From positions 372,001-436,000 of the forward strand of contig CANKZJ010000001.1 of the NCBI GenBank assembly GCA_947488605.1: 64,000 bases of DNA, given 5' to 3'. Source of the stretch: an uncultured Paracoccaceae bacterium (GTDB lineage: Bacteria > Pseudomonadota > Alphaproteobacteria > Rhodobacterales > Rhodobacteraceae). Below are positions 1 through 64,000 of the stretch, in pieces. The translations under genes and the position numbers were made by a program. Below the pieces are notes generated by a model. It made no database searches. It was not told where the DNA came from and worked only from the letters and a program-made list of their open reading frames with translations. Every line of letters begins with the position of its first letter. The first letter of the stretch is position 1.

Positions 1-2
1 AG

Positions 3-962
3 GCGCGCCTGCCAACATCGCTTGGCGTGCTCGCACGTATCGGCAAAACCTTCCGTCATGCCGTTGAAATCCTGCCTATGGGCCGCAAGCGGCGCGACTT
101 CTGGTCAGCGTTCTACTTTGGAACAGGGCCTAAAGCGTTGGCTGATCACGGCGAAACAGCGGTAATGCCTGCTCTGGAAAGACTGCTCGATAGCCATGTC
201 ATGCAGACCACCAAGGCAGGATCAGTCGACCTTGTTGGGGCAGGTCCGGGTGACCCCGAACTGCTGACGCTCAAAGCGCGCAATGCTCTTGATAAGGCCG
301 ACGTTGTCATCCACGACCGCTTGGTCACCGGTGAGATTCTCGAACTGGCGCGCCGCGAAGCGATCATCATTGATGCGGGCAAAGAGGGCTTCGGCCCGGC
401 GATGAAACAGTCCGACATTGACGCGCTGATCGTACAGCACGCGCTGGATGGGCATCATGTTGTCCGCCTCAAAGCGGGTGATCCGACCGTCTTTGGCCGT
501 TTGGACGAAGAAATCGAAGCGATCGAGGCTCATGACATTCCTTACCGCATCATCCCCGGCATCACGGCCGCGTCTGCGGCTGTGGCCAATATCGGGCAAA
601 GCCTGACCAAACGCGGCCGGAACTCTGCCGTGCGTCTGATCACGGGACACGACACCAAAGGATACGCAGATCACGATTGGAAAGCGCTGGCCGCCCCCGG
701 CGAGGTAGCCGCGATCTATATGGGCAAGAAATCCGCGCGCTTTATCCAAGGCCGCCTTTTGATGCATGGCGCTGACCCATCCACACCTGTCACCATAATC
801 GAAAATGTCAGCCGCGCCGATCAACAGATCATTGCAACAACATTGGTCGACCTGGAACCAACGCTGACGCAAGCAGACCTGAAAGGTCCAGCAATCACAT
901 TCTATGGCCTCGCCCCACGCGATGCCCAAACCCAAGCCCGCCAACTCAAGGAGTTTGCATAA
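3..962 (+). CDS. cysG: Siroheme synthase CysG, C-terminal part (5' end outside window)
   Basis: The reading frame is open from base 3 with no stop, so the N-terminal precorrin-2 dehydrogenase domain lies largely outside the window. What remains is mainly the uroporphyrinogen-III C-methyltransferase domain: the SAM-binding VGAGPGDPELLTLKA stretch, RLKAGDPTVFGR and PGITAASAA are visible. The enzyme methylates uroporphyrinogen III, then oxidises and inserts iron to make siroheme, the cofactor of the sulfite reductase encoded two genes downstream. The stop overlaps the next start (TAATG), so translation is probably coupled. A GTG at 27 could serve as a start, but the frame continues upstream with residues typical of the linker before the methylase domain. 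Confidence 0.93.
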   Translation, partial: ARLPTSLGVLARIGKTFRHAVEILPMGRKRRDFWSAFYFGTGPKALADHGETAVMPALERLLDSHVMQTTKAGSVDLVGAGPGDPELLTLKARNALDKADVVIHDRLVTGEILELARREAIIIDAGKEGFGPAMKQSDIDALIVQHALDGHHVVRLKAGDPTVFGRLDEEIEAIEAHDIPYRIIPGITAASAAVANIGQSLTKRGRNSAVRLITGHDTKGYADHDWKALAAPGEVAAIYMGKKSARFIQGRLLMHGADPSTPVTIIENVSRADQQIIATTLVDLEPTLTQADLKGPAITFYGLAPRDAQTQARQLKEFA

Positions 963-1264
963 TGGCCAAAAGCTTTACCCCAAAAGTAGTCACCGCCAAC
1001 GCATTGCTGGAAGGAGACGCCGTCTGGCTCACCGAAGCCAACACATGGACCCGCGATATCCGCGAGGCTGAATTGATGACCGATGAGGCCCATGCTGACC
1101 TGCGCCTACTCGAAGCCCAAGCACGCGCAGATGAGATCGCAGGCGCCTATCTGGCTGACGCGACATCGGGCGCAAGCGGTCCGGAGCCTACGCATTTCCG
1201 CGAGACTTTTCGTACACGCGGCCCATCCAACTATGCCCACGGCAAGCAAGCGGAGCTTTCATAA
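962..1264 (+). CDS. DUF2849 family protein of the sulfite-reduction operon
   Basis: A 100-residue soluble protein of the DUF2849 family, which in alphaproteobacteria sits almost invariably between cysG and the siroheme reductase gene. It starts with MAKSFTPKVVTANALLEGD and shows a VWL motif followed by charged helices; no catalytic motif is recognisable. Both ends overlap their neighbours as TAATG, so it is translationally coupled to cysG and cysI. A role as an accessory or small partner of sulfite reductase is an inference from context; the biochemical function is not established to my knowledge. Confidence 0.88.
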   Translation: MAKSFTPKVVTANALLEGDAVWLTEANTWTRDIREAELMTDEAHADLRLLEAQARADEIAGAYLADATSGASGPEPTHFRETFRTRGPSNYAHGKQAELS

Positions 1265-2934
1265 TGTATACCTACACCGACTTTGACGAAGCCTTCGTGC
1301 GATCCCGTGTCGCCCAATTTCGTGGGCAAGTGGAACGCCGCATTGACGGATCGCTGACCGAGGATGAATTCAAGCCGCTGCGCCTGATGAACGGTCTGTA
1401 CCTGCAACTGCACGCCTATATGCTGCGTGTGGCAGTGCCCTATGGCACGCTGAACCCCGCCCAAATGCGCCAGCTGGCTTACATCGCGGACCGTTGGGAT
1501 AAAGGCTATGGCCACTTCACCACCCGCCAAAACATCCAATACAATTGGCCAAAACTGCAAGATGTGCCTGATATGCTGGACGCGCTGGCGGACGTCGGCA
1601 TGCATGCGATCCAGACCTCTGGCAACACGATCCGCAACGTGACTGCGGACCATTTTGCAGGTGCCGCCGCAGATGAAATCGAAGACCCGCGCCCCGTGGC
1701 TGAGCTGCTGCGCCAGTGGTCAACGGACCATCCTGAATTCCAGTTCTTGCCGCGCAAATTCAAAATCGCGGTGACCGGTGCCGCCCATGACCGCGCCGTG
1801 ACCAAAGCACATGACATCGGCCTGCGCATGATGCGCAATGATGCAGGCGAACCCGGTTTTGAGGTGATCGTGGGTGGTGGTCTTGGCCGCACTCCGATGG
1901 TGGGCAAAGTCCTGCGGAGCTTTCTGCCAAAAGCCGAACTGCTGCCTTATTGCGAGGCGATTGTCAGCGTCTACAACCTGTTGGGTCGCCGCGACAACAA
2001 GTACAAGGCACGCATCAAGATCACTGTGCATGAGAACGGATTGGAAAAAATCCAAGAGCTTGTCGAGGCGCGTTTTGACACCATTCGCGCAGGCTTTTCA
2101 GGTCATGATCAAGAGCTGTTGGCGCAGATCGAAGCGGCTTTTGCCCCACCGTCCTTTGCAAGAAAAGCAACAGATGGGTACGAGGCAGCACGCCTTGCCA
2201 ACCCGGCATTCCGGTCTTGGACCGACACAAACCTCGCGCAGCATAAGGCGGACGGCTATGCGATTGTGTCAATCAGCATCAAAAAGCATGGTGCCACACC
2301 GGGCGATGCCACCTCAGACCAAATGCGCGTGATGGCTGATTTGGCTGAGCAATATGGCCACGGTGAGCTGCGCATCAGTCACGAACAGAACGTGATCTTG
2401 CCGCATGTGCATAAATCTGACCTTGCCAAGGTCTACGCCGCTTTGCGCCAGGCAGATCTTGCGACAGCCAACATTGGTCTCGCGTCCGACATCATCGCCT
2501 GCCCCGGCATGGATTACTGCGCGCTGGCGACTGCACGGTCGATCCCGATTGCACAAGAGATTGCGACGCGCTTTGATGAGCTGAAGATCGAGCATGAGAT
2601 CGGCCAGCTGAAGATCAAAATATCAGGCTGCATCAACGCGTGTGGACACCATCATGTCGGTCACATCGGCATCTTGGGCCTCGACCGTGCTGGCGTTGAA
2701 AACTATCAGATCACGCTGGGCGGTGACGGCACCGAAACCACAACAATCGGCGAGCGCGCAGGCCCCGGCTTTAGCGCCGAAGAGATCGTGCCCGCGATTG
2801 AACGTTTGGTGACCGGCTACCTTGGCCTACGCCGCGACGCAGACGAGACCTTCCTGCAAACCTATCGCCGCCTTGGCATGGAGCCATTCAAGGCGATCCT
2901 TTACCCCAGCGAGGAAAAAGCCAATGCCGCTTAA
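1264..2934 (+). CDS. cysI: Siroheme nitrite/sulfite reductase, hemoprotein
   Basis: A 556-residue siroheme/[4Fe-4S] reductase that reduces sulfite to sulfide for cysteine synthesis. The cluster and siroheme ligands are seen as CPGMDYC (C-x5-C) and GCINAC (C-x3-C) in the last third. Two ferredoxin-like repeats of the nitrite/sulfite reductase family precede them, including NTIRNVT and the YGTLNPAQMRQLA region. It lies in an operon with cysH and a ferredoxin-NADP reductase, so sulfite rather than nitrite is the likely substrate and reduced ferredoxin the likely donor; there is no cysJ flavoprotein. The start overlaps the DUF2849 stop, and the end overlaps cysH by 11 bases. Confidence 0.93.
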   Translation: MYTYTDFDEAFVRSRVAQFRGQVERRIDGSLTEDEFKPLRLMNGLYLQLHAYMLRVAVPYGTLNPAQMRQLAYIADRWDKGYGHFTTRQNIQYNWPKLQDVPDMLDALADVGMHAIQTSGNTIRNVTADHFAGAAADEIEDPRPVAELLRQWSTDHPEFQFLPRKFKIAVTGAAHDRAVTKAHDIGLRMMRNDAGEPGFEVIVGGGLGRTPMVGKVLRSFLPKAELLPYCEAIVSVYNLLGRRDNKYKARIKITVHENGLEKIQELVEARFDTIRAGFSGHDQELLAQIEAAFAPPSFARKATDGYEAARLANPAFRSWTDTNLAQHKADGYAIVSISIKKHGATPGDATSDQMRVMADLAEQYGHGELRISHEQNVILPHVHKSDLAKVYAALRQADLATANIGLASDIIACPGMDYCALATARSIPIAQEIATRFDELKIEHEIGQLKIKISGCINACGHHHVGHIGILGLDRAGVENYQITLGGDGTETTTIGERAGPGFSAEEIVPAIERLVTGYLGLRRDADETFLQTYRRLGMEPFKAILYPSEEKANAA

Positions 2935-3643
2935 GGAACTGGCCGAGCGCCGCAATATCCTGCACCGTAAATCGGACGCACAAACTGTACTGCGCCATGC
3001 CCTGACCGACGTCCAAATAGGGCAAGTTGCCCTTGTGTCGTCGTTTGGTGCGGAAAGCGTTGTGTTGCTGCACATGATTGCGCAAATCGACAAAGCCACT
3101 CCGATCATCTTCCTTGATACGGAAATGCTGTTTCCCGAAACGCTGGCGTATCAGCGTGACGTGGCCACTAAGCTGGGGCTTACGGATGTGCGGGTGGTGA
3201 CACCCGACCGCAATGACCTGCTGGTGGAAGACGTCGATGGCTTATTGCACCAAGCAGACACCGATGCCTGCTGTGATCTGCGCAAGACGCGGCCGTTGGA
3301 AAACGCACTAAAAGAATTTGATGGCTGGATCACCGGACGCAAACAATTTCAGGGTGGCAAGCGCGCTGCATTGCCTTTGTTTGAAAAAGAAGGCCGTAAG
3401 ATCAAGATCAACCCATTGGCCAAATGGAGCGTAGATGACCTGAAGGGCTACATGGAGGAGCATGATTTGCCCCGGCATCCGCTGGTCGCAAAAGGGTATC
3501 CATCTATCGGCTGCATGCCATGCACCACGCGCGTTGGCGATCATGAAGATCAACGCGCAGGCCGTTGGCGGGGCCACGAAAAAACTGAATGTGGCATCCA
3601 CTTCGACGTCAAAGAACATGCACACAAAGGACAGGCAGCATGA
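2924..3643 (+). CDS. cysH: Adenylyl/phosphoadenylyl-sulfate reductase CysH
   Basis: About 239 residues beginning MPLKELAERRN; this ATG is preferred to an upstream in-frame ATG at 2822 that lies inside cysI. The protein reduces activated sulfate (APS or PAPS) to sulfite. SSFGAES near the start is the nucleotide-binding loop of the PP-loop fold. Paired cysteines (CCDLRKTRP and GCMPC) indicate a [4Fe-4S] APS-reductase type, and ECGIH near the C terminus is the catalytic cysteine motif. It feeds sulfite to CysI in the same operon. Its stop overlaps the DUF934 start as ATGA. Confidence 0.93.
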   Translation: MPLKELAERRNILHRKSDAQTVLRHALTDVQIGQVALVSSFGAESVVLLHMIAQIDKATPIIFLDTEMLFPETLAYQRDVATKLGLTDVRVVTPDRNDLLVEDVDGLLHQADTDACCDLRKTRPLENALKEFDGWITGRKQFQGGKRAALPLFEKEGRKIKINPLAKWSVDDLKGYMEEHDLPRHPLVAKGYPSIGCMPCTTRVGDHEDQRAGRWRGHEKTECGIHFDVKEHAHKGQAA

Positions 3644-4050
3644 GCGTGATTGTCACCGATAGCGGCTTTGCAGCCGATGATTTCGCTTGCGGGTTTGTCG
3701 GCGTTGACGAGGTTGCAGCAAACGATTGTGATTATGGCGTCGACCTACCGTCCGACACACAACCGGCGGCACTTGCGGGCCTCAATAACGCGGCAATGAT
3801 CCGTATCGACTTTCCCTCATTCGGCGACGGACGTGGTTTCACGCTGGCGGCAATGCTGCGCCGTGCAGGCTATAAAGGCCGGTTGCGTGCCAAGGGGCAT
3901 GTTTTGGCCGACCAATACGCAATGGCCCGCCGCTCAGGTTTTGATGAAGTTGAAATCGACGATGCACTTGCCGCGCGCCAACCACGCGACCAATGGCAGT
4001 ATCGCGCAGATTGGCAAAACCACAACTATCAAGCCCGCTTGCGCGGCTAG
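3640..4050 (+). CDS. DUF934 family protein, sulfur-assimilation operon
   Basis: A 136-residue protein starting MSVIVTDSGFAADDF, coupled to cysH by an ATGA overlap. It belongs to DUF934, a family regularly encoded with cysI/cysH in proteobacteria and sometimes labelled an oxidoreductase although no activity is proven. The visible family features are a central FPSFGDGRGF segment, an LRAKGHVLADQ segment and a C-terminal tryptophan/tyrosine-rich stretch (DQWQYRADW). It is the last gene tightly coupled to the sulfate-reduction unit; the next gene lies 58 bases further on with its own likely control site. Confidence 0.87.
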   Translation: MSVIVTDSGFAADDFACGFVGVDEVAANDCDYGVDLPSDTQPAALAGLNNAAMIRIDFPSFGDGRGFTLAAMLRRAGYKGRLRAKGHVLADQYAMARRSGFDEVEIDDALAARQPRDQWQYRADWQNHNYQARLRG

Positions 4051-4059
4051 AGGCTTTCC

Positions 4060-4073
4060 CTGATCTAAATCAA
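4060..4073. promoter_or_regulatory. FNR/FnrL-like box upstream of fpr
   Basis: CTGAT-CTAA-ATCAA matches the FNR dyad consensus TTGAT-N4-ATCAA at nine of ten positions. It lies 35 bases before the fpr start codon, in the short gap after the DUF934 gene. Oxygen-responsive control of the reductase by FnrL is inferred; the site has not been tested. Confidence 0.45.
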
Positions 4074-4108
4074 TGACTACACGGAGGGCGTATCTGTAAG
4101 GATGCGTC

Positions 4109-4966
4109 ATGACACCTATGACCGAGCATAAACCAGTGAACACACAAACCGCCAAAGCCGTCCCGACCCTGCCGGACGCGCAAACCGTCACAGAAGTGAA
4201 ACACTACACTGACCGGCTGTTCTCATTTCGCGTGACACGGCCCGCATCGTTGCGGTTCCGGTCAGGTGAATTTGTGATGATCGGTTTGATGGGCGACCCA
4301 GACCCTACGACTGGTAAACAAAAACCGTTGCTGCGCGCCTATTCTATCGCGTCACCGTCATGGGACGAGGAATTGGAGTTCTATTCGATCAAGGTCCAAG
4401 ACGGCCCGCTGACATCCAGACTGCAACACATCCAACCCGGCGACGACTTGATCCTGCGGCCCAAACCTGTTGGCACGCTGGTTCATGACGCGCTGATCCC
4501 CGGCAAACGCATTTGGTTCTTTGCGACTGGTACGGGCTTTGCGCCGTTTGCGTCATTGCTGCGCGAGCCACAAACCTATGAAGACTATGACGAAGTCATC
4601 ATCACGCATACTTGCCGCGAAGTGGGCGAATTGACCTATGGCCGCGACCTGATCGAAGCACTCAAAGAGGATGAATTGCTTAATGAGGTGATTGGCGAAG
4701 GGTTCTGGAAGAAGATCAAATATTACCCTACGACGACCCGTGAAGAGAGCCCCAAGATGGGCCGGATCACCGATCTGATGCGGTCCGGTGAAGCCTTCAA
4801 AGACCTCGATGTGCCGCCCCTGTCACCCGAGACAGATCGCGCGATGATTTGTGGCAATCTAGCCTTCAATCTTGAGCTGAAAGAAATGTTCGAAGAATAC
4901 GGGCTGGTTGAAGGCGCGAATTCGAAGCCGATGCACTACGTGGTCGAAAAGGCGTTTCTGGACTGA
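4109..4966 (+). CDS. fpr: Ferredoxin-NADP(+) reductase
   Basis: 285 residues. It transfers electrons between NADPH and ferredoxin and here probably supplies reduced ferredoxin to the siroheme reductase upstream. FAD-binding RAYSIASP, the NADP-binding GTGFAPFASLLREP, MICGNLAFN and the terminal YVVEKAFLD of the bacterial FPR class are all present. AAGGA at 4098-4102 sits six bases before the ATG. A second in-frame ATG three codons on is less well placed. An FNR-like box lies upstream and an intrinsic terminator follows. Confidence 0.93.
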   Translation: MTPMTEHKPVNTQTAKAVPTLPDAQTVTEVKHYTDRLFSFRVTRPASLRFRSGEFVMIGLMGDPDPTTGKQKPLLRAYSIASPSWDEELEFYSIKVQDGPLTSRLQHIQPGDDLILRPKPVGTLVHDALIPGKRIWFFATGTGFAPFASLLREPQTYEDYDEVIITHTCREVGELTYGRDLIEALKEDELLNEVIGEGFWKKIKYYPTTTREESPKMGRITDLMRSGEAFKDLDVPPLSPETDRAMICGNLAFNLELKEMFEEYGLVEGANSKPMHYVVEKAFLD

Positions 4967-4984
4967 ACGACTCCATTATTTGAC

Positions 4985-5018
4985 AAAAAAGGCCGCATCA
5001 ATGTGATGCGGCCTTTTT
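4985..5018. terminator. Bidirectional intrinsic terminator after fpr
   Basis: A perfect 10-bp stem (GGCCGCATCA / TGATGCGGCC) with a 3-base loop is flanked by A6 on the left and T5 on the right. It can end both the sulfur operon and the convergent minus-strand gene. Confidence 0.9.
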
Positions 5019-5038
5019 CATTTGTCATGTCGTTTAAC

Positions 5039-5689
5039 TTACATACCGAGCAGGTTCTTGATGTTGTCCAGAATCGGCTGCAGCAGTGTTGGGTTATCTT
5101 GGGCAAAGTTAAGCGCTGTCGTCAGCGTCGACTTTTCGCCTTCACCAATGTCAGAGTTATCCAGCAACGTAGTGACTTTTTCGATGTCGAAACCATCGAC
5201 TGTCAGCAGCTCTCCGGCCATTGCCATCAGATCTTCACCAGCTTCTGCAACTTCTTCAGTCGCTGTCTCGACAGCTTCTTCAGCAGCAGCAGCGGCTTCT
5301 GCGGCGGCGGCCTCGGCAGCAGCAGCTGCCTCTTCAGCAGCGGTCTCAGCAGCAGCGGCAGCTTCTGCGGCTGCTGCTTCGGCTTCTGCGGCGGCCATTG
5401 CTGCAGCTTCTTCAGCGGCGGCAGCAGCTTCAGCAGCCGCCAGTTCGGCAGCTTCGGCTTCAGCGGCTGCAGCCGCTTCGGCTTCGGCGGCGGCTTCGGC
5501 AGCAGCAGCTTCTGCAGCGGCGGCCTCGGCGGCGGCGGCTTCAAGTGCAGCAGCGGCTGCAGATTCGGCTTCCTGAGTGGCACCTGTGAGAACGCCAACA
5601 GCCGCACTTGGGCTGCGGCCCTCAACAGCGTATTGGTAACCGAAGAAACCAGCGACGGCTAAAACGACAATAATTACGATTGCGCGCAT
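5039..5689 (-). CDS. Membrane-anchored Ala/Glu-rich low-complexity protein
   Basis: 216 residues in three parts. Residues 1-20 form an N-terminal hydrophobic anchor (MRAIVIIVVLAVAGFFGYQY). Residues about 40-145 are almost only Ala and Glu in short AAAEAAAAEA-type repeats, expected to form one long charged helix. A normal-complexity C-terminal domain of about 70 residues follows (TVDGFDIEKV, LDNIKNLLGM). The product is probably a periplasmic rod-like protein tethered to the inner membrane. The alanine tract comes from GCA/GCT/GCC/GCG runs that also leave long open frames on the opposite strand; those are not genes. Function unknown. Confidence 0.75.
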   Translation of the reverse strand: MRAIVIIVVLAVAGFFGYQYAVEGRSPSAAVGVLTGATQEAESAAAAALEAAAAEAAAAEAAAAEAAAEAEAAAAAEAEAAELAAAEAAAAAEEAAAMAAAEAEAAAAEAAAAAETAAEEAAAAAEAAAAEAAAAAEEAVETATEEVAEAGEDLMAMAGELLTVDGFDIEKVTTLLDNSDIGEGEKSTLTTALNFAQDNPTLLQPILDNIKNLLGM

Positions 5690-5886
5690 GGGTCATATCC
5701 TTCCAAAATGATATATTTGGCCCCCATCGGACCTTGGTGGTGGGATATGTCAGAAGCCGCGGCAAAGGGGAAGTCCCACCTAAGGGGAAAAATCGGCACA
5801 AAACCGCATCTTTTGCGGGTTGAAGACGGCACCGGGCGCGTTTACTTTGCACCTTACCTGAATGAAACAACTCAAGGATAAAGACC

Positions 5887-6432
5887 ATAGGACGCAGACC
5901 CCATAACGCCCCACCACAACGTGACACCGGACCCCGGATCAATGACCGCATTCGGTCAGACGAGATCCGCCTGATCGGTGCTGAAGGCGAAAACGTCGGT
6001 GTTGTCACACCTGCGCGTGCAATGGAAATGGCCGATGAAGCTGGCCTCGATTTGGTAGAGATTTCTCCCAACGCCAACCCGCCGGTTTGCAAAATCATGG
6101 ACTATGGCAAGTTCAAATACGAGACTCAGAAGAAAGAAGCTGAGGCGCGTAAGAAGCAAAAGATCATTGAGATCAAAGAAGTGAAGTTCCGCCCCAACAC
6201 GGACAACCACGACTATGAAGTGAAGATGCGGAACGTCTTCAAGTTCCTTGAGAACGGCGACAAGGTGAAAATCACACTGCGTTTCCGTGGCCGCGAGATG
6301 GCGCACCAACAGCTAGGTCGTGAATTGCTCGAGCGTGTTGCTGAAGACACCAAAGAAGCAGGTAAGGTCGAAAACTTTCCAAAGATGGAAGGTCGCCAGA
6401 TGGTGATGTTGATCGGACCGATTCCGAAGTAA
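5887..6432 (+). CDS. infC: Translation initiation factor IF-3 (apparent AUA start)
   Basis: About 181 residues, normal for IF-3. The C domain ([32 protein letters not shown]) and the N domain ([24 protein letters not shown]) are both visible. The frame is open back to 5866 but contains no ATG, GTG or TTG before 6022, which would delete the N domain. An ATA at 5887 lies eight bases after AAGGA (5874-5878) and begins the sequence [12 protein letters not shown] typical of this family. IF-3 genes are known for rare start codons such as AUU used for autoregulation, so AUA is the best reading. It ends at a shared terminator. Confidence 0.88.
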
Positions 6433-6456
6433 CTCGAATCAAACGCGATTAGGGAC

Positions 6457-6488
6457 AAAAAAAGCCCCCGCAAATGCGGGGGCTTTTG
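6457..6488. terminator. Bidirectional terminator between infC and coxM
   Basis: Stem AGCCCCCGC (6463-6471) / GCGGGGGCT (6476-6484) with loop AAAT, A-run before and T-run after. It serves infC on plus and the cox operon on minus. Confidence 0.9.
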
Positions 6489-6490
6489 TA

Positions 6491-7282
6491 TTAGGTTGCT
6501 GCGCTAACCGCCCGACCCGTCATGACTTTGACCAAATGGGCCCGATATTCGGACGACCCGTGCAAGTCTGCAATCATGCCGTCTGCGGCGACCGAAAGCG
6601 CGCTCAGTGCATCAGCCGAGAAATTCGCAGATAAAGCTGCCTCAGCTTCGCTCCAACGGAAGACACCTTCTTCGGATGCGCCCGTAACGGCGACGCGGAC
6701 ACCGTCTGCGAACTTGGCCACAAAGACCCCAACCAACGCGAAACGCGATGCGGGCTGCACAAACTTCTCATAGTGGGATTTTTGTGGAACAGGAAAGCGC
6801 ACTTCAGTAACAATCTCACCGTCGTCCAAAGCCGTCGCAAACATGCCCTCAAAGTAGTCATCTGCCGCGATCTCACGCTTGTCAGTGATAATCATGGCAC
6901 CAGAGCCAAGTGCAGCCGCAGGATAACATGCCGAAGGATCGTTGTTGGCCAGCGAGCCACCAATCGTGCCACGGTTACGGACCGCCGGGTCACCAATGTT
7001 GCTGGCAAGACCTGCCAGCCCCGGATAATGCACTGCCGCTTCTCTGGCCACAGTCGCATGCGTGGTCGCACCACCAATGCAAACCGCCCCGTCATCAGCC
7101 AGACAGACGCCCTGCATCTCACCAATTCCAGTCAAGCTGACAAGCGCAGATGGCATCGCAAGCCGCTGTTTCAGCGTCGGGATCAGCGTTTGCCCGCCGC
7201 CCAGCGCCTGTGCATCTTCGTCCTTCAATGCTTTGACCGCATCCGCGATCGTGGACGGCCGTTCAATTTCAAAAGCATACAT
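6491..7282 (-). CDS. coxM: CO dehydrogenase-like medium (FAD) subunit
   Basis: 263 residues of the molybdenum hydroxylase FAD subunit family. The FAD-binding loops are seen as LGGGQTLIP near residue 30 and TIGGSLANNDPSACYPA near residue 108. It passes electrons from the iron-sulfur subunit to FAD and on to an acceptor. It is the last gene of the S-L-M set; its start is preceded by AGGATAG and lies 13 bases after the coxL stop. The S-L-M gene order is typical of form II enzymes. Confidence 0.9.
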   Translation of the reverse strand: MYAFEIERPSTIADAVKALKDEDAQALGGGQTLIPTLKQRLAMPSALVSLTGIGEMQGVCLADDGAVCIGGATTHATVAREAAVHYPGLAGLASNIGDPAVRNRGTIGGSLANNDPSACYPAAALGSGAMIITDKREIAADDYFEGMFATALDDGEIVTEVRFPVPQKSHYEKFVQPASRFALVGVFVAKFADGVRVAVTGASEEGVFRWSEAEAALSANFSADALSALSVAADGMIADLHGSSEYRAHLVKVMTGRAVSAAT

Positions 7283-7295
7283 GAGCGATCTATCC

Positions 7296-9665
7296 TTATG
7301 CGTTGTTCATAGCTGCCCAGACGCGCGCAGGCGTCAATGGCATGTCGATGTGTTTGACGTCTTTGCCGCCTGATTGCAGCGCGTCAATGACGGCATTTAC
7401 GACCGTGGGCGGCGATCCAATCGCGCCCCCTTCGCCGCAGCCTTTGGCACCCAACGGGTTGTGTGTACACGGCGTGCCATCGGCATGATCCACCGCGATA
7501 AACGGCAAATCATCTGCGCGCGGCATCACATAGTCCATATAGCTGGCGGACAACAATTGGCCGTTTTCGTCATAGGTCGTGTTTTCCAGCAATGCCTGCC
7601 CGATCCCTTGGACAACCCCGCCATGTACCTGGCCAGACACGATCATCGGGTTCATCACGTTGCCAAAGTCATCGCAGGCCGTAAACCGCTCCACGGTGAC
7701 CTTGCCGGTCTCGGGATCAACTTCAACCTCGCAGGCATAGGCGCCTGACGGGTATGTAAAGTTGGCCGGATCATAAAAGGCCGTTTCCTCAAGCCCGGGT
7801 TCAATATCCTCGATCGGATATTCGTGCGGGATGTAAGCCTTCAGCGCAACTTCACCAAAGCTCACTGATTTATCGGTGCCTTTTACGGTAAACTGGCCAT
7901 CGGCGAAATCAACATCATCAGCTGATGCCTCCAGCATATGTGCTGCAATCTTCTTGGCTTTCGCGATGATCTTTTCGGTCGCGCGCACCATCGCAGAGCC
8001 ACACACCGCAAGGCTACGCGACCCATAGGTGCCCATACCGAAAGGTATTTTCGATGTGTCACCGTGCACGATATCAATTGATGCCGGATCAATACCAAGC
8101 ATTTCACCAACAATTTGCGGGAAAACTGTCTCATGCCCTTGTCCGTGGCTGTGCGCACCGACCATGACGCTCAAATTACCCGTCGCGTTCACACGCACTG
8201 TAGCGGCATCGTAAAGGCCAACGCGGCTACCAAGCACACCAACAAGGTTCGATGGCGCGATACCGCATGCCTCAACATAGGCGTTAATGCCAAGACCGCG
8301 CAGTAGGCCTTTGGCTTCACTGGCTTTGCGGCGCTCTTCGAACGCCTTGCGGTCAACCATCGCCTCCATCTTATCCATCAGCGCGTCATAATTGCCGCTA
8401 TCGTATTCCAACCCTGCTGCACTGGCGAAGGGGAACTGATCAGGTTTGATGAAGTTCTTGCGTCGCAGCTCAACCGGATCCATGCCCAACTCACGGGCCG
8501 CCATGTCGATCACACGCTCCAACGAATAGGTGGCCTCTGGTCGCCCAGCGCCGCGGTATGCATCGACGGGTGCCGTATTAGTGAATACCGTCTTTAAGTT
8601 CACATAGACATTGGGAACCGTGTAGTTGCCTGCCATCAGCGTCCCGTGCAGAAACGTCGGTGTCGCGGTTGAGAAGTTCGACAGATAGGCCCCGACATTG
8701 GCGAGCGTCTCTGTGCGGAACGCGATAAACGTGCCGTCCTTTTCGCAAGCCAGTTCGATCTTGGTTACGTGATCACGCCCATGCGCATCAGTGAGGAAGG
8801 ATTCCGTGCGATCGGCGACCCATTTGACCGGGCGGCCCACTTTCTTGGCCGCAGCCAATACAAGGGCCTCTTCGCCGTAGTGGTAAATCTTGGATCCGAA
8901 GCCACCACCCACGTCAGGTGCAATCACCGTCAGCTTGTTCTCAGGAATGCCCATGACGAAGGCAGAGATCAGCAAACGCGTCATGTGGGGGTTTTGTGAC
9001 GTGGTTTGCAGCAGGTAAGAATCGCCTGCCGCATCATATGTCCCGATAGACGCGCGCGGTTCCATTGCGTTGGGCACCAAACGGTTGTTTATCAATTCAA
9101 GCGTCGTCACATGCGGCGCGTTCTTGATCGCCTCATCTGTGGCCGCACGGTTGTCTTCGATCCAACCCCAGTCAAAACATTGATTGGTTCCGATCTCATC
9201 ATGCACATAATTGTCACCAGCAAGGGCTGCTGCCATATCGACCACGGCGGGTAGCTCTTCAATATCGGCGATGACCTCCTCTGCGGCATCGCGGGCTTGC
9301 TGCTCTGTCTCTGCGATTACAGCGGCGTAGGCATCACCTACATGCCGGACCTTGCCATGCGCTAATACAGGGCGTTTCGGCTCCTTCATCGGCTCTCCAT
9401 CGCGACTGTGGATCAGCCAACCGGCGGGATTACCGCCCACCTCTGCAAAGTCTTCCCCAGTAAAGACAGCCAGCACACCCGGCATCGTCTCTGCGGCACT
9501 AGTGTCAACAGACTTGATCACACCATTTGCCACTGTTGAGCGTACGAAAATCGCTGTGGCCGTCCCATAAGCATTGATATCGGCCGTGTAGTTTCCCTTA
9601 CCAGTTAAAAAGCGCACGTCCTCGCGGCGCGTTGTGCTGGCTCCAATTCCACCATCCTTTGGCAT
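7296..9665 (-). CDS. coxL: Form II CO dehydrogenase-like molybdenum hydroxylase, large subunit
   Basis: 789 residues, full length for the family. It binds the molybdopterin cytosine dinucleotide cofactor and holds the active site. The loop reads AYRGAGR at residues 369-375, the form II signature; true form I CO oxidisers have AYxCSFR with the cysteine that binds copper. The GGGFGSK loop near 253-259 and GAKGCGEGGAIGSPP near the C terminus, with the catalytic glutamate, are intact. AAAGGAGG precedes the ATG. The physiological substrate of form II enzymes is uncertain and may be an aldehyde or purine-like compound, not CO. Confidence 0.9.
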   Translation of the reverse strand: MPKDGGIGASTTRREDVRFLTGKGNYTADINAYGTATAIFVRSTVANGVIKSVDTSAAETMPGVLAVFTGEDFAEVGGNPAGWLIHSRDGEPMKEPKRPVLAHGKVRHVGDAYAAVIAETEQQARDAAEEVIADIEELPAVVDMAAALAGDNYVHDEIGTNQCFDWGWIEDNRAATDEAIKNAPHVTTLELINNRLVPNAMEPRASIGTYDAAGDSYLLQTTSQNPHMTRLLISAFVMGIPENKLTVIAPDVGGGFGSKIYHYGEEALVLAAAKKVGRPVKWVADRTESFLTDAHGRDHVTKIELACEKDGTFIAFRTETLANVGAYLSNFSTATPTFLHGTLMAGNYTVPNVYVNLKTVFTNTAPVDAYRGAGRPEATYSLERVIDMAARELGMDPVELRRKNFIKPDQFPFASAAGLEYDSGNYDALMDKMEAMVDRKAFEERRKASEAKGLLRGLGINAYVEACGIAPSNLVGVLGSRVGLYDAATVRVNATGNLSVMVGAHSHGQGHETVFPQIVGEMLGIDPASIDIVHGDTSKIPFGMGTYGSRSLAVCGSAMVRATEKIIAKAKKIAAHMLEASADDVDFADGQFTVKGTDKSVSFGEVALKAYIPHEYPIEDIEPGLEETAFYDPANFTYPSGAYACEVEVDPETGKVTVERFTACDDFGNVMNPMIVSGQVHGGVVQGIGQALLENTTYDENGQLLSASYMDYVMPRADDLPFIAVDHADGTPCTHNPLGAKGCGEGGAIGSPPTVVNAVIDALQSGGKDVKHIDMPLTPARVWAAMNNA

Positions 9666-9690
9666 TCTTAGTCCTCCCTTTCAGCTTCCT

Positions 9691-9707
9691 GTCCCGTCAT
9701 GCGGGAC
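9691..9707. repeat. Small hairpin between coxS and coxL
   Basis: GTCCCG-TCATG-CGGGAC, a perfect 6-bp inverted repeat in the 71-base spacer just before the coxL ribosome-binding site. It may stabilise the coxS message or attenuate; no U-run follows. Confidence 0.4.
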
Positions 9708-9736
9708 GCGGTGGCTGAGATTTCTAGAAAATTCGC

Positions 9737-10222
9737 TTATTCTGCAGCAACCGCTGGCACGTCCTGACCGGACGCGGCCATGATCGCCTTGATGATATTG
9801 TGATACCCCGTGCAGCGGCAGATGTTGCCCTCAAGGTATTCCCGTATCTCACCTTCAGAGGGTTTCGGGTTTTCTTTCAGCAGCGCTGCGGCAGACATCA
9901 CCATGCCGGGTGTGCAAAATCCGCATTGTAGTCCGTGATGGTCCTGAAACGCCTGTTGGATCACGTTGAGTGACCCATCTGCATTTTGTTGACCCTCAAT
10001 CGTAGCGACGTCAGCGCCATCTGCTTCAACTGCGAACATAGTGCAGGCTTTCACAGCCTCGCCATTCACATGGATCACGCACGCACCGCATTGCGACGTA
10101 TCACAACCAATGTGAGTACCGGTCATCCGCAGATCATTACGCAAGAAGTCAGACATCAAAGTCCGCCCTTCCACGTCACCAGACACGGATTTCCCATTCA
10201 CGGTCATAGTTACCGATGCCAT
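9737..10222 (-). CDS. coxS: CO dehydrogenase-like small (2Fe-2S) subunit
   Basis: 161 residues with both [2Fe-2S] clusters. The plant-type ferredoxin motif [14 protein letters not shown] lies near residue 40, and [10 protein letters not shown] and CRCTGYHNI form the C-terminal four-helix cluster domain. It relays electrons from the molybdenum site of CoxL to the FAD of CoxM. CGGGAGGAAACA gives a strong ribosome-binding site before the ATG. The 106-base gap upstream could hold an internal promoter separating it from the maturation genes. Confidence 0.93.
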
Positions 10223-10328
10223 TGTTTCCTCCCGAGAAATGTTGAGCTTTGACCAGAGTTAAGCACGGCATCACGCTATTGAGAACAGGTAACTTACGCT
10301 GCAACTGCAAACTGGCGTGTCTGCGCCA

Positions 10329-11309
10329 TTAGATATCAGCGCGTGGTTTGGGCCGCGTCGGTATTTCTTTTAGCAGGCCGCCAACGCCCATTTTGGCAAA
10401 GTCACTTGGTGTCGGGGCAATCCCGCAGATGACACGCTCCAGCACCCAGTCCGCCCCATTGAGCGCTGGAGATCGCGCGCAACCCGGCAGTCCAATCACG
10501 GGCTTTTGACCAACAAACCCAAGGAATAACAGGTTACCGGGGTCAACCGGCATGCCAAATTGCGTCAGCGTACCACCCGCATCTTTCAAAGCTGCTGGAC
10601 CAACATCCCCGACATCGGATGTGGCTGACGCTGTGAGGATGAAAACCACGTCACTTTGCGTACGCGCAATCGCCTGCGCAAGTGCAGCACGCGTGTGCGA
10701 CACAATTACACGCTCTGATAGCACGACGTCCAAGCGGTCCAAACGGCTGGCAAGCGCATCCCGGCCTTTTGCACTTGGCGTGCCATCGATCCGAGTTTCT
10801 ATCAGCTCGGCCGTCGAAAACTGCGCCGACAATACTGATAACGCGGCAGTCCCAGCGGTGCAGCATGTGGCAACATCAGCCTCCGGCACCGCATAAGAGA
10901 TGATCTTGATCGTCGCGACCATGACCCCTTCCGCGACACGAAAAAACTGAGGCAGTGTCGCGACAGTGATCATCGGGTTCACTGCGTTGAAAGCCTCTAT
11001 CGCGGCCTCGTCAATCTGAACGATGCCCGGCCCTGTAGCATATAGGTTCACCCGCCCAGTCGCTGCCTGGCTAACCCGCAGCCCCTGCCCTGCAAGTGCA
11101 ACGGCAAGCCTTATGGCGGCATCGTCCTCCGGTAAATCACCGATGTCATATCGTGCAACGGTGACAGTCTCGTGACCAGCAGCCAAGAGCGCATCAATAT
11201 CCGGCTCACCCAGAACCTGACCTTTTCGCAAACGGCCCTGCGACAACGGCAAGGAATGCGCAAGGACTGCGCCTACTGCCTGCTTGGTCGGCACCGGTCC
11301 GAACTTCAC
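10329..11309 (-). CDS. MoeA/MogA-type molybdopterin-binding protein of the cox operon
   Basis: 326 residues with a molybdopterin-binding (MoCF) fold: the central VFILTASATSDVGDVGPAAL segment and VIGLPGCARSPALNG are the expected pterin-binding positions. Proteins of this type next to xdhC and coxSLM are thought to help make or deliver the molybdenum cofactor, possibly as a cytidylyltransferase partner. The ATG overlaps the XdhC-like stop by four bases. I cannot assign a precise step in cofactor maturation, and MocA-like and MoeA-like names are both used for such proteins. Confidence 0.78.
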   Translation of the reverse strand: MKFGPVPTKQAVGAVLAHSLPLSQGRLRKGQVLGEPDIDALLAAGHETVTVARYDIGDLPEDDAAIRLAVALAGQGLRVSQAATGRVNLYATGPGIVQIDEAAIEAFNAVNPMITVATLPQFFRVAEGVMVATIKIISYAVPEADVATCCTAGTAALSVLSAQFSTAELIETRIDGTPSAKGRDALASRLDRLDVVLSERVIVSHTRAALAQAIARTQSDVVFILTASATSDVGDVGPAALKDAGGTLTQFGMPVDPGNLLFLGFVGQKPVIGLPGCARSPALNGADWVLERVICGIAPTPSDFAKMGVGGLLKEIPTRPKPRADI

Positions 11310-12280
11310 GGTTGCTTCCGCAAAGTCTCGGTTATTTGCGCCATGATGCTGACGGCGATTTCGCCCGGCTCGCGCCCCCCGATATCAAGGCCAACAGGTG
11401 CATGGATGCGCGCGATTTCAGCGTCGGTAAAGTCAACTTCACGAAGGCGCTCAACCCGTTTTGCATGCGTCCGCTTAGACCCCAAACAGCCCAAATAGAA
11501 CGCATCTGATTCGAGCGCAGTCACAATCGCTGGATCATCCAATTTGGGATCATGGGTCAGTGTTACCACGGCAGTGCGCGCATCAATTTTCAAAGCCCGC
11601 ATGGCTGCATCAGGCCAGTCGTCCAAAATGAGCTGATCGGGAAACCGGCTTTCTGACGCAAATGCAGGGCGCGGATCAATCAAGATAGGTTTATACCCAC
11701 AGGCTCGCGCCATTGAGACTAGATGCTGTGCAATGTGAACTGCACCCACAATCACCATCCGCAACGGCGGATTATGAATGGCCACGAAGGTACGTCCGTC
11801 TTCTTCGATACCCGAGCGGTCCAACCGCATACGCTCCGGATAGGCCGTAGCAGGTTTCAGGTGCGGCTTTCCGGTCTCGATGTCGGTGACATAGGCGACT
11901 GGTGTGCCTTCCTCGCGCGCCTCGACCAAGCGTTCGAGCAATTCAACGGGTATGACCGTGCCAACCGGCTCGACCAATACTTTGATTTCGCCACCGCAAG
12001 CCAACCCAACGGCAAACGCCTCGTCATCGCTGACGCCAAATTCCAACAGCTTTGCTGCGCCATCGACAACCGCTTCCATTGCATCGACAACAACAGCGCC
12101 TTCAACACAGCCCCCCGAAACGGACCCTTCCATCGCGCCATCCATATCGATGACCAACTGGCTGCCGACCGGGCGTGGGGCCGAGCCCCATGTTTGCACG
12201 ACTGTCGCTATCGCCACACCACGCCCGGCGCGGTGCCATTCAAGAGCAAGTTTAGGGAGATCTGTAATCGCGTCTGTCAT
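11306..12280 (-). CDS. XdhC/CoxI-family maturation factor
   Basis: 324 residues. The N-terminal XdhC domain shows TWGSAPRPVGSQ and the conserved GSVSGGCVEGAVV loop, where the cysteine is near residue 57. The C-terminal Rossmann domain contains IVGAVHIAQHL and ends with PVGLDIGGREPGEIAVSI. XdhC-type proteins bind the molybdenum cofactor, help insert the terminal sulfido ligand and hand it to molybdenum hydroxylases. It lies between coxE and the MoeA-like gene and is coupled to the latter. AGGTGA precedes the start. Confidence 0.88.
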   Translation of the reverse strand: MTDAITDLPKLALEWHRAGRGVAIATVVQTWGSAPRPVGSQLVIDMDGAMEGSVSGGCVEGAVVVDAMEAVVDGAAKLLEFGVSDDEAFAVGLACGGEIKVLVEPVGTVIPVELLERLVEAREEGTPVAYVTDIETGKPHLKPATAYPERMRLDRSGIEEDGRTFVAIHNPPLRMVIVGAVHIAQHLVSMARACGYKPILIDPRPAFASESRFPDQLILDDWPDAAMRALKIDARTAVVTLTHDPKLDDPAIVTALESDAFYLGCLGSKRTHAKRVERLREVDFTDAEIARIHAPVGLDIGGREPGEIAVSIMAQITETLRKQP

Positions 12281-12350
12281 TTTTTGTTCGTCACCTTTTG
12301 CGCACTATACCTTAGCATAAGTTCAATTGCCCTGTATAAAAAACGGCATT

Positions 12351-13604
12351 TCATGCGCCCATCATTGCAATAAGCCGTGATTTTTCTCCACCGTCATCTG
12401 GTCGAGATAGCGCCTGCGCGAGACCTTCCAATGATGCGATGTTGTGTCCTGCACGAAATGTGCTGCAATGGGGCAGCATCTGCATGACACCTTTGGCTTT
12501 TGGGGCAAAACCATCCCAACGCAAAAGCGGGTTCAGCCAGATAAGTTGACGTGCTGAAAGATTGAGGCGTTCCATCTCGCGGCCCAGTGCATTTTCATTA
12601 TCACGGTCCAACCCATCCGTGATCAATAAAACGACGGCCCCTTGCCCCATTACCCTGCGAGACCAGTCGCGGTTGAAGGCATGCAGGCACGATGCAATCT
12701 GCGTCCCACCCTGCCAATCCTGCGCCTCGGCGCCGGCAGCGGCCAATGCCGCATCAACATCTCTTTGGCGCAAATGGCGCGTGATGTTGGTCAGGCGCGT
12801 GCCAAAAGTAAAAGCATGTACTTGCGCCCAGCCTTGCCCTTGGCGGTTAGCAACGGAATGAACGAAATGCAAAACAGCGCGTGAGTATTGCGCCATCGAC
12901 CCCGATATATCGCAAATCACCACAAGATTTGGATAGCGCACGCGACGCCGCTTTGTTGCGAAATCGGTGACTTCGCCACCGCGCCGCATGGCGGTCCGCA
13001 TTGTCGCCTGCCAATCTGGCAACGGACCCGCCAGCTTTTGCGTTCTGCGGCTCAGGATCGGGGGCACCGGTAGACGCAAGGTCGACAGCATCCGCATCGC
13101 GGCGGTCATTTCATCCGTACTCATCAATTCAAAATCAAGCGTCTTGAGCCGTTCTTTGGCCGAGATCGTTTGCGATGCATCAATGTCGATCTCGACAGCA
13201 TCCTGCGGCGATTGTTTCTGCGGAACAGGACGCTCTTGCCCATCAAGCAGCGCCTCTGCTGCGCGTTTTTCCGCGGGTTTTGCTGCGCGTTCCTCTTGCA
13301 TGCCGCGCGCCGTTGGCAGCAGCATCGCCATCATTTTCTCAAGATATTGCGGATCACGCCAGTACAGACGAAACAACTGCGCAAAGATCAAACGCTCTTC
13401 GGGTTTGCTGACAAAACAAGCATGCAGTGTCCAATAAAAATCAGCCTTTTCGCTAAAGCCTACGGCCTGAACCGCGCGTATCGCATCAATCACACGGCCC
13501 GGCCCAATCGCCAACCCGGCCCGGCGCAAAGCGCGTGCGAAATGCGTGATATTTTGCACCAGTTTAGGGTCATCTGGCAGTGTTAATACGGGGAATTGCG
13601 GCAC
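12351..13604 (-). CDS. coxE: CoxE-like von Willebrand A domain protein
   Basis: 417 residues. A VWA domain in the C-terminal half carries the metal-ion-dependent adhesion site as DISGSM, with TDGLDRDNE further on. CoxE works with the AAA+ ATPase CoxD in building the active site of CO-dehydrogenase-type enzymes. It begins at GTG, whose first base is shared with the end of the coxD TAG stop, a strong sign of coupled expression. The region around residues 110-150 is charged and probably a linker. No membrane segment is seen. Confidence 0.88.
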   Translation of the reverse strand: MPQFPVLTLPDDPKLVQNITHFARALRRAGLAIGPGRVIDAIRAVQAVGFSEKADFYWTLHACFVSKPEERLIFAQLFRLYWRDPQYLEKMMAMLLPTARGMQEERAAKPAEKRAAEALLDGQERPVPQKQSPQDAVEIDIDASQTISAKERLKTLDFELMSTDEMTAAMRMLSTLRLPVPPILSRRTQKLAGPLPDWQATMRTAMRRGGEVTDFATKRRRVRYPNLVVICDISGSMAQYSRAVLHFVHSVANRQGQGWAQVHAFTFGTRLTNITRHLRQRDVDAALAAAGAEAQDWQGGTQIASCLHAFNRDWSRRVMGQGAVVLLITDGLDRDNENALGREMERLNLSARQLIWLNPLLRWDGFAPKAKGVMQMLPHCSTFRAGHNIASLEGLAQALSRPDDGGEKSRLIAMMGA

Positions 13605-14509
13605 TAGATTGCTACCAAATCAGCCTTGGCCTCATCCAAAATACGCTTGGCCTCAGATCCTTGCAGCTTTTGGATATCATCTTGATACTTCAAGATCGCC
13701 CCCAATGTATCTGCGATTGCCTCGGGCGACAGGTTGATCACGTCGAGCGCCAAGAGGCATTTCGCCCAATCAATCGTCTCAGCGACACCCGGTTTTTTGA
13801 AAAGGCCCTCGCCGCGCAATCGCTGGACGAAAGCGACAATCTCTTTTGATAATGCTTTCGACGCCTCTGGCGCGCGGGCCTGCAAAATCGCCATTTCGCG
13901 GTCAAAATCGGGGTAATCCACCCAGTGGTACAAACATCGCCGCTTCAACGCATCATGGACTTCGCGCGTCCGGTTAGAGGTCAGAATGACAATGGGCGGT
14001 TCGGGTGCTTTTACCGTGCCCAATTCAGGGATCGTCACCTGAAAGTCGCTGAGTGCTTCAAGCAAGAAAGCCTCGAACGGGGCGTCAGTGCGATCCAACT
14101 CATCGATCAGCAATACCGGTGCGCCGCCCGGCTGGGGTCGCATCGCCTCGAGCAAAGGGCGTTCGATCAGATAGTCTTGTGTGAACAGCTCTGTCTTGAG
14201 CGTATCACGGTCAGCACCACCCGAGGCCTCCGCTGCGCGAATCGCGATCATTTGCTCAGCGAAGTTCCATTCATAGACGGCTGACGAGGCATCCAAGCCC
14301 TCATAGCATTGCAATCGGATCAACCGGCGGCCCAATGACGCCGCGATGACTTTGGCAATTTCGGTTTTTCCAGTCCCGGCTTCGCCCTCCAGAAACAGTG
14401 GGCGGCCCAGTTTGAGGCTCAGAAAGACCACAGTCGCAAGTGCCCGTCCACACACATAATTCTGGGCGGCCAGACCGGACTGAACCTCATCAATCGTCGC
14501 AAATGTCAT
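13604..14509 (-). CDS. coxD: CoxD-like AAA+ MoxR-type ATPase
   Basis: 301 residues from MTFATIDEV, chosen because GGAGGAACGTTT directly precedes it; an in-frame ATG 21 codons upstream lacks such a site. Walker A is GEAGTGKTE, Walker B LLIDELDR, and sensor 1 ILTSNRTRE. MoxR ATPases act as chaperones in metal-centre assembly; CoxD unfolds or loads the sulfurylated cofactor site of CoxL in characterised systems. This is the first gene of the seven-gene minus-strand operon and diverges from gcdH across 111 bases. Confidence 0.9.
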   Translation of the reverse strand: MTFATIDEVQSGLAAQNYVCGRALATVVFLSLKLGRPLFLEGEAGTGKTEIAKVIAASLGRRLIRLQCYEGLDASSAVYEWNFAEQMIAIRAAEASGGADRDTLKTELFTQDYLIERPLLEAMRPQPGGAPVLLIDELDRTDAPFEAFLLEALSDFQVTIPELGTVKAPEPPIVILTSNRTREVHDALKRRCLYHWVDYPDFDREMAILQARAPEASKALSKEIVAFVQRLRGEGLFKKPGVAETIDWAKCLLALDVINLSPEAIADTLGAILKYQDDIQKLQGSEAKRILDEAKADLVAI

Positions 14510-14620
14510 AAACGTTCCTCCGCGCTTATAGCTGCATCCCGCGACCGCCACGTCAAGGCGTCCATTGCCCACCCGCCGCCAAAGGCGTAGTTTGCGCCAA
14601 AGCGAAGCGGAGTTTCCATC

Positions 14621-15844
14621 ATGAACGATTCCACCCCCATCAAGACGACTGGTTTCGGGCCAGACCTTGGACCGTTTGATTGGGCGGATCCGCTGCGCCT
14701 TGAAGATCAGCTGACCGAAGATGAACGCATGCTACGCGATGCGGCGCGCAGTTTCGCCCAAAACAGCTTGCAGCCGCTTGTCACGGACGCCTACCGCGAG
14801 GAAACAGTCGACCCCGGTGTATTCAAAATGATGGGTGATGCTGGGCTGTTGGGTGTGACCATCCCCGAAGAATATGGCGGTTTAGGTGCAGGTTACGTGA
14901 CTTATGGTTTGGTCGCCCGCGAGGTTGAGCGTGTCGACAGCGGGTATCGGTCCATGATGTCAGTGCAATCGTCGTTGGTGATGTATCCGATCCACGCCTA
15001 TGGCAGCGATGCCCAGCGCCAAAAGTATTTGCCGGGATTGGCCGCAGGCACATTGATCGGGTGCTTTGGTCTGACCGAACCTGATGCAGGCAGCGATCCC
15101 GCGGGAATGAAAACCACGGCCAAGAAAACTGCCAACGGCTACGTTTTGAACGGCGCCAAGATGTGGATCAGCAATGCACCGATTGCGGATGTGTTTGTGG
15201 TCTGGGCCAAGTCTGCGGCGCATGATGGTAAAATCCGCGGCTTTGTTCTGGACAAAGGCATGGCAGGTCTTTCTGCGCCAAAAATTGGCGGAAAGCTCAG
15301 CTTACGCGCCTCCGTTACCGGTGAGATCGTTATGGACAATGTGGCCGTGGGCGAAGATGCTCTTTTGCCCGGCGTGCAAGGGCTCAAAGGTCCATTTGGG
15401 TGCCTTAACCGCGCCAGATATGGCATTTCATGGGGTGTTATGGGCGCAGCTGAGGCCTGTTGGCACGCCGCTCTACAGTACGGTTTGGATCGCAAGCAGT
15501 TTGGAAAACCATTGGCGCAAACGCAGTTGTTTCAAAAGAAGCTTGCCGACATGCAAACCGAGATCGCCTTGGGCACGCAGTCGGCCCTCCAACTTGGCCG
15601 GCTAATGGAACAAGGCAATGCAGCACCCGAAATGATCAGCCTGATGAAGCGCAATAACTGTGGCAAAGCCCTTGATATCGCACGTGCCTCCCGGGATATG
15701 CACGGCGGCAATGGAATCAGCGAAGATTTTCAGATTATGCGCCATATGGTAAACCTTGAGACGGTGAATACCTATGAAGGCACGCATGACGTGCACGCAT
15801 TGATCTTGGGTCGCGCGCAGACCGGTTTACAGGCCTTCTTTTAG
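14621..15844 (+). CDS. gcdH: Glutaryl-CoA dehydrogenase
   Basis: 407 residues of the acyl-CoA dehydrogenase fold. [15 protein letters not shown] is the family signature, and [18 protein letters not shown] near the C terminus carries the catalytic glutamate in the context typical of GcdH. The enzyme oxidises and decarboxylates glutaryl-CoA to crotonyl-CoA in lysine/tryptophan breakdown, using FAD and ETF. GGAG lies a few bases upstream of the ATG. It diverges from coxD; no functional tie to the cox operon is apparent. Confidence 0.9.
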
Positions 15845-15903
15845 GCCAAATGCTGCATAGAAAAATGCTTTGTTCGCCCCCTTGCTGCCGTAAAGCAGGT
15901 CTA

Positions 15904-15940
15904 TCCACACAACACTGGCGAGATCGAACTCGTGTGTGGA
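15904..15940 (+). promoter_or_regulatory. Hairpin that can mask the ribosome-binding site of the next gene
   Basis: TCCACACA (15904-15911) pairs perfectly with TGTGTGGA (15933-15940), and CGAG (15919-15922) with CTCG (15929-15932) inside it. The GGAG ribosome-binding site at 15938-15941 is largely within the stem, eight bases before the start codon. Translational control is inferred. Confidence 0.5.
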
Positions 15941-15947
15941 GTGTGTA

Positions 15948-16886
15948 ATGGAAGACCGGCAACTTGCCATTGATGTCGATCTGACGAACCTGGATGCAAA
16001 TGCATGGCTGGGTGAGGTGGATGATCTTTGCGAAGAACATGGGTTTTTTGAACAGCTGGGCAGCGATCACTTTGCGGGATTTCTTGAAGCTGGCAATAAG
16101 CTGCTCGTGACATTTGAAAACGCAGATCGTGTGCGCGCCAACAATACTGGCGCCGAGCCGCGCGGCTTTGCCTATGCGCGGCATGACGGCTGGTCTCACC
16201 TCGCACTTTTTTCATCTACCGAAAGCTGGTTTCGCGATCCGGCCGTGTACGCTTTTTTTGACAGGCTAGATGATGACGACTTCTTCGAGGATTTCGAGCA
16301 AATCGTTTTCCACGGCGGAAACAGCGGCACGGCCTACGCGGCTGCGGCCTATTCGGTTATCGCGCCGGGCGCGACGATTATCGCATTGCGACCTCAAGCC
16401 ACGTTGGATGCGACAACAGCCGGTTGGGACACGCGCTACAAACATGCGCGGAGGGATGATTTTAACGACCGGTACGGCTATGCCCCTGAAATGATTGAGG
16501 GCGCAGGCGATGTGTTTATCGCCTACGATCCAATCCAGCGCACAGATGCGTGCCATGCTGCACTTTTTCGCAAACCGCATGTAACGGCCCTACCCTGCCC
16601 GTTATTGGGCGATGAGCTTGACCGCGCTTTCGACCGCATGGGTATTCATGACGTTATGATCAAACTCGCAATGGACGGCATGCTAGATCGCAAACGCTTT
16701 GCGCAACTGTTGCGCGCGCGGCGCTATGATCAGACTTATGCGCGTACCTTGGTGCGTCGGCTGATGATGACGGGTCACATGCGACTGGCGAAGGTCATTT
16801 GCGAATACAAACTCCTGCGCGGACCGGATACGTTCTTTGCCGACAAGCTTGCTGAGCTTAAGAAATTCGCTGGTGATCAGACGTAA
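15948..16886 (+). CDS. Conserved hypothetical protein of unknown function
   Basis: 312 residues from MEDRQLAIDVDL; this ATG lies six bases after GGAG, better placed than the GTG at 15936. The protein is acidic at the N terminus and rich in aromatic residues. It contains FHGGNSGTAYAAAAYSVIAPGATIIALRPQ-type residues reminiscent of an alpha/beta fold around residues 115-150, then a basic helical C-terminal third. I recognise no catalytic motif. Similar proteins occur in related marine bacteria, some loosely labelled phosphoadenosine phosphosulfate reductase; the CysH cysteine motifs are absent, so that label is not supported. Its leader has an RBS-masking hairpin. Confidence 0.72.
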   Translation: MEDRQLAIDVDLTNLDANAWLGEVDDLCEEHGFFEQLGSDHFAGFLEAGNKLLVTFENADRVRANNTGAEPRGFAYARHDGWSHLALFSSTESWFRDPAVYAFFDRLDDDDFFEDFEQIVFHGGNSGTAYAAAAYSVIAPGATIIALRPQATLDATTAGWDTRYKHARRDDFNDRYGYAPEMIEGAGDVFIAYDPIQRTDACHAALFRKPHVTALPCPLLGDELDRAFDRMGIHDVMIKLAMDGMLDRKRFAQLLRARRYDQTYARTLVRRLMMTGHMRLAKVICEYKLLRGPDTFFADKLAELKKFAGDQT

Positions 16887-17098
16887 TAGACGTCCCGGTA
16901 GACCTGACGGATAATCTGATCACGCGACACACCAAGTGCTTCAAGCTCTGCATCACTGAGGCGTTGCATCCGGTCGACTTCGATCGAACGTGTCTGCGCG
17001 GCCATCAGCCGTTCAAAGAATGCTGAAATACTGCTGAAAAACGTCAATGGTGCAGATATCTCGGGGTCCGAGACGATCTTGTTTGTATAAAAAGCCAT
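16877..17098 (-). CDS. Small DUF1127-containing protein
   Basis: 73 residues from MAFYTNKIVS; AGGAC lies six bases before the ATG, and a longer in-frame extension lacks coding character. The C-terminal half has the DUF1127 pattern: RMQRLSDAELEALGVSRDQI, where an aromatic/basic helix is followed by LSD-LGL/V-R. Such proteins are common in Rhodobacterales; some DUF1127 members bind RNA or affect phosphate and nitrogen responses, but the role of this one is unknown. The 3' ends of this gene and the plus-strand gene overlap by ten bases. Confidence 0.82.
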   Translation of the reverse strand: MAFYTNKIVSDPEISAPLTFFSSISAFFERLMAAQTRSIEVDRMQRLSDAELEALGVSRDQIIRQVYRDVYYV

Positions 17099-17202
17099 GG
17101 TGGCAGTCCTATCGGTTCTGGTATCTGTCCCCCGATATGTATGCCGTTTAGCGAGCGGTGAAACCGACAATGCTGCATTGCCGCATTGCCCGTCATGCAT
17201 GC

Positions 17203-17490
17203 CTAGTCCGCGTTTGGACGACCTTCGATGATCTTTTTGAACACGGTATAAATGCGTGTGCCAAAATACCCCAAGATCGCACCTAAGATGACGCCAAATA
17301 CCGTACCACTGTCCAGCAATGCAGCACAAACTGCCGCTGCCAAGAGTGCGGCCATGAACGCAATCAATCGTGTCTCATTTGGTTCAACGGCGAAGTATCC
17401 CCCAAGCGCCTTGGCGATCGGCCCTGCGACCGGTCCTTCTAACTGCGGTGTCAAAAAGCCCGCAAGCATTGCAATCAAAAAACCAAGCAT
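17203..17490 (-). CDS. Small inner-membrane protein, unknown function
   Basis: 95 residues with three hydrophobic segments (about residues 1-14, 42-60 and 62-78), glycine-rich in the last (VFGVILGAILGYFGTRIY), and a short basic cytoplasmic tail. AGAGGAGA lies upstream of the ATG. No family is recognised. It diverges from pyrC across 118 bases. Confidence 0.7.
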   Translation of the reverse strand: MLGFLIAMLAGFLTPQLEGPVAGPIAKALGGYFAVEPNETRLIAFMAALLAAAVCAALLDSGTVFGVILGAILGYFGTRIYTVFKKIIEGRPNAD

Positions 17491-17608
17491 CGGATATCTC
17501 CTCTTAGGTCAGGACCATGTTGCTAGCATCGCAAAAAATGACGCCATCCTGCAAGAGTGTTTCACAAGACCTATGGCGTCCACCTGCGCAACGGTGTAAT
17601 CCCAAATC

Positions 17609-18661
17609 ATGCCTGATAAACATCTTACCAGCCTCACGATCCGCCGCCCTGACGATTGGCATTTGCACCTGCGTGACGGAAAAATGCTCAAAGCGGTCCT
17701 TCCAGAAACTGCCCGGCATTTTGCCCGCGCTATCATCATGCCGAACCTTGTGCCCCCTGTGGTGACGTCCGAGCAAGCTGTCGCTTACCGCGCACGGATC
17801 ATGGATGCTTTGCCCGACGGTGCCGATTTCACACCGCTGATGACGCTTTATCTGACCGAGGGCACAGACCCAGAAGATGTCCGCGCAGCCCATACTGCGG
17901 GCATTGCGACTGCTGTTAAACTTTACCCCGCCGGTGCCACGACAAATTCCGCCTCTGGTGTGCGTGACTTTGAAAAGGTCCGCCCCGTGCTTGATGTCAT
18001 GGCCGAAATTGGCATGCCGTTATGTGTGCACGGCGAGGTCACTGATCACGAGATTGATATCTTTGATCGCGAAGCGGCCTTTATCGACAAGATCCTGAAG
18101 CCTTTGCGCAAGAAGGTGCCTGATCTGAAAATCGTGATGGAGCACGTAACCACGCAAGACGCAGTTGATTACGTCCGCGACAGTCACAAGAACCTTGCAG
18201 CAACAATCACGACGCATCACCTGATCATCAATCGCAATCATATCTTGGCTGGCGGGATCAAGCCGCATTTCTATTGCCTGCCTGTCGCGAAACGTGAAGC
18301 GCACCGCGTGGCGTTGGTGCAAGCGGCCGTGTCAGGCGACAAGCGGTTTTTCCTTGGCACTGACAGTGCGCCACATACTGATCCACTTAAGCTGCAGGCC
18401 TGCGGATGCGCAGGCATTTTCACGGCGCCTAATACAATGTCGTGTCTAGCGGAAGTGTTTGATGCCGCAGGCAAAATTCGCAAGCTTGAAGACTTTGCGT
18501 CGCTCAATGGACCACGGTTTTATGGTCTACCCCCCAACGAGGACACCATCACACTGACCAAAGGCGAGCCGGTGACCTATCCGACGCATATCGAAACAGG
18601 TGAAGGTCCAGTGACGGTGTTTGATCCGGGGTTTGACCTGCACTGGCGCGTCACGCACTGA
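17609..18661 (+). CDS. pyrC: Dihydroorotase (PyrC, class II)
   Basis: 350 residues, standard for the short bacterial dihydroorotases. Zinc ligands are visible as HLHLRD near the N terminus, the carboxylated lysine in [21 protein letters not shown] and TTHHLI, and the catalytic aspartate in GTDSAPH. It closes carbamoyl-aspartate to dihydroorotate in pyrimidine synthesis. It is followed after 57 bases by pyrE, the enzyme two steps later. Confidence 0.95.
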
Positions 18662-18718
18662 GAGTATTAGATCCTCCGGCGAAGGTATTTAAGAACAGAA
18701 GAAGATAAAGGCTGCACG

Positions 18719-19387
18719 ATGATCCCTACCTCTTTTCCCTCCAAAGAAGAAATTGCCCGGCTGACGGCTGGCATGCTGATAGAAATTGGCGCGATTGATT
18801 TCAACGCAGCAGAGCCTTTCACGCACGCATCAGGCAAGCAAGCGCCGACATACGTCGATTGCCGCAAGCTGATCTCCTTCCCACGCATTCGGGCGACGCT
18901 GATGGATTTCTTAAGCATTTCCATTATGCGCGAGGCGGGTTTTGAAGCCTTTGACAATGTGGCTGGCGGCGAGACAGCAGGTATTCCTTTTGGTGCTTTG
19001 GTCGCTGAACGCCTTGCCCTGCCAATGACTTATGTGCGCAAAAAGCCCAAAGGTTATGGCCGCAACGCCCGTATTGAAGGCGTGATGACCGAAGGCCAGC
19101 GGGTGGTTTTGGTCGAAGATCTGACAACTGATGGCGGATCAAAGCTGTCTTTTGTTGATGCGATCCGCGAGACAGGTGCGACGTGTTCGGCAACGGCTGT
19201 TATTTTCTACTATGGGATCTTCGATGGTGTCGAAAAGACACTTGGTGATCATGGCGTGCAGTTGATCCACCTTTGCACATGGTGGGATGTATTGGCAGAG
19301 GCCAAAGCACGCGGTGCTTATGATCCTCAGACGCTCACTGCGGTAGAGGCTTACTTGAACGACCCGACCCAATGGAAGCCTGCATAA
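18719..19387 (+). CDS. pyrE: Orotate phosphoribosyltransferase
   Basis: 222 residues. The PRPP-binding motif is [14 protein letters not shown], and the orotate-binding flexible loop [17 protein letters not shown] precedes it. The enzyme joins orotate to PRPP to give OMP. It is probably cotranscribed with pyrC. The stop is followed after three bases by a DnaA-box-like sequence leading to dnaB. Confidence 0.94.
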
Positions 19388-19390
19388 TAC

Positions 19391-19510
19391 TTATCCACCG
19401 CTATGTGCACAGCAGATCTATAGAATCGCTATCATTGACCATATTTGGTGCAGGCTTTGCTTATGGCCACTAAATGCGCTAGTATGCTGGTCTACCGTAA
19501 CTTGTCCACA
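19391..19510. promoter_or_regulatory. Two DnaA-box-like 9-mers upstream of dnaB
   Basis: TTATCCACC at 19391-19399 and TTGTCCACA at 19502-19510 each match the DnaA box TTATCCACA at eight of nine positions. Both lie in the 214-base gap before dnaB. DnaA control of the helicase gene is inferred. Confidence 0.4.
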
Positions 19511-19601
19511 GGGTTATCCCGCCAACAATCCCCGATGATTTCCAGATAGTGTTTTGAGCGATGCACCTGCTAAGTAACTGGTGGGACGTGTGAGGGAAAA
19601 A

Positions 19602-21095
19602 ATGAACGAGATATCCGCATTCAATGCCACCGGTGTCGAAGATGCCGCTGCCGACCTGATGCCGCATTCGATTGAGGCAGAACAGCAGCTTTTGGGTGCT
19701 ATTCTGACAAATAACGATGTCTTTGACCGGGTTGCCGCAATCATCGGACCAAAGCATTTTTATGATCCCGTTCATGCCCGCATTTTTGAAACGGCGGCGG
19801 CGCGCATTGCCAAGAACGCGCTTGCCAGCCCGGTAACATTGAAGACGTTTCTTGAGGACGATGAGGGCCTGAAGGAACTTGGCGGCCCTGCCTATCTTGC
19901 ACGTCTTGCCGGTGCCGCGATTTCCGCCTTTGCTGCGCGCGATTATGCCCAGATGATCTATGATCTTTGTGTGCGCCGTGAGCTGATATCTGTCGGCCGC
20001 GACATCGCTGATCGCGCTGGAAAAGTTGACGTCGATTCCGAGCCTAAAGAGCAAATTGTTGCAGCCGAGCAGGCGCTTTATGCGCTGGCCGAGCAAGGCA
20101 CTGCTGAACAAGGCTTCCAAAGCTTTCTGCGTGCGGTCACCGATGCCGTCGAGGTTGCTAATGCGGCCTACCAACGTGAGGGCGGTTTGGCTGGTGTTTC
20201 AACCGGCTTGATCGATATGGATAAGAAACTCGGCGGACTTCACAAATCTGACCTTCTTATTCTGGCTGGGCGCCCTTCAATGGGTAAGACATCACTTGCG
20301 ACAAACATCGCTTTCAATATCGCGAAAGCCTACCGCAAGGGCGTGCGCCCCGACGGCTCGGAGGGTGCTGTCGATGGCGGTGTCGTGGGTTTCTATTCGC
20401 TTGAGATGAGCGCGGAACAGCTTGCCGCGCGTATCTTGTCCGAAGCCTCCGAGGTGCCGTCGGAACAAATCCGGCGCGGTGACATGACCGAGGCCGAATT
20501 CCGCCGCTTTGTTGATGCCGCAAAATCGCTGGAAGCTTGCCCGTTATTCATCGACGATACACCCGCTTTGCCCATTGCGCAGCTTGCGGCCCGCGCGCGG
20601 CGTTTGAAGCGGACGCATGGTTTGGATGTGTTGATGGTCGACTATCTACAGCTAGTCCGTGGTTCGGGCCGGTCCGAGAACCGCGTGAACGAAATTTCCG
20701 AAATCACGATGGGCCTGAAAGCCATTGCCAAGGAATTGAATATTCCGGTTGTTGCCCTTTCGCAGTTATCGCGTCAGGTGGAAAACCGTGAAGACAAGCG
20801 CCCGCAGCTGTCTGACTTGCGCGAATCTGGATCAATCGAGCAAGACGCCGATGTCGTGATGTTTGTGTACCGCGAGGAATACTACAAAGAGCGCGAAAAA
20901 CCGGGCGATCACGAGATGGAAAAGATGGCGCAGTGGCAAGAAGAGATGGAACGCCTGCACGGCAAAGCCGAAGTGGTCATCGGCAAGCAGCGTCATGGTC
21001 CCATCGGAACCGTTGATCTGTCGTTCGAGGGGCGCTTTACCCGCTTCGGCAATCTGGTGAAGCCTTGGCAGCAAGATGGCGATCAAGAGTTTTAG
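19602..21095 (+). CDS. dnaB: Replicative DNA helicase DnaB
   Basis: 497 residues from MNEISAFNATG, chosen because GAGGG lies five bases upstream; the GTG at 19581 would add seven residues. The N-terminal primase-interaction domain begins with PHSIEAEQQLLGAIL. The RecA-like motor domain has Walker A GRPSMGKTS, Walker B VLMVDYLQLV, SQLSRQVE and the DLRESGSIEQDAD arginine-finger region. It unwinds DNA at the replication fork as a hexamer. No intein is present. Confidence 0.95.
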   Translation: MNEISAFNATGVEDAAADLMPHSIEAEQQLLGAILTNNDVFDRVAAIIGPKHFYDPVHARIFETAAARIAKNALASPVTLKTFLEDDEGLKELGGPAYLARLAGAAISAFAARDYAQMIYDLCVRRELISVGRDIADRAGKVDVDSEPKEQIVAAEQALYALAEQGTAEQGFQSFLRAVTDAVEVANAAYQREGGLAGVSTGLIDMDKKLGGLHKSDLLILAGRPSMGKTSLATNIAFNIAKAYRKGVRPDGSEGAVDGGVVGFYSLEMSAEQLAARILSEASEVPSEQIRRGDMTEAEFRRFVDAAKSLEACPLFIDDTPALPIAQLAARARRLKRTHGLDVLMVDYLQLVRGSGRSENRVNEISEITMGLKAIAKELNIPVVALSQLSRQVENREDKRPQLSDLRESGSIEQDADVVMFVYREEYYKEREKPGDHEMEKMAQWQEEMERLHGKAEVVIGKQRHGPIGTVDLSFEGRFTRFGNLVKPWQQDGDQEF

Positions 21096-21105
21096 AATTG
21101 CGCGC

Positions 21106-21136
21106 TTGACTTGGAGTGACTCCAATAGGCTATCTG
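21106..21136 (+). promoter_or_regulatory. MerR-type promoter/operator with long spacer
   Basis: A TTGACT -35 and a TATCTG -10 are separated by 19 bases, longer than the optimal 17. The spacer begins with the perfect dyad TTGGAGT-G-ACTCCAA (21111-21125). This is the architecture of promoters that MerR proteins untwist to activate. Confidence 0.65.
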
Positions 21137-21158
21137 GTTGGCCATTGGAGAAATGCTC

Positions 21159-21536
21159 ATGCGAATCAAAGAAGCTTCTGCCCGGTCTGGTCTGACCCAA
21201 GACACCATTCGGTTCTATGAAAAATCGGGCATGTTGGCCCCGATCAATCGCGACGGTCGTGGCTGGCGCGTGTTTAGTGGCGACGATGTCAATTGGCTGA
21301 CGACGCTGGAAAGGTTGCGTGCAACAGGCATGCCGCTGGATGACATAAAACGCTTTGCCGTCTCAGCCCACGCTACCGATTGCAATGAACCTGACCAACG
21401 CGCAATCCGGTTGGCTTTGTTGCAACGTCACGCGGTGACCTTGGCCCACAGGCAAGCCGAATTGGAAGCTTGCAAGCATTTCCTCGACCACAAGATCAAT
21501 ATGTATCGCACATCACTGGAGGTCGCAGATGGCTGA
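21159..21536 (+). CDS. MerR-family transcriptional regulator
   Basis: 125 residues from MRIKEASARSGLT; GGAG lies eight bases before this ATG, while the ATG at 21153 is too close. The N-terminal winged helix is typical (IKEASARSGLTQDTIRFYEKSGML, then an R-x-Y/F-like wing) and is followed by a dimerisation helix. The C terminus lacks a CxC or CCHH metal site; single cysteines at about residues 73 and 107 exist, so a metal inducer is unlikely. It overlaps the aldo-keto reductase start by eight bases and probably controls both genes through its own promoter. Confidence 0.87.
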   Translation: MRIKEASARSGLTQDTIRFYEKSGMLAPINRDGRGWRVFSGDDVNWLTTLERLRATGMPLDDIKRFAVSAHATDCNEPDQRAIRLALLQRHAVTLAHRQAELEACKHFLDHKINMYRTSLEVADG

Positions 21537-22521
21537 TTTTAAACAGATACCGAACAAACCTACCCTTGGACTTGGCTGCTGGGCCATTGGAGGTCCGTTC
21601 TATTCCGAAGGCCGCGCTGTCGGTTGGGGCGAGATTGACGACAATGTCTCCAAAGCCGCGATCGCGGTAGCGCTTGAGCATGGCATCAAGCATTTTGACA
21701 CAGCACAGGCCTATGGCTGCGGGCATTCAGAAGTCGTGTTGGGCGAGGCGCTTAAGTCTCATCCAGATATAGCCATTGCCACAAAGATCGGCTTGGCAAT
21801 TGATACGGAAACCAAACAACTGATCGGGCCAATCACTGATCCTGAGGAGGTGCGCAAAACCATCGATGCGTCCCGAAAGCGATTGGGCCGCGATACGATT
21901 GATTTGGTCCTGCATCACAACAATGAACTTCCCGTCGAAGACGCCAAACCGACCTTTGACATGCTGGCCGACCTATATGACGACGGCACAATCGCGGCTT
22001 TTGGATGGTCCACGGACTTCCCTGACAGCATGCGGGCTTTTGCTGATCATCCCGGCTTTACGGCTGTGGAGCATGCAATGAACGTCTTCTTGCGTGCCGA
22101 GCATATGGTTCCAGCGGTTGAGGACACCAAGCTGCTTTCCCTTATCCGTTCACCGCTAGCGATGGGGGTTTTGGGCGGTAAATATGACGCCAATACCCAA
22201 TTCAGCACAGATGAGATCCGTGGCAGCAACCGCGGTTGGCAGGATTATTTCGAGGATGGCAAGATCACCGACAGACATATGGGACAACTGAACGCTGTGC
22301 GCGAAACGTTGATGACAGGCGGCCGTAGTCTTGCACAAGGCGCCCTTGCTTGGCTTTGGGCACGGACACCCAACGCCATGCCAATCCCGGGGTTCCGCAC
22401 GCCCGCGCAGGTAATCGATCTGTGTGGCGCACTCGATCATGGCCCGCTGACGCCTGCACAAATGGACGAGATTGAAACGATCCTTGATCGCCCAGCAGAG
22501 GGCGTGCCCAAATCACGTTAA
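21529..22521 (+). CDS. Aldo/keto reductase
   Basis: 330 residues with the AKR barrel motifs: HFDTAQAYGCGHSE carries the catalytic Asp and Tyr, the lysine is in ATKIGL, and the histidine in LVLHHNNE. The C-terminal PIPGFRTPAQVID segment binds NADPH. It reduces aldehydes or ketones; the substrate is unknown. Coupling to a MerR regulator suggests induction by an electrophile or toxic carbonyl, an inference from similar pairs. Confidence 0.88.
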   Translation: MADFKQIPNKPTLGLGCWAIGGPFYSEGRAVGWGEIDDNVSKAAIAVALEHGIKHFDTAQAYGCGHSEVVLGEALKSHPDIAIATKIGLAIDTETKQLIGPITDPEEVRKTIDASRKRLGRDTIDLVLHHNNELPVEDAKPTFDMLADLYDDGTIAAFGWSTDFPDSMRAFADHPGFTAVEHAMNVFLRAEHMVPAVEDTKLLSLIRSPLAMGVLGGKYDANTQFSTDEIRGSNRGWQDYFEDGKITDRHMGQLNAVRETLMTGGRSLAQGALAWLWARTPNAMPIPGFRTPAQVIDLCGALDHGPLTPAQMDEIETILDRPAEGVPKSR

Positions 22522-22553
22522 GCGCAAATTGGGGTGGGGCGCGGTCCCTGCCC

Positions 22554-23705
22554 CTATTCTGCTGGTTCTTTTTTCTCAGGTTTTAGGAACGGATGCAGAA
22601 ACTGCTTCCAATATCCTTTTGGAACGGTGTCACCAACCACGCCGTATGCCTCTGGCCATTCCTCTTTTGGCAGATGGTGGGTTCCAAACAGCCAGTCGTA
22701 GATTGGAAAATGGCTTGCGTAATTGATATCAATCGCAGCTCTGTCCGATCCATGATGCCAGTGGTGGAACCGCGGGGTCACAAAGAACCGCTCCAGGAAC
22801 GCAAGCTTCCAACCAATATTGGCATGGATGAAGCTGGAGTAGAAATAAACGACCAGCAGATATGCCTGAATTGCCTCAGGCTTAAAGCCAAGCGTGAACA
22901 TTGGCACGGCGGTCAAACTGCGCAGCACGGCAATTTCCACGAAGTGCATGCGCGCACCCGCCAACCAATCCATCTTTTTCGTGGAATGATGGATCGAATG
23001 AAAACGCCACAACACAGGATAGGTATGAAACGCACGGTGCACCCAATACTGGACGAAATCAGTGGCCATCATGATAATAATGACCTGCACGAAGAACGGC
23101 AGCGTGACGATATAGATACGCACATCATCGAGCGGTATCTGCGCATTCACATAGTTCGAAGGGGCAAGCGTGATAAAGCCCAAGACCTGCACCAGCATAG
23201 AGCTGACAAGATAATAAAACATATCCTCCTGCCATTCAGCGCGGAACACTATCTGTTCTGATCGGGCAGGAAAAAAGCGCTCTAATGGGACGAACAAGAA
23301 GCCCACGATCAGCACATTAATGATGAAATAATCCAAGCCAAAATAGAGACTTTGCGGTGCTTCCGTGCCGATCTGAGGCTGGGTCGTTGCCATCAACGAT
23401 GCTACAACGGAAATCGCCAATGCCGTCCAGCCCAACGACTTACGCGCGCTCAGGATCAAACTGAGCAGCGATAACGCGTAGCCAGACAGCAAAACGAACC
23501 GCAAAACAACCGTCACGACGCCGCTATCTTGGATGAAGGCAATTTCGGGATAAGAAAACGTCTCGGGGAACCAGCGCAGCATAACGATCAGCAGACCCGC
23601 CAATGACGCCAGCAACGCGAGCGATCCAGACAGCCAACCACTGCCCAACGGGCGCTCTTCGCGTGGCGTTTCGAGTTGGGTGATAACTTTCTTTAAGATG
23701 CCCAC
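22554..23705 (-). CDS. Membrane fatty-acid hydroxylase / sterol desaturase family protein
   Basis: About 383 residues. Several N-terminal membrane helices are followed by the di-iron histidine clusters HRAFH, HSIHH, HHWHH and a final GTHH. Such enzymes hydroxylate or desaturate lipids in the membrane. I prefer a GTG at 23705, which has AAGAGG six bases upstream; an ATG at 23735 in frame has no visible ribosome-binding site but would add ten residues. It is encoded opposite to alr and sits between the MerR/AKR pair and the conserved alr-radA block. The substrate, perhaps an ornithine lipid or carotenoid-like compound, cannot be told. Confidence 0.83.
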   Translation of the reverse strand: MGILKKVITQLETPREERPLGSGWLSGSLALLASLAGLLIVMLRWFPETFSYPEIAFIQDSGVVTVVLRFVLLSGYALSLLSLILSARKSLGWTALAISVVASLMATTQPQIGTEAPQSLYFGLDYFIINVLIVGFLFVPLERFFPARSEQIVFRAEWQEDMFYYLVSSMLVQVLGFITLAPSNYVNAQIPLDDVRIYIVTLPFFVQVIIIMMATDFVQYWVHRAFHTYPVLWRFHSIHHSTKKMDWLAGARMHFVEIAVLRSLTAVPMFTLGFKPEAIQAYLLVVYFYSSFIHANIGWKLAFLERFFVTPRFHHWHHGSDRAAIDINYASHFPIYDWLFGTHHLPKEEWPEAYGVVGDTVPKGYWKQFLHPFLKPEKKEPAE

Positions 23706-23845
23706 GATGTACCTCTTGCTCTTTGCACTTAGCATAAGGGGATAATTTTGACTTTAGAATGGCAGGAATTCCGGACCTGACCAATTTGGTGCGACCGTCG
23801 CGTAAATGACTTGCTCGATTGGGACAGCCCTGCGAAAAGGTCGCC

Positions 23846-24883
23846 ATGAGCACAGGACGCCTGACTATTGACCTAGACGCCGTCGTCGCCAATTGGCGCG
23901 CCCTTGACGGCATGACCACTTGCAAAACCGCAGCTGTGGTCAAGGCAAATGGGTATGGTCTGGGGTCTGCGAATGTCGCAAAGGCCCTATTCAAGGCAGG
24001 CGTGCGCCAGTTCTTTGTCGCGGTCGCCGAAGAAGCCATAGCAATCCGCGAAGAACTGGGACCCAAGCCAGAAATCTCTGTTTTTTCAGGACACATGAAG
24101 GGCGACACGGACCTGATCCGTAATCTTGGGCTAACGCCGATGCTCAATTCAGTTGAGCAGCTGACGCATCACCTTGAAACCCTGCCCGGCCATCCTTTTG
24201 GCGTCCAACTTGATACCGGCATGAACCGTTTGGGCATGGAAATGCAGGAATGGGCCGCAATCGCCGAACTTGCGTTGGCCCAAAAGCCGCGATTGGTGAT
24301 GTCACACCTGGCCTGCGCGGATGAACCTGACCACCCGATGAACCCCTACCAGCTAGATCAGTTCCGCAAGATGACGGATGGCATCACAGTGCCGCGCTCT
24401 TTGGCGGCGACCGGGGGCATTTTGTTGGGACCGGAATATCATTTTGACCTGACCCGCCCGGGTATTGGCCTTTATGGCGGCTTGCCGTTTGACCAAGCCA
24501 CACCAGCGGTTGAACTGGATTTACCAATCATCCAGATCCGCGATGTGGCCGAAGGCGAAGTCGTAGGATACGCAAACGCATGGCAGGCACAACGCCCATC
24601 GCGTATCGCCACAGTCTCTGGCGGGTATGCTGATGGGATCGCGCGTATTTTGTCAGACAAGGCCACGTTTTATGACGGCGACACGCCCTGCCCTGTGGTC
24701 GGTCGCGTCTCTATGGACCTCATCACCGTTGACATAACCGACCTGCCGCACGCGCCAAACAAACTGAACTTGATCGGCCCAAACCAATCTGTGGACGACC
24801 TTGCGCAAGCTGCGAAAACTATCGGATACGAGATCCTGACGCAGTTGGGCGACCGCTACACACGTAAGACATTTGGCAAATAG
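23846..24883 (+). CDS. alr: Alanine racemase
   Basis: 345 residues from [17 protein letters not shown], with AAAGG just upstream. PLP lysine lies in [10 protein letters not shown] near residue 32, and the second catalytic base, tyrosine, occurs in [11 protein letters not shown] and nearby barrel/C-domain motifs; [12 protein letters not shown] marks the C-terminal beta domain. It makes D-alanine for peptidoglycan. A conserved alr-radA-cvpA-purF block begins here. Confidence 0.92.
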
Positions 24884-24939
24884 ACTTGCCGCGACCACGT
24901 GAGCTGCTTACCTAACCGCAAGCAACTATTGGATCTTTC

Positions 24940-25395
24940 ATGCTAAATATCTTGCGTATCGCCAACCTCGCTTTGTTGATCCTTTTCCCTATCGCGTGGT
25001 TTGCGCCCCTGATGCGCGCAGGATTGTTGCCCATCTTTGGCTTAAGCGAAATCAGCGTTATTTCCGGGATGCAGGCACTGTGGGAAAGCGATATCGCCCT
25101 TGCGCTTTTGGTGACTGCATTCGCACTTTTTGCGCCTTACCTGAAGACGATTGGCCTCGCACTTGTGCACTTTAACTTATTGAAAGATAATACTTTACCC
25201 GTCCTGTCGTGGATCGGAAAACTGGCGATGGCAGATGTGTTTCTCATCGCACTCTACATCGTCGTTTTCAAAGGTGTCGGTATCGGCAAAATCGAAACCG
25301 GGTGGGGTCTTTATATGTTCACGCTCTGCATTCTTGCATCAATTCTGATCTCTGCTTTGACGCCGCATGCGAAGGCCGCGCCGACCACTGCGTGA
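24940..25395 (+). CDS. PqiA-like inner-membrane protein (paraquat-inducible protein A family)
   Basis: 151 residues with four hydrophobic segments and the family pattern of a single PqiA half: N-terminal LALLILFPIAWFAPLM, VLSWIGKLAMADVFLIALYI in the centre and a final membrane segment. The zinc-ribbon cysteines of longer PqiA proteins are absent. PqiA-type proteins belong to MCE lipid transport systems in the envelope, but no MceD/PqiB partner is present here. It follows alr directly. Confidence 0.75.
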   Translation: MLNILRIANLALLILFPIAWFAPLMRAGLLPIFGLSEISVISGMQALWESDIALALLVTAFALFAPYLKTIGLALVHFNLLKDNTLPVLSWIGKLAMADVFLIALYIVVFKGVGIGKIETGWGLYMFTLCILASILISALTPHAKAAPTTA

Positions 25396-25473
25396 CAATC
25401 CCCGCCGTTTTTTCCCCTTGTTCGAAGGCGGTGCTGAAAGTCAAATCCCGCCAATATATGAGGGAGAGATATC

Positions 25474-26154
25474 ATGAAAAAAGAAGTCGCCGAATTTATT
25501 GGCACGTTTACACTTGTTCTATTTGGGTGCGGAGCTGCCGTCATCGCAGGTGGTGACATCGGCCTTTTGGGCATCAGTTTTGCCTTTGGCCTCGCGTTGA
25601 TCGGCATGGCCTATGCCATTGGTCCTGTTTCAGGTTGCCATATTAACCCGGCTGTCTCGTTGGGCGCTGTAGCCGCTGGCCGGATGCAAATGAACGAAGC
25701 GATCCGTTACATTGTCGCTCAGGTTTTGGGTGCAGTCGCAGCCGCAGCTGTGTTGTTAATCATCGCAAGCGGCAAAGCAGATTATAGCGTCGCGACCAAC
25801 GGCTTGGGTCAAAACGGGTGGGGCGATGGATATCTGGGTGAATACAACCTGATTTCAGCCTTCGTCTTTGAGGTCGTTGCAACGTTCCTCTTTATGGTCG
25901 TTATCCTTGGTGCCACTGGCGCTGGCGTGCCAACGCAGTTTGCGGGTCTCGCGATTGGCCTAGCCCTGGTCGTCATCCACCTGGTTGGCATCAATGTCAC
26001 TGGCGTGTCCGTGAACCCTGCCCGTTCAGTTGGCCCCGCACTCTTTGCCGGTGGTACAGCAATCAGTCAGCTTTGGCTCTTTATCGTGGCACCTATCATC
26101 GGCGCAGTAGCCGCTGGATTGCTGTTCAAGACAGGCACACTCGATCAAGCCTAG
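25474..26154 (+). CDS. aqpZ: Aquaporin Z
   Basis: 226 residues with six membrane segments and both NPA boxes: HINPAVSLGA near residue 63 and VNPARSVGPALF near residue 181. The selectivity-filter histidine (VIHLVGINVTG) and arginine after the second NPA identify a water-selective channel, not a glycerol facilitator. GAGGGAGAGATATC precedes the ATG. A GC-rich hairpin follows the stop. Confidence 0.93.
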   Translation: MKKEVAEFIGTFTLVLFGCGAAVIAGGDIGLLGISFAFGLALIGMAYAIGPVSGCHINPAVSLGAVAAGRMQMNEAIRYIVAQVLGAVAAAAVLLIIASGKADYSVATNGLGQNGWGDGYLGEYNLISAFVFEVVATFLFMVVILGATGAGVPTQFAGLAIGLALVVIHLVGINVTGVSVNPARSVGPALFAGGTAISQLWLFIVAPIIGAVAAGLLFKTGTLDQA

Positions 26155-26160
26155 TTCATC

Positions 26161-26189
26161 GGCGTGGCCGCCTTGTACGCGGCCACGCC
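26161..26189 (+). terminator. Hairpin after aqpZ, likely transcript end
   Basis: A perfect 11-bp stem GGCGTGGCCGC / GCGGCCACGCC with a 7-base loop. No long U-run follows, so it may act as an RNA-stabilising or factor-aided terminator. Confidence 0.55.
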
Positions 26190-26233
26190 AACCAGCCATT
26201 GCCGCCCGGTCCATTTTGGTCCAAAAGGTGAAC

Positions 26234-27598
26234 ATGGCAAAAGATCTTAATTTCTCATGTTCTGAATGTGGTGCGGCATTTCGCAAATGGTCAGGGCAAT
26301 GCGACGCTTGTCAGGCGTGGAACACAATCAGCGAATCCAAAGCCTTGTCCAGCGGTCCCAAGGGCAAGTCATTAGGCGCGATCCGTGGCAAGGCAATTGC
26401 ACTGACTGATCTCGACACACAAGAAGCCGAACCGCCGCGCACGCAGGCCGGCGTCGGCGAATTAGACCGCGTTTTAGGTGGTGGCTTGGTCAAAGCATCT
26501 GCACTTTTGGTCGGTGGCGATCCCGGGATCGGAAAATCCACGCTGCTTTTACAAGCGGCCGCTCGGTTTGCCCGCAATGGGCTGAAGGTGATCTACATCT
26601 CGGGCGAGGAATCAAACGCACAAGTGCAGATGCGTGCACGGCGCCTGGGACTTGAAAAAAGCCCCGTCAAACTGGCCGCAGAAACCAATTTACGCGATAT
26701 CCTTACAACGCTTGAAGCAGAAAAACCCGATCTTGCGATCATCGATTCCATTCAGACAATGTGGGCCGACAACGTCGACAGTGCGCCGGGTAGCGTCAGT
26801 CAAGTGCGTTCATCCGCGCACGAGCTGACAACATTCGCCAAACGCAACGGCATGTCTGTGATCATGGTTGGGCATGTGACCAAAGATGGGTCGATCGCGG
26901 GGCCCCGTGTTGTCGAACATATGGTCGACACCGTTCTTTATTTCGAAGGCGAGCGTGGCCATCAATTCCGCATTCTGCGGTCGGTTAAGAACCGCTTTGG
27001 ACCCGCGGACGAAATCGGCGTATTCGAGATGACCGGCAAAGGATTGGCCGAAGTAAAGAATCCCTCGGCGCTGTTCTTGTCTGAACGTGGCGCACCTGCC
27101 CCGGGTTCTGTTGTCTTTGCAGGCTTTGAGGGGACCCGCCCTATGCTGTGCGAGATCCAGGCACTTGTGGCTCCTTCGCCACACAGCCAACCGCGCAGAT
27201 CTGTCGTCGGATGGGACGGCGGCAGGCTTGCCATGATCCTTGCCGTGCTTGAATCGCGATGTGGCGTGCCCTTCACCGGATTGGACGTATACCTCAACGT
27301 AGCAGGGGGTTTGCGCATCACCGAACCGGGCGCAGACCTTGCCGTTGCGGCCGCTTTGGTATCGGCCCGCGAAGACGCCGCATTGCCCGCCGAGGCCGTT
27401 GTTTTCGGTGAAATCAGTCTGTCGGGCGCGCTAAGACCTGTGGTGCAGACCGAAAATAGATTGAAAGAGGCGCAAAAACTTGGTTTTACGAAAGCGATCA
27501 TTCCGCAACAGGCAAAACAGCCCGGCGTGAATGGGCTTGATCTGCGAACAGCAACGGATCTCGCTGGATTTGTAGAAGAAGTATTCGGCGCACGTTAA
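26234..27598 (+). CDS. radA: DNA repair protein RadA
   Basis: 454 residues from MAKDLNFSCSECG, with AAAAGGTG upstream. The N-terminal C4 zinc finger is C-x2-C...C-x2-C (CSECG, CDAC). The RecA-like core has Walker A GDPGIGKST and the RadA signature KNRFGPADEIGVFEM, followed by a C-terminal Lon-like domain. It is a branch-migration helicase in homologous recombination. It belongs to the conserved alr-radA-cvpA-purF block. Confidence 0.95.
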   Translation: MAKDLNFSCSECGAAFRKWSGQCDACQAWNTISESKALSSGPKGKSLGAIRGKAIALTDLDTQEAEPPRTQAGVGELDRVLGGGLVKASALLVGGDPGIGKSTLLLQAAARFARNGLKVIYISGEESNAQVQMRARRLGLEKSPVKLAAETNLRDILTTLEAEKPDLAIIDSIQTMWADNVDSAPGSVSQVRSSAHELTTFAKRNGMSVIMVGHVTKDGSIAGPRVVEHMVDTVLYFEGERGHQFRILRSVKNRFGPADEIGVFEMTGKGLAEVKNPSALFLSERGAPAPGSVVFAGFEGTRPMLCEIQALVAPSPHSQPRRSVVGWDGGRLAMILAVLESRCGVPFTGLDVYLNVAGGLRITEPGADLAVAAALVSAREDAALPAEAVVFGEISLSGALRPVVQTENRLKEAQKLGFTKAIIPQQAKQPGVNGLDLRTATDLAGFVEEVFGAR

Positions 27599-27622
27599 CG
27601 CGTCAAAGGCAGGAGACGGACC

Positions 27623-28186
27623 ATGGAAGGTTTCACACTCGTCGACGCAGGCGTCGCCATTATCGTCCTACTATCGGGCGTATTGGCCTACAGCCGCGGT
27701 TTTATGCGCGAGGCGATGGCCATTTTGGGCTGGATCGGCGCCACGGTTGTCGCATTCATCTTTGCCGATCAAGTGGAACCACTTGTGCGGCAAATCCCAA
27801 TCCTCGGCGACTTTATCGGCGATAGCTGCGAATTGGCAATCATCGCAGCATTTGCAGCGGTCTTCGCGGTTGCACTGGTCGTCGTCTCAATCTTCACGCC
27901 CTTGTTTTCAAGCATCATCCAACGCTCTGCCCTTGGCGGTGTCGATCAGGCGCTTGGCTTTTTCTTTGGCGTGCTGCGCGGCATCCTGCTCGTGGCGGTT
28001 GCGTTCTTTGTCTACGACACGATCTTTGCAACCCAACAGTTCGCAGCCATTGATGACAGCCGCGCCGCGCAGGTCTTTGCGCAACTGACAGGTCAGATCG
28101 AAGAGCAGAACCCGGAGCAAGCTTTGGGCTGGATCACCGAGCAGTACCAGCAATTGGTCGGCAACTGTGGTGCACCTGCGGAGTAA
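27623..28186 (+). CDS. cvpA: CvpA-family membrane protein
   Basis: 187 residues with four membrane segments in the N-terminal 130 residues and a soluble tail. SRGFMREAMAILGWIGA and GGVDQALGFFFGVLRGILL are the conserved loops. CvpA is needed for colicin V production and envelope stress tolerance in other bacteria; the biochemical role is unclear. A GGCAGGAGAC site precedes the ATG and an intrinsic terminator follows, so purF further on needs its own promoter. Confidence 0.9.
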   Translation: MEGFTLVDAGVAIIVLLSGVLAYSRGFMREAMAILGWIGATVVAFIFADQVEPLVRQIPILGDFIGDSCELAIIAAFAAVFAVALVVVSIFTPLFSSIIQRSALGGVDQALGFFFGVLRGILLVAVAFFVYDTIFATQQFAAIDDSRAAQVFAQLTGQIEEQNPEQALGWITEQYQQLVGNCGAPAE

Positions 28187-28204
28187 GGCCTTCCAGTGAC
28201 GGAC

Positions 28205-28237
28205 AAAGGGGCGGTCGTGAAAACGACCGCCCTTTTC
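28205..28237 (+). terminator. Intrinsic terminator after cvpA
   Basis: A 10-bp stem GGGCGGTCGT / ACGACCGCCC closed by a GAAA tetraloop and followed by TTTT. Confidence 0.9.
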
Positions 28238-28347
28238 TATTGATATGGACCATGAGTAGTGTGGTTCATGCGATGCAGCTTTTGCTCGGTTTGCATCACT
28301 TTGCGGTTGGCTTCAGACTGCTGTGAAACATGGGCGTCGAAATCATG

Positions 28348-28428
28348 TTACAGGAAGGCCTTCTTTCGCCGTTTCTCAAGAATTGCCAAAGCACCGCACG
28401 TGAAAGCCAGTGCAACAATGATCAGCAT
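28348..28428 (-). CDS. Possible 26-residue single-pass membrane peptide
   Basis: An ATG-started frame of 26 codons encodes one hydrophobic helix (MLIIVALAFTCGALAILE) followed by a basic tail (KRRKKAFL), a common layout of small membrane proteins. It begins 18 bases after the stop of the small membrane gene on the same strand. There is no clear ribosome-binding site, so support is structural only. Confidence 0.35.
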   Translation of the reverse strand: MLIIVALAFTCGALAILEKRRKKAFL

Positions 28429-28446
28429 AACCAGTTCTATCGCGAA

Positions 28447-28641
28447 CTACTTATCTTCACTGCGGGTCTGCACCCGCTTGACGTCAGCCCGGCTCGTGGC
28501 CCACTTTTCCTGCGCGGCCGCGTTGATATCTTTTTCAAAGAATTCTGGCCGCTTGTAGAGCTTGGCCGCGAAAAACGCCCAAACACCGGCACTGACCATG
28601 ACAACGGTGATGGCGATACTGATGATAGTCCAAAAGCTCAT
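28447..28641 (-). CDS. Small single-pass membrane protein, unknown function
   Basis: 64 residues if started at MSFWTIISIAIT; two in-frame ATGs at 28671 and 28698 would add up to 19 residues. None of the three has a convincing ribosome-binding site. One membrane helix (residues 1-25) is followed by a charged cytoplasmic stretch (LYKRPEFFEKDINAA, then KRVQTRSEDK). No family is recognised. Confidence 0.5.
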   Translation of the reverse strand: MSFWTIISIAITVVMVSAGVWAFFAAKLYKRPEFFEKDINAAAQEKWATSRADVKRVQTRSEDK

Positions 28642-28835
28642 TAATTTTATGTGGATGGATTGTTGCGACATTTCAAGGTTTGAAGGTGATTTCGCCATTC
28701 TGTCGACTGCTTAGAACGGCTTTGGTGACTGAAATGCGTGCTAATGCGTTTGTGTGACGATCCCTCCGTGACACGCGCGCCCTGACCCTCTAAGAGAGAA
28801 GCACACCTGATGTTAACGGATTCGGAGCTGCCCCC

Positions 28836-30305
28836 TTGTCCAACGCGATGCCCCCCGCTGATCCCTTTGATGATGATAAACTGCGGGAGGAATGTGGCGT
28901 TTTTGGCGTTGTCGGTGTGACCGATGCATCCAATTTTGTAGCCCTCGGCCTGCACGCCTTGCAACACCGCGGGCAAGAGGCCGGCGGGATCGTCACCCAT
29001 GACCCCGAAACAGGCTTTAACCAGCAACGCCGGATGGGTCTGGTGCGCGACAACTTTACCTCCGCATCTATGATGGAACGCCTGCCCGGCACGATTGGTA
29101 TCGGGCATGTGCGGTACTCTACTGCCGGGTCCAAAGGCCAAACCGCGATGCGCGATGTGCAGCCGTTCTTTGGCGAGTTCTCGATGGGTGGGGCTGCGAT
29201 TGCCCACAACGGCAACATCACGAATGCGCTATCCCTGCGCAAAGAGCTGATTGAGCGCGGATCAATCTTTCAAAGCTCATCTGACAGCGAATGCATCATT
29301 CACCTTATGGCGCGGTCTATGGGCCGCAACATTCCTGACCGCATGGAAGAAGCATTACGCAAGGTCGAAGGCGCATTTTCCATCGTCGCGATGACCCGCA
29401 CAAAACTGATTGGCTGTCGCGACCCGCTGGGCGTTCGTCCGCTGGTTTTGGGCAAGATCGGCGACGGCTGGGCGCTGGCGTCCGAGACCTGTGCGCTGGA
29501 TATCATTGGCGCTGATTTTGTGCGCGAAATCGAACCAGGCGAAATGGTCGTTGTGACCGAAAAAGGCGTCGCAAGTCACTTCCCGTTCCGCCCGAAAAAG
29601 TCCCGCTTTTGCATCTTTGAGCATGTGTACTTCAGCCGCCCAGATAGTATCCTCGGTGGACGCTCTGTCTATGAGACGCGCGAAAACATCGGCCGTGAGC
29701 TTGCAAAAGAAGCGCCCGTTGAAGCGGACTTGGTCTGCCCCGTGCCAGACAGCGGCACACCTGCGGCTATCGGGTATTCTTTGCAATCCGGTATCCCCTA
29801 CGCAATGGGCATCATCCGCAACCAATACATGGGCCGCACGTTTATTGAGCCGACCGAAAGCATCCGCAACATGGGTGTTCGCCTCAAACTGAACGTGAAC
29901 CGCGCGCTGATCAAAGGCAAACGTGTGATTTTGGTGGATGATAGTGTTGTGCGCGGCACCACCAGTCGCAAGATCAAAGAGATGATCCTTGATGCGGGTG
30001 CCGCCGAAGTGCATTTCCGTATCGCAAGCCCGCCAACGCAATGGCCGTGCTTTTATGGCGTCGACACACCGCAGCGTGATAAACTTCTTGCGGCTACGAT
30101 GACCGAGGACGAAATGCGCGATCACTTGGGCGTCGATAGCCTCAAGTTCATTTCACTTGATGGTCTTTACCGTGCCGTGGGCGAAGCCAAAGGTCGCGAT
30201 AAGACTGCGCCCGCCTATTGCGATGCGTGTTTCTCTGGCGAATATCCGATCGCACCCGCCGACATGATCGAGCAAGGGTTTCAGGCCAAGACGGCGGCTG
30301 AATAA
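28836..30305 (+). CDS. purF: Amidophosphoribosyltransferase
   Basis: 489 residues. The first committed enzyme of purine synthesis makes phosphoribosylamine from PRPP and glutamine. After the short leader the N-terminal nucleophile cysteine is in EECGVFGVVG; the glutaminase domain shows GHVRYST. The PRPP motif is VILVDDSVVRGTTSRK. A TTG at 28836 is preferred because GGAG lies eight bases upstream; the ATG at 28848 is the alternative. The propeptide is cleaved before the cysteine in related enzymes. Confidence 0.94.
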   Translation: MSNAMPPADPFDDDKLREECGVFGVVGVTDASNFVALGLHALQHRGQEAGGIVTHDPETGFNQQRRMGLVRDNFTSASMMERLPGTIGIGHVRYSTAGSKGQTAMRDVQPFFGEFSMGGAAIAHNGNITNALSLRKELIERGSIFQSSSDSECIIHLMARSMGRNIPDRMEEALRKVEGAFSIVAMTRTKLIGCRDPLGVRPLVLGKIGDGWALASETCALDIIGADFVREIEPGEMVVVTEKGVASHFPFRPKKSRFCIFEHVYFSRPDSILGGRSVYETRENIGRELAKEAPVEADLVCPVPDSGTPAAIGYSLQSGIPYAMGIIRNQYMGRTFIEPTESIRNMGVRLKLNVNRALIKGKRVILVDDSVVRGTTSRKIKEMILDAGAAEVHFRIASPPTQWPCFYGVDTPQRDKLLAATMTEDEMRDHLGVDSLKFISLDGLYRAVGEAKGRDKTAPAYCDACFSGEYPIAPADMIEQGFQAKTAAE

Positions 30306-30307
30306 GC

Positions 30308-30712
30308 ATGACCACCGTCATTCATCATAATCCCGATTGTGGCACGTCCCGTAACGTCCTTGCCGTCATCCGGGCGAGTGGTACGGAACCAGTCGTGGTC
30401 GAATACCTCAAAACTGGTTGGACCCGACCGCAACTACAGGCGCTTTTTGCGGCAGCAGATATCACACCGCGCGGTGCGTTGCGCACATCCAAATCACCCG
30501 CAGAAGAGCTTGGGTTGCTTGACCCGGCTGTCAGCGACGACGCGTTGCTTGACGCGATGATCACACATCCGGTCTTGGTTAATAGACCGCTCGTTTGCAC
30601 ACCCAAGGGTGTCGCCTTGTGCCGCCCGTCCGAAGCAGTCCTACCCTTGCTGGAAATCCCGCTGACCGAAGCAGTTTACAAAGAAGATGGCACCCTCATC
30701 CTTGCTCCGTAA
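30308..30712 (+). CDS. arsC: Glutaredoxin-dependent arsenate reductase
   Basis: 134 residues. The active-site HNPDCGTSRNVL near residue 7 and RTSKSPAEELGL are diagnostic of the ArsC/Spx fold enzymes that reduce arsenate with glutaredoxin; VNRPLVCTPKG matches the third conserved arginine region. It starts two bases after the purF stop, so it is cotranscribed with purF. No arsB or arsR is nearby, so it may be housekeeping ArsC-like rather than part of a resistance operon. Confidence 0.88.
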   Translation: MTTVIHHNPDCGTSRNVLAVIRASGTEPVVVEYLKTGWTRPQLQALFAAADITPRGALRTSKSPAEELGLLDPAVSDDALLDAMITHPVLVNRPLVCTPKGVALCRPSEAVLPLLEIPLTEAVYKEDGTLILAP

Positions 30713-30747
30713 CGCTGAAGTGATCAGTCTGGAGCGGTTTTCAGCGT
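30712..30747. repeat. Inverted repeat after arsC
   Basis: ACGCTGAA (30712-30719) and TTCAGCGT (30740-30747) form a perfect 8-bp stem with a 20-base loop beginning at the arsC stop. It is a possible transcript-end structure without a U-run. Confidence 0.35.
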
Positions 30748-30841
30748 AATACCCAGCGTCACGTGTCCAACACCCCCTTTTGCTTGCACATCTGCTCTGG
30801 CAAGAGCGTCGCAACGATAAAAAATCGATGCAGTCATAAAC

Positions 30842-31108
30842 ATGTCAGATCAAAAACCCGCTGCAGCAATCGCCGCAGCAAATGCCACAGTGCCAGATGC
30901 GCTGGCGCTCAACACGCTTGCCGTCATTGGCCTGATGAACACCAGTAACGGTGCCGCAGCCCTATTGCGGTCATCGCGCGGCGAGATCGCGCGTGTCGGC
31001 GTTGGCGAAGAAGCTTTTGGCGTGCAAGTCACGGCCATTGGTGATGATCAAATCTTGCTCACCAATCGCTGGGGCCGCACCGAAGCTTTGCAGCTTCCGC
31101 GCAGCTAA
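30842..31108 (+). CDS. Small conserved protein with PilP/GspC-like beta domain
   Basis: 88 residues. After a low-complexity Ala-rich start, the stretch AALLRSSRGEIARVGVGEEAFGVQVTAIGDDQILLTNRWGR resembles in layout the small beta domain of GspC/PilP (clamp) proteins, which have a GxG turn and alternating hydrophobics; written as shorter motifs, SSRGEIARVGVG and VTAIGDDQILL are the key parts. No signal peptide is visible. Function unknown; the gene sits between arsC and an SDR gene. Confidence 0.62.
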   Translation: MSDQKPAAAIAAANATVPDALALNTLAVIGLMNTSNGAAALLRSSRGEIARVGVGEEAFGVQVTAIGDDQILLTNRWGRTEALQLPRS

Positions 31109-31147
31109 CGCTTGACCTTGGCGTCCGTTCAGCACATCACGCGGCCC

Positions 31148-31789
31148 ATGACAAAAACAGTATTGATCACCGGCGCGTCCCGCGGCCTTGGTGCGGCGCT
31201 GGCCAAAGTGCTTGCCCCCACCCACCACGTCATTGCCGTGGGCAAGACCGTGGGTGCGCTTGAAGAACTTGATGACGCGATCCAAGCGACCGGTGGACAA
31301 GCCACCCTTGCGCCAATGGATATCACCGTCGATGAGGCCATGCAGCAATTGTGCCGCGGCATCTTTGACCGTTGGGGCAGCCTTGATCTGTGGTTGCACA
31401 CCGCTGTTCACGCAGCCCCTTTGGCCCCTGCAGGCCACATCGGCCCTAAAGATCTTGCCAAGTCCATGACCATCAATATCGAGGCCACTGCGCGCCTGAT
31501 CGCGTATGTCAGCCCCCTTTTGGGGCAAACTGGCAAGGCGGTCTTCTTTGATGACCCACGTGGCGGCGCGCAGTTCTTTGGCGCCTATGGTGCGACCAAA
31601 GCGGGCCAGATTGCACTGGCCAAAAGCTGGCAGGCAGAGGCGGTCAAAACCGGCCCTAAAGTGCAAATTCTCACGCCACGGCCGATGCCAACCGCAACCC
31701 GCGCCCGGTTCTATCCCGGTGAGGACAGAAATGCCCTGACCCATCCCAACACCGAGGCCGCGCGTTTACTGCCCTTGATCGTCGAGTAA
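31148..31789 (+). CDS. Short-chain dehydrogenase/reductase-like protein lacking the usual Ser
   Basis: 213 residues from MTKTVLITGASRGLG. The NAD(P)-binding GASRGLG motif and the catalytic YGATK (Y-x3-K) are present, but the position about 13 residues before the tyrosine, where SDRs carry the catalytic serine, reads DDPRGGAQFFGAY with no serine. The Rossmann loop NNAG is replaced too. The enzyme may therefore be an atypical or non-catalytic SDR. It precedes surE. Confidence 0.8.
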   Translation: MTKTVLITGASRGLGAALAKVLAPTHHVIAVGKTVGALEELDDAIQATGGQATLAPMDITVDEAMQQLCRGIFDRWGSLDLWLHTAVHAAPLAPAGHIGPKDLAKSMTINIEATARLIAYVSPLLGQTGKAVFFDDPRGGAQFFGAYGATKAGQIALAKSWQAEAVKTGPKVQILTPRPMPTATRARFYPGEDRNALTHPNTEAARLLPLIVE

Positions 31790-31938
31790 CGCGCAAAACA
31801 CCTAATTTCTTGATCAGGTATCTTGGCCTTAGGCCAATTTTTCGAAAAGACTGAACGTCGTTCGCGCTGATTTGACCCAGACGCTTGCCCAGACCGCGCC
31901 CCTCGCTTAGGAACAAAGTCAAAGCAAAGGGGCAGCTT

Positions 31939-32727
31939 ATGCGGATTTTGATCACCAATGATGACGGCATAAACGCACCCGGTTTGCAGGTCCTGACCGA
32001 TATCGCCAATGAGATCGCGGGCCCTGACGGCGAAGTTTGGACCGTCGCCCCCGCATTTGAACAATCCGGTGTGGGTCACTGCATCAGCTACACCCACCCC
32101 ACGATGATCGCAGAACTGGGCCCTCGCCGCTTTGCGGCCGAAGGATCACCCGCCGACTGCGTGATCGCCGGGCTCTATGATGTTCTCAAAGACAATGCCC
32201 CCGATCTGATCTTATCAGGTGTGAACCGGGGCAATAACGCTGCTGAAAATACGCTCTATTCCGGCACGATCGGGGCCTGCATCGAAGGCGCGTTGCAAGG
32301 TGTGCGATCTATCGCGCTTTCGCAATTCTACGGCCCCGACAACAAAGACCTCGACAACCCGTTTGAACCTGCCGCTGTGCACGGTGCAGCAACCGTGCGT
32401 GCCTTGATGAACGACGCACTATGGGACGATAACGCAGACTACAAAGTGTTCTATAACGTCAATTTCCCCCCTGTACCTGCGTCAGCGGTCAAGGGCATGG
32501 CGGCGACAACACAAGGTTTCCGACTGAACACACGGTTCCGTGCCGAGGCGCAAACCTCGCCCACGGGACGCAAATTCCTATGGGTGCGTGGCGGCCCGCA
32601 GCACGAGCCTACGGCACCCGGCACTGATGCAGCCGCAAACCTTGACGGCTATATCTCGATCACGCCAATGCGCGCGGACCTCACGGACTACAAAATGGTC
32701 AATACGCTGAAGGACGCCCTGACGTGA
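31939..32727 (+). CDS. surE: 5'/3'-nucleotidase SurE
   Basis: 262 residues from [10 protein letters not shown]; the ATG follows AAAGGGGCAGCTT, and a longer in-frame extension lacks family similarity. The metal-binding NDDG, the [18 protein letters not shown] loop and [10 protein letters not shown] motifs are intact. It hydrolyses nucleoside monophosphates and polyphosphate during stress and stationary phase. Its stop overlaps the GTG start of pcm (GTGA), the classic surE-pcm pair. Confidence 0.93.
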
Positions 32728-33365
32728 CTTTCGATGCCGCCACCAAGATGGAGTTTCTCTACACCCTGCGCAGCAAGGGCGTCACGGACGCGCGTGTGCT
32801 GACCGCGATGGAACAGGTTGACCGGGCCGATTACATCAAGGGCACATTCGCCGACCGCGCCTATGAAGACATGCCGCTGCCCATCGCTTGTGGGCAAACG
32901 ATCAGTCAGCCGTCTGTCGTGGGTTTGATGACACAAGCTCTGCAAGTGTCGCCACGCGATAAGGTACTCGAAATTGGTACCGGTTCTGGCTATCAGGCGG
33001 CGATCCTCAGCAAACTGGCGCGCAGGGTCTATACCGTTGATCGTTACCGTCGTTTGGTACATGCAGCACGCGCTGTGTTTGAGCAAAATGACATCACGAA
33101 CATCACGACCTTCACTGCCGACGGCAGCCACGGGTTTGCTGAACAGGCCCCATTTGACCGCATCCTATTGACCGCAGCCGCCGAAGACCCACCGGGCCCA
33201 TTGCTGGCGCAATTGCGCGTTGGTGGCGTCATGGTCTTGCCCGTCGGGCAGTCCGATGCGGTACAAAGTTTGATCCGGGTGACGCGCACGGAAACCGGAT
33301 TGGACTACGATGAATTACGCGCAGTGCGCTTTGTCCCCTTGCTAGAAGGGCTAGGACAAGAGTAA
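32724..33365 (+). CDS. pcm: Protein-L-isoaspartate O-methyltransferase
   Basis: 213 residues starting at GTG 32724 coupled to surE. SAM-binding [15 protein letters not shown] and the family motif [13 protein letters not shown] are visible, as is [11 protein letters not shown]. It methylates isoaspartyl residues so that damaged proteins can be repaired. It is followed by the NlpD-like lipoprotein gene after 61 bases. Confidence 0.93.
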
Positions 33366-33426
33366 TGTTACGCAAAATGTAGTACGACCCCATATATAAG
33401 GGGCGACTTGGCAAAGGAGCGGTAGG

Positions 33427-34632
33427 ATGGCGAACAGGCATATTCCTCTAAAACGCATCATGATGACGGGTGTGGCAATGGCGGCACTTTCTGCATGCGC
33501 AGATTTTGATTTCGACATGCGGGACGTGGGCAACGGATTTGACACAACGTCTGCGGTGCAACAACTTCCCGGGCGTCCTCGTCCAGATGATCGTGGCGTT
33601 ATCTCTTATCCCAATTATCAGGTCGTCGTGGCCCGGCGTGATGATACGATCCGCCAGATTGCGATCCGCCTCGGTCTCGATGCCAATACGTTGGCGGACT
33701 ATAATGGGATCGAACCTGACGTGATCCTGCGCCGCGACGAGATCATTGCTTTGCCCGGACGCGTGGCTGAACCATCCCCTGCCACTGGCGCTATTGGGAC
33801 AGGGCCGATCCAGCCGCTTGATGTGGCCTCTGTCGCGACAACGGCACTCGACCGCGCTGATGCCGCAGGCACGCCGGTGACATCGACACCCATCGCCCCA
33901 GCCGCAGTACCGGCAGCACCTGCCACACCCAATGTAGCACCTGTCGTGCGCGGGACCGAGCCAATCCGCCATCAGGTGAAACGAGGCGAAACAGTCTTCT
34001 CGATTTCACGCCTGTACAACATTCCGGTCACGAATATTGCCGAATGGAACGGTCTCGACGCAGAATTCACGATCCGCGAAGGCCAGTTCCTTTTGATCCC
34101 ACAAACCGGGGTCCCTGCCCCGACACCGGCTGTTGATGTCACCGAACCCGGCAGCGGTACGCAGACACCTGTACCACCAAGTGCAGCCTTGCCACTGCCT
34201 CCCGTCGCATCGGCGGCGGCAGCAGTTGTCGCACCGCCCGCACCTGATCTGGGCACATCTGCGGCACAACCCGCCAGCAGCGGAACACGGTTCCAACTGC
34301 CTGCCCAAGGTGCGATCATTCGCGCCTATGCGCCGGGCCAGAATGAAGGCATCGACATTGGCGTGCCGGGCGGCACCGATGTGCAGGCAGCAGGTAGCGG
34401 AACCGTCGCAGCCGTGACAACCGACACAAGTGGTGGCGCAATTGTCGTTATTAAACACAGCGATGGGCTGCTAACGGTCTATACGCAAATGGCAAATCTG
34501 ACCGTAGATAAGAACGACAGCGTGTCGCGCGGCCAGACCATTGGTAAAGTGCGGGCCGCTGATCCAAGCTTCTTGCATTTTGAAGTCAGACGCGGCCTAC
34601 AAAGCCTCGATCCGGCTGATTTTCTGCCTTAA
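33427..34632 (+). CDS. NlpD-like LysM/M23 lipoprotein (degenerate peptidase)
   Basis: 401 residues. A lipoprotein signal ends in the lipobox LSAC near residue 24. Two LysM domains follow (VVVARRDDTIRQIAIRLGL; HQVKRGETVFSISRLYNIP) for peptidoglycan binding, then a Pro/Ala-rich linker and a C-terminal M23 fold. Zinc ligands are partly lost: the expected HxG(I)D is NEGID and the later HxH is YTQM, while HFEVRR is kept. This fits an NlpD/EnvC-type activator of cell-separation amidases rather than an active endopeptidase. Its position after surE-pcm is that of nlpD. Confidence 0.88.
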   Translation: MANRHIPLKRIMMTGVAMAALSACADFDFDMRDVGNGFDTTSAVQQLPGRPRPDDRGVISYPNYQVVVARRDDTIRQIAIRLGLDANTLADYNGIEPDVILRRDEIIALPGRVAEPSPATGAIGTGPIQPLDVASVATTALDRADAAGTPVTSTPIAPAAVPAAPATPNVAPVVRGTEPIRHQVKRGETVFSISRLYNIPVTNIAEWNGLDAEFTIREGQFLLIPQTGVPAPTPAVDVTEPGSGTQTPVPPSAALPLPPVASAAAAVVAPPAPDLGTSAAQPASSGTRFQLPAQGAIIRAYAPGQNEGIDIGVPGGTDVQAAGSGTVAAVTTDTSGGAIVVIKHSDGLLTVYTQMANLTVDKNDSVSRGQTIGKVRAADPSFLHFEVRRGLQSLDPADFLP

Positions 34633-34643
34633 TGCTGCAACGG

Positions 34644-34669
34644 GTAAGGTGGATCGTGATCCACCTTAC
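34644..34669. terminator. Perfect inverted repeat between convergent genes
   Basis: A 12-bp perfect stem GTAAGGTGGATC / GATCCACCTTAC with a 2-base centre. It overlaps the last codons of the minus-strand ATPase gene and lies 12 bases after the nlpD stop. It probably ends both transcripts. Confidence 0.6.
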
Positions 34670-35508
34670 GACAGCTTCACACCACGCCTACCAGCAAGAT
34701 CGGTAAAGTACTGCCAAGCCACCCGGCCCGAACGGCTGCCGCGTGTGGCTTGCCATTCAATGGCTTCTGCGCGCAATGTGGCGTCCTCAATCGCGACGCC
34801 ATAAGCGTCGCAATACCCACGGATCATTTGCAGATACTCATCTTGATCACAGGGATGAAACCCCAGCCACAGCCCGAAACGATCCGACAGCGATACTTTT
34901 TCTTCGACTGCCTCAGAGGGTGAAATAGCCGAAGAGCGTTCATTTTCGATCATATCGCGCGGCATCAAATGACGTCGGTTCGACGTTGCATAAAGCACCA
35001 CATTGTCGGGGCGTCCCTCAATACCACCGTCCAAGACCGCCTTGAGCGACTTGTAATGTGCATCATCATGGCCAAATGAAAGATCATCGCAAAACAGAAT
35101 GAACCGCTCTGGCGCGCCGCGCAGCAAGTTCAGACACCGCCCGATACTGGGTAGATCTTCGCGTTGCACCTCAACCATCTTAAGTTGGGGGTGCGTGGCA
35201 TGCACCGCACCGTGCACTGCCTTCACGAGGCTGGATTTACCCATTCCGCGCGCACCCCAAAGCAAAGCGTTGTTTGCCGGCAGTCCGGCTGCAAATTGCA
35301 CAGTATTGGCAATCAGCGTATCGCGTGACCGGTCCACACCAACCAAAAGGTCTACATCCACGCGGTTCACTGACGTCACAGGCTCTAGCCTATCCGGGCC
35401 AGTGTGCCAGACAAAAGCAGAGGCTTGCTCAAACGCAGGTGCCACTTCTGGCGCGGGACTGATGCGTTCAAGTGCTGCTGCAATCCGCGCAAGGGTCTTC
35501 TTGCTCAC
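34666..35508 (-). CDS. DUF815-family AAA+ ATPase
   Basis: 280 residues. Walker A reads GARGMGKSS and Walker B FILFCDDLSFG; YATSNRRHLMPRDM is the sensor 1 region of DUF815 ATPases. The family is widespread in alphaproteobacteria beside the Tat genes, and its function is undefined. The ATG overlaps the tatC stop by four bases, so it is the fourth gene of the Tat operon here. A chaperone or membrane-remodelling role is only a guess. Confidence 0.87.
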   Translation of the reverse strand: MSKKTLARIAAALERISPAPEVAPAFEQASAFVWHTGPDRLEPVTSVNRVDVDLLVGVDRSRDTLIANTVQFAAGLPANNALLWGARGMGKSSLVKAVHGAVHATHPQLKMVEVQREDLPSIGRCLNLLRGAPERFILFCDDLSFGHDDAHYKSLKAVLDGGIEGRPDNVVLYATSNRRHLMPRDMIENERSSAISPSEAVEEKVSLSDRFGLWLGFHPCDQDEYLQMIRGYCDAYGVAIEDATLRAEAIEWQATRGSRSGRVAWQYFTDLAGRRGVKLS

Positions 35509-36494
35509 TTCTTTGCGTCCTCGTCCGCAGGTGCCGCTTCTTCGTCGCCAAGATCATCTTCGTCGATATCAAACAGGCTCTCGTCTTCGCCAATGATACC
35601 TTCTGCACGTGCGACACGGTCCTTTTTGCGTTCAACTGCCGCAACCAGATGGATCGAGATTTCGTAGAGCCCGTAAACAACGACAAACAGGATCAACTGC
35701 GTTGTAACATCGGGTGGTGTGACCAAAGCCGCCACAATCAAGATACCCACCACCGCGTATTTCCGCGTCCCGCGCAGGCCACGCGAACTGGCAAGTCCAG
35801 CCGAACCCATCAGCGTCAAAAGCACAGGTAATTGAAAACAGACGCCAAAGGCCACAATCATCTTCAACGTGATATCGAGCGTCTCGTTCACCTTACCGTT
35901 AAAGACGATATCTACACCGCTATCAGAGCTGATTGCCGAAGCGGTCGGCAAACTCAAACCGCCCGCTGCACCCGGTAGCAATTCAGTCCCAGGTGGCGGA
36001 GGCACCGCACCCGCCATGATAGCCGATACGAATGAAGGCAAATCCGCAAACCCAAGGAAGAACGCCATAGCAAGAGGCACGACGATGTAGTGAGCAAAAG
36101 CAGCGCCGGTCAGGAAAAGCAAAGGTGACGCAATGATGAACGGCAAAAAAGCGTTCTTTTCATTGCGGTACAGTCCCGGCGCCACAAAGCGCCAAAGCTG
36201 GTAGGCGATAATCGGGAATGACAGCGTCAGGCCACCAACAACTGAAATTCGGATCAAGGTGAAAAAGTATTCCTGCGGCGCTGTGTATTGCATCACGGGG
36301 TTGGGGTTGCCCAGATTGCGCATCGTGCGCTCAATCGGTTGCAACAAAAAGTCCAGCAGCATGCCACCAAACGAAAAACAAATGATCATGCCGACCAAGA
36401 AGGCCATGACAGAATAGATAAGGCGCGAGCGCAGTTCGGTCAGATGCTCTAGCAGCGGCGCAGAGCTGTCTTCAATATCGTCTTGGGCGGTCAT
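35505..36494 (-). CDS. tatC: Twin-arginine translocase subunit TatC
   Basis: 329 residues with six membrane segments. The conserved [10 protein letters not shown] loop is at the N terminus, and the P-loop-like [19 protein letters not shown] region follows. A long acidic C-terminal tail ([26 protein letters not shown]-type, rich in Asp/Glu) extends beyond the usual end. TatC recognises twin-arginine signals; the binding protein of the ABC importer at 48.9 kb carries such a signal. Overlaps tatB by four bases. Confidence 0.94.
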
Positions 36495-36916
36495 GTTTTC
36501 GCCTCTGGCTTGGGAGTTGCGGCCTCTGCCGCTTTCGCTGCAGCTTCTTCGGCTTCGCGGGCATGGCGTGCCAAGGCTGCGTCACCCATCGCCTTGCTCA
36601 TCTTTTCTTTGGCCGCCTGACGTTCCGCCGATAATTCTGCGGTCGCAGGTCCCTTTGTCATGCCTGTCGCTTCTTTAAGCTTGTCAGTGCCAAACTTCTT
36701 GGGATTTGCTGCCGCATTCAATGTCTTTGAGACATCCTTGAGGCCGGACTGGTCAGCTGCCTGTTCCATTGCACGCTGAAATTCGCGCGCCATCATGCGG
36801 GCCTTGCCGGTAAACTGCCCGACGGAACGGAACAGACCTGGCAAATCCTTGGGCCCGATCACGATCAGGGCCACAATGCCGACAACAAGTAGTTCGCTCC
36901 AGCCAAGGCCAAACAT
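36491..36916 (-). CDS. tatB: Sec-independent translocase protein TatB
   Basis: 141 residues. One N-terminal membrane helix with the TatB signature ([22 protein letters not shown]) is followed by an amphipathic helix [13 protein letters not shown] and a long charged, Ala-rich tail. It forms the receptor complex with TatC. It overlaps tatC by ATGA and follows tatA by 31 bases. Confidence 0.93.
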
Positions 36917-36947
36917 CAGACGCAGTCCTTTCGGTCAGGCAACAAGA

Positions 36948-37160
36948 TCAGACTTTGTCTTTTTCTTCTTCAGGCGTGACATCTTTGACGTCTGCAAGAC
37001 CATCTTCGATTTCTTGTTTGCTATCGTCGACGCCTTTTTTGAACGCCGTAATCCCTTTGCCGACTTCGCCCATCAGGCCGGAAATCTTGCCGCGGCCAAA
37101 AAGGACCAGCACGACAACAGCGATCAGTAGAATGCCTGGAAGGCCAATATTGTTGAGCAT
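36948..37160 (-). CDS. tatA: Sec-independent translocase protein TatA
   Basis: 70 residues from [13 protein letters not shown], with GGAGAG just upstream; a long in-frame extension lacks family character. The membrane helix, [17 protein letters not shown] and FKKG hinge are typical of TatA, which forms the translocation pore. It is the first gene of the tatABC-DUF815 operon, divergent from the WYL regulator. Confidence 0.93.
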
Positions 37161-37304
37161 GTCTCTCTCCTTTGTCGGGCGATTTGCCCGTAACGCATCA
37201 TCTCTCTTGTTTGACAAATAGGGCGCTACGCGCGGCAAGGGAAGCCAGAAGTGCCAATTTCTCCACCTCCAAACCCCTTTTTCACAAGGGTTTTTCATTT
37301 TTTG

Positions 37305-37339
37305 TGACAAAAACTTGTCAGTTGTCAGAAAAATGACAA
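37305..37339. promoter_or_regulatory. Four TGACAA/TTGTCA half-sites between tatA and the WYL regulator
   Basis: TGACAA (37305-37310), TTGTCA (37315-37320), TTGTCA (37322-37327) and TGACAA (37334-37339) form two adjacent inverted repeats ending 26 bases before the regulator start. Autoregulation by the WYL protein is inferred. Confidence 0.45.
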
Positions 37340-37365
37340 ACATGGCATGAACCGAAGGGAATCGC

Positions 37366-38031
37366 ATGCGCCGCGCAGACCGCCTTATGCAACTTGTTCA
37401 AATCCTGCGCGATGGCACACTGCATCGCGCGACAGATCTGGCACAGGCGACTGATGTATCCTTGCGCACGATCTACCGTGATATGGAAACGCTTGCGGCA
37501 TCCGGCGTCCCGATCGAGGGCGCGCGCGGCATCGGTTACCGCGTAACTGCCGCCATCACCCTCCCCCCGCTCAATCTGACTATGACTGAAATGGAGGCGC
37601 TTCACCTTGGCCTGAACGCAGTCAGCCACAGTGATGACGCCGAACTATCGACAGCGGCGCGCGCCTTGGCGGCCAAACTAGACGCGGTCACGCCCGAAGA
37701 TCGCAACCGCGCACCAAAAGGATATGGGTTTGCAATTTATCCCTTTGCGGATGCTGCGCGCGGTTTTCAACACCTGCCAAGCATGCGCCAAGCCGTCCGG
37801 ACCCGTCAAAAGCTTGCCATTGTAATGGGGGAAACCACACGCACGGTCCGCCCGCTGCAACTTGATTATTGGGGGCGGCTTTGGACCTGCGTGGTTTGGT
37901 GCGAAAGCAAGAACGGCTTTGATGAAATCCGCGTAGATCAAATCACGAGCTTACGGATTCTACCCAGTCTCTTTGTGGATGAACCGGGCAAGGCCCTCAA
38001 AGACTACGTGAGGCACGCAACATCCGACTAA
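37366..38031 (+). CDS. YafY-type transcriptional regulator (HTH + WYL)
   Basis: 221 residues. The N-terminal HTH_11 domain ([33 protein letters not shown], key part SLRTIYRDM) is followed by a WYL-like sensor domain with [21 protein letters not shown] proteins sense small ligands or nucleic acids and control stress or defence genes. Divergent from tatA, with four repeated half-sites in its promoter region. Its stop overlaps the convergent PhyH-like gene. Confidence 0.87.
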
Positions 38032-38756
38032 AGCCACTGTGATGGCATGACCTGAGGACGGAAGTAAGCGATCATTCGCATATCGCCCGGCGCACCATCA
38101 GCCCAAGGTGCGACGCCATGCACCAAATGTCGATCTAGCAAAATCACTTGCCCCGGGGTTGCGACAACTTCCACCCTTTCGCAGGTGTCAAACACAACGC
38201 GCCGTGCCGATTGATAAACGTCCGTGATATCTAGCTGATGCCAAACGTCCGGCGAATGCCCTGCAAACGCCGCGCGAAACGCATCTCGCATGATCAAATG
38301 ACTGCCAGGCCAGACAACCAAAGGACTGGCCGCAACAGCATTCAGCGGCAACCCCGCAATAAATCCATGCGGTTCGCGCAAATACCGGCGTCTCTGAGGC
38401 CCCTCAGGCAATAGCCCATCAACATGTGCGGCATCCCTGATCTTTCGGTAACGATGCGCGGCCTCGCTCTCTTGCGGGTCTTTCTGGGGATAGCCGGGAA
38501 AAACGACCGATAGTTGTGCCTGGTGCCAAATCTTGGGTGGATCAACATAAGATCGCCACGCGCCTCTCAGTGGCACACCATCAACACTGCCATCAGGTGC
38601 GTTGGGTAATGCATCAACCCCCACATACCACGTCGCGCCATGCCTGCGTTCGCCGCCCTTCGACAAAACTTTGTGACCAACACGTCTTGCGGCATCTGCC
38701 CATGCCGCGACATCGGGATCAAACGCTAAGATCTGATAACCTGTGTCAGGCAGCAA
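38028..38756 (-). CDS. PhyH-like 2-oxoglutarate/Fe(II) dioxygenase
   Basis: 242 residues starting at a TTG inside the end of dusA. The iron triad is HVD (AAHVDGLLPEG) and the distal His in LVHGVAPW, and the 2-oxoglutarate arginine in RMIAYFRPQ. Phytanoyl-CoA dioxygenase-type enzymes hydroxylate small molecules; the substrate is unknown. It is coupled to dusA by an 11-base overlap and lacks a clear ribosome-binding site, consistent with re-initiation. Confidence 0.8.
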   Translation of the reverse strand: MLPDTGYQILAFDPDVAAWADAARRVGHKVLSKGGERRHGATWYVGVDALPNAPDGSVDGVPLRGAWRSYVDPPKIWHQAQLSVVFPGYPQKDPQESEAAHRYRKIRDAAHVDGLLPEGPQRRRYLREPHGFIAGLPLNAVAASPLVVWPGSHLIMRDAFRAAFAGHSPDVWHQLDITDVYQSARRVVFDTCERVEVVATPGQVILLDRHLVHGVAPWADGAPGDMRMIAYFRPQVMPSQWL

Positions 38757-39741
38757 TGCGGGTCACATGATCAAGGGCTTCCAGCATCACATCCGGCCCA
38801 GCGCCATCCGCATGAACATTTTCGGACAAATGCCGCCGCCATCCGCGCGCACCCGGCCGTCCCTGGAACAGCCCCAACATATGCCGTGACACCTGACCCA
38901 AACGCCCACCCTGAGCGATGTGATCGGCAATATATGGCAGCATCAAATGCACCACATCTTCGGCACTGCGCCCCATCGGATCATCAAAGATGCGGGCGTC
39001 GGCATCCAACAGAACATCTGCTGGCGTGTGATATGCCGCACGCCCAATCATGACGCCGTCTAAGCCACTGTCCAGAAAGTCTTGCGCTGCTTCCAAAGAT
39101 GCTATGCCACCATTGATCGAAAGATGAAGATAGGGGAACAAGCCTTTCATTTTCATTACTAAATCATAATCAAGTGGTGGTATATCTCGGTTTTCCTTGG
39201 GGCTCAGCCCTTGCAGCCATGCTTTGCGCGCATGTACAGAAAACCGGTCCACACCCGCAGCAGAGACTTGCGCCAGAAAGTCTGGCAGGACCTTTGCAGG
39301 GTCCTGATCATCCACGCCAATCCGGCATTTGACCGTCACTGGAACTTTCACCGCGTTTATCATTGCTGCAACGCATGCGGCGACCAAAGCAGGGTCTTCC
39401 ATCAGCACTGCACCAAAACGGCCCGATTGCACACGGTCGGACGGGCATCCGCAATTGAGGTTGATCTCTGCGTAACCGCACCCTTCAGCAATACGCGCCG
39501 CCTCGGCCAACTGCGCAGGGTCAGAGCCACCCAACTGCAACGCAACCGGCTGTTCAGCATCGTGAAACCCCAGCAAACGATCGCGGTCACCATGAACGAT
39601 TGCCGGTGCCGTCACCATCTCGGTGTAGAGTAACGCATGTCGCGTCATCAGCCGATGCAAATACCGGCAATGGCGATCAGTCCAATCCATCATGGGTGCG
39701 ATGGACAATCTCGCTGCCGCGGTGGCTGCGTTGTTGGGCAT
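38746..39741 (-). CDS. dusA: tRNA-dihydrouridine(20/20a) synthase DusA
   Basis: 331 residues from MPNNAATAAAR; AACTAGGA precedes this ATG. FMN-binding APMMDWTDRHCR, the catalytic cysteine in NLNCGCPSDRVQ, SVHARKAWLQGLSPKENR and INGGI identify DusA, which reduces uridine 20 in the tRNA D-loop. It starts the two-gene unit with the PhyH-like oxygenase. Confidence 0.93.
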   Translation of the reverse strand: MPNNAATAAARLSIAPMMDWTDRHCRYLHRLMTRHALLYTEMVTAPAIVHGDRDRLLGFHDAEQPVALQLGGSDPAQLAEAARIAEGCGYAEINLNCGCPSDRVQSGRFGAVLMEDPALVAACVAAMINAVKVPVTVKCRIGVDDQDPAKVLPDFLAQVSAAGVDRFSVHARKAWLQGLSPKENRDIPPLDYDLVMKMKGLFPYLHLSINGGIASLEAAQDFLDSGLDGVMIGRAAYHTPADVLLDADARIFDDPMGRSAEDVVHLMLPYIADHIAQGGRLGQVSRHMLGLFQGRPGARGWRRHLSENVHADGAGPDVMLEALDHVTRIAA

Positions 39742-40572
39742 TCCTAGTTCTCCCACGGTCCGCGATCCGGTTTTCGGGACCATGTCGTACACATACTGCA
39801 CACGAATTAGGGCCGTCTAGCCCCCTAGGAGAGAAGACCCGCGAACGACGGTGAAAGGGTGGGTCTCTAGTCTGGGCAACCTTGTCCATCGCGCGCCTCG
39901 GTCGGGGCTACGCATCGGGGAAAGTCACAAAAACGGTGATGCTCGTGGAACATGTAGCGTGCGGAAAACAACGTTACCCTTTTGGTGCTGCGCCAGCAGC
40001 AATCCACTCCTCCGTCGGTCGCCGGGAATTCGACTCCAAGCCAATTGCAAATTCCAGAACTTCACGCAGGCAGCAGCGGATATTAACTCCGAGCCCACTG
40101 CAAAAGTGAATAAGTCTTGCTGCGTGCGCTCGCAATGCAGAGTCCTGACGCGCCGCATCGAAACCATCGCCGTACCGCAGAGGCGAATGCAGTCTTTCGA
40201 TGCGAAGCGCAAAGCAGGCGCCCATATGTGCGAGGACTGGCTACCTTCATAAGGTTCGGCATTTATTTGGAGACAACAAACTACACATTCAGATACTCGG
40301 CGAACGGTACCTGCTGCGCGCCATTTAAGACCTACCGAGCGTCGACCCTGGTTTACATGAGCAGCCAGTGTTCGCGTTGTCTTCGACGTCTGTATTGATG
40401 GGTCAGTGTTGAGGTGAAACACACATCACTCCAAAAAGACTCCCGTTCAGCTGCAAACAAATGCTCTGCCCAAAAGGCGGTTCTGGTTCGTTATTCGCAT
40501 CGGGTGGTTGCAAAAATAGCAATGGTTATCAAAGCCAGTACTGACCATGTTGGCAATGACGGGAGCGCACTG
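39742..40572. other. 831-base intergenic stretch without a supported gene
   Basis: Open frames exist on both strands but overlap each other and carry no motif, signal or ribosome-binding site. Near 39835-39882 AGACCC and GGGTCT could pair. The interior (about 39970-40250) has an unusual composition and conserved-looking patches on both strands, suggesting a decayed gene or dispersed repeat. The right part should hold the promoter of the nitrile hydratase-like operon. Confidence 0.55.
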
Positions 40573-40914
40573 ATGCAAGATGACAAAGGACCAAAGGGCT
40601 ACCACGACGTCGGGGGTGAACAGGCGGGTGAAATCCCGATGGTCGAATTGCCCTGGCTGCATTGGGAAAAGCAAGTTGAGGCTATTCGTGGCCTTCTTGG
40701 TGATGGGACGCGCCGGATCGTATCGCTTGATGAGGTGCGACGCGGTTTCGAAAGCTTTGGCGTGGAAAAATACAATTCCCTGTCTTTTTATAGACGCAGG
40801 CTCCAAGCCATGACTGATATCTTGATCGAAAAAGGCATCGTTTCGCAATCAGAGCTGGATGTCGCCATTGAGGCCGCGCAAGCCCGCTGGACTGACACTG
40901 ACACAAAGCCATGA
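40573..40914 (+). CDS. Nitrile hydratase/thiocyanate hydrolase-like beta subunit, N-terminal half
   Basis: 113 residues from MQDDKGPKGYHDVGG; GGGAG lies upstream of this ATG, and longer frames to 40414 lack similarity. GYHDVGG matches the G-x-HD-x-GG motif that opens nitrile hydratase beta subunits, and the helical part (LPWLHWEKQVEA, then FYRRRLQAMTDILIEKGIVSQSEL) matches their N-terminal domain. In thiocyanate hydrolase (scnBAC) the beta subunit is split in the same way. It overlaps the next gene as ATGA. No separate activator gene is seen. Confidence 0.75.
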   Translation: MQDDKGPKGYHDVGGEQAGEIPMVELPWLHWEKQVEAIRGLLGDGTRRIVSLDEVRRGFESFGVEKYNSLSFYRRRLQAMTDILIEKGIVSQSELDVAIEAAQARWTDTDTKP

Positions 40915-41213
40915 CGCGATTTTCTTCCGGCGACACTGTGCAGGTTATGGCGCTCGGCAAAACCGGACACGTCCGTATCCCCCACTATATTCGCCACCAG
41001 ATCGGGCGGATCGTCGACTACTGCGGCACCTATCTCAACCCAGAGGACTTGGCCGTTGGCAACACTTCTGGCCGTGCGGTTGATCTATACCGGGTGGCAT
41101 TTTCACAAGCACGGCTTTGGCCAAATGAGCCCGTGCCGCAACAAGATATGCTGGTCATTGAAATCTATGATCACTGGCTGACCCATGTAGAGGAAACCAC
41201 AGATGCCCCATGA
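40911..41213 (+). CDS. Nitrile hydratase/thiocyanate hydrolase-like beta subunit, C-terminal SH3 half
   Basis: 100 residues matching the C-terminal SH3-like domain of nitrile hydratase beta: FSSGDTVQVM, GHVRIPHYIRHQIGRIV and VDLYRVAFSQARLWP, ending with IEIYDHWLTH. The R-x-P-x-Y-x-R core and the LY-V-F segment contact the metal subunit in known structures. It overlaps both neighbours. With the preceding gene it makes a split beta subunit. Confidence 0.8.
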   Translation: MTRFSSGDTVQVMALGKTGHVRIPHYIRHQIGRIVDYCGTYLNPEDLAVGNTSGRAVDLYRVAFSQARLWPNEPVPQQDMLVIEIYDHWLTHVEETTDAP

Positions 41214-41820
41214 TCACGGTGAACACGAGGCGCTCGTGATCGAGGACGAAGCAGGCAATATCGAAGCTCAAATCATCGTTGATGCGCTGCAAGGCGTGCT
41301 GATCAACAAAGGCCTGCTAACTGCCCGTGAAGTGACCGCAGCGATAGCCAAACTCGAAAGCCCGGGACTGCATCTTGGCTCAAAAATCGTGGCAAAGGCA
41401 TGGACGGACCCCGCCTACCGTGCGCGACTATTGTCCGACGGCCGCGCGGCGGTGCAAGAACTAAACATTCCGGTGACTGAGGCGCGCATCATCGTCGTTG
41501 AGAACACAGCCTCGGTCCATAACTTGATCACCTGCACGCTCTGCTCTTGCTATCCAAGGTCCATTCTGGGGCAACCGCCATCGTGGTACATCTCAAAAGC
41601 CTACCGCGCACGCTCGGTCCGCGAACCGCGCCGCGTCCTTGCAGAGTTCGGTCTGGATTTGCCTGAAGATGTGCAACTCGTGGTGCACGACAGCAACGCC
41701 GACATGCGCTATCTGGTTTTGCCTGAACCACCGGCAGGTGTTGAATATCTCGCGCCATCAGAGATGGAAAAAATGATATCGCGGGATCACCTGATTGGCG
41801 TGGCCAGAGCCGTGAAATGA
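41203..41820 (+). CDS. Nitrile hydratase/thiocyanate hydrolase-like metal (alpha/gamma) subunit
   Basis: 205 residues. The claw motif CTLCSC (Cys111, Cys114, Ser115, Cys116) is the cobalt-type metal site, in which two cysteines become sulfinic and sulfenic acids. The downstream LGQPPSWY, YRARSVREPRRVLAEFG and the VHDSNADMRYLVLP segment are those of nitrile hydratase alpha. The residue after CSCYP is Arg instead of the usual Trp of nitrile hydratases. Nitrile hydration to amide is favoured by the coupled amidase gene; thiocyanate hydrolysis is the alternative. Confidence 0.87.
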   Translation: MPHDHGEHEALVIEDEAGNIEAQIIVDALQGVLINKGLLTAREVTAAIAKLESPGLHLGSKIVAKAWTDPAYRARLLSDGRAAVQELNIPVTEARIIVVENTASVHNLITCTLCSCYPRSILGQPPSWYISKAYRARSVREPRRVLAEFGLDLPEDVQLVVHDSNADMRYLVLPEPPAGVEYLAPSEMEKMISRDHLIGVARAVK

Positions 41821-43040
41821 CAGATCAAAGCTGCCAGGATTCCATTATCAAGGACATTTTGCAGTGGGACGGTCATATCCACGCCTTTGTTGAACTGAGC
41901 GAAACTGAAACGACCTTGCCTGATCCGGGTCAGCTGGGCGGCCTCACCGTCGGGATCAAAGACATCATCGATGTGAAAGGCTTGCCGACCCGCAACGGAA
42001 GCGACGCATGCCACGATGCGGTGCCTGCAACCGAGGATGCCCAAGTTGTTACCGCTTTACGCGCAGCAGGCGCACGCATTGTCGGAAAGACAACAACAAC
42101 GGAATTTGCATTCACGGATCCGACAGTTTGCCGTAACCCCCATGACCTGAGCCGCACACCTGGTGGATCCAGCAGCGGCTCTGGCGCCGCCGTCGCTGCA
42201 GGTGTGGTTGATATCGCCCTTGGCACGCAGACGGCAGGGTCGCTGTGCCGTCCGGCGGCCTATTGCGGTGTCGTCGGTTTCAAACCGACCTATGGGGTTT
42301 TGCCTACCCGCGGCGTGACCCCACTGGCCCCCAGTTTTGACAGCGTGGGCATTATCGCAGGTACCGTTACCTTGGCGCAAAAGGCATTTGACGCGATGGC
42401 GCCTTGCGATGGTGCGACGTCCCACGCGATGGCTCCCGCAACACTCTGCGGGCTTTGGGACAACGATGTCATCGTCAACGCAGACACCCGCGACGCACTC
42501 AATGACGCGGCAACAGTCCTTGCCGGCTTGGGCGTATGCGTGGCCGACAGCCCATTGATCGCCGATGTTGACCGCATAGTCGCGGCACACCGGGCTATCA
42601 TGCATTTTGAGGCCAGTGCGTTCCACGGCAGCATGCTCAACGACGCAAGGATCAGCCAACTGAAACCAAAATTCCGGAAAGCACTGGAAGCAGGAGCGGC
42701 CATCACACCGGCCGAGGCTGCCGAAGCCGCTGCTTTCCTCGCGCAGGCCAATCAAGACTTCTGGCAAAGCCTCGCAGACGTGGACATCGTTCTGACCCTG
42801 CCCGTGCCTGACGGTCCTCCGATGATCGATGGAACGACCGGATTTCAGGATTGGCTCACACCTTGGACGGTTTTTGGCGGACCATTGATCTGTTTGCCGT
42901 GGGGGGCCGACAGTTTGGGGCGGCCCAGGTCGGTCATGCTGGCCGCGCATCCGGGCAAAGATGCCGAGCTTTTGGTGACGGCGGCAACGTTGGAACGGCA
43001 TTGCCCGCCTTTATCCAAACCGCAACTGCCGGACGCTTAA
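41817..43040 (+). CDS. Amidase-signature hydrolase
   Basis: 407 residues of the amidase-signature family with the Ser-cisSer-Lys triad: Lys48 in VGIKDIIDV, the glycine/serine loop GGSSSGSGAA, and the nucleophile serine in GTQTAGSLCRPAA. It would hydrolyse the amide produced by the hydratase to acid plus ammonia. Coupled to the metal subunit gene by ATGA. It abuts the convergent RidA-like gene with no spacing. AtzE (a related amidase) needs the small AtzG partner, which is absent here. Confidence 0.87.
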   Translation: MTDQSCQDSIIKDILQWDGHIHAFVELSETETTLPDPGQLGGLTVGIKDIIDVKGLPTRNGSDACHDAVPATEDAQVVTALRAAGARIVGKTTTTEFAFTDPTVCRNPHDLSRTPGGSSSGSGAAVAAGVVDIALGTQTAGSLCRPAAYCGVVGFKPTYGVLPTRGVTPLAPSFDSVGIIAGTVTLAQKAFDAMAPCDGATSHAMAPATLCGLWDNDVIVNADTRDALNDAATVLAGLGVCVADSPLIADVDRIVAAHRAIMHFEASAFHGSMLNDARISQLKPKFRKALEAGAAITPAEAAEAAAFLAQANQDFWQSLADVDIVLTLPVPDGPPMIDGTTGFQDWLTPWTVFGGPLICLPWGADSLGRPRSVMLAAHPGKDAELLVTAATLERHCPPLSKPQLPDA

Positions 43041-43514
43041 TCAGTCCTTCAAGCGCACAATCGCATCCACTTCTACAGAAGCATTGCCGGGCAGTCCCAA
43101 TACCCCAACTGCCGTGCGCGCATGCCAACCTTGTTGCCCAAACAAAGCAATGAACAGTTCGGTCGCACCATTAATCACTGCGGGGCTTTGGGGAAAACCT
43201 GACAGGCAATTCACGAACCCACCAAGCCTGAGAACGACATCAACCCGATCTAGATCACCGTCACAAGCTTCACGCAGACGGTAGACAAGGTTCAATGCGC
43301 AAATCTGCGCCGCCACGCGCGCATCCTCAATGGCTTCGGGCGTGTCCATAACGGGGCCCATGTGGGTGACTTTGCCGTCCCATTCGCAGATTTGGCCCGA
43401 TAGATAGACAATTGTCCCATCTTTGCGAAATTGCAAAAACTGTCCGCGTGGCGTCCAATCGGGCGGCAATTCAAGACCCAGCGCCGCAAGGCGTTGTTCA
43501 ACCTGACCGGTCAT
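43041..43514 (-). CDS. RidA/YjgF-family protein
   Basis: 157 residues from MTGQVEQRLAAL, overlapping the allophanate hydrolase stop as ATGA. It matches the longer RidA-like group: VYLSGQICEWDGKV, then an ARVAAQICALNLVYRL helix and WHARTAVGVLGLPGNASVEVDAIV, where the arginine (HARTAVG) binds substrate carboxylate in RidA enzymes. RidA hydrolyses reactive enamine/imine intermediates; members often occur in pyrimidine and triazine-related N-catabolic operons. Confidence 0.85.
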   Translation of the reverse strand: MTGQVEQRLAALGLELPPDWTPRGQFLQFRKDGTIVYLSGQICEWDGKVTHMGPVMDTPEAIEDARVAAQICALNLVYRLREACDGDLDRVDVVLRLGGFVNCLSGFPQSPAVINGATELFIALFGQQGWHARTAVGVLGLPGNASVEVDAIVRLKD

Positions 43515-45316
43515 GCGGGCACCGCCTGTTGCGCCAAAAAGGCGCGCCAATCACCGATTTCTGTGATGTCCGTCGCTCCTTTAACGCCCGTGGCTTCGCA
43601 TAAGAATCCCTTGACCAAAGAGCCGTCAGACAACTCGACAGTCCCAATGCTCAAAGGTGCCGGAATGCCTGCGATGAAGGATCCAAACGCTGTCTTTGGC
43701 AAGGACCACACCTCCAATGCGATGGCCCCCTTGTCGGGACCCTCCGAGCGCAACAAACCGGGCCGTGCGGGTGGCCCGCCGGCCAGCGCATAGAATTTAT
43801 AGTCAGCCGACGTCTTTGCCCTGCGCACAAATGTGGCACCCAGATCAGTGAGCTGCCAATTAAGCGGCAGGTCCGCCATATGCGCCCCGCAGACGGCTAA
43901 TTCGATCCGATCTGATGGCGCATTATCTAACGCAGGTGGCGCGGGCACCAGGTGCGACGTCGCCCCCATATTGCGCGTGCAGTTCGCTTCAAAACCACGC
44001 GCAATCGCAGCGACGGCGGCATCTTTGCCAGCCCCGGCCAGCAAGGTCACACTGCCCGGCCTGCCATCGCTGCGTGGCGCGGTCGGCACAGCAATACCGC
44101 ACATATCCAGCAAATTCACAAAATTGGTGTAGGTGCCGTTGTTCGAGTTTGGCGTGACCGGGTCGGCCTCGAGATCAGCGACTGAATAGAACGTTGGGAT
44201 CGTTGGTACGCACAACATATCAAGGTGTTTAAGCATCGGCTCTGCCGCACGTCGCAGTTCTGCCAACCGGTAGAACCCACGAAACGCATCCGCCGCGGAC
44301 ATGCTTTCAGCATGGGTGATAATCTTGCGTGTAACGGGGTGAATTGCATCCCGGTCACTGGCGAGCAGGTCTTCGATCACGGTATAGCGTTCGGCCACCC
44401 AAGCCCCTTCGTAAAGCATATCAGCAATTGCATAGAGCGGTTTGAAGTCGACGTATTCAATCGTTCCGCCCATTTCAGCCAATCGTGCGATATCCCGATC
44501 AAACGATGCTTGTTGCACGTCATCACCGAAGAATTCAATTGATGCGGCATCTGGCACACCAACCCGCAAAGGCAAAGGTTGGGCGGTCAGCGGCTCGTGG
44601 ACCAACGGTTTAGAATAAGCATCCGACGGGTCAAACCCGCGGGCTGCTGCAAAAGCCGCATAAGCATCGTCAACGGTCAGCGCAAAGATCGATATTGTAT
44701 CAAGCGTGCGGCAGGCGGGAACGACACCGCTGGCAGACAACGCACCCAAGGTCGGCTTCAGCCCCACAATGTTGTTGAGCGCTGCAGGCACCCTCCCCGA
44801 TCCGGCTGTATCCGTGCCCAAGGAGAACGTCACAATTCCATGGCCAACAATCACGCCAGACCCGCCGGAGGACCCACCGGGCACAATCTCGGGGTCCACG
44901 GCATTCAACGGCGCGCCATATGGCGTACGCACGCCCACAAGACCCGTGGCAAACTGATCAAGATTGGTTTTGCCGATCATGATTGCACCAGCGGCACGCA
45001 GATTGGCGATCACAAAGGCATCAGCGTCAGGCGTGTAGGCATAGGCAGGACACCCTGCTGTCGTCTCAATCCCTGCGACATCAATGTTATCTTTGGCGGC
45101 ATATGGAATACCCCAAAGCGGCAAATTCGGATCAAACGCACCAAGGGCCGCAGCTTCAGCCTTCAGGCTTTCGCGGTCGCACAGATGTATGAAAATGCCC
45201 GGATCATTGACCGCATTCAGGCGCGTAAAAATTTCATCGATAACATCAGACGGACTCGCGCCCGCCGCATATGCTTCATGAAGGGCGCTAAGCGTGAAAG
45301 GCAGATTGCTAAGCAT
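43511..45316 (-). CDS. atzF: Allophanate hydrolase
   Basis: 601 residues in two parts. The N-terminal amidase domain has Lys75 (AAKDNID), the loop GGSSGGSG (Ser149/150) and nucleophile Ser173 (GTDTAGSGR). The C-terminal domain of about 150 residues (ELAVCGAHM, YKFYALAG, LEVWSLP, FGSFIAGIPAPLSIGTVEL) is specific to allophanate hydrolase and separates it from other amidases. It converts allophanate to ammonia and CO2, the last step of biuret, cyanuric acid and urea-amidolyase pathways. It lies in the ABC importer operon. Confidence 0.93.
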   Translation of the reverse strand: MLSNLPFTLSALHEAYAAGASPSDVIDEIFTRLNAVNDPGIFIHLCDRESLKAEAAALGAFDPNLPLWGIPYAAKDNIDVAGIETTAGCPAYAYTPDADAFVIANLRAAGAIMIGKTNLDQFATGLVGVRTPYGAPLNAVDPEIVPGGSSGGSGVIVGHGIVTFSLGTDTAGSGRVPAALNNIVGLKPTLGALSASGVVPACRTLDTISIFALTVDDAYAAFAAARGFDPSDAYSKPLVHEPLTAQPLPLRVGVPDAASIEFFGDDVQQASFDRDIARLAEMGGTIEYVDFKPLYAIADMLYEGAWVAERYTVIEDLLASDRDAIHPVTRKIITHAESMSAADAFRGFYRLAELRRAAEPMLKHLDMLCVPTIPTFYSVADLEADPVTPNSNNGTYTNFVNLLDMCGIAVPTAPRSDGRPGSVTLLAGAGKDAAVAAIARGFEANCTRNMGATSHLVPAPPALDNAPSDRIELAVCGAHMADLPLNWQLTDLGATFVRRAKTSADYKFYALAGGPPARPGLLRSEGPDKGAIALEVWSLPKTAFGSFIAGIPAPLSIGTVELSDGSLVKGFLCEATGVKGATDITEIGDWRAFLAQQAVPA

Positions 45317-45334
45317 GGGATATTCTCCGGAGAT

Positions 45335-46975
45335 TTAGGTGACTTGGCGGCGCTCTGGTGGTTTGGGCGCCGCCGCAAGAAGGGTTTTGGTGTAGTCGCT
45401 TTGCGGGTTGGTCATCACGTCTTTTGCCGCACCTTGCTCAACGATTTCGCCGTCTTTCATAACAATCACATGATCACACAGCAGACGCACAACATGCAGA
45501 TCGTGGCTCACAAACAGATAACTCAGACCAAGTTTTGCCCGCAGATCGACCAATAGGTTCAAGACAACCGCTTGGATCGACACATCAAGCGCAGCCGTTG
45601 GTTCATCAAGGATCAAAAATTTTGGCTCCAGCGCCACGGCGCGCGCGATGCCTACGCGGGCTTTTTGGCCACCGGACAGCTGATGCGGAAACCGGTCCAA
45701 TAGGGATAGAGGCAAACCCACCAAAGCGGCCAATTCTTCAATACGTACGGTCAGCATTGCACCCCGCATCCCACCCAAGCGCCGCAACGGTTCAGCGATG
45801 GTTTGGCGTGCTGTATGGCGGGGATTGAGGCTGTCCGTGGCATCCTGAAACACCATTTGAATATCAGCGCGCCTGCGATCCTTTGTGAAACTACGGGCCG
45901 GCACACGGGCGATGTCGTCGCCATCAAAGATGACTTCTCCACTCGTGGCATCCAGCAAACGGACCAGTATTTCAGACGTTGTGGATTTGCCACATCCACT
46001 CTCCCCCACCAGACCCACACATTGGCCTTGGTTGATCGTGAAAGAAATGCCTTTAACCGCGTGCACCGGGCCAGATTTCCCGGCATATGTCTTGACCAGA
46101 TTACGGACTTCCAGCAACGGCTCATCGCTGACCTTCGGGTTCAACTCCTCGCCACGCTCTTGCTTTGGCAGCAAACTGCGCACGCTTTCGCCCGCGCGCG
46201 GCGTGGCATCCACCAGTTTGCGGCTATAGGGGTGATGCGGGTTGCTAAAAATCTGAACGGGATCACCTTGTTCGACAATCACGCCGTCTTTCATAACCAA
46301 AATCCGGTCGCAATATTGGGCGGCCAACCCAAGGTCATGGGTGATCAAGATACTGCTCATGTCGCGTTCGCGGATCAGGTCACGCACCAAATCCATAACC
46401 GCTTTCTGGGTCGTGATATCCAGCCCCGTAGTCGGCTCATCGGCGATCAGCAGACGGGGATCACAAGCAAGGGCAATCGCGCAAACGATGCGTTGGCACA
46501 TGCCCCCTGACAGCTCAAACGGATAGGCATTGTAGCGCGCCTCTGCATCGTTGATCTTGACGGCCTCAAGGGCTGCAATCGCTTTTTCGCGGGCATCATA
46601 ACGGGTTGCACGCGCATGATGGCGCAATACGTCTTCGATTTGATGGCCCACTTTGCGGATCGGATTGAGGGCCGCGCGCGGGTTTTGAAAGATCATCGAG
46701 ATTTCGCGGCCCCGGATATCACGCATATCGACTTCGGCTGATCGGCGCAGATCAATACCGGAATATGTGGCCTCGCCCGCTTTGATCGTGCCACCGGCAT
46801 CAAGAATGCGCATCAAGGCATAAGATGTGACAGATTTGCCCGATCCACTTTCCCCAACGATCCCAAGGATTTCACCCTTGGACACCTCAAAACTGATACC
46901 CCGCACGGCGTCAACTTCGCCCCGGCGGGTTTGAAACGCGACCGCAAGGTCAGTGACTGTCAGCATTGCACTCAT
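45335..46975 (-). CDS. Oligopeptide-type ABC importer, fused double ATPase
   Basis: 546 residues with two complete ABC domains in tandem, as in YejF/GsiA. Walker A sites are GESGSGKSV (41-49) and GESGCGKST in the second half; the signature motifs are LSGGM and LSGGQ. The Opp-type C-terminal peptide motif after each domain (NPHHPYSRKL; NPQSDYTKTL) is present. It powers the importer made with the two permeases upstream. Overlaps the permease gene by four bases. Confidence 0.92.
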   Translation of the reverse strand: MSAMLTVTDLAVAFQTRRGEVDAVRGISFEVSKGEILGIVGESGSGKSVTSYALMRILDAGGTIKAGEATYSGIDLRRSAEVDMRDIRGREISMIFQNPRAALNPIRKVGHQIEDVLRHHARATRYDAREKAIAALEAVKINDAEARYNAYPFELSGGMCQRIVCAIALACDPRLLIADEPTTGLDITTQKAVMDLVRDLIRERDMSSILITHDLGLAAQYCDRILVMKDGVIVEQGDPVQIFSNPHHPYSRKLVDATPRAGESVRSLLPKQERGEELNPKVSDEPLLEVRNLVKTYAGKSGPVHAVKGISFTINQGQCVGLVGESGCGKSTTSEILVRLLDATSGEVIFDGDDIARVPARSFTKDRRRADIQMVFQDATDSLNPRHTARQTIAEPLRRLGGMRGAMLTVRIEELAALVGLPLSLLDRFPHQLSGGQKARVGIARAVALEPKFLILDEPTAALDVSIQAVVLNLLVDLRAKLGLSYLFVSHDLHVVRLLCDHVIVMKDGEIVEQGAAKDVMTNPQSDYTKTLLAAAPKPPERRQVT

Positions 46976-47850
46976 GTCCGTTTACGCGGATCGACGATGT
47001 CGCGCAGACCGTCCCCCAAAAGGTTGAATGTAAAGACAGCAATCATCAGCCATAAGCCGGGGAACACGGCCAACCACCATTCACCTGAGACAATGAAATT
47101 CGCACCCTCGGCGACCATGATCCCCCACTCTGCGGTAGGTGGGCTAACGCCCAAGCCGATGAATGAGAGACCCGCCGCATTTAAGATCGCCCAGCCCAGA
47201 TTAAGCGAGACTTGCACCATCATTGGCGGCAAGGCGTTTGGGAAGATGTGAAATGCCAGCACCCGGATATCGGAGTTTCCTGCAAGCTTGGCCGCACGGG
47301 CAAAGCCAGCGTCGCGACGAATGTTCACCTCGGCGCGGACAAGCCGTGCATAAAACGGCATGTTGATGATCGCCGTGGCATAGATGATGTTTTCAATCGT
47401 GTTCCCAAGGGCGGCCACAATCCCCATCGCCAAAACAAACAATGGAAACGCCATGATCGTATCGAGAAAGCGGTTGAGGATGATATCGGGCCAGCCACCC
47501 CAATAGCCCGCGATACAGCCTAAGATCGACCCGACTACAAAAGATAATGCGACAGCGGCCACAGAAATTGACAGGTCCAACCGTGTGGCAACGATGACCC
47601 GGCTAAACACGTCGCGCCCCACATTATCCGTGCCAAACCAATGGTCCCATGAGGGCGGTTGCAAGGCATTGGTCGCATTGGTGGCCAACGGATCATAGGG
47701 TACCAACGACGGGCCAAAGATCGCAGAGAATATCAGCAACCCGAACATGCCAAACGCAATCATCGTGACCGGGTTTGCACGCAAGACGTAAAAGATATGA
47801 TCGAACTTACCCTGCGTCTTGACCACAGGTTTCGGTAATACATCCGTCAT
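46972..47850 (-). CDS. ABC importer permease, DppC-like
   Basis: 292 residues with six membrane helices and a long N-terminal segment. The EAA loop (EVNIRRDAGFARAAKLAGNSD) contacts the ATPase. GLGVSPPTAEWG near the C terminus is typical of DppC. Overlaps the DppB-like gene by ATGA. Confidence 0.91.
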   Translation of the reverse strand: MTDVLPKPVVKTQGKFDHIFYVLRANPVTMIAFGMFGLLIFSAIFGPSLVPYDPLATNATNALQPPSWDHWFGTDNVGRDVFSRVIVATRLDLSISVAAVALSFVVGSILGCIAGYWGGWPDIILNRFLDTIMAFPLFVLAMGIVAALGNTIENIIYATAIINMPFYARLVRAEVNIRRDAGFARAAKLAGNSDIRVLAFHIFPNALPPMMVQVSLNLGWAILNAAGLSFIGLGVSPPTAEWGIMVAEGANFIVSGEWWLAVFPGLWLMIAVFTFNLLGDGLRDIVDPRKRT

Positions 47851-48881
47851 TTCGATGAAAATCCGATCCTTGGGTCAATGGCCGTGTAAAGCAGATCAAT
47901 CACCAGATTGAGCGCCACAAACAAAAGCGCCATGGCCAACACAAACCCCTGCACCGCAGCATAATCCGACACCACCAAAGCATCGACGGCGTAAGACCCA
48001 ATGCCAGGCCAGGCAAAGACCTTCTCAACCAGCACATTTGCGCCAAGGGCAAAGGAAAACACCATGCCAAGGGTCGTGACGACAGGCAGCAAAGCATTGC
48101 GAAAGGCATAGCGGAAAAGAACGGTGCGGCTCGACAGCCCCACAGCACGGGCGGTGCGGATGAAATCTGATGACAGCGCTGTCAGCATCGACGCACGTGT
48201 CATGCGCGCGACAGGTGCCAATGTGAAAAGGGCCAATGTCGTGGCGGGGAGGAACAATTGTTTCGCCGCACCACGCCATGTTTCCCAATCGCCCATCAAG
48301 GCCGCATCAATCAAATAAAAGCCGGTCACATGGTCTGGATCAAGATAGATGAAATCCAGACGCCCCAACGGTGAAGGTGCAACCCCCAGTAAATAATAGA
48401 AGATGTAAATCAACAAAATGCCCGTGAAAAAAGTGGGCAGTGACACGCCAGCGGTCACGACGACGCGGCAAAGATGATCCACCCAAGTTCCCGGACGTGT
48501 CGCCGCGAGCACGCCAAGTGGTACAGCGATAGCGATGGCCAATAGCAGCGCCGTTAGCGTCAGTTCCAAAGAGGCTGGCAGGCGCTTGGCCAAATCCTCG
48601 GCGACGGACCTGCCACTTGAAAGTGACTGGCCGAGGTCACCTTGCAGCAAGTCGCCCACATATATGAAGAATTGCTGCGTCAAAGGCTTATCCAAACCCA
48701 TAGCGACGCGGGTTTGCTCAATGGATTCGGCATCTGCCGTGACCCCCGCAAAATAGACAGCCGGATCGCCGGGCAGCGCACGGGTCAACAGGAAGCTGAT
48801 AATCACGACACCAACAACAACCGGTATTGATTGGGCTACGCGCAGCACAACTGCGCGTAGCCTTGGTGAGGACGTCAGCAT
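47847..48881 (-). CDS. ABC importer permease, DppB-like
   Basis: 344 residues. The N-terminal helix is followed by the DppB-type conserved RALPGDPAVYFAG and DLLQGDLGQSL, six membrane segments and the EAA loop SDFIRTARAVGLS. It starts three bases after the binding-protein gene. It forms the channel with the DppC-like subunit. Confidence 0.91.
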   Translation of the reverse strand: MLTSSPRLRAVVLRVAQSIPVVVGVVIISFLLTRALPGDPAVYFAGVTADAESIEQTRVAMGLDKPLTQQFFIYVGDLLQGDLGQSLSSGRSVAEDLAKRLPASLELTLTALLLAIAIAVPLGVLAATRPGTWVDHLCRVVVTAGVSLPTFFTGILLIYIFYYLLGVAPSPLGRLDFIYLDPDHVTGFYLIDAALMGDWETWRGAAKQLFLPATTLALFTLAPVARMTRASMLTALSSDFIRTARAVGLSSRTVLFRYAFRNALLPVVTTLGMVFSFALGANVLVEKVFAWPGIGSYAVDALVVSDYAAVQGFVLAMALLFVALNLVIDLLYTAIDPRIGFSSK

Positions 48882-48884
48882 TCG

Positions 48885-50492
48885 CTAGACAGACTTCAGC
48901 GGACGGATGTCCAACTGGCGGTGGAACCAGAACTCGTACCCTTCGGCACCGTTCGCCGCGACATTCAGCGCAGGCTGGTACAGTGGGATACGTGGCAGTT
49001 CATCCAACACAATCTCAAACATGCGTTTGATCTTGGGTGCATACTCTGGATCGTCCATCGGCATATGCAGGGTCGCGTTCGTCAGTTCTTCGATTTCCTC
49101 GTTTCGGTAGTTGGAGGAGTTGAACAGGTGACCATCTTGATACGCCCAGAAGAAGTAGTAATCAGGTGTGTCCAGCCAGCCACCGAAGGTTTCAAGGTGC
49201 AGCGGAAGACGCTTCTCAACCAACGAGGCTGTGCGCCAATTCGCACCTGGGATCTTGTCGATCTCGACAGTGATGCCAATTTTGCCCAGAGCTTCCTGTA
49301 TCAAGATCGCTGTTGGTTCCATCCACGACGCAAGGTCGAGGCTGATGGAAAGCGGTACATCGAAACCGTCCGCATAGCCTGATTTAGCCATGTGCTCTTT
49401 CGCCTTATCAATATCCGTAAAATACTGCGACTTGCGCGGCCATGCGATGTCGTTGATTTCTTCTTCACCACCCCAAAGCGGCAAACCGCGACCGTAGGCG
49501 GCAGCCTGAAAGATATCCTCGTAAGGAATTGCATAGGCGAGTGCTTTGCGCACATCTGAGTCTTGGAACGGTTCGAATGCAAAATTCGGGCACAGGCAGA
49601 ACATGCAGTTCACTACCGGCGTTGAGAAGACGTCAAGTGTCTCGGCAAGTTCGGCCGCGTCTTTGTCAGGAATATCAAATGCTATTTGTACATCGCCGCG
49701 TTCAACAAGTGCACGGCGTGTGGCAGGGCTAGGTACTTCACGCACGACAACACGCTTGAGCGCAGGCAGCGGACCACCGACCCAATCATCGTTGCGCTCG
49801 TAAACAAGCTGCTCACCGGGGGTCCAACGCGCAACCTTATAGGCGCCTGATCCAGCGGCGGTTGTATGTAAATACTCCAGCGCCCAAGGATCATCCTCTG
49901 TCGCATTTGCCAAAGCCTCGACCGAGTTCATGATGTATGGCACCGGCACGGCCAGATCAGGGATCGAAAGCTTTGACGGGAAGTCCAGCTTGATCACGAA
50001 TGTCTCGTCATCGACGGCTTCAAACTGGTCCGGGCGTTCAAATCCACCAGCCTTCATCTGCACACTTGGAAAACCACCAACCGACACGGCACGATCAAAA
50101 GACCACTTTACGTCGGCAGCCGTCACCTTGCGGCCATCCCAGAATTTCGCGTCAGACTTCAGTTTGAATGTCAGTGTCAGACCATCTTCCGACTCGGTCC
50201 AGCTTTCAGCAAGCTCGGGCTCAATCACATTGTAATCAAATGAGAACCCGCCGCCGATCGCTTCTTTGGTACCAAACGACACCAGACGATCATAACAGTT
50301 TACCCCGACTTGATAGGATGCGCGGCTGGTGCCCGAGCGGTGCAGATCCAGACTATTGACTGTCTGGCCGCTGACCACGACCAAAGTATCAGAACCTTGC
50401 GCGGCAGCAGGCATTGCGCGCAGGAATGGCAGGACAGAGGCACCGGCAGCACCCATCTTCAGGAAATTACGTCTTGTTGTCGTATCACTCAT
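48885..50492 (-). CDS. Tat-exported ABC substrate-binding protein (SBP family 5)
   Basis: 535 residues from MSDTTTRRNFLKMG; GAGAGAAAAT precedes this ATG. A twin-arginine signal (RRNFLK, hydrophobic stretch, AMPAAAQ cleavage region) directs export by Tat. The mature part has the SBP_bac_5 fold with the family motif LAESWTESEDGLTLTFKLKSD and KFWDGRKVTAADVKWSFDRA (key part DGRKVTAADV). It probably captures the nitrogen compound degraded by the cluster. It is the first gene of the operon leading to atzF and the RidA-like gene, divergent from the LysR gene. Confidence 0.91.
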   Translation of the reverse strand: MSDTTTRRNFLKMGAAGASVLPFLRAMPAAAQGSDTLVVVSGQTVNSLDLHRSGTSRASYQVGVNCYDRLVSFGTKEAIGGGFSFDYNVIEPELAESWTESEDGLTLTFKLKSDAKFWDGRKVTAADVKWSFDRAVSVGGFPSVQMKAGGFERPDQFEAVDDETFVIKLDFPSKLSIPDLAVPVPYIMNSVEALANATEDDPWALEYLHTTAAGSGAYKVARWTPGEQLVYERNDDWVGGPLPALKRVVVREVPSPATRRALVERGDVQIAFDIPDKDAAELAETLDVFSTPVVNCMFCLCPNFAFEPFQDSDVRKALAYAIPYEDIFQAAAYGRGLPLWGGEEEINDIAWPRKSQYFTDIDKAKEHMAKSGYADGFDVPLSISLDLASWMEPTAILIQEALGKIGITVEIDKIPGANWRTASLVEKRLPLHLETFGGWLDTPDYYFFWAYQDGHLFNSSNYRNEEIEELTNATLHMPMDDPEYAPKIKRMFEIVLDELPRIPLYQPALNVAANGAEGYEFWFHRQLDIRPLKSV

Positions 50493-50570
50493 ATTTTCTC
50501 TCTCACTGTTGGCAATGGCAGTTGGATTCGGCCTTACAGACATGATGCGATGGATTACCGTTCACATCTA

Positions 50571-50585
50571 ATGCTATAAAATCAT
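50571..50585. promoter_or_regulatory. Candidate LysR-type T-N11-A site
   Basis: ATGCTATAAAATCAT has ATG/CAT arms and the T-N11-A spacing of LysR-type operators. It lies in the 138-base divergent region, 45 bases before the lysR-like start. Confidence 0.35.
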
Positions 50586-50630
50586 CTAGCTGCTGCGTTT
50601 TTCGCAACAGTTAGGAAAAAGGCATGCGAT

Positions 50631-51533
50631 ATGAAATACTTAAAGACATTCGAGCTGATCGAGGCCGTCGTGCGTGCCGGATCAATTCGCAAAGCCGCCG
50701 AGGACAGCAATCTGACGGCATCAGCCTTGAACAGGCGCATCCAAAACTTTGAACAAGAATTTGGCTGGCCAATCTTTGAGCGGCTACCACGCGGGATGCG
50801 CCTAAACCCCGCAGGAGAGCTGTTAATGCAGCACATCGGCCTGCAGCGCACCGATCTGGCACGTGTGCAATCCCAAGTGGCAGACCTGTCGGGCGAACGT
50901 CGCGGGCATGTCTCCATCGCCTGTTCGCAAGCGTTATTGCCGTATTTCATGCCCGAACAAATCGCCATCTACCGCGCCGCACACCCCGGCGTGACGTTCA
51001 CGGTCAACGTCCGTGACCGCGCTCAGGCAGAGCGTGATTTAGCATCTTACAGCAGTGATTTAGCGCTCGTTTTTGAACCTGTACACTTGGTCGACTTTGA
51101 AGTGCTCTATGCATTACCACAAGCGGTTCACGCTGTATTCAAGCACGACAGTCCCTTGGCCGACAAACCGGTATTGCGGCTACGAGAATGCTTGAACCAC
51201 AAACTGGTTTTGCCCTCGGCAATCTACGGCGTGCGCAATCTGCTCGAACTGGCCGCCAGCCGTAGCGGGCGCACGCTGTCACCTGCCGTTGAAACGGAAT
51301 CGTTCGACTTGATCCGGCACTACGTGACACAAGAAGACGCCGTCGGATTTCAGATACCAATCGGGCTGAACGTCTCTGAACAAGACACCATCGGCCACAG
51401 GCCGATCTCTGAGAAAGATGTGCCCTTTGGGCGGTTGTTGCTGGGTCAAATGAAAGGACGCGCCCTACCCGTGGCATCCGCCAAGTTTAGCCAGCAACTT
51501 CTCACAGCGCTCTCAAATCTCTCAACCGTCTAG
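50631..51533 (+). CDS. LysR-family transcriptional regulator
   Basis: 300 residues. The N-terminal winged HTH (FELIEAVVRAGSIRKAAEDSNLTASALNRRIQNFE; key part RKAAEDSNLTASAL) is followed by a periplasmic-binding-like effector domain. The HTH recognises the divergent promoter shared with the importer operon. It probably senses an intermediate of the pathway and controls the transporter-atzF operon, and perhaps biuH, which lies downstream on the same strand. Confidence 0.9.
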   Translation: MKYLKTFELIEAVVRAGSIRKAAEDSNLTASALNRRIQNFEQEFGWPIFERLPRGMRLNPAGELLMQHIGLQRTDLARVQSQVADLSGERRGHVSIACSQALLPYFMPEQIAIYRAAHPGVTFTVNVRDRAQAERDLASYSSDLALVFEPVHLVDFEVLYALPQAVHAVFKHDSPLADKPVLRLRECLNHKLVLPSAIYGVRNLLELAASRSGRTLSPAVETESFDLIRHYVTQEDAVGFQIPIGLNVSEQDTIGHRPISEKDVPFGRLLLGQMKGRALPVASAKFSQQLLTALSNLSTV

Positions 51534-51588
51534 CTGATTTGCACAGCGCCGCTGCTTTATCACCACCCAAGCTGAATGCTGCATTTTT

Positions 51589-51605
51589 TGCACCGTTCTG
51601 GTGCA
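51589..51605. promoter_or_regulatory. Perfect NtrC-binding site upstream of biuH
   Basis: TGCACC-GTTCT-GGTGCA equals the NtrC consensus TGCACC-N5-GGTGCA with no mismatch. Its centre is about 104 bases before the biuH start. Induction under nitrogen limitation is inferred. No -24/-12 element was found between it and the gene; in Rhodobacter, NtrC activates housekeeping-sigma promoters. Confidence 0.7.
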
Positions 51606-51700
51606 TTCTTAGCAGAAGACGGAAGCGTTCAAGATCGTACATGCTCCACCCCAACTGTCTTGAGCTCTGATGTGAGCCATATGAGACCAAAGGAGCAGTG

Positions 51701-52393
51701 ATGTCGCAGCAGATAGCCAAAACCATCAAGGCCGATCCCTATCCATGGCCTTATAACGGCGATCTACGCTCCGAAAACACGGCCCTGATCATTATCGACA
51801 TGCAGACGGACTTCTGCGGCGTTGGCGGTTATGTCGATAAGATGGGGTATGACCTCTCCATGACCCAAGCCCCTATCGCGCCAATCGGTCGGGTGTTGTC
51901 CATGATGCGAACCAAGGGCTACCATATTATTCATACCCGCGAAGGGCATCGCCCCGACCTCGCTGATCTGCCCGCCAACAAGCGGTGGCGCAGCCGACAG
52001 ATAGGCGCAGGCATTGGTGATCCCGGCCCTTGCGGCAAAATCCTGGTGCGGGGTGAACCAGGCTGGGACATCATTCCAGAGCTTTATCCGATCGCAGGCG
52101 AACCAATCATCGACAAGCCCGGCAAGGGTAGCTTTTACGCCACCGATCTCGAAATGATCCTGCGCACACGCGGGATCGAGAACCTCATCCTGACTGGCAT
52201 CACCACAGACGTCTGCGTGTCAACAACCATGCGAGAGGCCAATGACCGTGGGTTTGAATGTCTTGTGCTGGCGGACTGCTGCGGTGCGACCGACAAGGGC
52301 AACCACGATGCAGCGCTTAGCATGGTGATGATGCAAGGCGGGGTGTTTGGCGCAGTAAGCAACAGCGATACCCTGCTGGCCGAACTGTCATGA
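51701..52393 (+). CDS. biuH: Biuret hydrolase (isochorismatase-like family)
   Basis: 230 residues from [25 protein letters not shown] lies five bases upstream. The Asp-Lys-Cys triad is Asp33 (IDMQTDF), Lys139 ([10 protein letters not shown]) and Cys172 (TTDVCVSTT), with Gln212 (MMQGG). This spacing is a constant three-residue shift from Asp36/Lys142/Cys175/Gln215 reported for Rhizobium BiuH, and long stretches such as [17 protein letters not shown] look the same (from memory). It converts biuret to allophanate and ammonia, and the product is the substrate of AtzF encoded nearby. Confidence 0.88.
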
Positions 52394-53067
52394 ACATTAT
52401 GGCTGAAATCCCTTCAGCATTGCCCTTCGCTTTCGCCTTCGATCCGGCCACTACAGCCTTGATTGTGATCGACATGCAGCGCGACTTTATCGAACCGGGC
52501 GGCTTTGGCGCGTCATTGGGCAACGACGTATCACTGTTGCAAGCCATCGTCCCGACGACCGCACGGCTGATCAAGACATGCCGCGACCACGGTCTGCCGA
52601 TCATCCACACCCGCGAGTGCCACAAGCCTGATTTGTCTGACCTCCCGCCCGCCAAACGAAACCGCGGCAATCCCAGCTTGCTGATCGGCGATCCCGGCCC
52701 GATGGGGCGCATCCTGATCGCTGGTGAACCGGGCGCTGATATCATTCCCGAGCTCGCGCCTCTTGATACGGAACTGGTGGTCGACAAACCCGGCAAGGGT
52801 GCGTTCTACACCACGCAGCTGGGCGAACATCTGGCGCAATTGGGAACCAAAACTCTCATCCTGGCGGGCGTCACCACCGAAGTTTGCGTGCAAACTACCA
52901 TGCGCGAAGCCAATGACCGCGGCTTTGATTGCTTACTGATCGAGGACGCAACTGAAAGCTACTTCCCAGCTTTCAAAACGGCCACGCTTGACATGATCCG
53001 CGCACAGGGCGCCATCGTTGGATGGACAGCAACCTCTGCCGCATTCGCAGAGGCATTGCATGACTAA
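52390..53067 (+). CDS. Second isochorismatase-like hydrolase (triuret/guanylurea/biuret-type amidase)
   Basis: 225 residues, a clear paralogue of the preceding BiuH and coupled to it by ATGA. The triad is Asp28 (IDMQRDF), Lys133 (VDKPGKGAF) and Cys166 (TTEVCVQTT). The N terminus is shorter and lacks the YPWPYNG segment, and the region equivalent to the BiuH MMQGGVFG reads RAQGAIVGW. The changed substrate pocket suggests a related ureide such as triuret or guanylurea, both known substrates of this superfamily. Which one cannot be told from sequence. Confidence 0.85.
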
Positions 53068-53392
53068 GCCCCACGTCCTGAGAAATCTAATCGCCAACTG
53101 GCGCGACCTTGCGTTTGAGCCGTTCCGCGACGGCGTCGACATACACCACATCCAACAAGGTAGCCCTGCGCTGGCGATATTGCGTTATGCCCCGGGAGCA
53201 AGGGTGCCAAAGCACCTTCACACAGGGTTAGAAACAATCCTTGTCCTGGACGGCGAACAGTCCGACGAACACGGTAGCTATCAGACAGGCTCCCTCGTTC
53301 TAAACCCAGAAGGCTCTTCGCATTCGGTTTGGTCCGACAATGGCTGCGCGGTATTGATCCAATGGGAACGACCGATCGAGATCCTTGGGTAA
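53060..53392 (+). CDS. Cupin-domain protein of the biuret cluster
   Basis: 110 residues from [14 protein letters not shown], overlapping the hydrolase stop by eight bases. The single cupin domain of the ChrR-like type shows [21 protein letters not shown] (key residues H-x-H...E) and [10 protein letters not shown] with the fourth ligand His. A role in sensing or metal binding is possible, and such cupins often end N- or C-catabolic operons. No enzyme activity is predicted with confidence. Confidence 0.82.
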
Positions 53393-53815
53393 GGGTGATC
53401 ATAAACGCGGCAAGATGTCTCGGAGCGGAACAACAGTTGTCCAAATAAGTCGCTATTGGTCATCTCAATCGCTTGACCAATAGCTGTGGACAGCGTCGTC
53501 CGTGTTTCGATCGTTGAATCTTGCTGTAACGAATGATTGATTTTGCTTCGATCTGTTCTGACGGGATTGAACGACCGATCTGTGGAAGTTCGCTGCGACG
53601 CCAAAACTCTTGTGCTGCTAGTGCCAACAAAGCCGGCGCTGGCAAAAGGCGATAAAGTCCCGCATCTTACCAGAACGCGCACCACGCAGCGCACGGCTAC
53701 GTTTTGCAAACCGGCGCTTCGTGACCGGCGCCGCGAACGTCCTGGAGGAGCCCATTTTATCGGTTGCGGCGATCTTGCATTAATGGCGGCTTTGTCGATG
53801 TGCCTCCGACCGTCG
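53393..53815. other. 423-base gap without a supported gene
   Basis: Open frames on both strands overlap and show no motif or ribosome-binding site. A small basic 44-codon frame on minus (about 53620-53760) is visible but unsupported. The boundary between the nitrogen cluster and the RNA-repair island falls here, and a decayed mobile element is possible. Confidence 0.5.
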
Positions 53816-54964
53816 CTACGGCACAACAGAGATTTTTTGTGCCTCCCACATTTCAGGTGGTTCCAGCTTCCGCACCAGATGATCAATGACTGCATCAGGT
53901 ACCGCGTCAGGCCGATTTCTGTTTTGTCGACGCAATTGATCGGGATTGACTTCGACGTAGACGATTTCAACCCGCGCACCGTAGTCCCGCAATAGCCTTA
54001 GTACCTTTGATCTGTTTTGCCGTGTTACGTTCGTCGCGTTCCAGACAAAATCGGTACCAGCCCGCAGAAACTCTCTGGCCCTTTCATGGGCTGCCTGGAT
54101 GACCTGACCTTGGTTGTCTGTGGCGGATACACCCAATTCATCGCGGATCAGATCGAGGCTGACCATAGGATGATCAGGACGATGTTGGGCCGCCCAAGTG
54201 TCTTTGCCTACGCCGGGCAAACCAGACATCACCGTAACGGTGCATTTGAAGTCTTCGTGTGCTTGATAGTGCGGATCACGGTCTTCAAGGTCGAAGTAGG
54301 CAACGCGGCTTTCGTCGTTGGCGAAGGCGAACGGGCCGTGCAAGCACCCGGCATCTTGGAACGTCATCGCAGCAAGGCTGACGCTTTCTAAGATCACCTG
54401 TTGATCCTGACATACCCGACCCAGCGCATCTGCTTTGGCATGCATGCACAAGTCATCGGGCCTGCACCGCCATGATGTTTCAATCGCAAGCCGCGCAGGA
54501 TCAGGCCGTTCGATCAGCCAAAACGGAAGTTGGTGGTGCGCGATGATCCCACATAAAGCCTCTCGCCATGCAAAGGGTGATCCCGCATGCCACAGCAACT
54601 CCCGTGCGATAGACGCCCCGACCCGTGAGTGTCCACGGGACGAGATACGTCCATCGTCCTCATGCTTCGTCACAGGAGGTTTGCCAACATCGTGCAGTAC
54701 CGCCGCCCAGAACATGTAGGTCCGATCATCATGTTGCAGGTTTTGCCAGTCGGGATCAGCGACCAATGCCTCAACCACCAGCCGCGTATGTGTCCCCACA
54801 TCTCCCTCTGCATGGTGGATCGGGTCCTGCGGGCAAGCGTCCAGTGTCGCCAGTTCGGACCAAAGCGGCCAGATCGCAGTCCAATCGGTCCGCCAAAGCG
54901 GGCCAATTGGAACGAGGAACAACAGGTGGTCATGAGTGACGGTGGGTTTCATGTGTTTACGCAT
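53816..54964 (-). CDS. HD-Pnk: 2',3'-phosphoesterase HD domain fused to polynucleotide kinase
   Basis: 382 residues if started at the second of two adjacent ATGs (54964; 54967 is equally possible) after GGAAGGGG. The HD domain has AVLHDVGKP (His91-Asp92) and further metal histidines in HSRVGAS and IIAHHQLPFW. The C-terminal kinase has the P-loop GLPGVGKDT near residue 250 and VWNATNVTRQNRS as the lid region. Runella HD-Pnk, of the same layout, removes 2',3'-cyclic phosphate ends and phosphorylates 5'-OH ends. It overlaps the ligase gene by eight bases. Confidence 0.87.
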   Translation of the reverse strand: MRKHMKPTVTHDHLLFLVPIGPLWRTDWTAIWPLWSELATLDACPQDPIHHAEGDVGTHTRLVVEALVADPDWQNLQHDDRTYMFWAAVLHDVGKPPVTKHEDDGRISSRGHSRVGASIARELLWHAGSPFAWREALCGIIAHHQLPFWLIERPDPARLAIETSWRCRPDDLCMHAKADALGRVCQDQQVILESVSLAAMTFQDAGCLHGPFAFANDESRVAYFDLEDRDPHYQAHEDFKCTVTVMSGLPGVGKDTWAAQHRPDHPMVSLDLIRDELGVSATDNQGQVIQAAHERAREFLRAGTDFVWNATNVTRQNRSKVLRLLRDYGARVEIVYVEVNPDQLRRQNRNRPDAVPDAVIDHLVRKLEPPEMWEAQKISVVP

Positions 54965-55769
54965 CATAAGCCCCTTCCACACCCAGTAATGGCGCAAAAA
55001 TATCGACCCCATCCGCCAAGGTATTCGGCAGGATCGGGCGGTCGTGCCAGTGACCATCAGCCGCTTCGATGGCTTGCAGGAAGTCGGCCCGCACAAACTT
55101 GAACCGATCCAACACGTGATCGGAATCCTCTTGTTTTAAGTAAAGACCCTCGGCCAGATCGCTGTCTTCGGTTTGCTGATCCACCATATCAGGGCGGCTG
55201 CCAGACCGTTCTGCTGCTACGGCCAAAGCATCGCGCCAACCTATTGACTTGTAGGGCGTCGGGCGGGTCATGCCATTAAGATGATCGACGGATGATACGT
55301 CACCCTCATGCACCACAGGGACCGGCATGATTGGCAAACCCGCTAGCAACGACCGACGGGCAACAGTGCTGAGGAAGGTGCCATTGTCCCGATCCAGCAC
55401 GTCAAACTCCATGAAGTAATGGGGTAACCTGTCATAGAACACCGTGTGCTTGGCATACATCCATTCGCCATACATGACGAAGCGGTGACCCAGCACAGGA
55501 TGCAAGACATGGGCATGGGCCGCTGCCCACGTCTTAAACAGGGCAAAGTGGCGCTCACGGCCACCGCCCGTCAGGTAATGCCCACGGCTTTGCAGCATCA
55601 GGTTGCCATTCGCGTCGAAGGACACGGCCGAGTTGGCCCCGTCAAGTTTCTCTTCCACGATCAGACGTTCGCCTTTGAGGTCTTTGATTGGTTTGTCATC
55701 CGCCATATCGCCAACTTGAAGGCGCGAACCCTCAATGTGCCGCGTACGCGGATATTTGTAGATAGTCAT
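54957..55769 (-). CDS. ATP-dependent RNA ligase (Rnl-type)
   Basis: 270 residues from MTIYKYPRTRHIEGSR. The nucleotidyl lysine is Lys41 in EEKLDGANSAV (motif I), LQSRGHYL lies nearby, FVMYGEWMYAKHTV and HYFMEFDVLD are motifs III/IIIa, EGLYLKQED motif IV and DRFKFVRADF motif V. It adenylates a 5'-phosphate end and seals it to a 3'-OH. With the downstream HD-Pnk it forms a heal-and-seal pair that can rejoin RNAs cut by toxin-like nucleases. Confidence 0.88.
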   Translation of the reverse strand: MTIYKYPRTRHIEGSRLQVGDMADDKPIKDLKGERLIVEEKLDGANSAVSFDANGNLMLQSRGHYLTGGGRERHFALFKTWAAAHAHVLHPVLGHRFVMYGEWMYAKHTVFYDRLPHYFMEFDVLDRDNGTFLSTVARRSLLAGLPIMPVPVVHEGDVSSVDHLNGMTRPTPYKSIGWRDALAVAAERSGSRPDMVDQQTEDSDLAEGLYLKQEDSDHVLDRFKFVRADFLQAIEAADGHWHDRPILPNTLADGVDIFAPLLGVEGAYDA

Positions 55770-56031
55770 AACTGTCTCACGATGTATCGATTGGTCACAC
55801 AAAAACACCCGACATGAATTGTCAGGGCGTTGGTTGAAATATGTGTGCAGCGACTACATCGGACTTCCGTGGGGTTCGGGGTGGAAACAAGATGATTTGA
55901 ATAACCTGCCATCCTATACCGATCAAGTCATCCGTGATGTGGTCTTTGGTTGTGACGCAACCATGCAACGGCTTTACATCGCACCCTGTTCAGGTGAGTT
56001 TCTTGCGACGTCAAAGGACATGATACAGACG

Positions 56032-56382
56032 ATGAATATTCTCTTCATTTGCAGCATGAACAAATGGCGCAGCCCCACGGGTGAGGCGATTTTTCGGCGC
56101 CATGATGGGGTGAACACCCGCTCAGCTGGGACCAGCCGCAAGGCACGTTGGCAAGTGAACGTCACAGACATCCGTTGGGCTGACCTGATCTGCGTGATGG
56201 AGGAAAAGCACCTGTCGCGACTGCGGGCCGACTTTCGGAGCGAGGTGAAACACAAAGCAATCCACGTCCTCGACATCCCCGACGACTACCAGTTCATGGA
56301 CCCTGAGTTGGTTGATCTGATCAGTGATGCAGTGATGCCAAGGATAGAAAGCCGAAATACAATCAGGTTGATCGATCCATGA
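56032..56382 (+). CDS. Low-molecular-weight protein-tyrosine-phosphatase-like protein
   Basis: 116 residues from MNILFICSMNKWRSP; a longer in-frame extension to 55819 lacks similarity. The P-loop C-x5-R is Cys7-SMNKW-Arg13-Ser, and a late Asp (DIPDDYQFMDP) may be the general acid. It is shorter than typical LMW phosphatases. Proteins of this type recur near RNA-repair and defence genes; whether it acts on protein, RNA ends or nucleotides is unknown. It diverges from the RNA ligase gene across 262 bases. Confidence 0.8.
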   Translation: MNILFICSMNKWRSPTGEAIFRRHDGVNTRSAGTSRKARWQVNVTDIRWADLICVMEEKHLSRLRADFRSEVKHKAIHVLDIPDDYQFMDPELVDLISDAVMPRIESRNTIRLIDP

Positions 56383-56541
56383 TGGCAAACTTTCGGGGTC
56401 GTAGGTGGTAGGGTCGGTCACAAAACAAAGACTGCCACAACTACAAACCCCACAACCAAAGTGAACAAGATTATTGAGGATGCCTTCCAATAGCCTCCTT
56501 TTGAACTTGCACTGACTTGCTATCCGTCGTCATTTCCAACC

Positions 56542-57213
56542 ATGACTTTTGATATCAATTTGAAAAATGAATTAGAGGCGGCTGGGCGGCTTTGGCTGAG
56601 ACATGCGATCTCGGAAGATGATCTTGAACACTTCGATGCCGCTGCACTTCTGGACGCGAAGGCAGGTGCGCGAGTTAAGCCTTCACATGCCTTAAGTGCC
56701 GCATTGGATAGTCAGGGGACGTTGATGCAATCTATCGCATCGCTTGACCCTATGGCGAAGCCAGTGAGGACCGTGGCGTTCAACAAGACGCCAGATACAA
56801 ACTGGGGCGTCCCATGGCATCAGGATCGTGTCATCGCAGTAGCGGATAAGCATGAAGTCACAGGCTTTGATAAGTGGACCCGAAAGTCGGAGGTATGGCA
56901 TTGTGAGCCACCTCAACATGTCCTGGATGAGATGTTGTTTGTGCGTGTTCATCTTGATGATACCGACCATGGCAATGGCGCTATGCAAATCGCGATTGGA
57001 AGCCATGTTCAAGGTATTGTTCCTGCTGCACTCGCCGAAGAGACTGCACATCGGTACCCAATCGAAAGCTGCAAAGCAAAACGAGGCGACGTCCTTGTTT
57101 TAAAGATGCTTACCTTGCATGGATCGCAACCTTCAAAAACTTCATCCAATCGCAGGGTCTTCCGTATCGATTTTGCCTCTACGGACTTACCCAGCCCGTT
57201 AAGTTGGGGATAA
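56542..57213 (+). CDS. Phytanoyl-CoA dioxygenase family protein
   Basis: 223 residues. The Fe(II) motif is WHQD (H-x-D), the distal His in LTLHGSQP, and the 2-oxoglutarate Arg in RRVFRIDF. The RTVAFNKTPDTNWGVPWHQDR region is typical of PhyH family small-molecule hydroxylases. It is a second PhyH-like gene in the window, unrelated in detail to the one beside dusA. Its place between phosphatase and PrfH genes is unexplained; a cargo gene of the island is likely. Confidence 0.82.
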   Translation: MTFDINLKNELEAAGRLWLRHAISEDDLEHFDAAALLDAKAGARVKPSHALSAALDSQGTLMQSIASLDPMAKPVRTVAFNKTPDTNWGVPWHQDRVIAVADKHEVTGFDKWTRKSEVWHCEPPQHVLDEMLFVRVHLDDTDHGNGAMQIAIGSHVQGIVPAALAEETAHRYPIESCKAKRGDVLVLKMLTLHGSQPSKTSSNRRVFRIDFASTDLPSPLSWG

Positions 57214-57312
57214 AGATTCCCTATTGTCTGGAATAACATTTACCGACTGGCCGGTACGGTTTTCCAACATGCACGCTGAGAAAACCGTCCGCTGTTCAGT
57301 AACCAAGTAACT

Positions 57313-57951
57313 TTATTTCACGTCCTCCTTGAATCGCTCCCCAACAAACCGCCGCACTGGGTTCCCCCGCTCCAAGGCGCGATGCAGCCCGTTTTGACTG
57401 CTCTTGCGTTCTTCCTGATCCGCTACCGCTTGCGCATCGGAAAGGCTTTGCAGCCGTTCCAACGCCAGTGCTTTGTTGCGGTGTTGGGACCGTGCTTCGC
57501 GGACGACCACGGTCAAACCAGACGGTTTATGGACCGCTCGTACCGCGCTGTCGGTGGTGTTCTGGTGCTGCCCACCCGGTCCACCTGCACGCAGGGTTGA
57601 GAATGTCACATCTGCCTGCGAAATGTCTCCTACACCCGGCTGACTCTGCTCGATCGCGAAGATACCTACGAACCAGTTTACCCGCTTATGGTGCTTGCGC
57701 AATTGGCTTTGCATCCGCCACTGGATCGTGCCGACCCAAGACTTTGCAAAGGCAGTCCGCCCGTCGCCATGCACCACGACCACCGCAGATTTGGGGCCAT
57801 GGCGGCCTTCGATGCAGTGGATAGACAGGGAAAGGCCATACATATCACCCTCCTCCTGCATGCGGGTCAAGATGTGTCCCACGGCTTGGTTGCATTCCGT
57901 GGGGCCGTCGCCTGCTGTGACCAGCAGGGAGATATGATCTGCGCTGTTCAT
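57313..57951 (-). CDS. prfH: Peptide chain release factor H (PrfH)
   Basis: 212 residues. The peptidyl-tRNA hydrolysis motif GGQ lies at 126-128 within AGGPGGQHQNTTDSAVRAVH, and REARSQHRNKALALERL is the class I RF-like helix. The stop-codon-recognising domain of RF1/RF2 is missing, as in PrfH. PrfH frees peptides from ribosomes whose 16S decoding centre has been cut, acting with RtcB2, which re-seals the rRNA. The start overlaps the rtcB2 stop as ATGA. Confidence 0.9.
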   Translation of the reverse strand: MNSADHISLLVTAGDGPTECNQAVGHILTRMQEEGDMYGLSLSIHCIEGRHGPKSAVVVVHGDGRTAFAKSWVGTIQWRMQSQLRKHHKRVNWFVGIFAIEQSQPGVGDISQADVTFSTLRAGGPGGQHQNTTDSAVRAVHKPSGLTVVVREARSQHRNKALALERLQSLSDAQAVADQEERKSSQNGLHRALERGNPVRRFVGERFKEDVK

Positions 57952-59078
57952 CGCGACCCCTCCTTACGGGTTTTCTTGAACGTCAGCAGTGGGTTCAGTG
58001 TGGCGACACGTTGGGCCACGCCCGTTACCTCCAGATCAGACACCACGCTGTCGGCGGATTTATACGCCTGTGGTGCCTCCTCGATCAGCAGATCACGGTC
58101 TTCGCAGATGACACGCCCCCCAAAGGGTGTCCGCTCCATTGCTGTGATGTCAGACCGCTTACCTCGCACCCGTCCGTGCATGGATGATCGGTCATAACGA
58201 CGACCAGCCCCATGGGCGAGAGATGCCATAGCTGCGTCCAACCCCAGCGGTTCCACCAGATAGCTGGACGTGGCCCTCGAGCCTGCCACGGGGACAAGAT
58301 CAGAGGCGATGGCAGCGCCTTTGCGGTGCAACCACCCCGTCGCAGTCGGCGCGAGGATATTGTGCGGGACATCTGTCACTAAATGGACATCCGCCCGCAA
58401 CGCATCCGCCGCCCGTTCCGCGATAATCTGACGGTTGAGCTTGGCCCAGAGGACTGCTTGGTCGTGACCTGTAACGTAGGCCAACGCATCCGCGCCGTCT
58501 GGCATCAAGCCGTGAAATGCACCTTGCGGCAAGGCATTCAGCGTCGCCTCACCCAGTCCACGTGACCCAGAATGGACTAACAGGTAAGTTAGGGTGTGGT
58601 CGAGGTCACAACCCTCCTCAGGGTCCACCAGCGTTTGCACCTCGCAAAAGTGGTTGCCGCCGCCGATAGTGCCCAATGCGCTGGCGAACAGATCAACAGG
58701 CAGGCCGATCTCCTCCAGACGTGTGCCCTGCGGCGTATCCAGTGGTTCGCCCAAAGCTCTGATCCGACGCACGGCTTTCTCCAGCTTGAGCTTGCGCATG
58801 GGCAAGTCGAGTCGAAACAGTGACATGCCGCAACCGATGTCATTGCCGATCAACTGGGGATAGATGCGATCCGCCAGCACGGCGCAGCCCACCGGGCCGT
58901 ATTTGCCTGGATGCAGGTCAGGAAACACCGCGATCTTGGCTACGCCAGTCCAATTGGCGATGTGGTGAATTTGATCCTCTGCACGGCCTTCAATCCATGC
59001 ATTGGATGTGTAGAAATGTGTGACGGTCGCGCCTGTCTGTGGTGCAGACAAACGGCCATCCATATCAGGATTGCCCAT
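57948..59078 (-). CDS. RtcB2-type RNA ligase paired with PrfH
   Basis: 376 residues from MGNPDMDGRLSAP, with AGGA eight bases upstream; an in-frame ATG at 59117 is less likely. Metal and guanylate sites are seen: NDIGCG (manganese-binding), GGGNHF, HSGSRGLG, HRKGA and the histidine that is guanylylated in AHGAGRRYDRS. It seals 2',3'-cyclic phosphate to 5'-OH ends using GTP. Its coupling to prfH identifies it as the ribosome-repair RtcB2, distinct from the RtcB at the right edge. Confidence 0.92.
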   Translation of the reverse strand: MGNPDMDGRLSAPQTGATVTHFYTSNAWIEGRAEDQIHHIANWTGVAKIAVFPDLHPGKYGPVGCAVLADRIYPQLIGNDIGCGMSLFRLDLPMRKLKLEKAVRRIRALGEPLDTPQGTRLEEIGLPVDLFASALGTIGGGNHFCEVQTLVDPEEGCDLDHTLTYLLVHSGSRGLGEATLNALPQGAFHGLMPDGADALAYVTGHDQAVLWAKLNRQIIAERAADALRADVHLVTDVPHNILAPTATGWLHRKGAAIASDLVPVAGSRATSSYLVEPLGLDAAMASLAHGAGRRYDRSSMHGRVRGKRSDITAMERTPFGGRVICEDRDLLIEEAPQAYKSADSVVSDLEVTGVAQRVATLNPLLTFKKTRKEGSR

Positions 59079-59122
59079 GTGAAATGGTCCTATGTTCGTA
59101 ATCTTTGGAAAGGCCAAGCGGC

Positions 59123-59138
59123 CGGTGTGATCACACCG
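59123..59138. promoter_or_regulatory. 16-bp perfect palindrome upstream of rtcB2
   Basis: CGGTGTGATCACACCG lies 44 bases before the rtcB2 start. Symmetry and position suggest a repressor operator; the regulator is unknown. Confidence 0.45.
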
Positions 59139-59290
59139 CGTCAGATACCTGACTTAGGCTGTGATGTACCCTGCGAGGGATGCGTTGTGACTGGTCATGT
59201 GCTGCCCTCCAAATTGGCGTTACGAATGGGACGGACTGTCCTTGAGCGCAGCGGATAGGCAATCTTCGAGATTCTCGCAAAGGAAATTAT

Positions 59291-59584
59291 CAGCGAACGT
59301 TTGGACTGTTGCGCCAATGCACAGATGTTAGAAACCCACAGTGTTGGCGCTCTGCCAATTTCAGTATTTGATTATTCGATGCCAATTCATCATTGGCATT
59401 TGCCCGGTCACTTTGCATGATCGCATGGCAACGACGGTTTCTGGATCGCTCTGAGCAGTAATGCAAAGAGCTGGGTGGGGTATCCCCACCTGAGACGAAG
59501 ACCTATGCAAACAAGGCACTACCGGCGCTGGGTTACACCCAGTTCAGGTAGCGCAAATCAAAGAGAGGCAGAGACCGTTCGTTG
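59291..59584 (+). ncRNA. Candidate retron msr-msd RNA upstream of the reverse transcriptase
   Basis: A 9-bp outer stem (59291-59299 with 59576-59584, one G-T pair) ends 16 bases before the RT start and encloses non-crossing hairpins: 59311-59317/59344-59350, 59379-59386/59392-59399 (8 bp perfect), 59411-59418/59461-59468 (8 bp), 59474-59480/59484-59490 (7 bp), and 59516-59554. The layout fits the a1/a2-flanked RNA of retrons. AGCGA near 59292 resembles the branching-G context. Ends, priming site and msd extent are inferred by eye. Confidence 0.5.
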
Positions 59585-59600
59585 CGACTTGAAAGCCCCC

Positions 59601-60899
59601 ATGAATAAAGGTCAACTTGCTTTAAACCTCGCGATCAGTATGACCCAGGGCGCGTGGTCACCAGACACAGTGGTCGCGGTCTTGGAACGCCGGTTGCCGC
59701 CGCCATTGCGCAAGTTTTCAAATGGCCTTGCGACCACACTTTTAGAACAACTGCCGCGATCATACGCGCCTTCACCAAAATGCGTGCAGGCCATTTTGGT
59801 GTCAAATCTCTGGTTTGAACGTGTGTTCGCATATTGCCAAAAGCAAAACGTTTGGCCCGCGCCAGATATCACCTCGCCTGTCATGGCACCAACCAAGGCC
59901 TTCTCTTATCTTGAGTTGCCGCAACTCCCGACGCTGGCTGCACTGGCCGATTGGCTGTTACTCCCGCCTGATCGACTCGCGTATCTGGCAGATATCCACG
60001 ACAGGTATGAAGAACACGGCGAAACAGCGGTGAACCATTACCACTATGTTTTGAAACCTAAAAAGTCAGGTGGATTTCGCCTCATCGAGGCGCCAAAACA
60101 GCAACTGAAGGCCGTCCAGCGACAAATTCTAACTGGCATATTGGACAGGGTTCCAGTTCACCCAAATGCATTTGGATTTGTGAAAGAGCGCAACTGTCTT
60201 GATGGCGCGAACCGGCATGCGAGCGAACAAGTTGTTGTATGCTTCGATCTGAAGGACTTTTTTCCGTCAATCCGCCGAGCCCGCATATTTGGTTTATTCA
60301 GATGCCTCGGGTATCCTTACAATGTCGCCAGATATCTTGCGGCGCTTTGCACGTCAGTGACGCCGTCGCGTATTCTTGATAGATTGAGCATTGATGAAAG
60401 GGCGCAGTATAAGAGCGCACATCTGCCGCAAGGGTCGCCGGCATCTCCGGCACTTGCCAATCACGCAGCCTTTATGCTCGACACACGCCTATCAGTCCTC
60501 GCCAACACTTTAGATGCAAATTTCAGCCGTTACGCCGACGATCTCAGCTTTTCAGGCGATAAACATATTGCGCAGGTGCTCATGCGGACGGTTCCGGAAA
60601 TTGTTCATGATGAGGGTTTCCAGTTAAACATCCAGAAAACCCGTTTGAGCGCAATCACAACACGCCAAGTTGTGACTGGCATTGTCGTGAACCAACATTT
60701 GAATATCAGGCGCAAGACCTTCGATGAGCTTAAAGCAATTATACACGCCTGCGCAAAACCGGAAGACTTGCGATTACATGATCCAGCGTTTCGGGCGTCT
60801 TTGCTTGGCAGGTTAGATTGGGTCGAGCAAGTGAACCCCCAGCGCGGTCAAAAGTTGAAGGGACTGCTGACCACAGCATTGCACAAATCAAGCCTCTAA
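59601..60899 (+). CDS. Retron-type reverse transcriptase
   Basis: 432 residues from MNKGQLALNLAIS; an in-frame ATG at 59475 would read through the candidate ncRNA. About 130 residues of N-terminal extension precede the RT core: HYHYVLKPKKSGGFRLIEAPK, NAFGFVKERNCLDGANRH, DLKDFFPSI, LPQGSPASPALAN, YADD (311-314) in RYADDLSFSGD, and the retron-typical VTG (358-360) in VVTGIVVN. No fused effector domain is seen. The effector is not obvious; the gene runs into the convergent rtcR after seven bases. Confidence 0.88.
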   Translation: MNKGQLALNLAISMTQGAWSPDTVVAVLERRLPPPLRKFSNGLATTLLEQLPRSYAPSPKCVQAILVSNLWFERVFAYCQKQNVWPAPDITSPVMAPTKAFSYLELPQLPTLAALADWLLLPPDRLAYLADIHDRYEEHGETAVNHYHYVLKPKKSGGFRLIEAPKQQLKAVQRQILTGILDRVPVHPNAFGFVKERNCLDGANRHASEQVVVCFDLKDFFPSIRRARIFGLFRCLGYPYNVARYLAALCTSVTPSRILDRLSIDERAQYKSAHLPQGSPASPALANHAAFMLDTRLSVLANTLDANFSRYADDLSFSGDKHIAQVLMRTVPEIVHDEGFQLNIQKTRLSAITTRQVVTGIVVNQHLNIRRKTFDELKAIIHACAKPEDLRLHDPAFRASLLGRLDWVEQVNPQRGQKLKGLLTTALHKSSL

Positions 60900-60906
60900 G
60901 TGCTCA

Positions 60907-62478
60907 TCAACCCGCCAAGTCTGTCCACACCAAGTCAAATTTTGCAAGATACTTGCGAAGGCGATCAGCATCGTTGCGGCTTGTGCGCTCTTCTCGCGAC
61001 ACGGCAAAAAGTTTGCGCCCAGCCTCACTTATTGAACTCGATCTTTGGCAGATACGAATGACGTTTGCGAGCTGAGGGATGTCAAAGGGATCTAACGCAA
61101 TATCGACGAAGTCGGCGACGAGTTTGCCATCAGCGTCGCTATCAGAGGCACGCCACCTGCGTTGCAGCGTTGATATCTCTTCGTCAACTTGCGCGCGGGT
61201 AATCCGACCGCGGGGTGCAAGCGTGCAAAGCCGCAAAATAGCACCACTGAAATCACGGAAGTTTCCGGGCCACGGTGTTGTCGGCGCTTTTGCGAACCGA
61301 AGCCAAGCTTCTGATGCGTCCGCATTAAATCCAACCCTGATCCCCAGTGCCTTTTCTGCACGTGTCAGTTCGTACCGCAAGTTTGCATCAAGGTCCTCGG
61401 GTCGATCATGCAGCGCAGGCAATCGGAATGTCCACAGATTGAGGCGTGATAAAAGATCGAGCCGGAACTTCCCTGCGGCCGCAAGGGCTGTCAGGTCATG
61501 GGTGGCACCTGCAATCACTTGAAACCGGCTTGTCACTTCGGAATCTGACCCAAGCGGGTAATAGCGACCTGCCTCAATGGCGTGCAGCAATAGCGCTTGT
61601 TCTTCCAAGCCAAGTTCGTCGATCTCATCCAAGAACAGCACGCCGCCATCGGCTTCACGTAAAAGTCCTCCACGTTCCGTTCCAGGCTGTCCGGTATGGC
61701 TACGCCGCTGACCAAATAGGGTTGGGATAGCATCACCACCGCGTAGCGTAGCGCAATTGACTTGCACCAAACGTCCTTTTACGCGGCGGCGTTGTAGCTT
61801 CAATTCGTAGATGCGTTGTGCCAGCTCTGACTTGCCAGTTCCAGATTCACCAAGAAGTAGGATGGGCGCATCTGACAGGCCTGCGACCTGCTCCACCCGG
61901 TCAATCAGATTGTTGTAAGTGGCATTCTTGGTCTCAATCCCACCTTTGAGAAGATCGCCGTATTCGCGTGTTTGCTGATCGAAACGCTGTTGAATTGCAT
62001 CGTATCGACCAAGGTCAAGATCAATCAGATCAAACGTGCCTGTCGTCGCTTCACCACGCGGTGGTCCCGTTTGGATCAACGCGGCGGGGATATGGCGCGA
62101 TTCTGACAAGAGAAACCAACATATCTGACCAACATGCGTCCCGGTCGTCAGGTGGATATGATACCTCTCACGATCTTCATCAAATCCATAGGTTTGCGCG
62201 AAATCGAAAAGCTTGGCGTAAACCTCTTCCAGATCCCACGGATCATCCATGTCCATGCGATGAAGGATCACCTCAGTTTCCGGTGAGGCCAGCGCGATCT
62301 CAGCTTTCAGTGCATGGGCGACACGGCTGAATTTATTGTCATACAGAAGCTCCAGACGGTCGACGGCGAAGCCATCAACCTGACAAAGGCTCAGGGTCGG
62401 TTTCCAGCCCCCCCTTTTGCCACGATCAAGCTGGGTGCCAAGAAATCCAAGAACGACGTTACGCACAGAACGATCCAA
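60907..62478 (-). CDS. rtcR: RtcR, sigma-54-type activator of RNA repair
   Basis: 523 residues. The N-terminal regulatory domain has the RtcR CARF-like pattern (VVLGFLGTQLDRG, HIHLTTGTHVGQICWFLL). The AAA+ domain has Walker A GESGTGKSE (210-218), Walker B GGVLFLDEID (279-288) and WPGNFRDF. The sigma-54-contact loop, GAFTGA in most activators, reads RRSHTGQPG with only TG kept. RtcR in enterobacteria senses RNA damage products and turns on rtcBA. It is divergent from rtcB. Confidence 0.92.
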   Translation of the reverse strand: MDRSVRNVVLGFLGTQLDRGKRGGWKPTLSLCQVDGFAVDRLELLYDNKFSRVAHALKAEIALASPETEVILHRMDMDDPWDLEEVYAKLFDFAQTYGFDEDRERYHIHLTTGTHVGQICWFLLSESRHIPAALIQTGPPRGEATTGTFDLIDLDLGRYDAIQQRFDQQTREYGDLLKGGIETKNATYNNLIDRVEQVAGLSDAPILLLGESGTGKSELAQRIYELKLQRRRVKGRLVQVNCATLRGGDAIPTLFGQRRSHTGQPGTERGGLLREADGGVLFLDEIDELGLEEQALLLHAIEAGRYYPLGSDSEVTSRFQVIAGATHDLTALAAAGKFRLDLLSRLNLWTFRLPALHDRPEDLDANLRYELTRAEKALGIRVGFNADASEAWLRFAKAPTTPWPGNFRDFSGAILRLCTLAPRGRITRAQVDEEISTLQRRWRASDSDADGKLVADFVDIALDPFDIPQLANVIRICQRSSSISEAGRKLFAVSREERTSRNDADRLRKYLAKFDLVWTDLAG

Positions 62479-62666
62479 AACAATAAAATACGATTATTAG
62501 ATATCGTACTTGGTTGAGCTCATCAACGCAAACCCAATCTAAATATCATAATATCAATGGGTTATGTAGAATTCACTTTTATCTTTGGACCAATATCAAA
62601 CTCTGCGAAAACTGATCCACCGAAAGAGAGCAAGCAAAGCAAACGGATGAATTCGCATCCGGAAAA

Positions 62667-62698
62667 GCAGCGGATTGGGCGTATTCTCAATCCGCTGC
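62667..62698 (+). promoter_or_regulatory. 11-bp perfect inverted repeat upstream of rtcB
   Basis: GCAGCGGATTG (62667-62677) and CAATCCGCTGC (62688-62698) with a 10-base loop, 47 bases before the rtcB ATG. It may be an operator or leader hairpin; no U-run follows. Confidence 0.5.
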
Positions 62699-62745
62699 GT
62701 CACAACCGTCACCCCACTGGGGAGTAATGACCAAAGGATAGAACT

Positions 62746-64000
62746 ATGGAAGACCTGACAATAACGCGTTTGACTGGCCGTGATTTGAAAAGCTGGGGGC
62801 ACCTGCCAGGGCCACAATTCCCTGACATGTTGGAGCGCGCCAATCAGATGCAGGACGACGGCGTTGATGTTGCAGCCATTCGCGCGAAATTGGCATCAGA
62901 AATTCCGATCCCACCTGAGCATGTTGAATTGCACGAGGATGGCGCGGTCACCTTTGACGAGAACTTGATCCCTGCCGATGCGGATGAAGAAGCAAACCTC
63001 CTCAAAGTACGCGAAACGATGCGTGCGGTCATGCGGACACCGACGGTTATTGGCGGGGCAATCATGCCCGATGCCTGCCCGGCAGGTCCTATCGGGACAA
63101 TTCCTGTTGGTGGCGTCGTCGCGACACAAAACGCGATCCATCCTGGAATGCACTCAGCTGACATCTGTTGCTCGCTTATGCTGACAGATTTGGGTGACGC
63201 AGATCCTGCGACCGTTTTGGACGCAGCATCCAAGGTCACGCATTTCGGCCCCGGTGGGCGGCCTCAAGGGCAGCGCTTCACTGTATCGCTTGATTTGTTG
63301 GATGCCTTTCGCACCAACCCATTCTTGAACAACGCGAAGACCATTCGCGCCGCGCAAGAACAGATGGGGACGCAGGGTGATGGGAACCATTTTCTGTTCG
63401 TTGGTCGGTCGCGTTCAACGGGTCATACGACTTTGATTACACATCACGGTTCACGTGGCCCAGGTGCAAAGCTCTATAAGGCTGGGATGGAGGTTGCGGA
63501 GAAATACCGTCGCCGTCATTCGCCCAAAACCTCGAAGCAGAACGCTTGGATACCCGCTGACAGCGACGACGGGCGCGCCTATTGGGATGCGTTGCAGATC
63601 ATTCGGAAGTGGACAAAGACCAACCACAACTCGATCCATCAGGCAACGATGGAAGCGTCAGGGGCGTCCGCAGGTGAAAGGTTCTGGAATGAACATAACT
63701 TCGTCTTCCGGCGCGGTGATACCTATCTGCATGGCAAAGGTGCGACACCCGGGTGGTCTGGGTTTGCAGCAGACGCTGACCCGCAAGGGCGCACCATCAT
63801 TCCGCTGAACATGGCGGAACCGGTGTTGATTGTTCGTGGCACGGACGCGCCTCATGCCCTGGGCTTCAGCCCACATGGTGCGGGGAGGAACTGGTCGCGG
63901 ACAGAGCACATGCGCAGGTTGGGTGCAAAGACCGCAAATGAGGCGTTGATTGAGGAAACGGTTGGTCTTGATGTGCGCTTCCATGCAGGCAAGGTCGATG
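62746..64000 (+). CDS. rtcB: RtcB-family RNA ligase, divergent type (3' end outside window)
   Basis: 418 codons from MEDLTITRLTGRDLK are in the window, and the frame runs off the right edge. AAAGGA lies upstream of the ATG. RtcB landmarks are present but variant: the usual DIGCG reads DICCS (HSADICCSL), GGGNHF reads GTQGDGNHF, HSGSRG reads HHGSRGPG, HRKGA reads HGKGA, and HGAGRxxSR is kept as PHGAGRNWSR, with the guanylylated histidine. It seals cyclic-phosphate and 5'-OH ends. Divergent rtcR next door supports RtcR control. Confidence 0.9.
   Translation, partial: MEDLTITRLTGRDLKSWGHLPGPQFPDMLERANQMQDDGVDVAAIRAKLASEIPIPPEHVELHEDGAVTFDENLIPADADEEANLLKVRETMRAVMRTPTVIGGAIMPDACPAGPIGTIPVGGVVATQNAIHPGMHSADICCSLMLTDLGDADPATVLDAASKVTHFGPGGRPQGQRFTVSLDLLDAFRTNPFLNNAKTIRAAQEQMGTQGDGNHFLFVGRSRSTGHTTLITHHGSRGPGAKLYKAGMEVAEKYRRRHSPKTSKQNAWIPADSDDGRAYWDALQIIRKWTKTNHNSIHQATMEASGASAGERFWNEHNFVFRRGDTYLHGKGATPGWSGFAADADPQGRTIIPLNMAEPVLIVRGTDAPHALGFSPHGAGRNWSRTEHMRRLGAKTANEALIEETVGLDVRFHAGKVD

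Follow-up and report, generated by a model that had tools for sequence, protein, structure and literature searches.

What role could a nitrile hydratase (NHase)-type enzyme have beside genes for the use of biuret? The question is raised by positions 40573–53392 of a 64,000 nt stretch of DNA (the window) from an uncultured Paracoccaceae bacterium. The first-pass annotation listed in this region a split hydratase, an amidase, RidA, AtzF, an importer, a LysR regulator, BiuH, a second ureide hydrolase and a cupin, and profile matches to Pfam and NCBIfam recover this gene set in full (Table 1). Judged from sequence comparison, with a confidence slightly below even, the cluster may be a biuret/triuret nitrogen-scavenging system to which the hydratase has been added as an entry enzyme.

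Gene content of the island

Three small open reading frames give Pfam matches to NHase_beta_N, NHase_beta_C and NHase_alpha, and the genes downstream match Amidase, Amidase plus AH_C, an Opp-type ABC set and SBP_bac_5. Genes overlap or are nearly in contact throughout, except around lysR. The betaN start is placed at the ATG at 40573 by orthologue comparison; the resulting length of 113 aa matches that of betaN in the Ascidiaceihabitans relative.

Table 1. Predicted genes of the hydratase/biuret island, with coordinates in the window
Feature	Position	Strand	Evidence
betaN, N-terminal half of NHase beta subunit, 113 aa	40573..40914	+	NHase_beta_N 45.3 bits, cut-off 21.5 (longer ORF 40414-40914)
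betaC, C-terminal half of NHase beta subunit, 100 aa	40911..41213	+	NHase_beta_C 66.3 bits, cut-off 27.7
alpha subunit, metal-claw motif CTLCSC, 205 aa	41203..41820	+	NHase_alpha 229.9 bits, cut-off 27.2
amidase-signature hydrolase	41817..43040	+	Pfam Amidase; nearest solved relative malonamidase E2
RidA-like (YjgF/L-PSP) protein	43041..43550	-	PF14588 (YjgF_endoribonc) 50.1 bits, over cut-off
AtzF, allophanate hydrolase	43511..45316	-	TIGR02713 765.6 bits, cut-off 511.05
Opp-type ABC importer, fused ATPases (DF)	45335..46975	-	Pfam
Opp-type permease (C)	46972..47850	-	Pfam
Opp-type permease (B)	47847..48881	-	Pfam
family-5 solute-binding protein (A)	48885..50543	-	SBP_bac_5 250.7 bits
LysR regulator, kind typical of biuH loci	50631..51533	+	profile match; comparison with LysRs of biuH loci
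BiuH, biuret hydrolase	51698..52393	+	NF050097 419.7 bits, cut-off 370
TrtA, triuret hydrolase	52390..53067	+	PDB matches; 15/15 TrtA residues
ChrR-type cupin	53060..53392	+	PF12973 65.2 bits; usually near trtA

The ureide core

The BiuH sequence agrees at all 12 residues checked, eight of them numbered in the available text of PMC7948467 and four placed by offset. AtzF carries the C-terminal AH_C domain (Pfam) and matches PDB 4gyr with 539.5 bits. The other hydrolase, annotated at first only as a second ureide hydrolase, is indeed a hydrolase of this kind and can be refined to the triuret hydrolase TrtA: the 15 catalytic and discriminating residues given for TrtA in the portion of PMC7948467 available (D24, F29, F35, N41, E72, K129, K132, A134, V157, T158, E160, C162, Y187, Q202 and I205) are all kept, as are all six residues picked there as differing between TrtA and BiuH. 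Its PDB scores are 289.7 bits with 6xix and 285.1 with 6xj4/6xje, the last two being TrtA structures according to the same text, versus 214.1 bits with the BiuH structure 6xjm.

The first-pass annotation had also proposed that hydration of dicyandiamide would give guanylurea. This is chemically analogous to the formation of biuret from cyanourea, and guanylurea hydrolases are placed in the same superfamily in the text seen of PMC12625717. However, TrtA is described in the available part of PMC7948467 as ultraspecific for triuret. Given that the specificity residues of TrtA are present in the second hydrolase, and that no guanylurea hydrolase was recognised in a comparison that included no GuuH reference, the dicyandiamide arm is not supported and was rejected as very improbable.

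By analogy with close relatives, TrtA would convert triuret to carboxybiuret, loss of CO2 would give biuret, BiuH would convert biuret to allophanate, and AtzF would release ammonia and CO2 from allophanate. The described decarboxylase of the triuret pathway, acting on carboxybiuret, is TrtB, which was not recognised here in a comparison that included no TrtB reference; the decarboxylation was also observed to be spontaneous in vitro (PMC7948467, as far as its text was available).

The lysR-nup-biuH-trtA-cupin-atzF core is a common biuret/triuret cluster of an already known kind. With the Herbaspirillum sp. BH-1 type trtA-biuH-atzF cluster, as described in the available text of PMC7948467, the window shares TrtA, BiuH and AtzF, but beyond these it contains the three genes of an NHase-family hydratase together with genes for an amidase, a RidA-like protein and the Opp importer. 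Among 52 biuH loci without a hydratase (57 loci minus L174, L203, L220, L221 and L222, with identity limits set per gene by the analyst), a cupin gene is found in 33 of the 44 loci bearing trtA, and the formamidase gene amiF occurs in 25 of the 52. The core is previously known, and the unusual element of the cluster is the hydratase.

Family and clade of the hydratase

Alpha and both beta domains score over the curated Pfam cut-offs. CTLCSC, the claw motif of Co-type NHases, is seen in all three aligned alpha sequences and in the NHase PDB entries aligned with the window alpha. The best PDB matches of alpha are Co-type NHases, and betaC aligns to residues 129–216 of a Co-type NHase beta chain. 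With the NCBIfam equivalog for nitrile hydratase, TIGR01323, alpha gives 218 bits, below the cut-off of 249.85. No separate activator gene was recognised beside the hydratase.

The three subunits of thiocyanate hydrolase (SCNase) are separate and correspond to betaN, betaC and alpha, and PDB comparisons with alpha and betaC also bring up SCNase gamma and alpha chains. A thiocyanate-hydrolase-like enzyme is nevertheless extremely improbable: alpha gives 204.8 bits with the best NHase versus 132.4 with SCNase gamma, and its 164.5 bits with TIGR03887 (thiocyanate hydrolase gamma) are far under the cut-off of 291.45. The similarity to thiocyanate hydrolase is a distant one.

In a tree of 73 alpha sequences the window alpha falls in a distinct clade of 16 with support of 100/97. 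The set holds the best hit per locus, with identical proteins entered once; L001–L003 and alpha hits shorter than 150 residues, hence the decayed copy in genome G112, were dropped. Position 110 of alpha, directly before the claw, is Thr in 15 of the 16 clade members and Val in all 57 other sequences. With Co-type nitrile hydratase (EC 4.2.1.84) the window enzyme has the alpha claw in common, and the majority of the PDB relatives found for alpha and betaC are NHases, the best of them Co-type; it is set apart by its clade, by Thr110 and by a beta subunit encoded in two genes. The last feature, given as an oddity in the first-pass annotation, proves ordinary in the alphaproteobacteria tested and was discarded as a special character: beta is split in all 15 other clade loci, in 30 of 34 family loci and in 20 of 22 class loci, one half was not found in the remaining six, and no fused beta occurs in 65 testable loci.

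The same genome holds a second split NHase (contig 2, locus L037). It shares the betaN-betaC-alpha order and CTLCSC with the window hydratase, but its alpha is only about 45% identical and groups with other Rhodobacteraceae NHases in the tree; the amidase and ureide query genes gave no match in the 15-kb L037 stretch. In a plasmid collection no clade member is found among the matches listed (30 of 146 records), and one record with 60–80% identity lies outside those 30.

Recurrence of the hydratase with biuret genes

The proposed tie of the hydratase to BiuH and AtzF also holds outside the window, where the genes are linked in three distinct ways: the island of the Rhodobacteraceae, a locus from another family (G404) and a decayed copy in G112. 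All 12 Rhodobacteraceae (broad sense) loci with an orthologous alpha, window included, show identical order of betaN-betaC-alpha-amidase and of ridA-atzF, and thus the block is no chance arrangement. In ten of these loci biuH lies within the same island (the window, seven via flanks and two by coordinates), and in the remaining two the contigs end before biuH could be reached.

The amidase gene directly follows alpha in all 12 loci, and overlaps it by 4 bases in the window. Among solved structures the amidase comes nearest to malonamidase E2 (183.2 bits), and alpha is most like Co-type NHases. These observations would fit an ordinary nitrile hydratase/amidase pair acting on a carbon nitrile (R-CN to amide, then to acid and ammonia) and sharing with the biuret genes just regulation and a nitrogen-scavenging purpose. 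Such a pairing, which we consider unlikely, does not predict co-occurrence with BiuH. Moreover, this amidase does not adjoin the hydratase genes of G404, G643, L052 or L053, so the pairing is not a constant one.

In G404, tauC-tauA-tauB-betaN-betaC-alpha-biuH-atzF are all on one strand, so that alpha is succeeded by biuH and atzF, with 38 bases between alpha and biuH and 51 between biuH and atzF. The G404 alpha is 72% identical to that of the window. A divergently oriented lysR flanks the run, and its product clusters with the LysRs of biuH loci; another amidase lies beyond atzF on the opposite strand. In G112 a hydratase relic is situated between lysR and cupin-trtA-nupA-biuH. Two more genomes have a clade hydratase and the biuret pathway unlinked. 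In G643 the two are on separate contigs and selD comes after alpha; a LysR gene of the biuH-locus kind is transcribed divergently from the hydratase operon, and no such LysR is found in the 20 kb around biuH.

A BiuH above the cut-off is present in 13 of the 15 genomes with the hydratase, versus 30 of 385 in the class and 29 of 295 in a further set; in another set it does so in 4 of 56 genomes, the same four that carry the hydratase. AtzF is over cut-off in all 15 hydratase genomes and in G112, a count without a base rate, and AmiF in 12 of the 15. The genome of locus L045 is excluded from these 15. Conversely, among 53 biuH loci not previously known to have a hydratase linked to them, the stretch examined holds none in 52 and a decayed copy in one (G112), which makes the hydratase an optional addition to biuH loci. 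These loci were taken from hits over cut-off in the 295- and 385-genome searches, after removal of genomes in which a linked hydratase was already known and with G734, G730 and G733 added; some stretches are cut short by the end of the contig (7.8 to 19.9 kb).

The first-pass annotation would have been contradicted by hydratase blocks elsewhere lacking biuH/atzF and having an unrelated partner. This pattern is seen in part. Hansschlegelia (G735, locus L053) has AtzF over cut-off, no BiuH over cut-off and amiF near the hydratase, and in G643 selD is next to alpha with biuH on another contig. AmiF itself is not an unrelated partner, because it is present in nearly half of the hydratase-free biuH loci.

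The position of amiF, close to the hydratase in both Hyphomicrobiales loci with one binding-protein gene between, together with the AmiF count in hydratase genomes, would suit a cyanide route in which the hydratase forms formamide from HCN and AmiF yields formate and ammonia. However, AmiF is part of the ureide cluster anyway, as its frequency in hydratase-free biuH loci indicates, and none is over cut-off in the genome of the window or in G404. The case for formamidase as the hydratase's own partner is weakened accordingly. Cyanide also usually inhibits NHases, and we regard this route as improbable.

Conversion of cyanamide to urea is likewise quite improbable. The substrate is small, the binding proteins of the NMT1 family encoded next to the hydratase in G404 and L053 suit small solutes, and Hansschlegelia lacks BiuH over cut-off. 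But the cyanamide route leaves biuH directly after alpha in G404 unexplained, and no urea-carboxylase-like or urease open reading frame is apparent near the Hansschlegelia atzF (frames of at least 240 aa, by eye), which is preceded by an Opp set.

A candidate route from cyano-ureides

A candidate entry step by the hydratase into the known ureide route is credible. The three-subunit Co-type enzyme would hydrate a cyano group on some small molecule, and the resulting amide would pass to the ureide enzymes; LysR may induce the hydratase and ureide genes jointly, and Opp-type or NMT1-type importers may take up the substrate. Conversion of cyanourea (NC-NH-CO-NH2) to biuret is a possible reaction and our best candidate. 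It is the simplest fit because the hydration product would be exactly the BiuH substrate. The scheme gives no step to the amidase, the RidA-like protein or the cupin. In favour of the cyanourea reaction, NHases are reported in the available text of PMC11573777 to form an N-carbamoylimine from an N-cyanoimine by hydration. Against it, the amidase directly after alpha in Rhodobacteraceae would be superfluous for a biuret product, in Hansschlegelia the hydratase occurs with AtzF while no BiuH passes the cut-off, G643 has selD after alpha, and nearly all of the 53 biuH loci inspected do without a hydratase. A biological source of cyanourea was not found in the titles and abstracts of the literature searched.

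More specifically, and on balance doubtfully, the hydratase clade may have specialised in converting N-cyano ureides (cyanourea and perhaps N-cyanobiuret), with a route from cyano-ureide through biuret/triuret and allophanate to ammonia assembled in several gene orders across alphaproteobacteria. Several alphaproteobacterial groups pair a Co-type NHase-like enzyme with biuret/triuret genes, in one case within a single gene run, and this suggests an undescribed route from cyano compounds to usable nitrogen. The earlier statement that no described pathway unites a split nitrile hydratase with BiuH and AtzF agrees with our literature search, in which no description of nitrile hydratase and biuret genes in one cluster was found; the accessible text of PMC12625717 lists nitrile hydratase and biuret hydrolase separately.

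N-cyano compounds are expected to arise from cyanamide fertiliser chemistry and from urea/cyanate condensation. If the proposed route is correct, the pathway would have a third entry in the form of a dedicated hydratase, the NHase family would gain a natural role in ureide nitrogen use, and N-cyano compounds would probably serve bacteria of sea and soil as a genuine source of nitrogen.

Reduction and conservation of the window island

The window island is a reduced version, since the islands of its relatives hold five extra genes (bmpA, nupB, nupC, amiF and nupA). In carrying bmpA-nupABC the relatives resemble clusters in the available text of PMC12625717. Comparison of the window genes with relatives gives dN/dS of 0.04–0.13 in 13 of 19 comparisons, all with dS above 1; dS was not estimable in the other six. 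For the hydratase genes the values are 0.04–0.10 (six of nine comparisons yielding a value), and these genes are thus conserved.

Gene content of the cluster

The first-pass annotation had placed a hydratase, amidase, RidA, AtzF (allophanate hydrolase), importer, LysR regulator, BiuH (biuret hydrolase), second ureide hydrolase and cupin in one cluster. All of these are present, and the AtzF and BiuH of the window both score above their NCBIfam cut-offs. Five genes of relatives' islands, bmpA, nupB, nupC, amiF (formamidase) and nupA, are absent from the window, and no AmiF over cut-off is found in the window's genome. The five lie inside the island in seven relatives tracked via flanks (G171, G259, G297, G304, G342, G730, G733), with only the start of bmpA visible in G259 (locus L054).

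Coordinates of features in the window and in loci (L) of other genomes (G)
Sequence	Positions	Strand	Feature
Window	40573-53392, first block	plus	betaN, betaC, alpha, amidase
Window	40573-53392, middle block	minus	ridA, atzF, Opp-type ABC importer
Window	40573-53392, last block	plus	lysR, biuH, trtA, cupin
Window	53060-53392	plus	ChrR-type cupin
Window	53816-60899		HD plus AAA_33 protein, RNA ligase, RF-1-domain protein, RtcB ligase, reverse transcriptase
L174 (G112)	5190-7416		Remnants of betaN, betaC, alpha between lysR and cupin-trtA-nupA-biuH
L097 (G404)	8757-16372		Beyond atzF, by eye: cupin-like ORF, Liv-type ABC importer, second amidase
L223 (Hansschlegelia)	3581-9847		By eye: atzF with Opp set, near radical-SAM-like and nitrilase-like proteins
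L036	1526-2539		AmiF

The second ureide hydrolase can be refined to TrtA-like (triuret hydrolase). It matches PDB 6xix with 289.7 bits, 6xj4/6xje, which are TrtA according to PMC7948467, with 285.1 bits, and BiuH (6xjm) with 214.1 bits. All 15 of the TrtA residues named in that paper as catalytic, binding or discriminating are kept. Since the enzyme matches TrtA at each of the six discriminating positions, the dicyandiamide to guanylurea arm of the first-pass annotation is, judged from these residues, an unlikely route for this cluster. Of 44 trtA loci, 33 also contain a gene for a ChrR-type cupin, which could be the missing carboxybiuret decarboxylase or else a sensor.

The hydratase

The alpha chain displays the claw CTLCSC and its best PDB matches are Co-type nitrile hydratases (NHases). 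Its score against the NCBIfam NHase alpha model is 218 vs a cut-off of 249.85 bits, thus by that standard the enzyme belongs to the NHase family as a relative but is not certified as an NHase. By sequence matches, betaN and betaC correspond to the two halves of NHase beta. This split, initially taken as a peculiarity, is ordinary in the tested alphaproteobacterial loci: it is found in 15/15 other clade loci, 30/34 family loci and 20/22 class loci, with a fused beta in none, and the other NHase of the window's genome is likewise split.

A tree of 73 alphas puts 16 of them in one group (support 100/97), namely the window, 11 further Rhodobacteraceae, G404 (from another family), G643, a Hyphomicrobiales MAG (L052) and Hansschlegelia zhihuaiae (L053). 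Rhodobacteraceae is used here in the broad sense, as tree labels give Paracoccaceae or Roseobacteraceae for some records. The nearest row outside the group, L007, is on a very long branch. Alpha position 110, adjoining the claw, is Thr in 15/16 members and Val in 57/57 others. Within the window's genus, 3 of the 55 other genomes searched carry the same hydratase.

Linkage to biuret genes

The loci themselves show which genes are present, their order, their conservation and the identity of residues. The order betaN-betaC-alpha-amidase, ridA-atzF is present in 12/12 Rhodobacteraceae orthologue loci, and biuH is within the same island in ten (the window, seven by flanks, two judged from coordinates); contig ends come first in the other two. 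G404 shows the order betaN-betaC-alpha-biuH-atzF with intergenic gaps of 38 and 51 bases, the run being preceded by an NMT1-type importer and divergent from a LysR. Read by eye, the genes beyond its atzF suggest a different transport solution next to the same enzymes. In G112 the hydratase remnants show a stop in betaN, a broken frame in betaC and an internal deletion in alpha, while the rest of the biuret/triuret cluster looks intact; the loss is probably recent. BiuH is on a different contig from the hydratase in G643 and in the MAG G734. In G643 the gene for a LysR that clusters with those of biuH loci lies divergently to the hydratase operon; the LysRs of G643 and G404 share 51.5% and 53.6% identity with that of the window, vs 26% for unrelated LysRs giving a hit, and their placing inside the biuH-locus group has moderate support.

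The proposed search of further genomes for co-occurrence supports the association, with BiuH above cut-off in 13/15 hydratase-bearing genomes. The two exceptions are Hansschlegelia and G729, the latter a 1.9-Mb assembly whose contig breaks off. With BiuH base rates of 29/295 (family), 30/385 (class) and 4/56 (genus), Fisher tests give 0.0009, 0.0004 and 3e-6, respectively; with the window's genome removed, the class value is 0.0055. All of these values concern related genomes, many of which share one island. Among four lineages outside Rhodobacteraceae, G404, G643 and G734 have BiuH and G735 (Hansschlegelia) does not; the chance of at least three of four at the class rate is 0.0018. This is counted as support, not proof, because the idea for the test arose from the window's own data and the lineages had been gathered by separate searches.

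A hydratase elsewhere without biuH/atzF and with an unrelated partner had been named as evidence against the link. The Hansschlegelia genome, with no BiuH over cut-off, is such a case for BiuH but not for AtzF, which is above cut-off in 16/16 genomes searched, G112 included, a figure that stands without an AtzF base rate. The Hansschlegelia hydratase neighbours are an NMT1-type binding protein, amiF and an unrelated LysR. Read by eye, the atzF locus of this genome, with its radical-SAM-like and nitrilase-like proteins, resembles the Nit1 nitrilase cluster.

The biuret/triuret cluster without the hydratase

Stretches of 7.8 to 19.9 kb around BiuH were fetched for 57 loci from genomes of the family and class and from G730, G733 and G734. 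The scan gave bmpA 52, nupB 53, nupC 54, nupA 55, trtA 48, cupin 36, atzF 34, lysR 30 and amiF 30. Fifty-three of these loci had no known linked hydratase; none is found in the fetched stretch for 52, and a decayed copy is present in one, so the biuret pathway does not need the hydratase. Under stricter limits the 52 show trtA 44, cupin 33, atzF 33, lysR 27 and amiF 25. Thus a biuret/triuret cluster made up of lysR-bmpA-nupBC-(amiF)-biuH-nupA-trtA-cupin together with atzF is common in alphaproteobacteria, and it resembles those described in PMC12625717. AmiF is itself frequent in biuH clusters, with the L036 copy scoring 576.1 vs a cut-off of 406 bits; the literature search found no paper joining a formamidase with biuret hydrolase.

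Proposed route

The best reading is N-cyano hydration: the hydratase would add water to an N-cyano group and the product would enter at BiuH (or TrtA), cyanourea giving biuret in one step. Hydratase substrate, product transfer, regulation and transport are inferred. There is chemical precedent in the NHases that, according to PMC11573777, hydrate the N-cyanoimine of acetamiprid to an N-carbamoylimine. An ordinary nitrile/amidase pair is a rival: in Rhodobacteraceae the amidase gene sits immediately behind alpha, which suggests conversion of an amide to an acid, a step that cyanourea would not require. Other rivals are hydration of cyanide to formamide followed by AmiF, and of cyanamide to urea. 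A literature search on the word cyanourea alone found no natural source of it.

The biuret/triuret cluster is already known; the new part is a recurrent NHase-family entry module in it, and the search of open-licence literature found no paper that reports an NHase gene among clustered biuret or triuret genes. The finding would amount to more than a variant of the known cluster should the hydratase act on an N-cyano ureide.

Genes to the right of the cluster

The genes at the right look like an RNA-repair island adjoining a reverse transcriptase. The gene for the RF-1-domain protein, which we take to be PrfH-like, overlaps the RtcB ligase gene, and the reverse transcriptase association is possibly retron-like.
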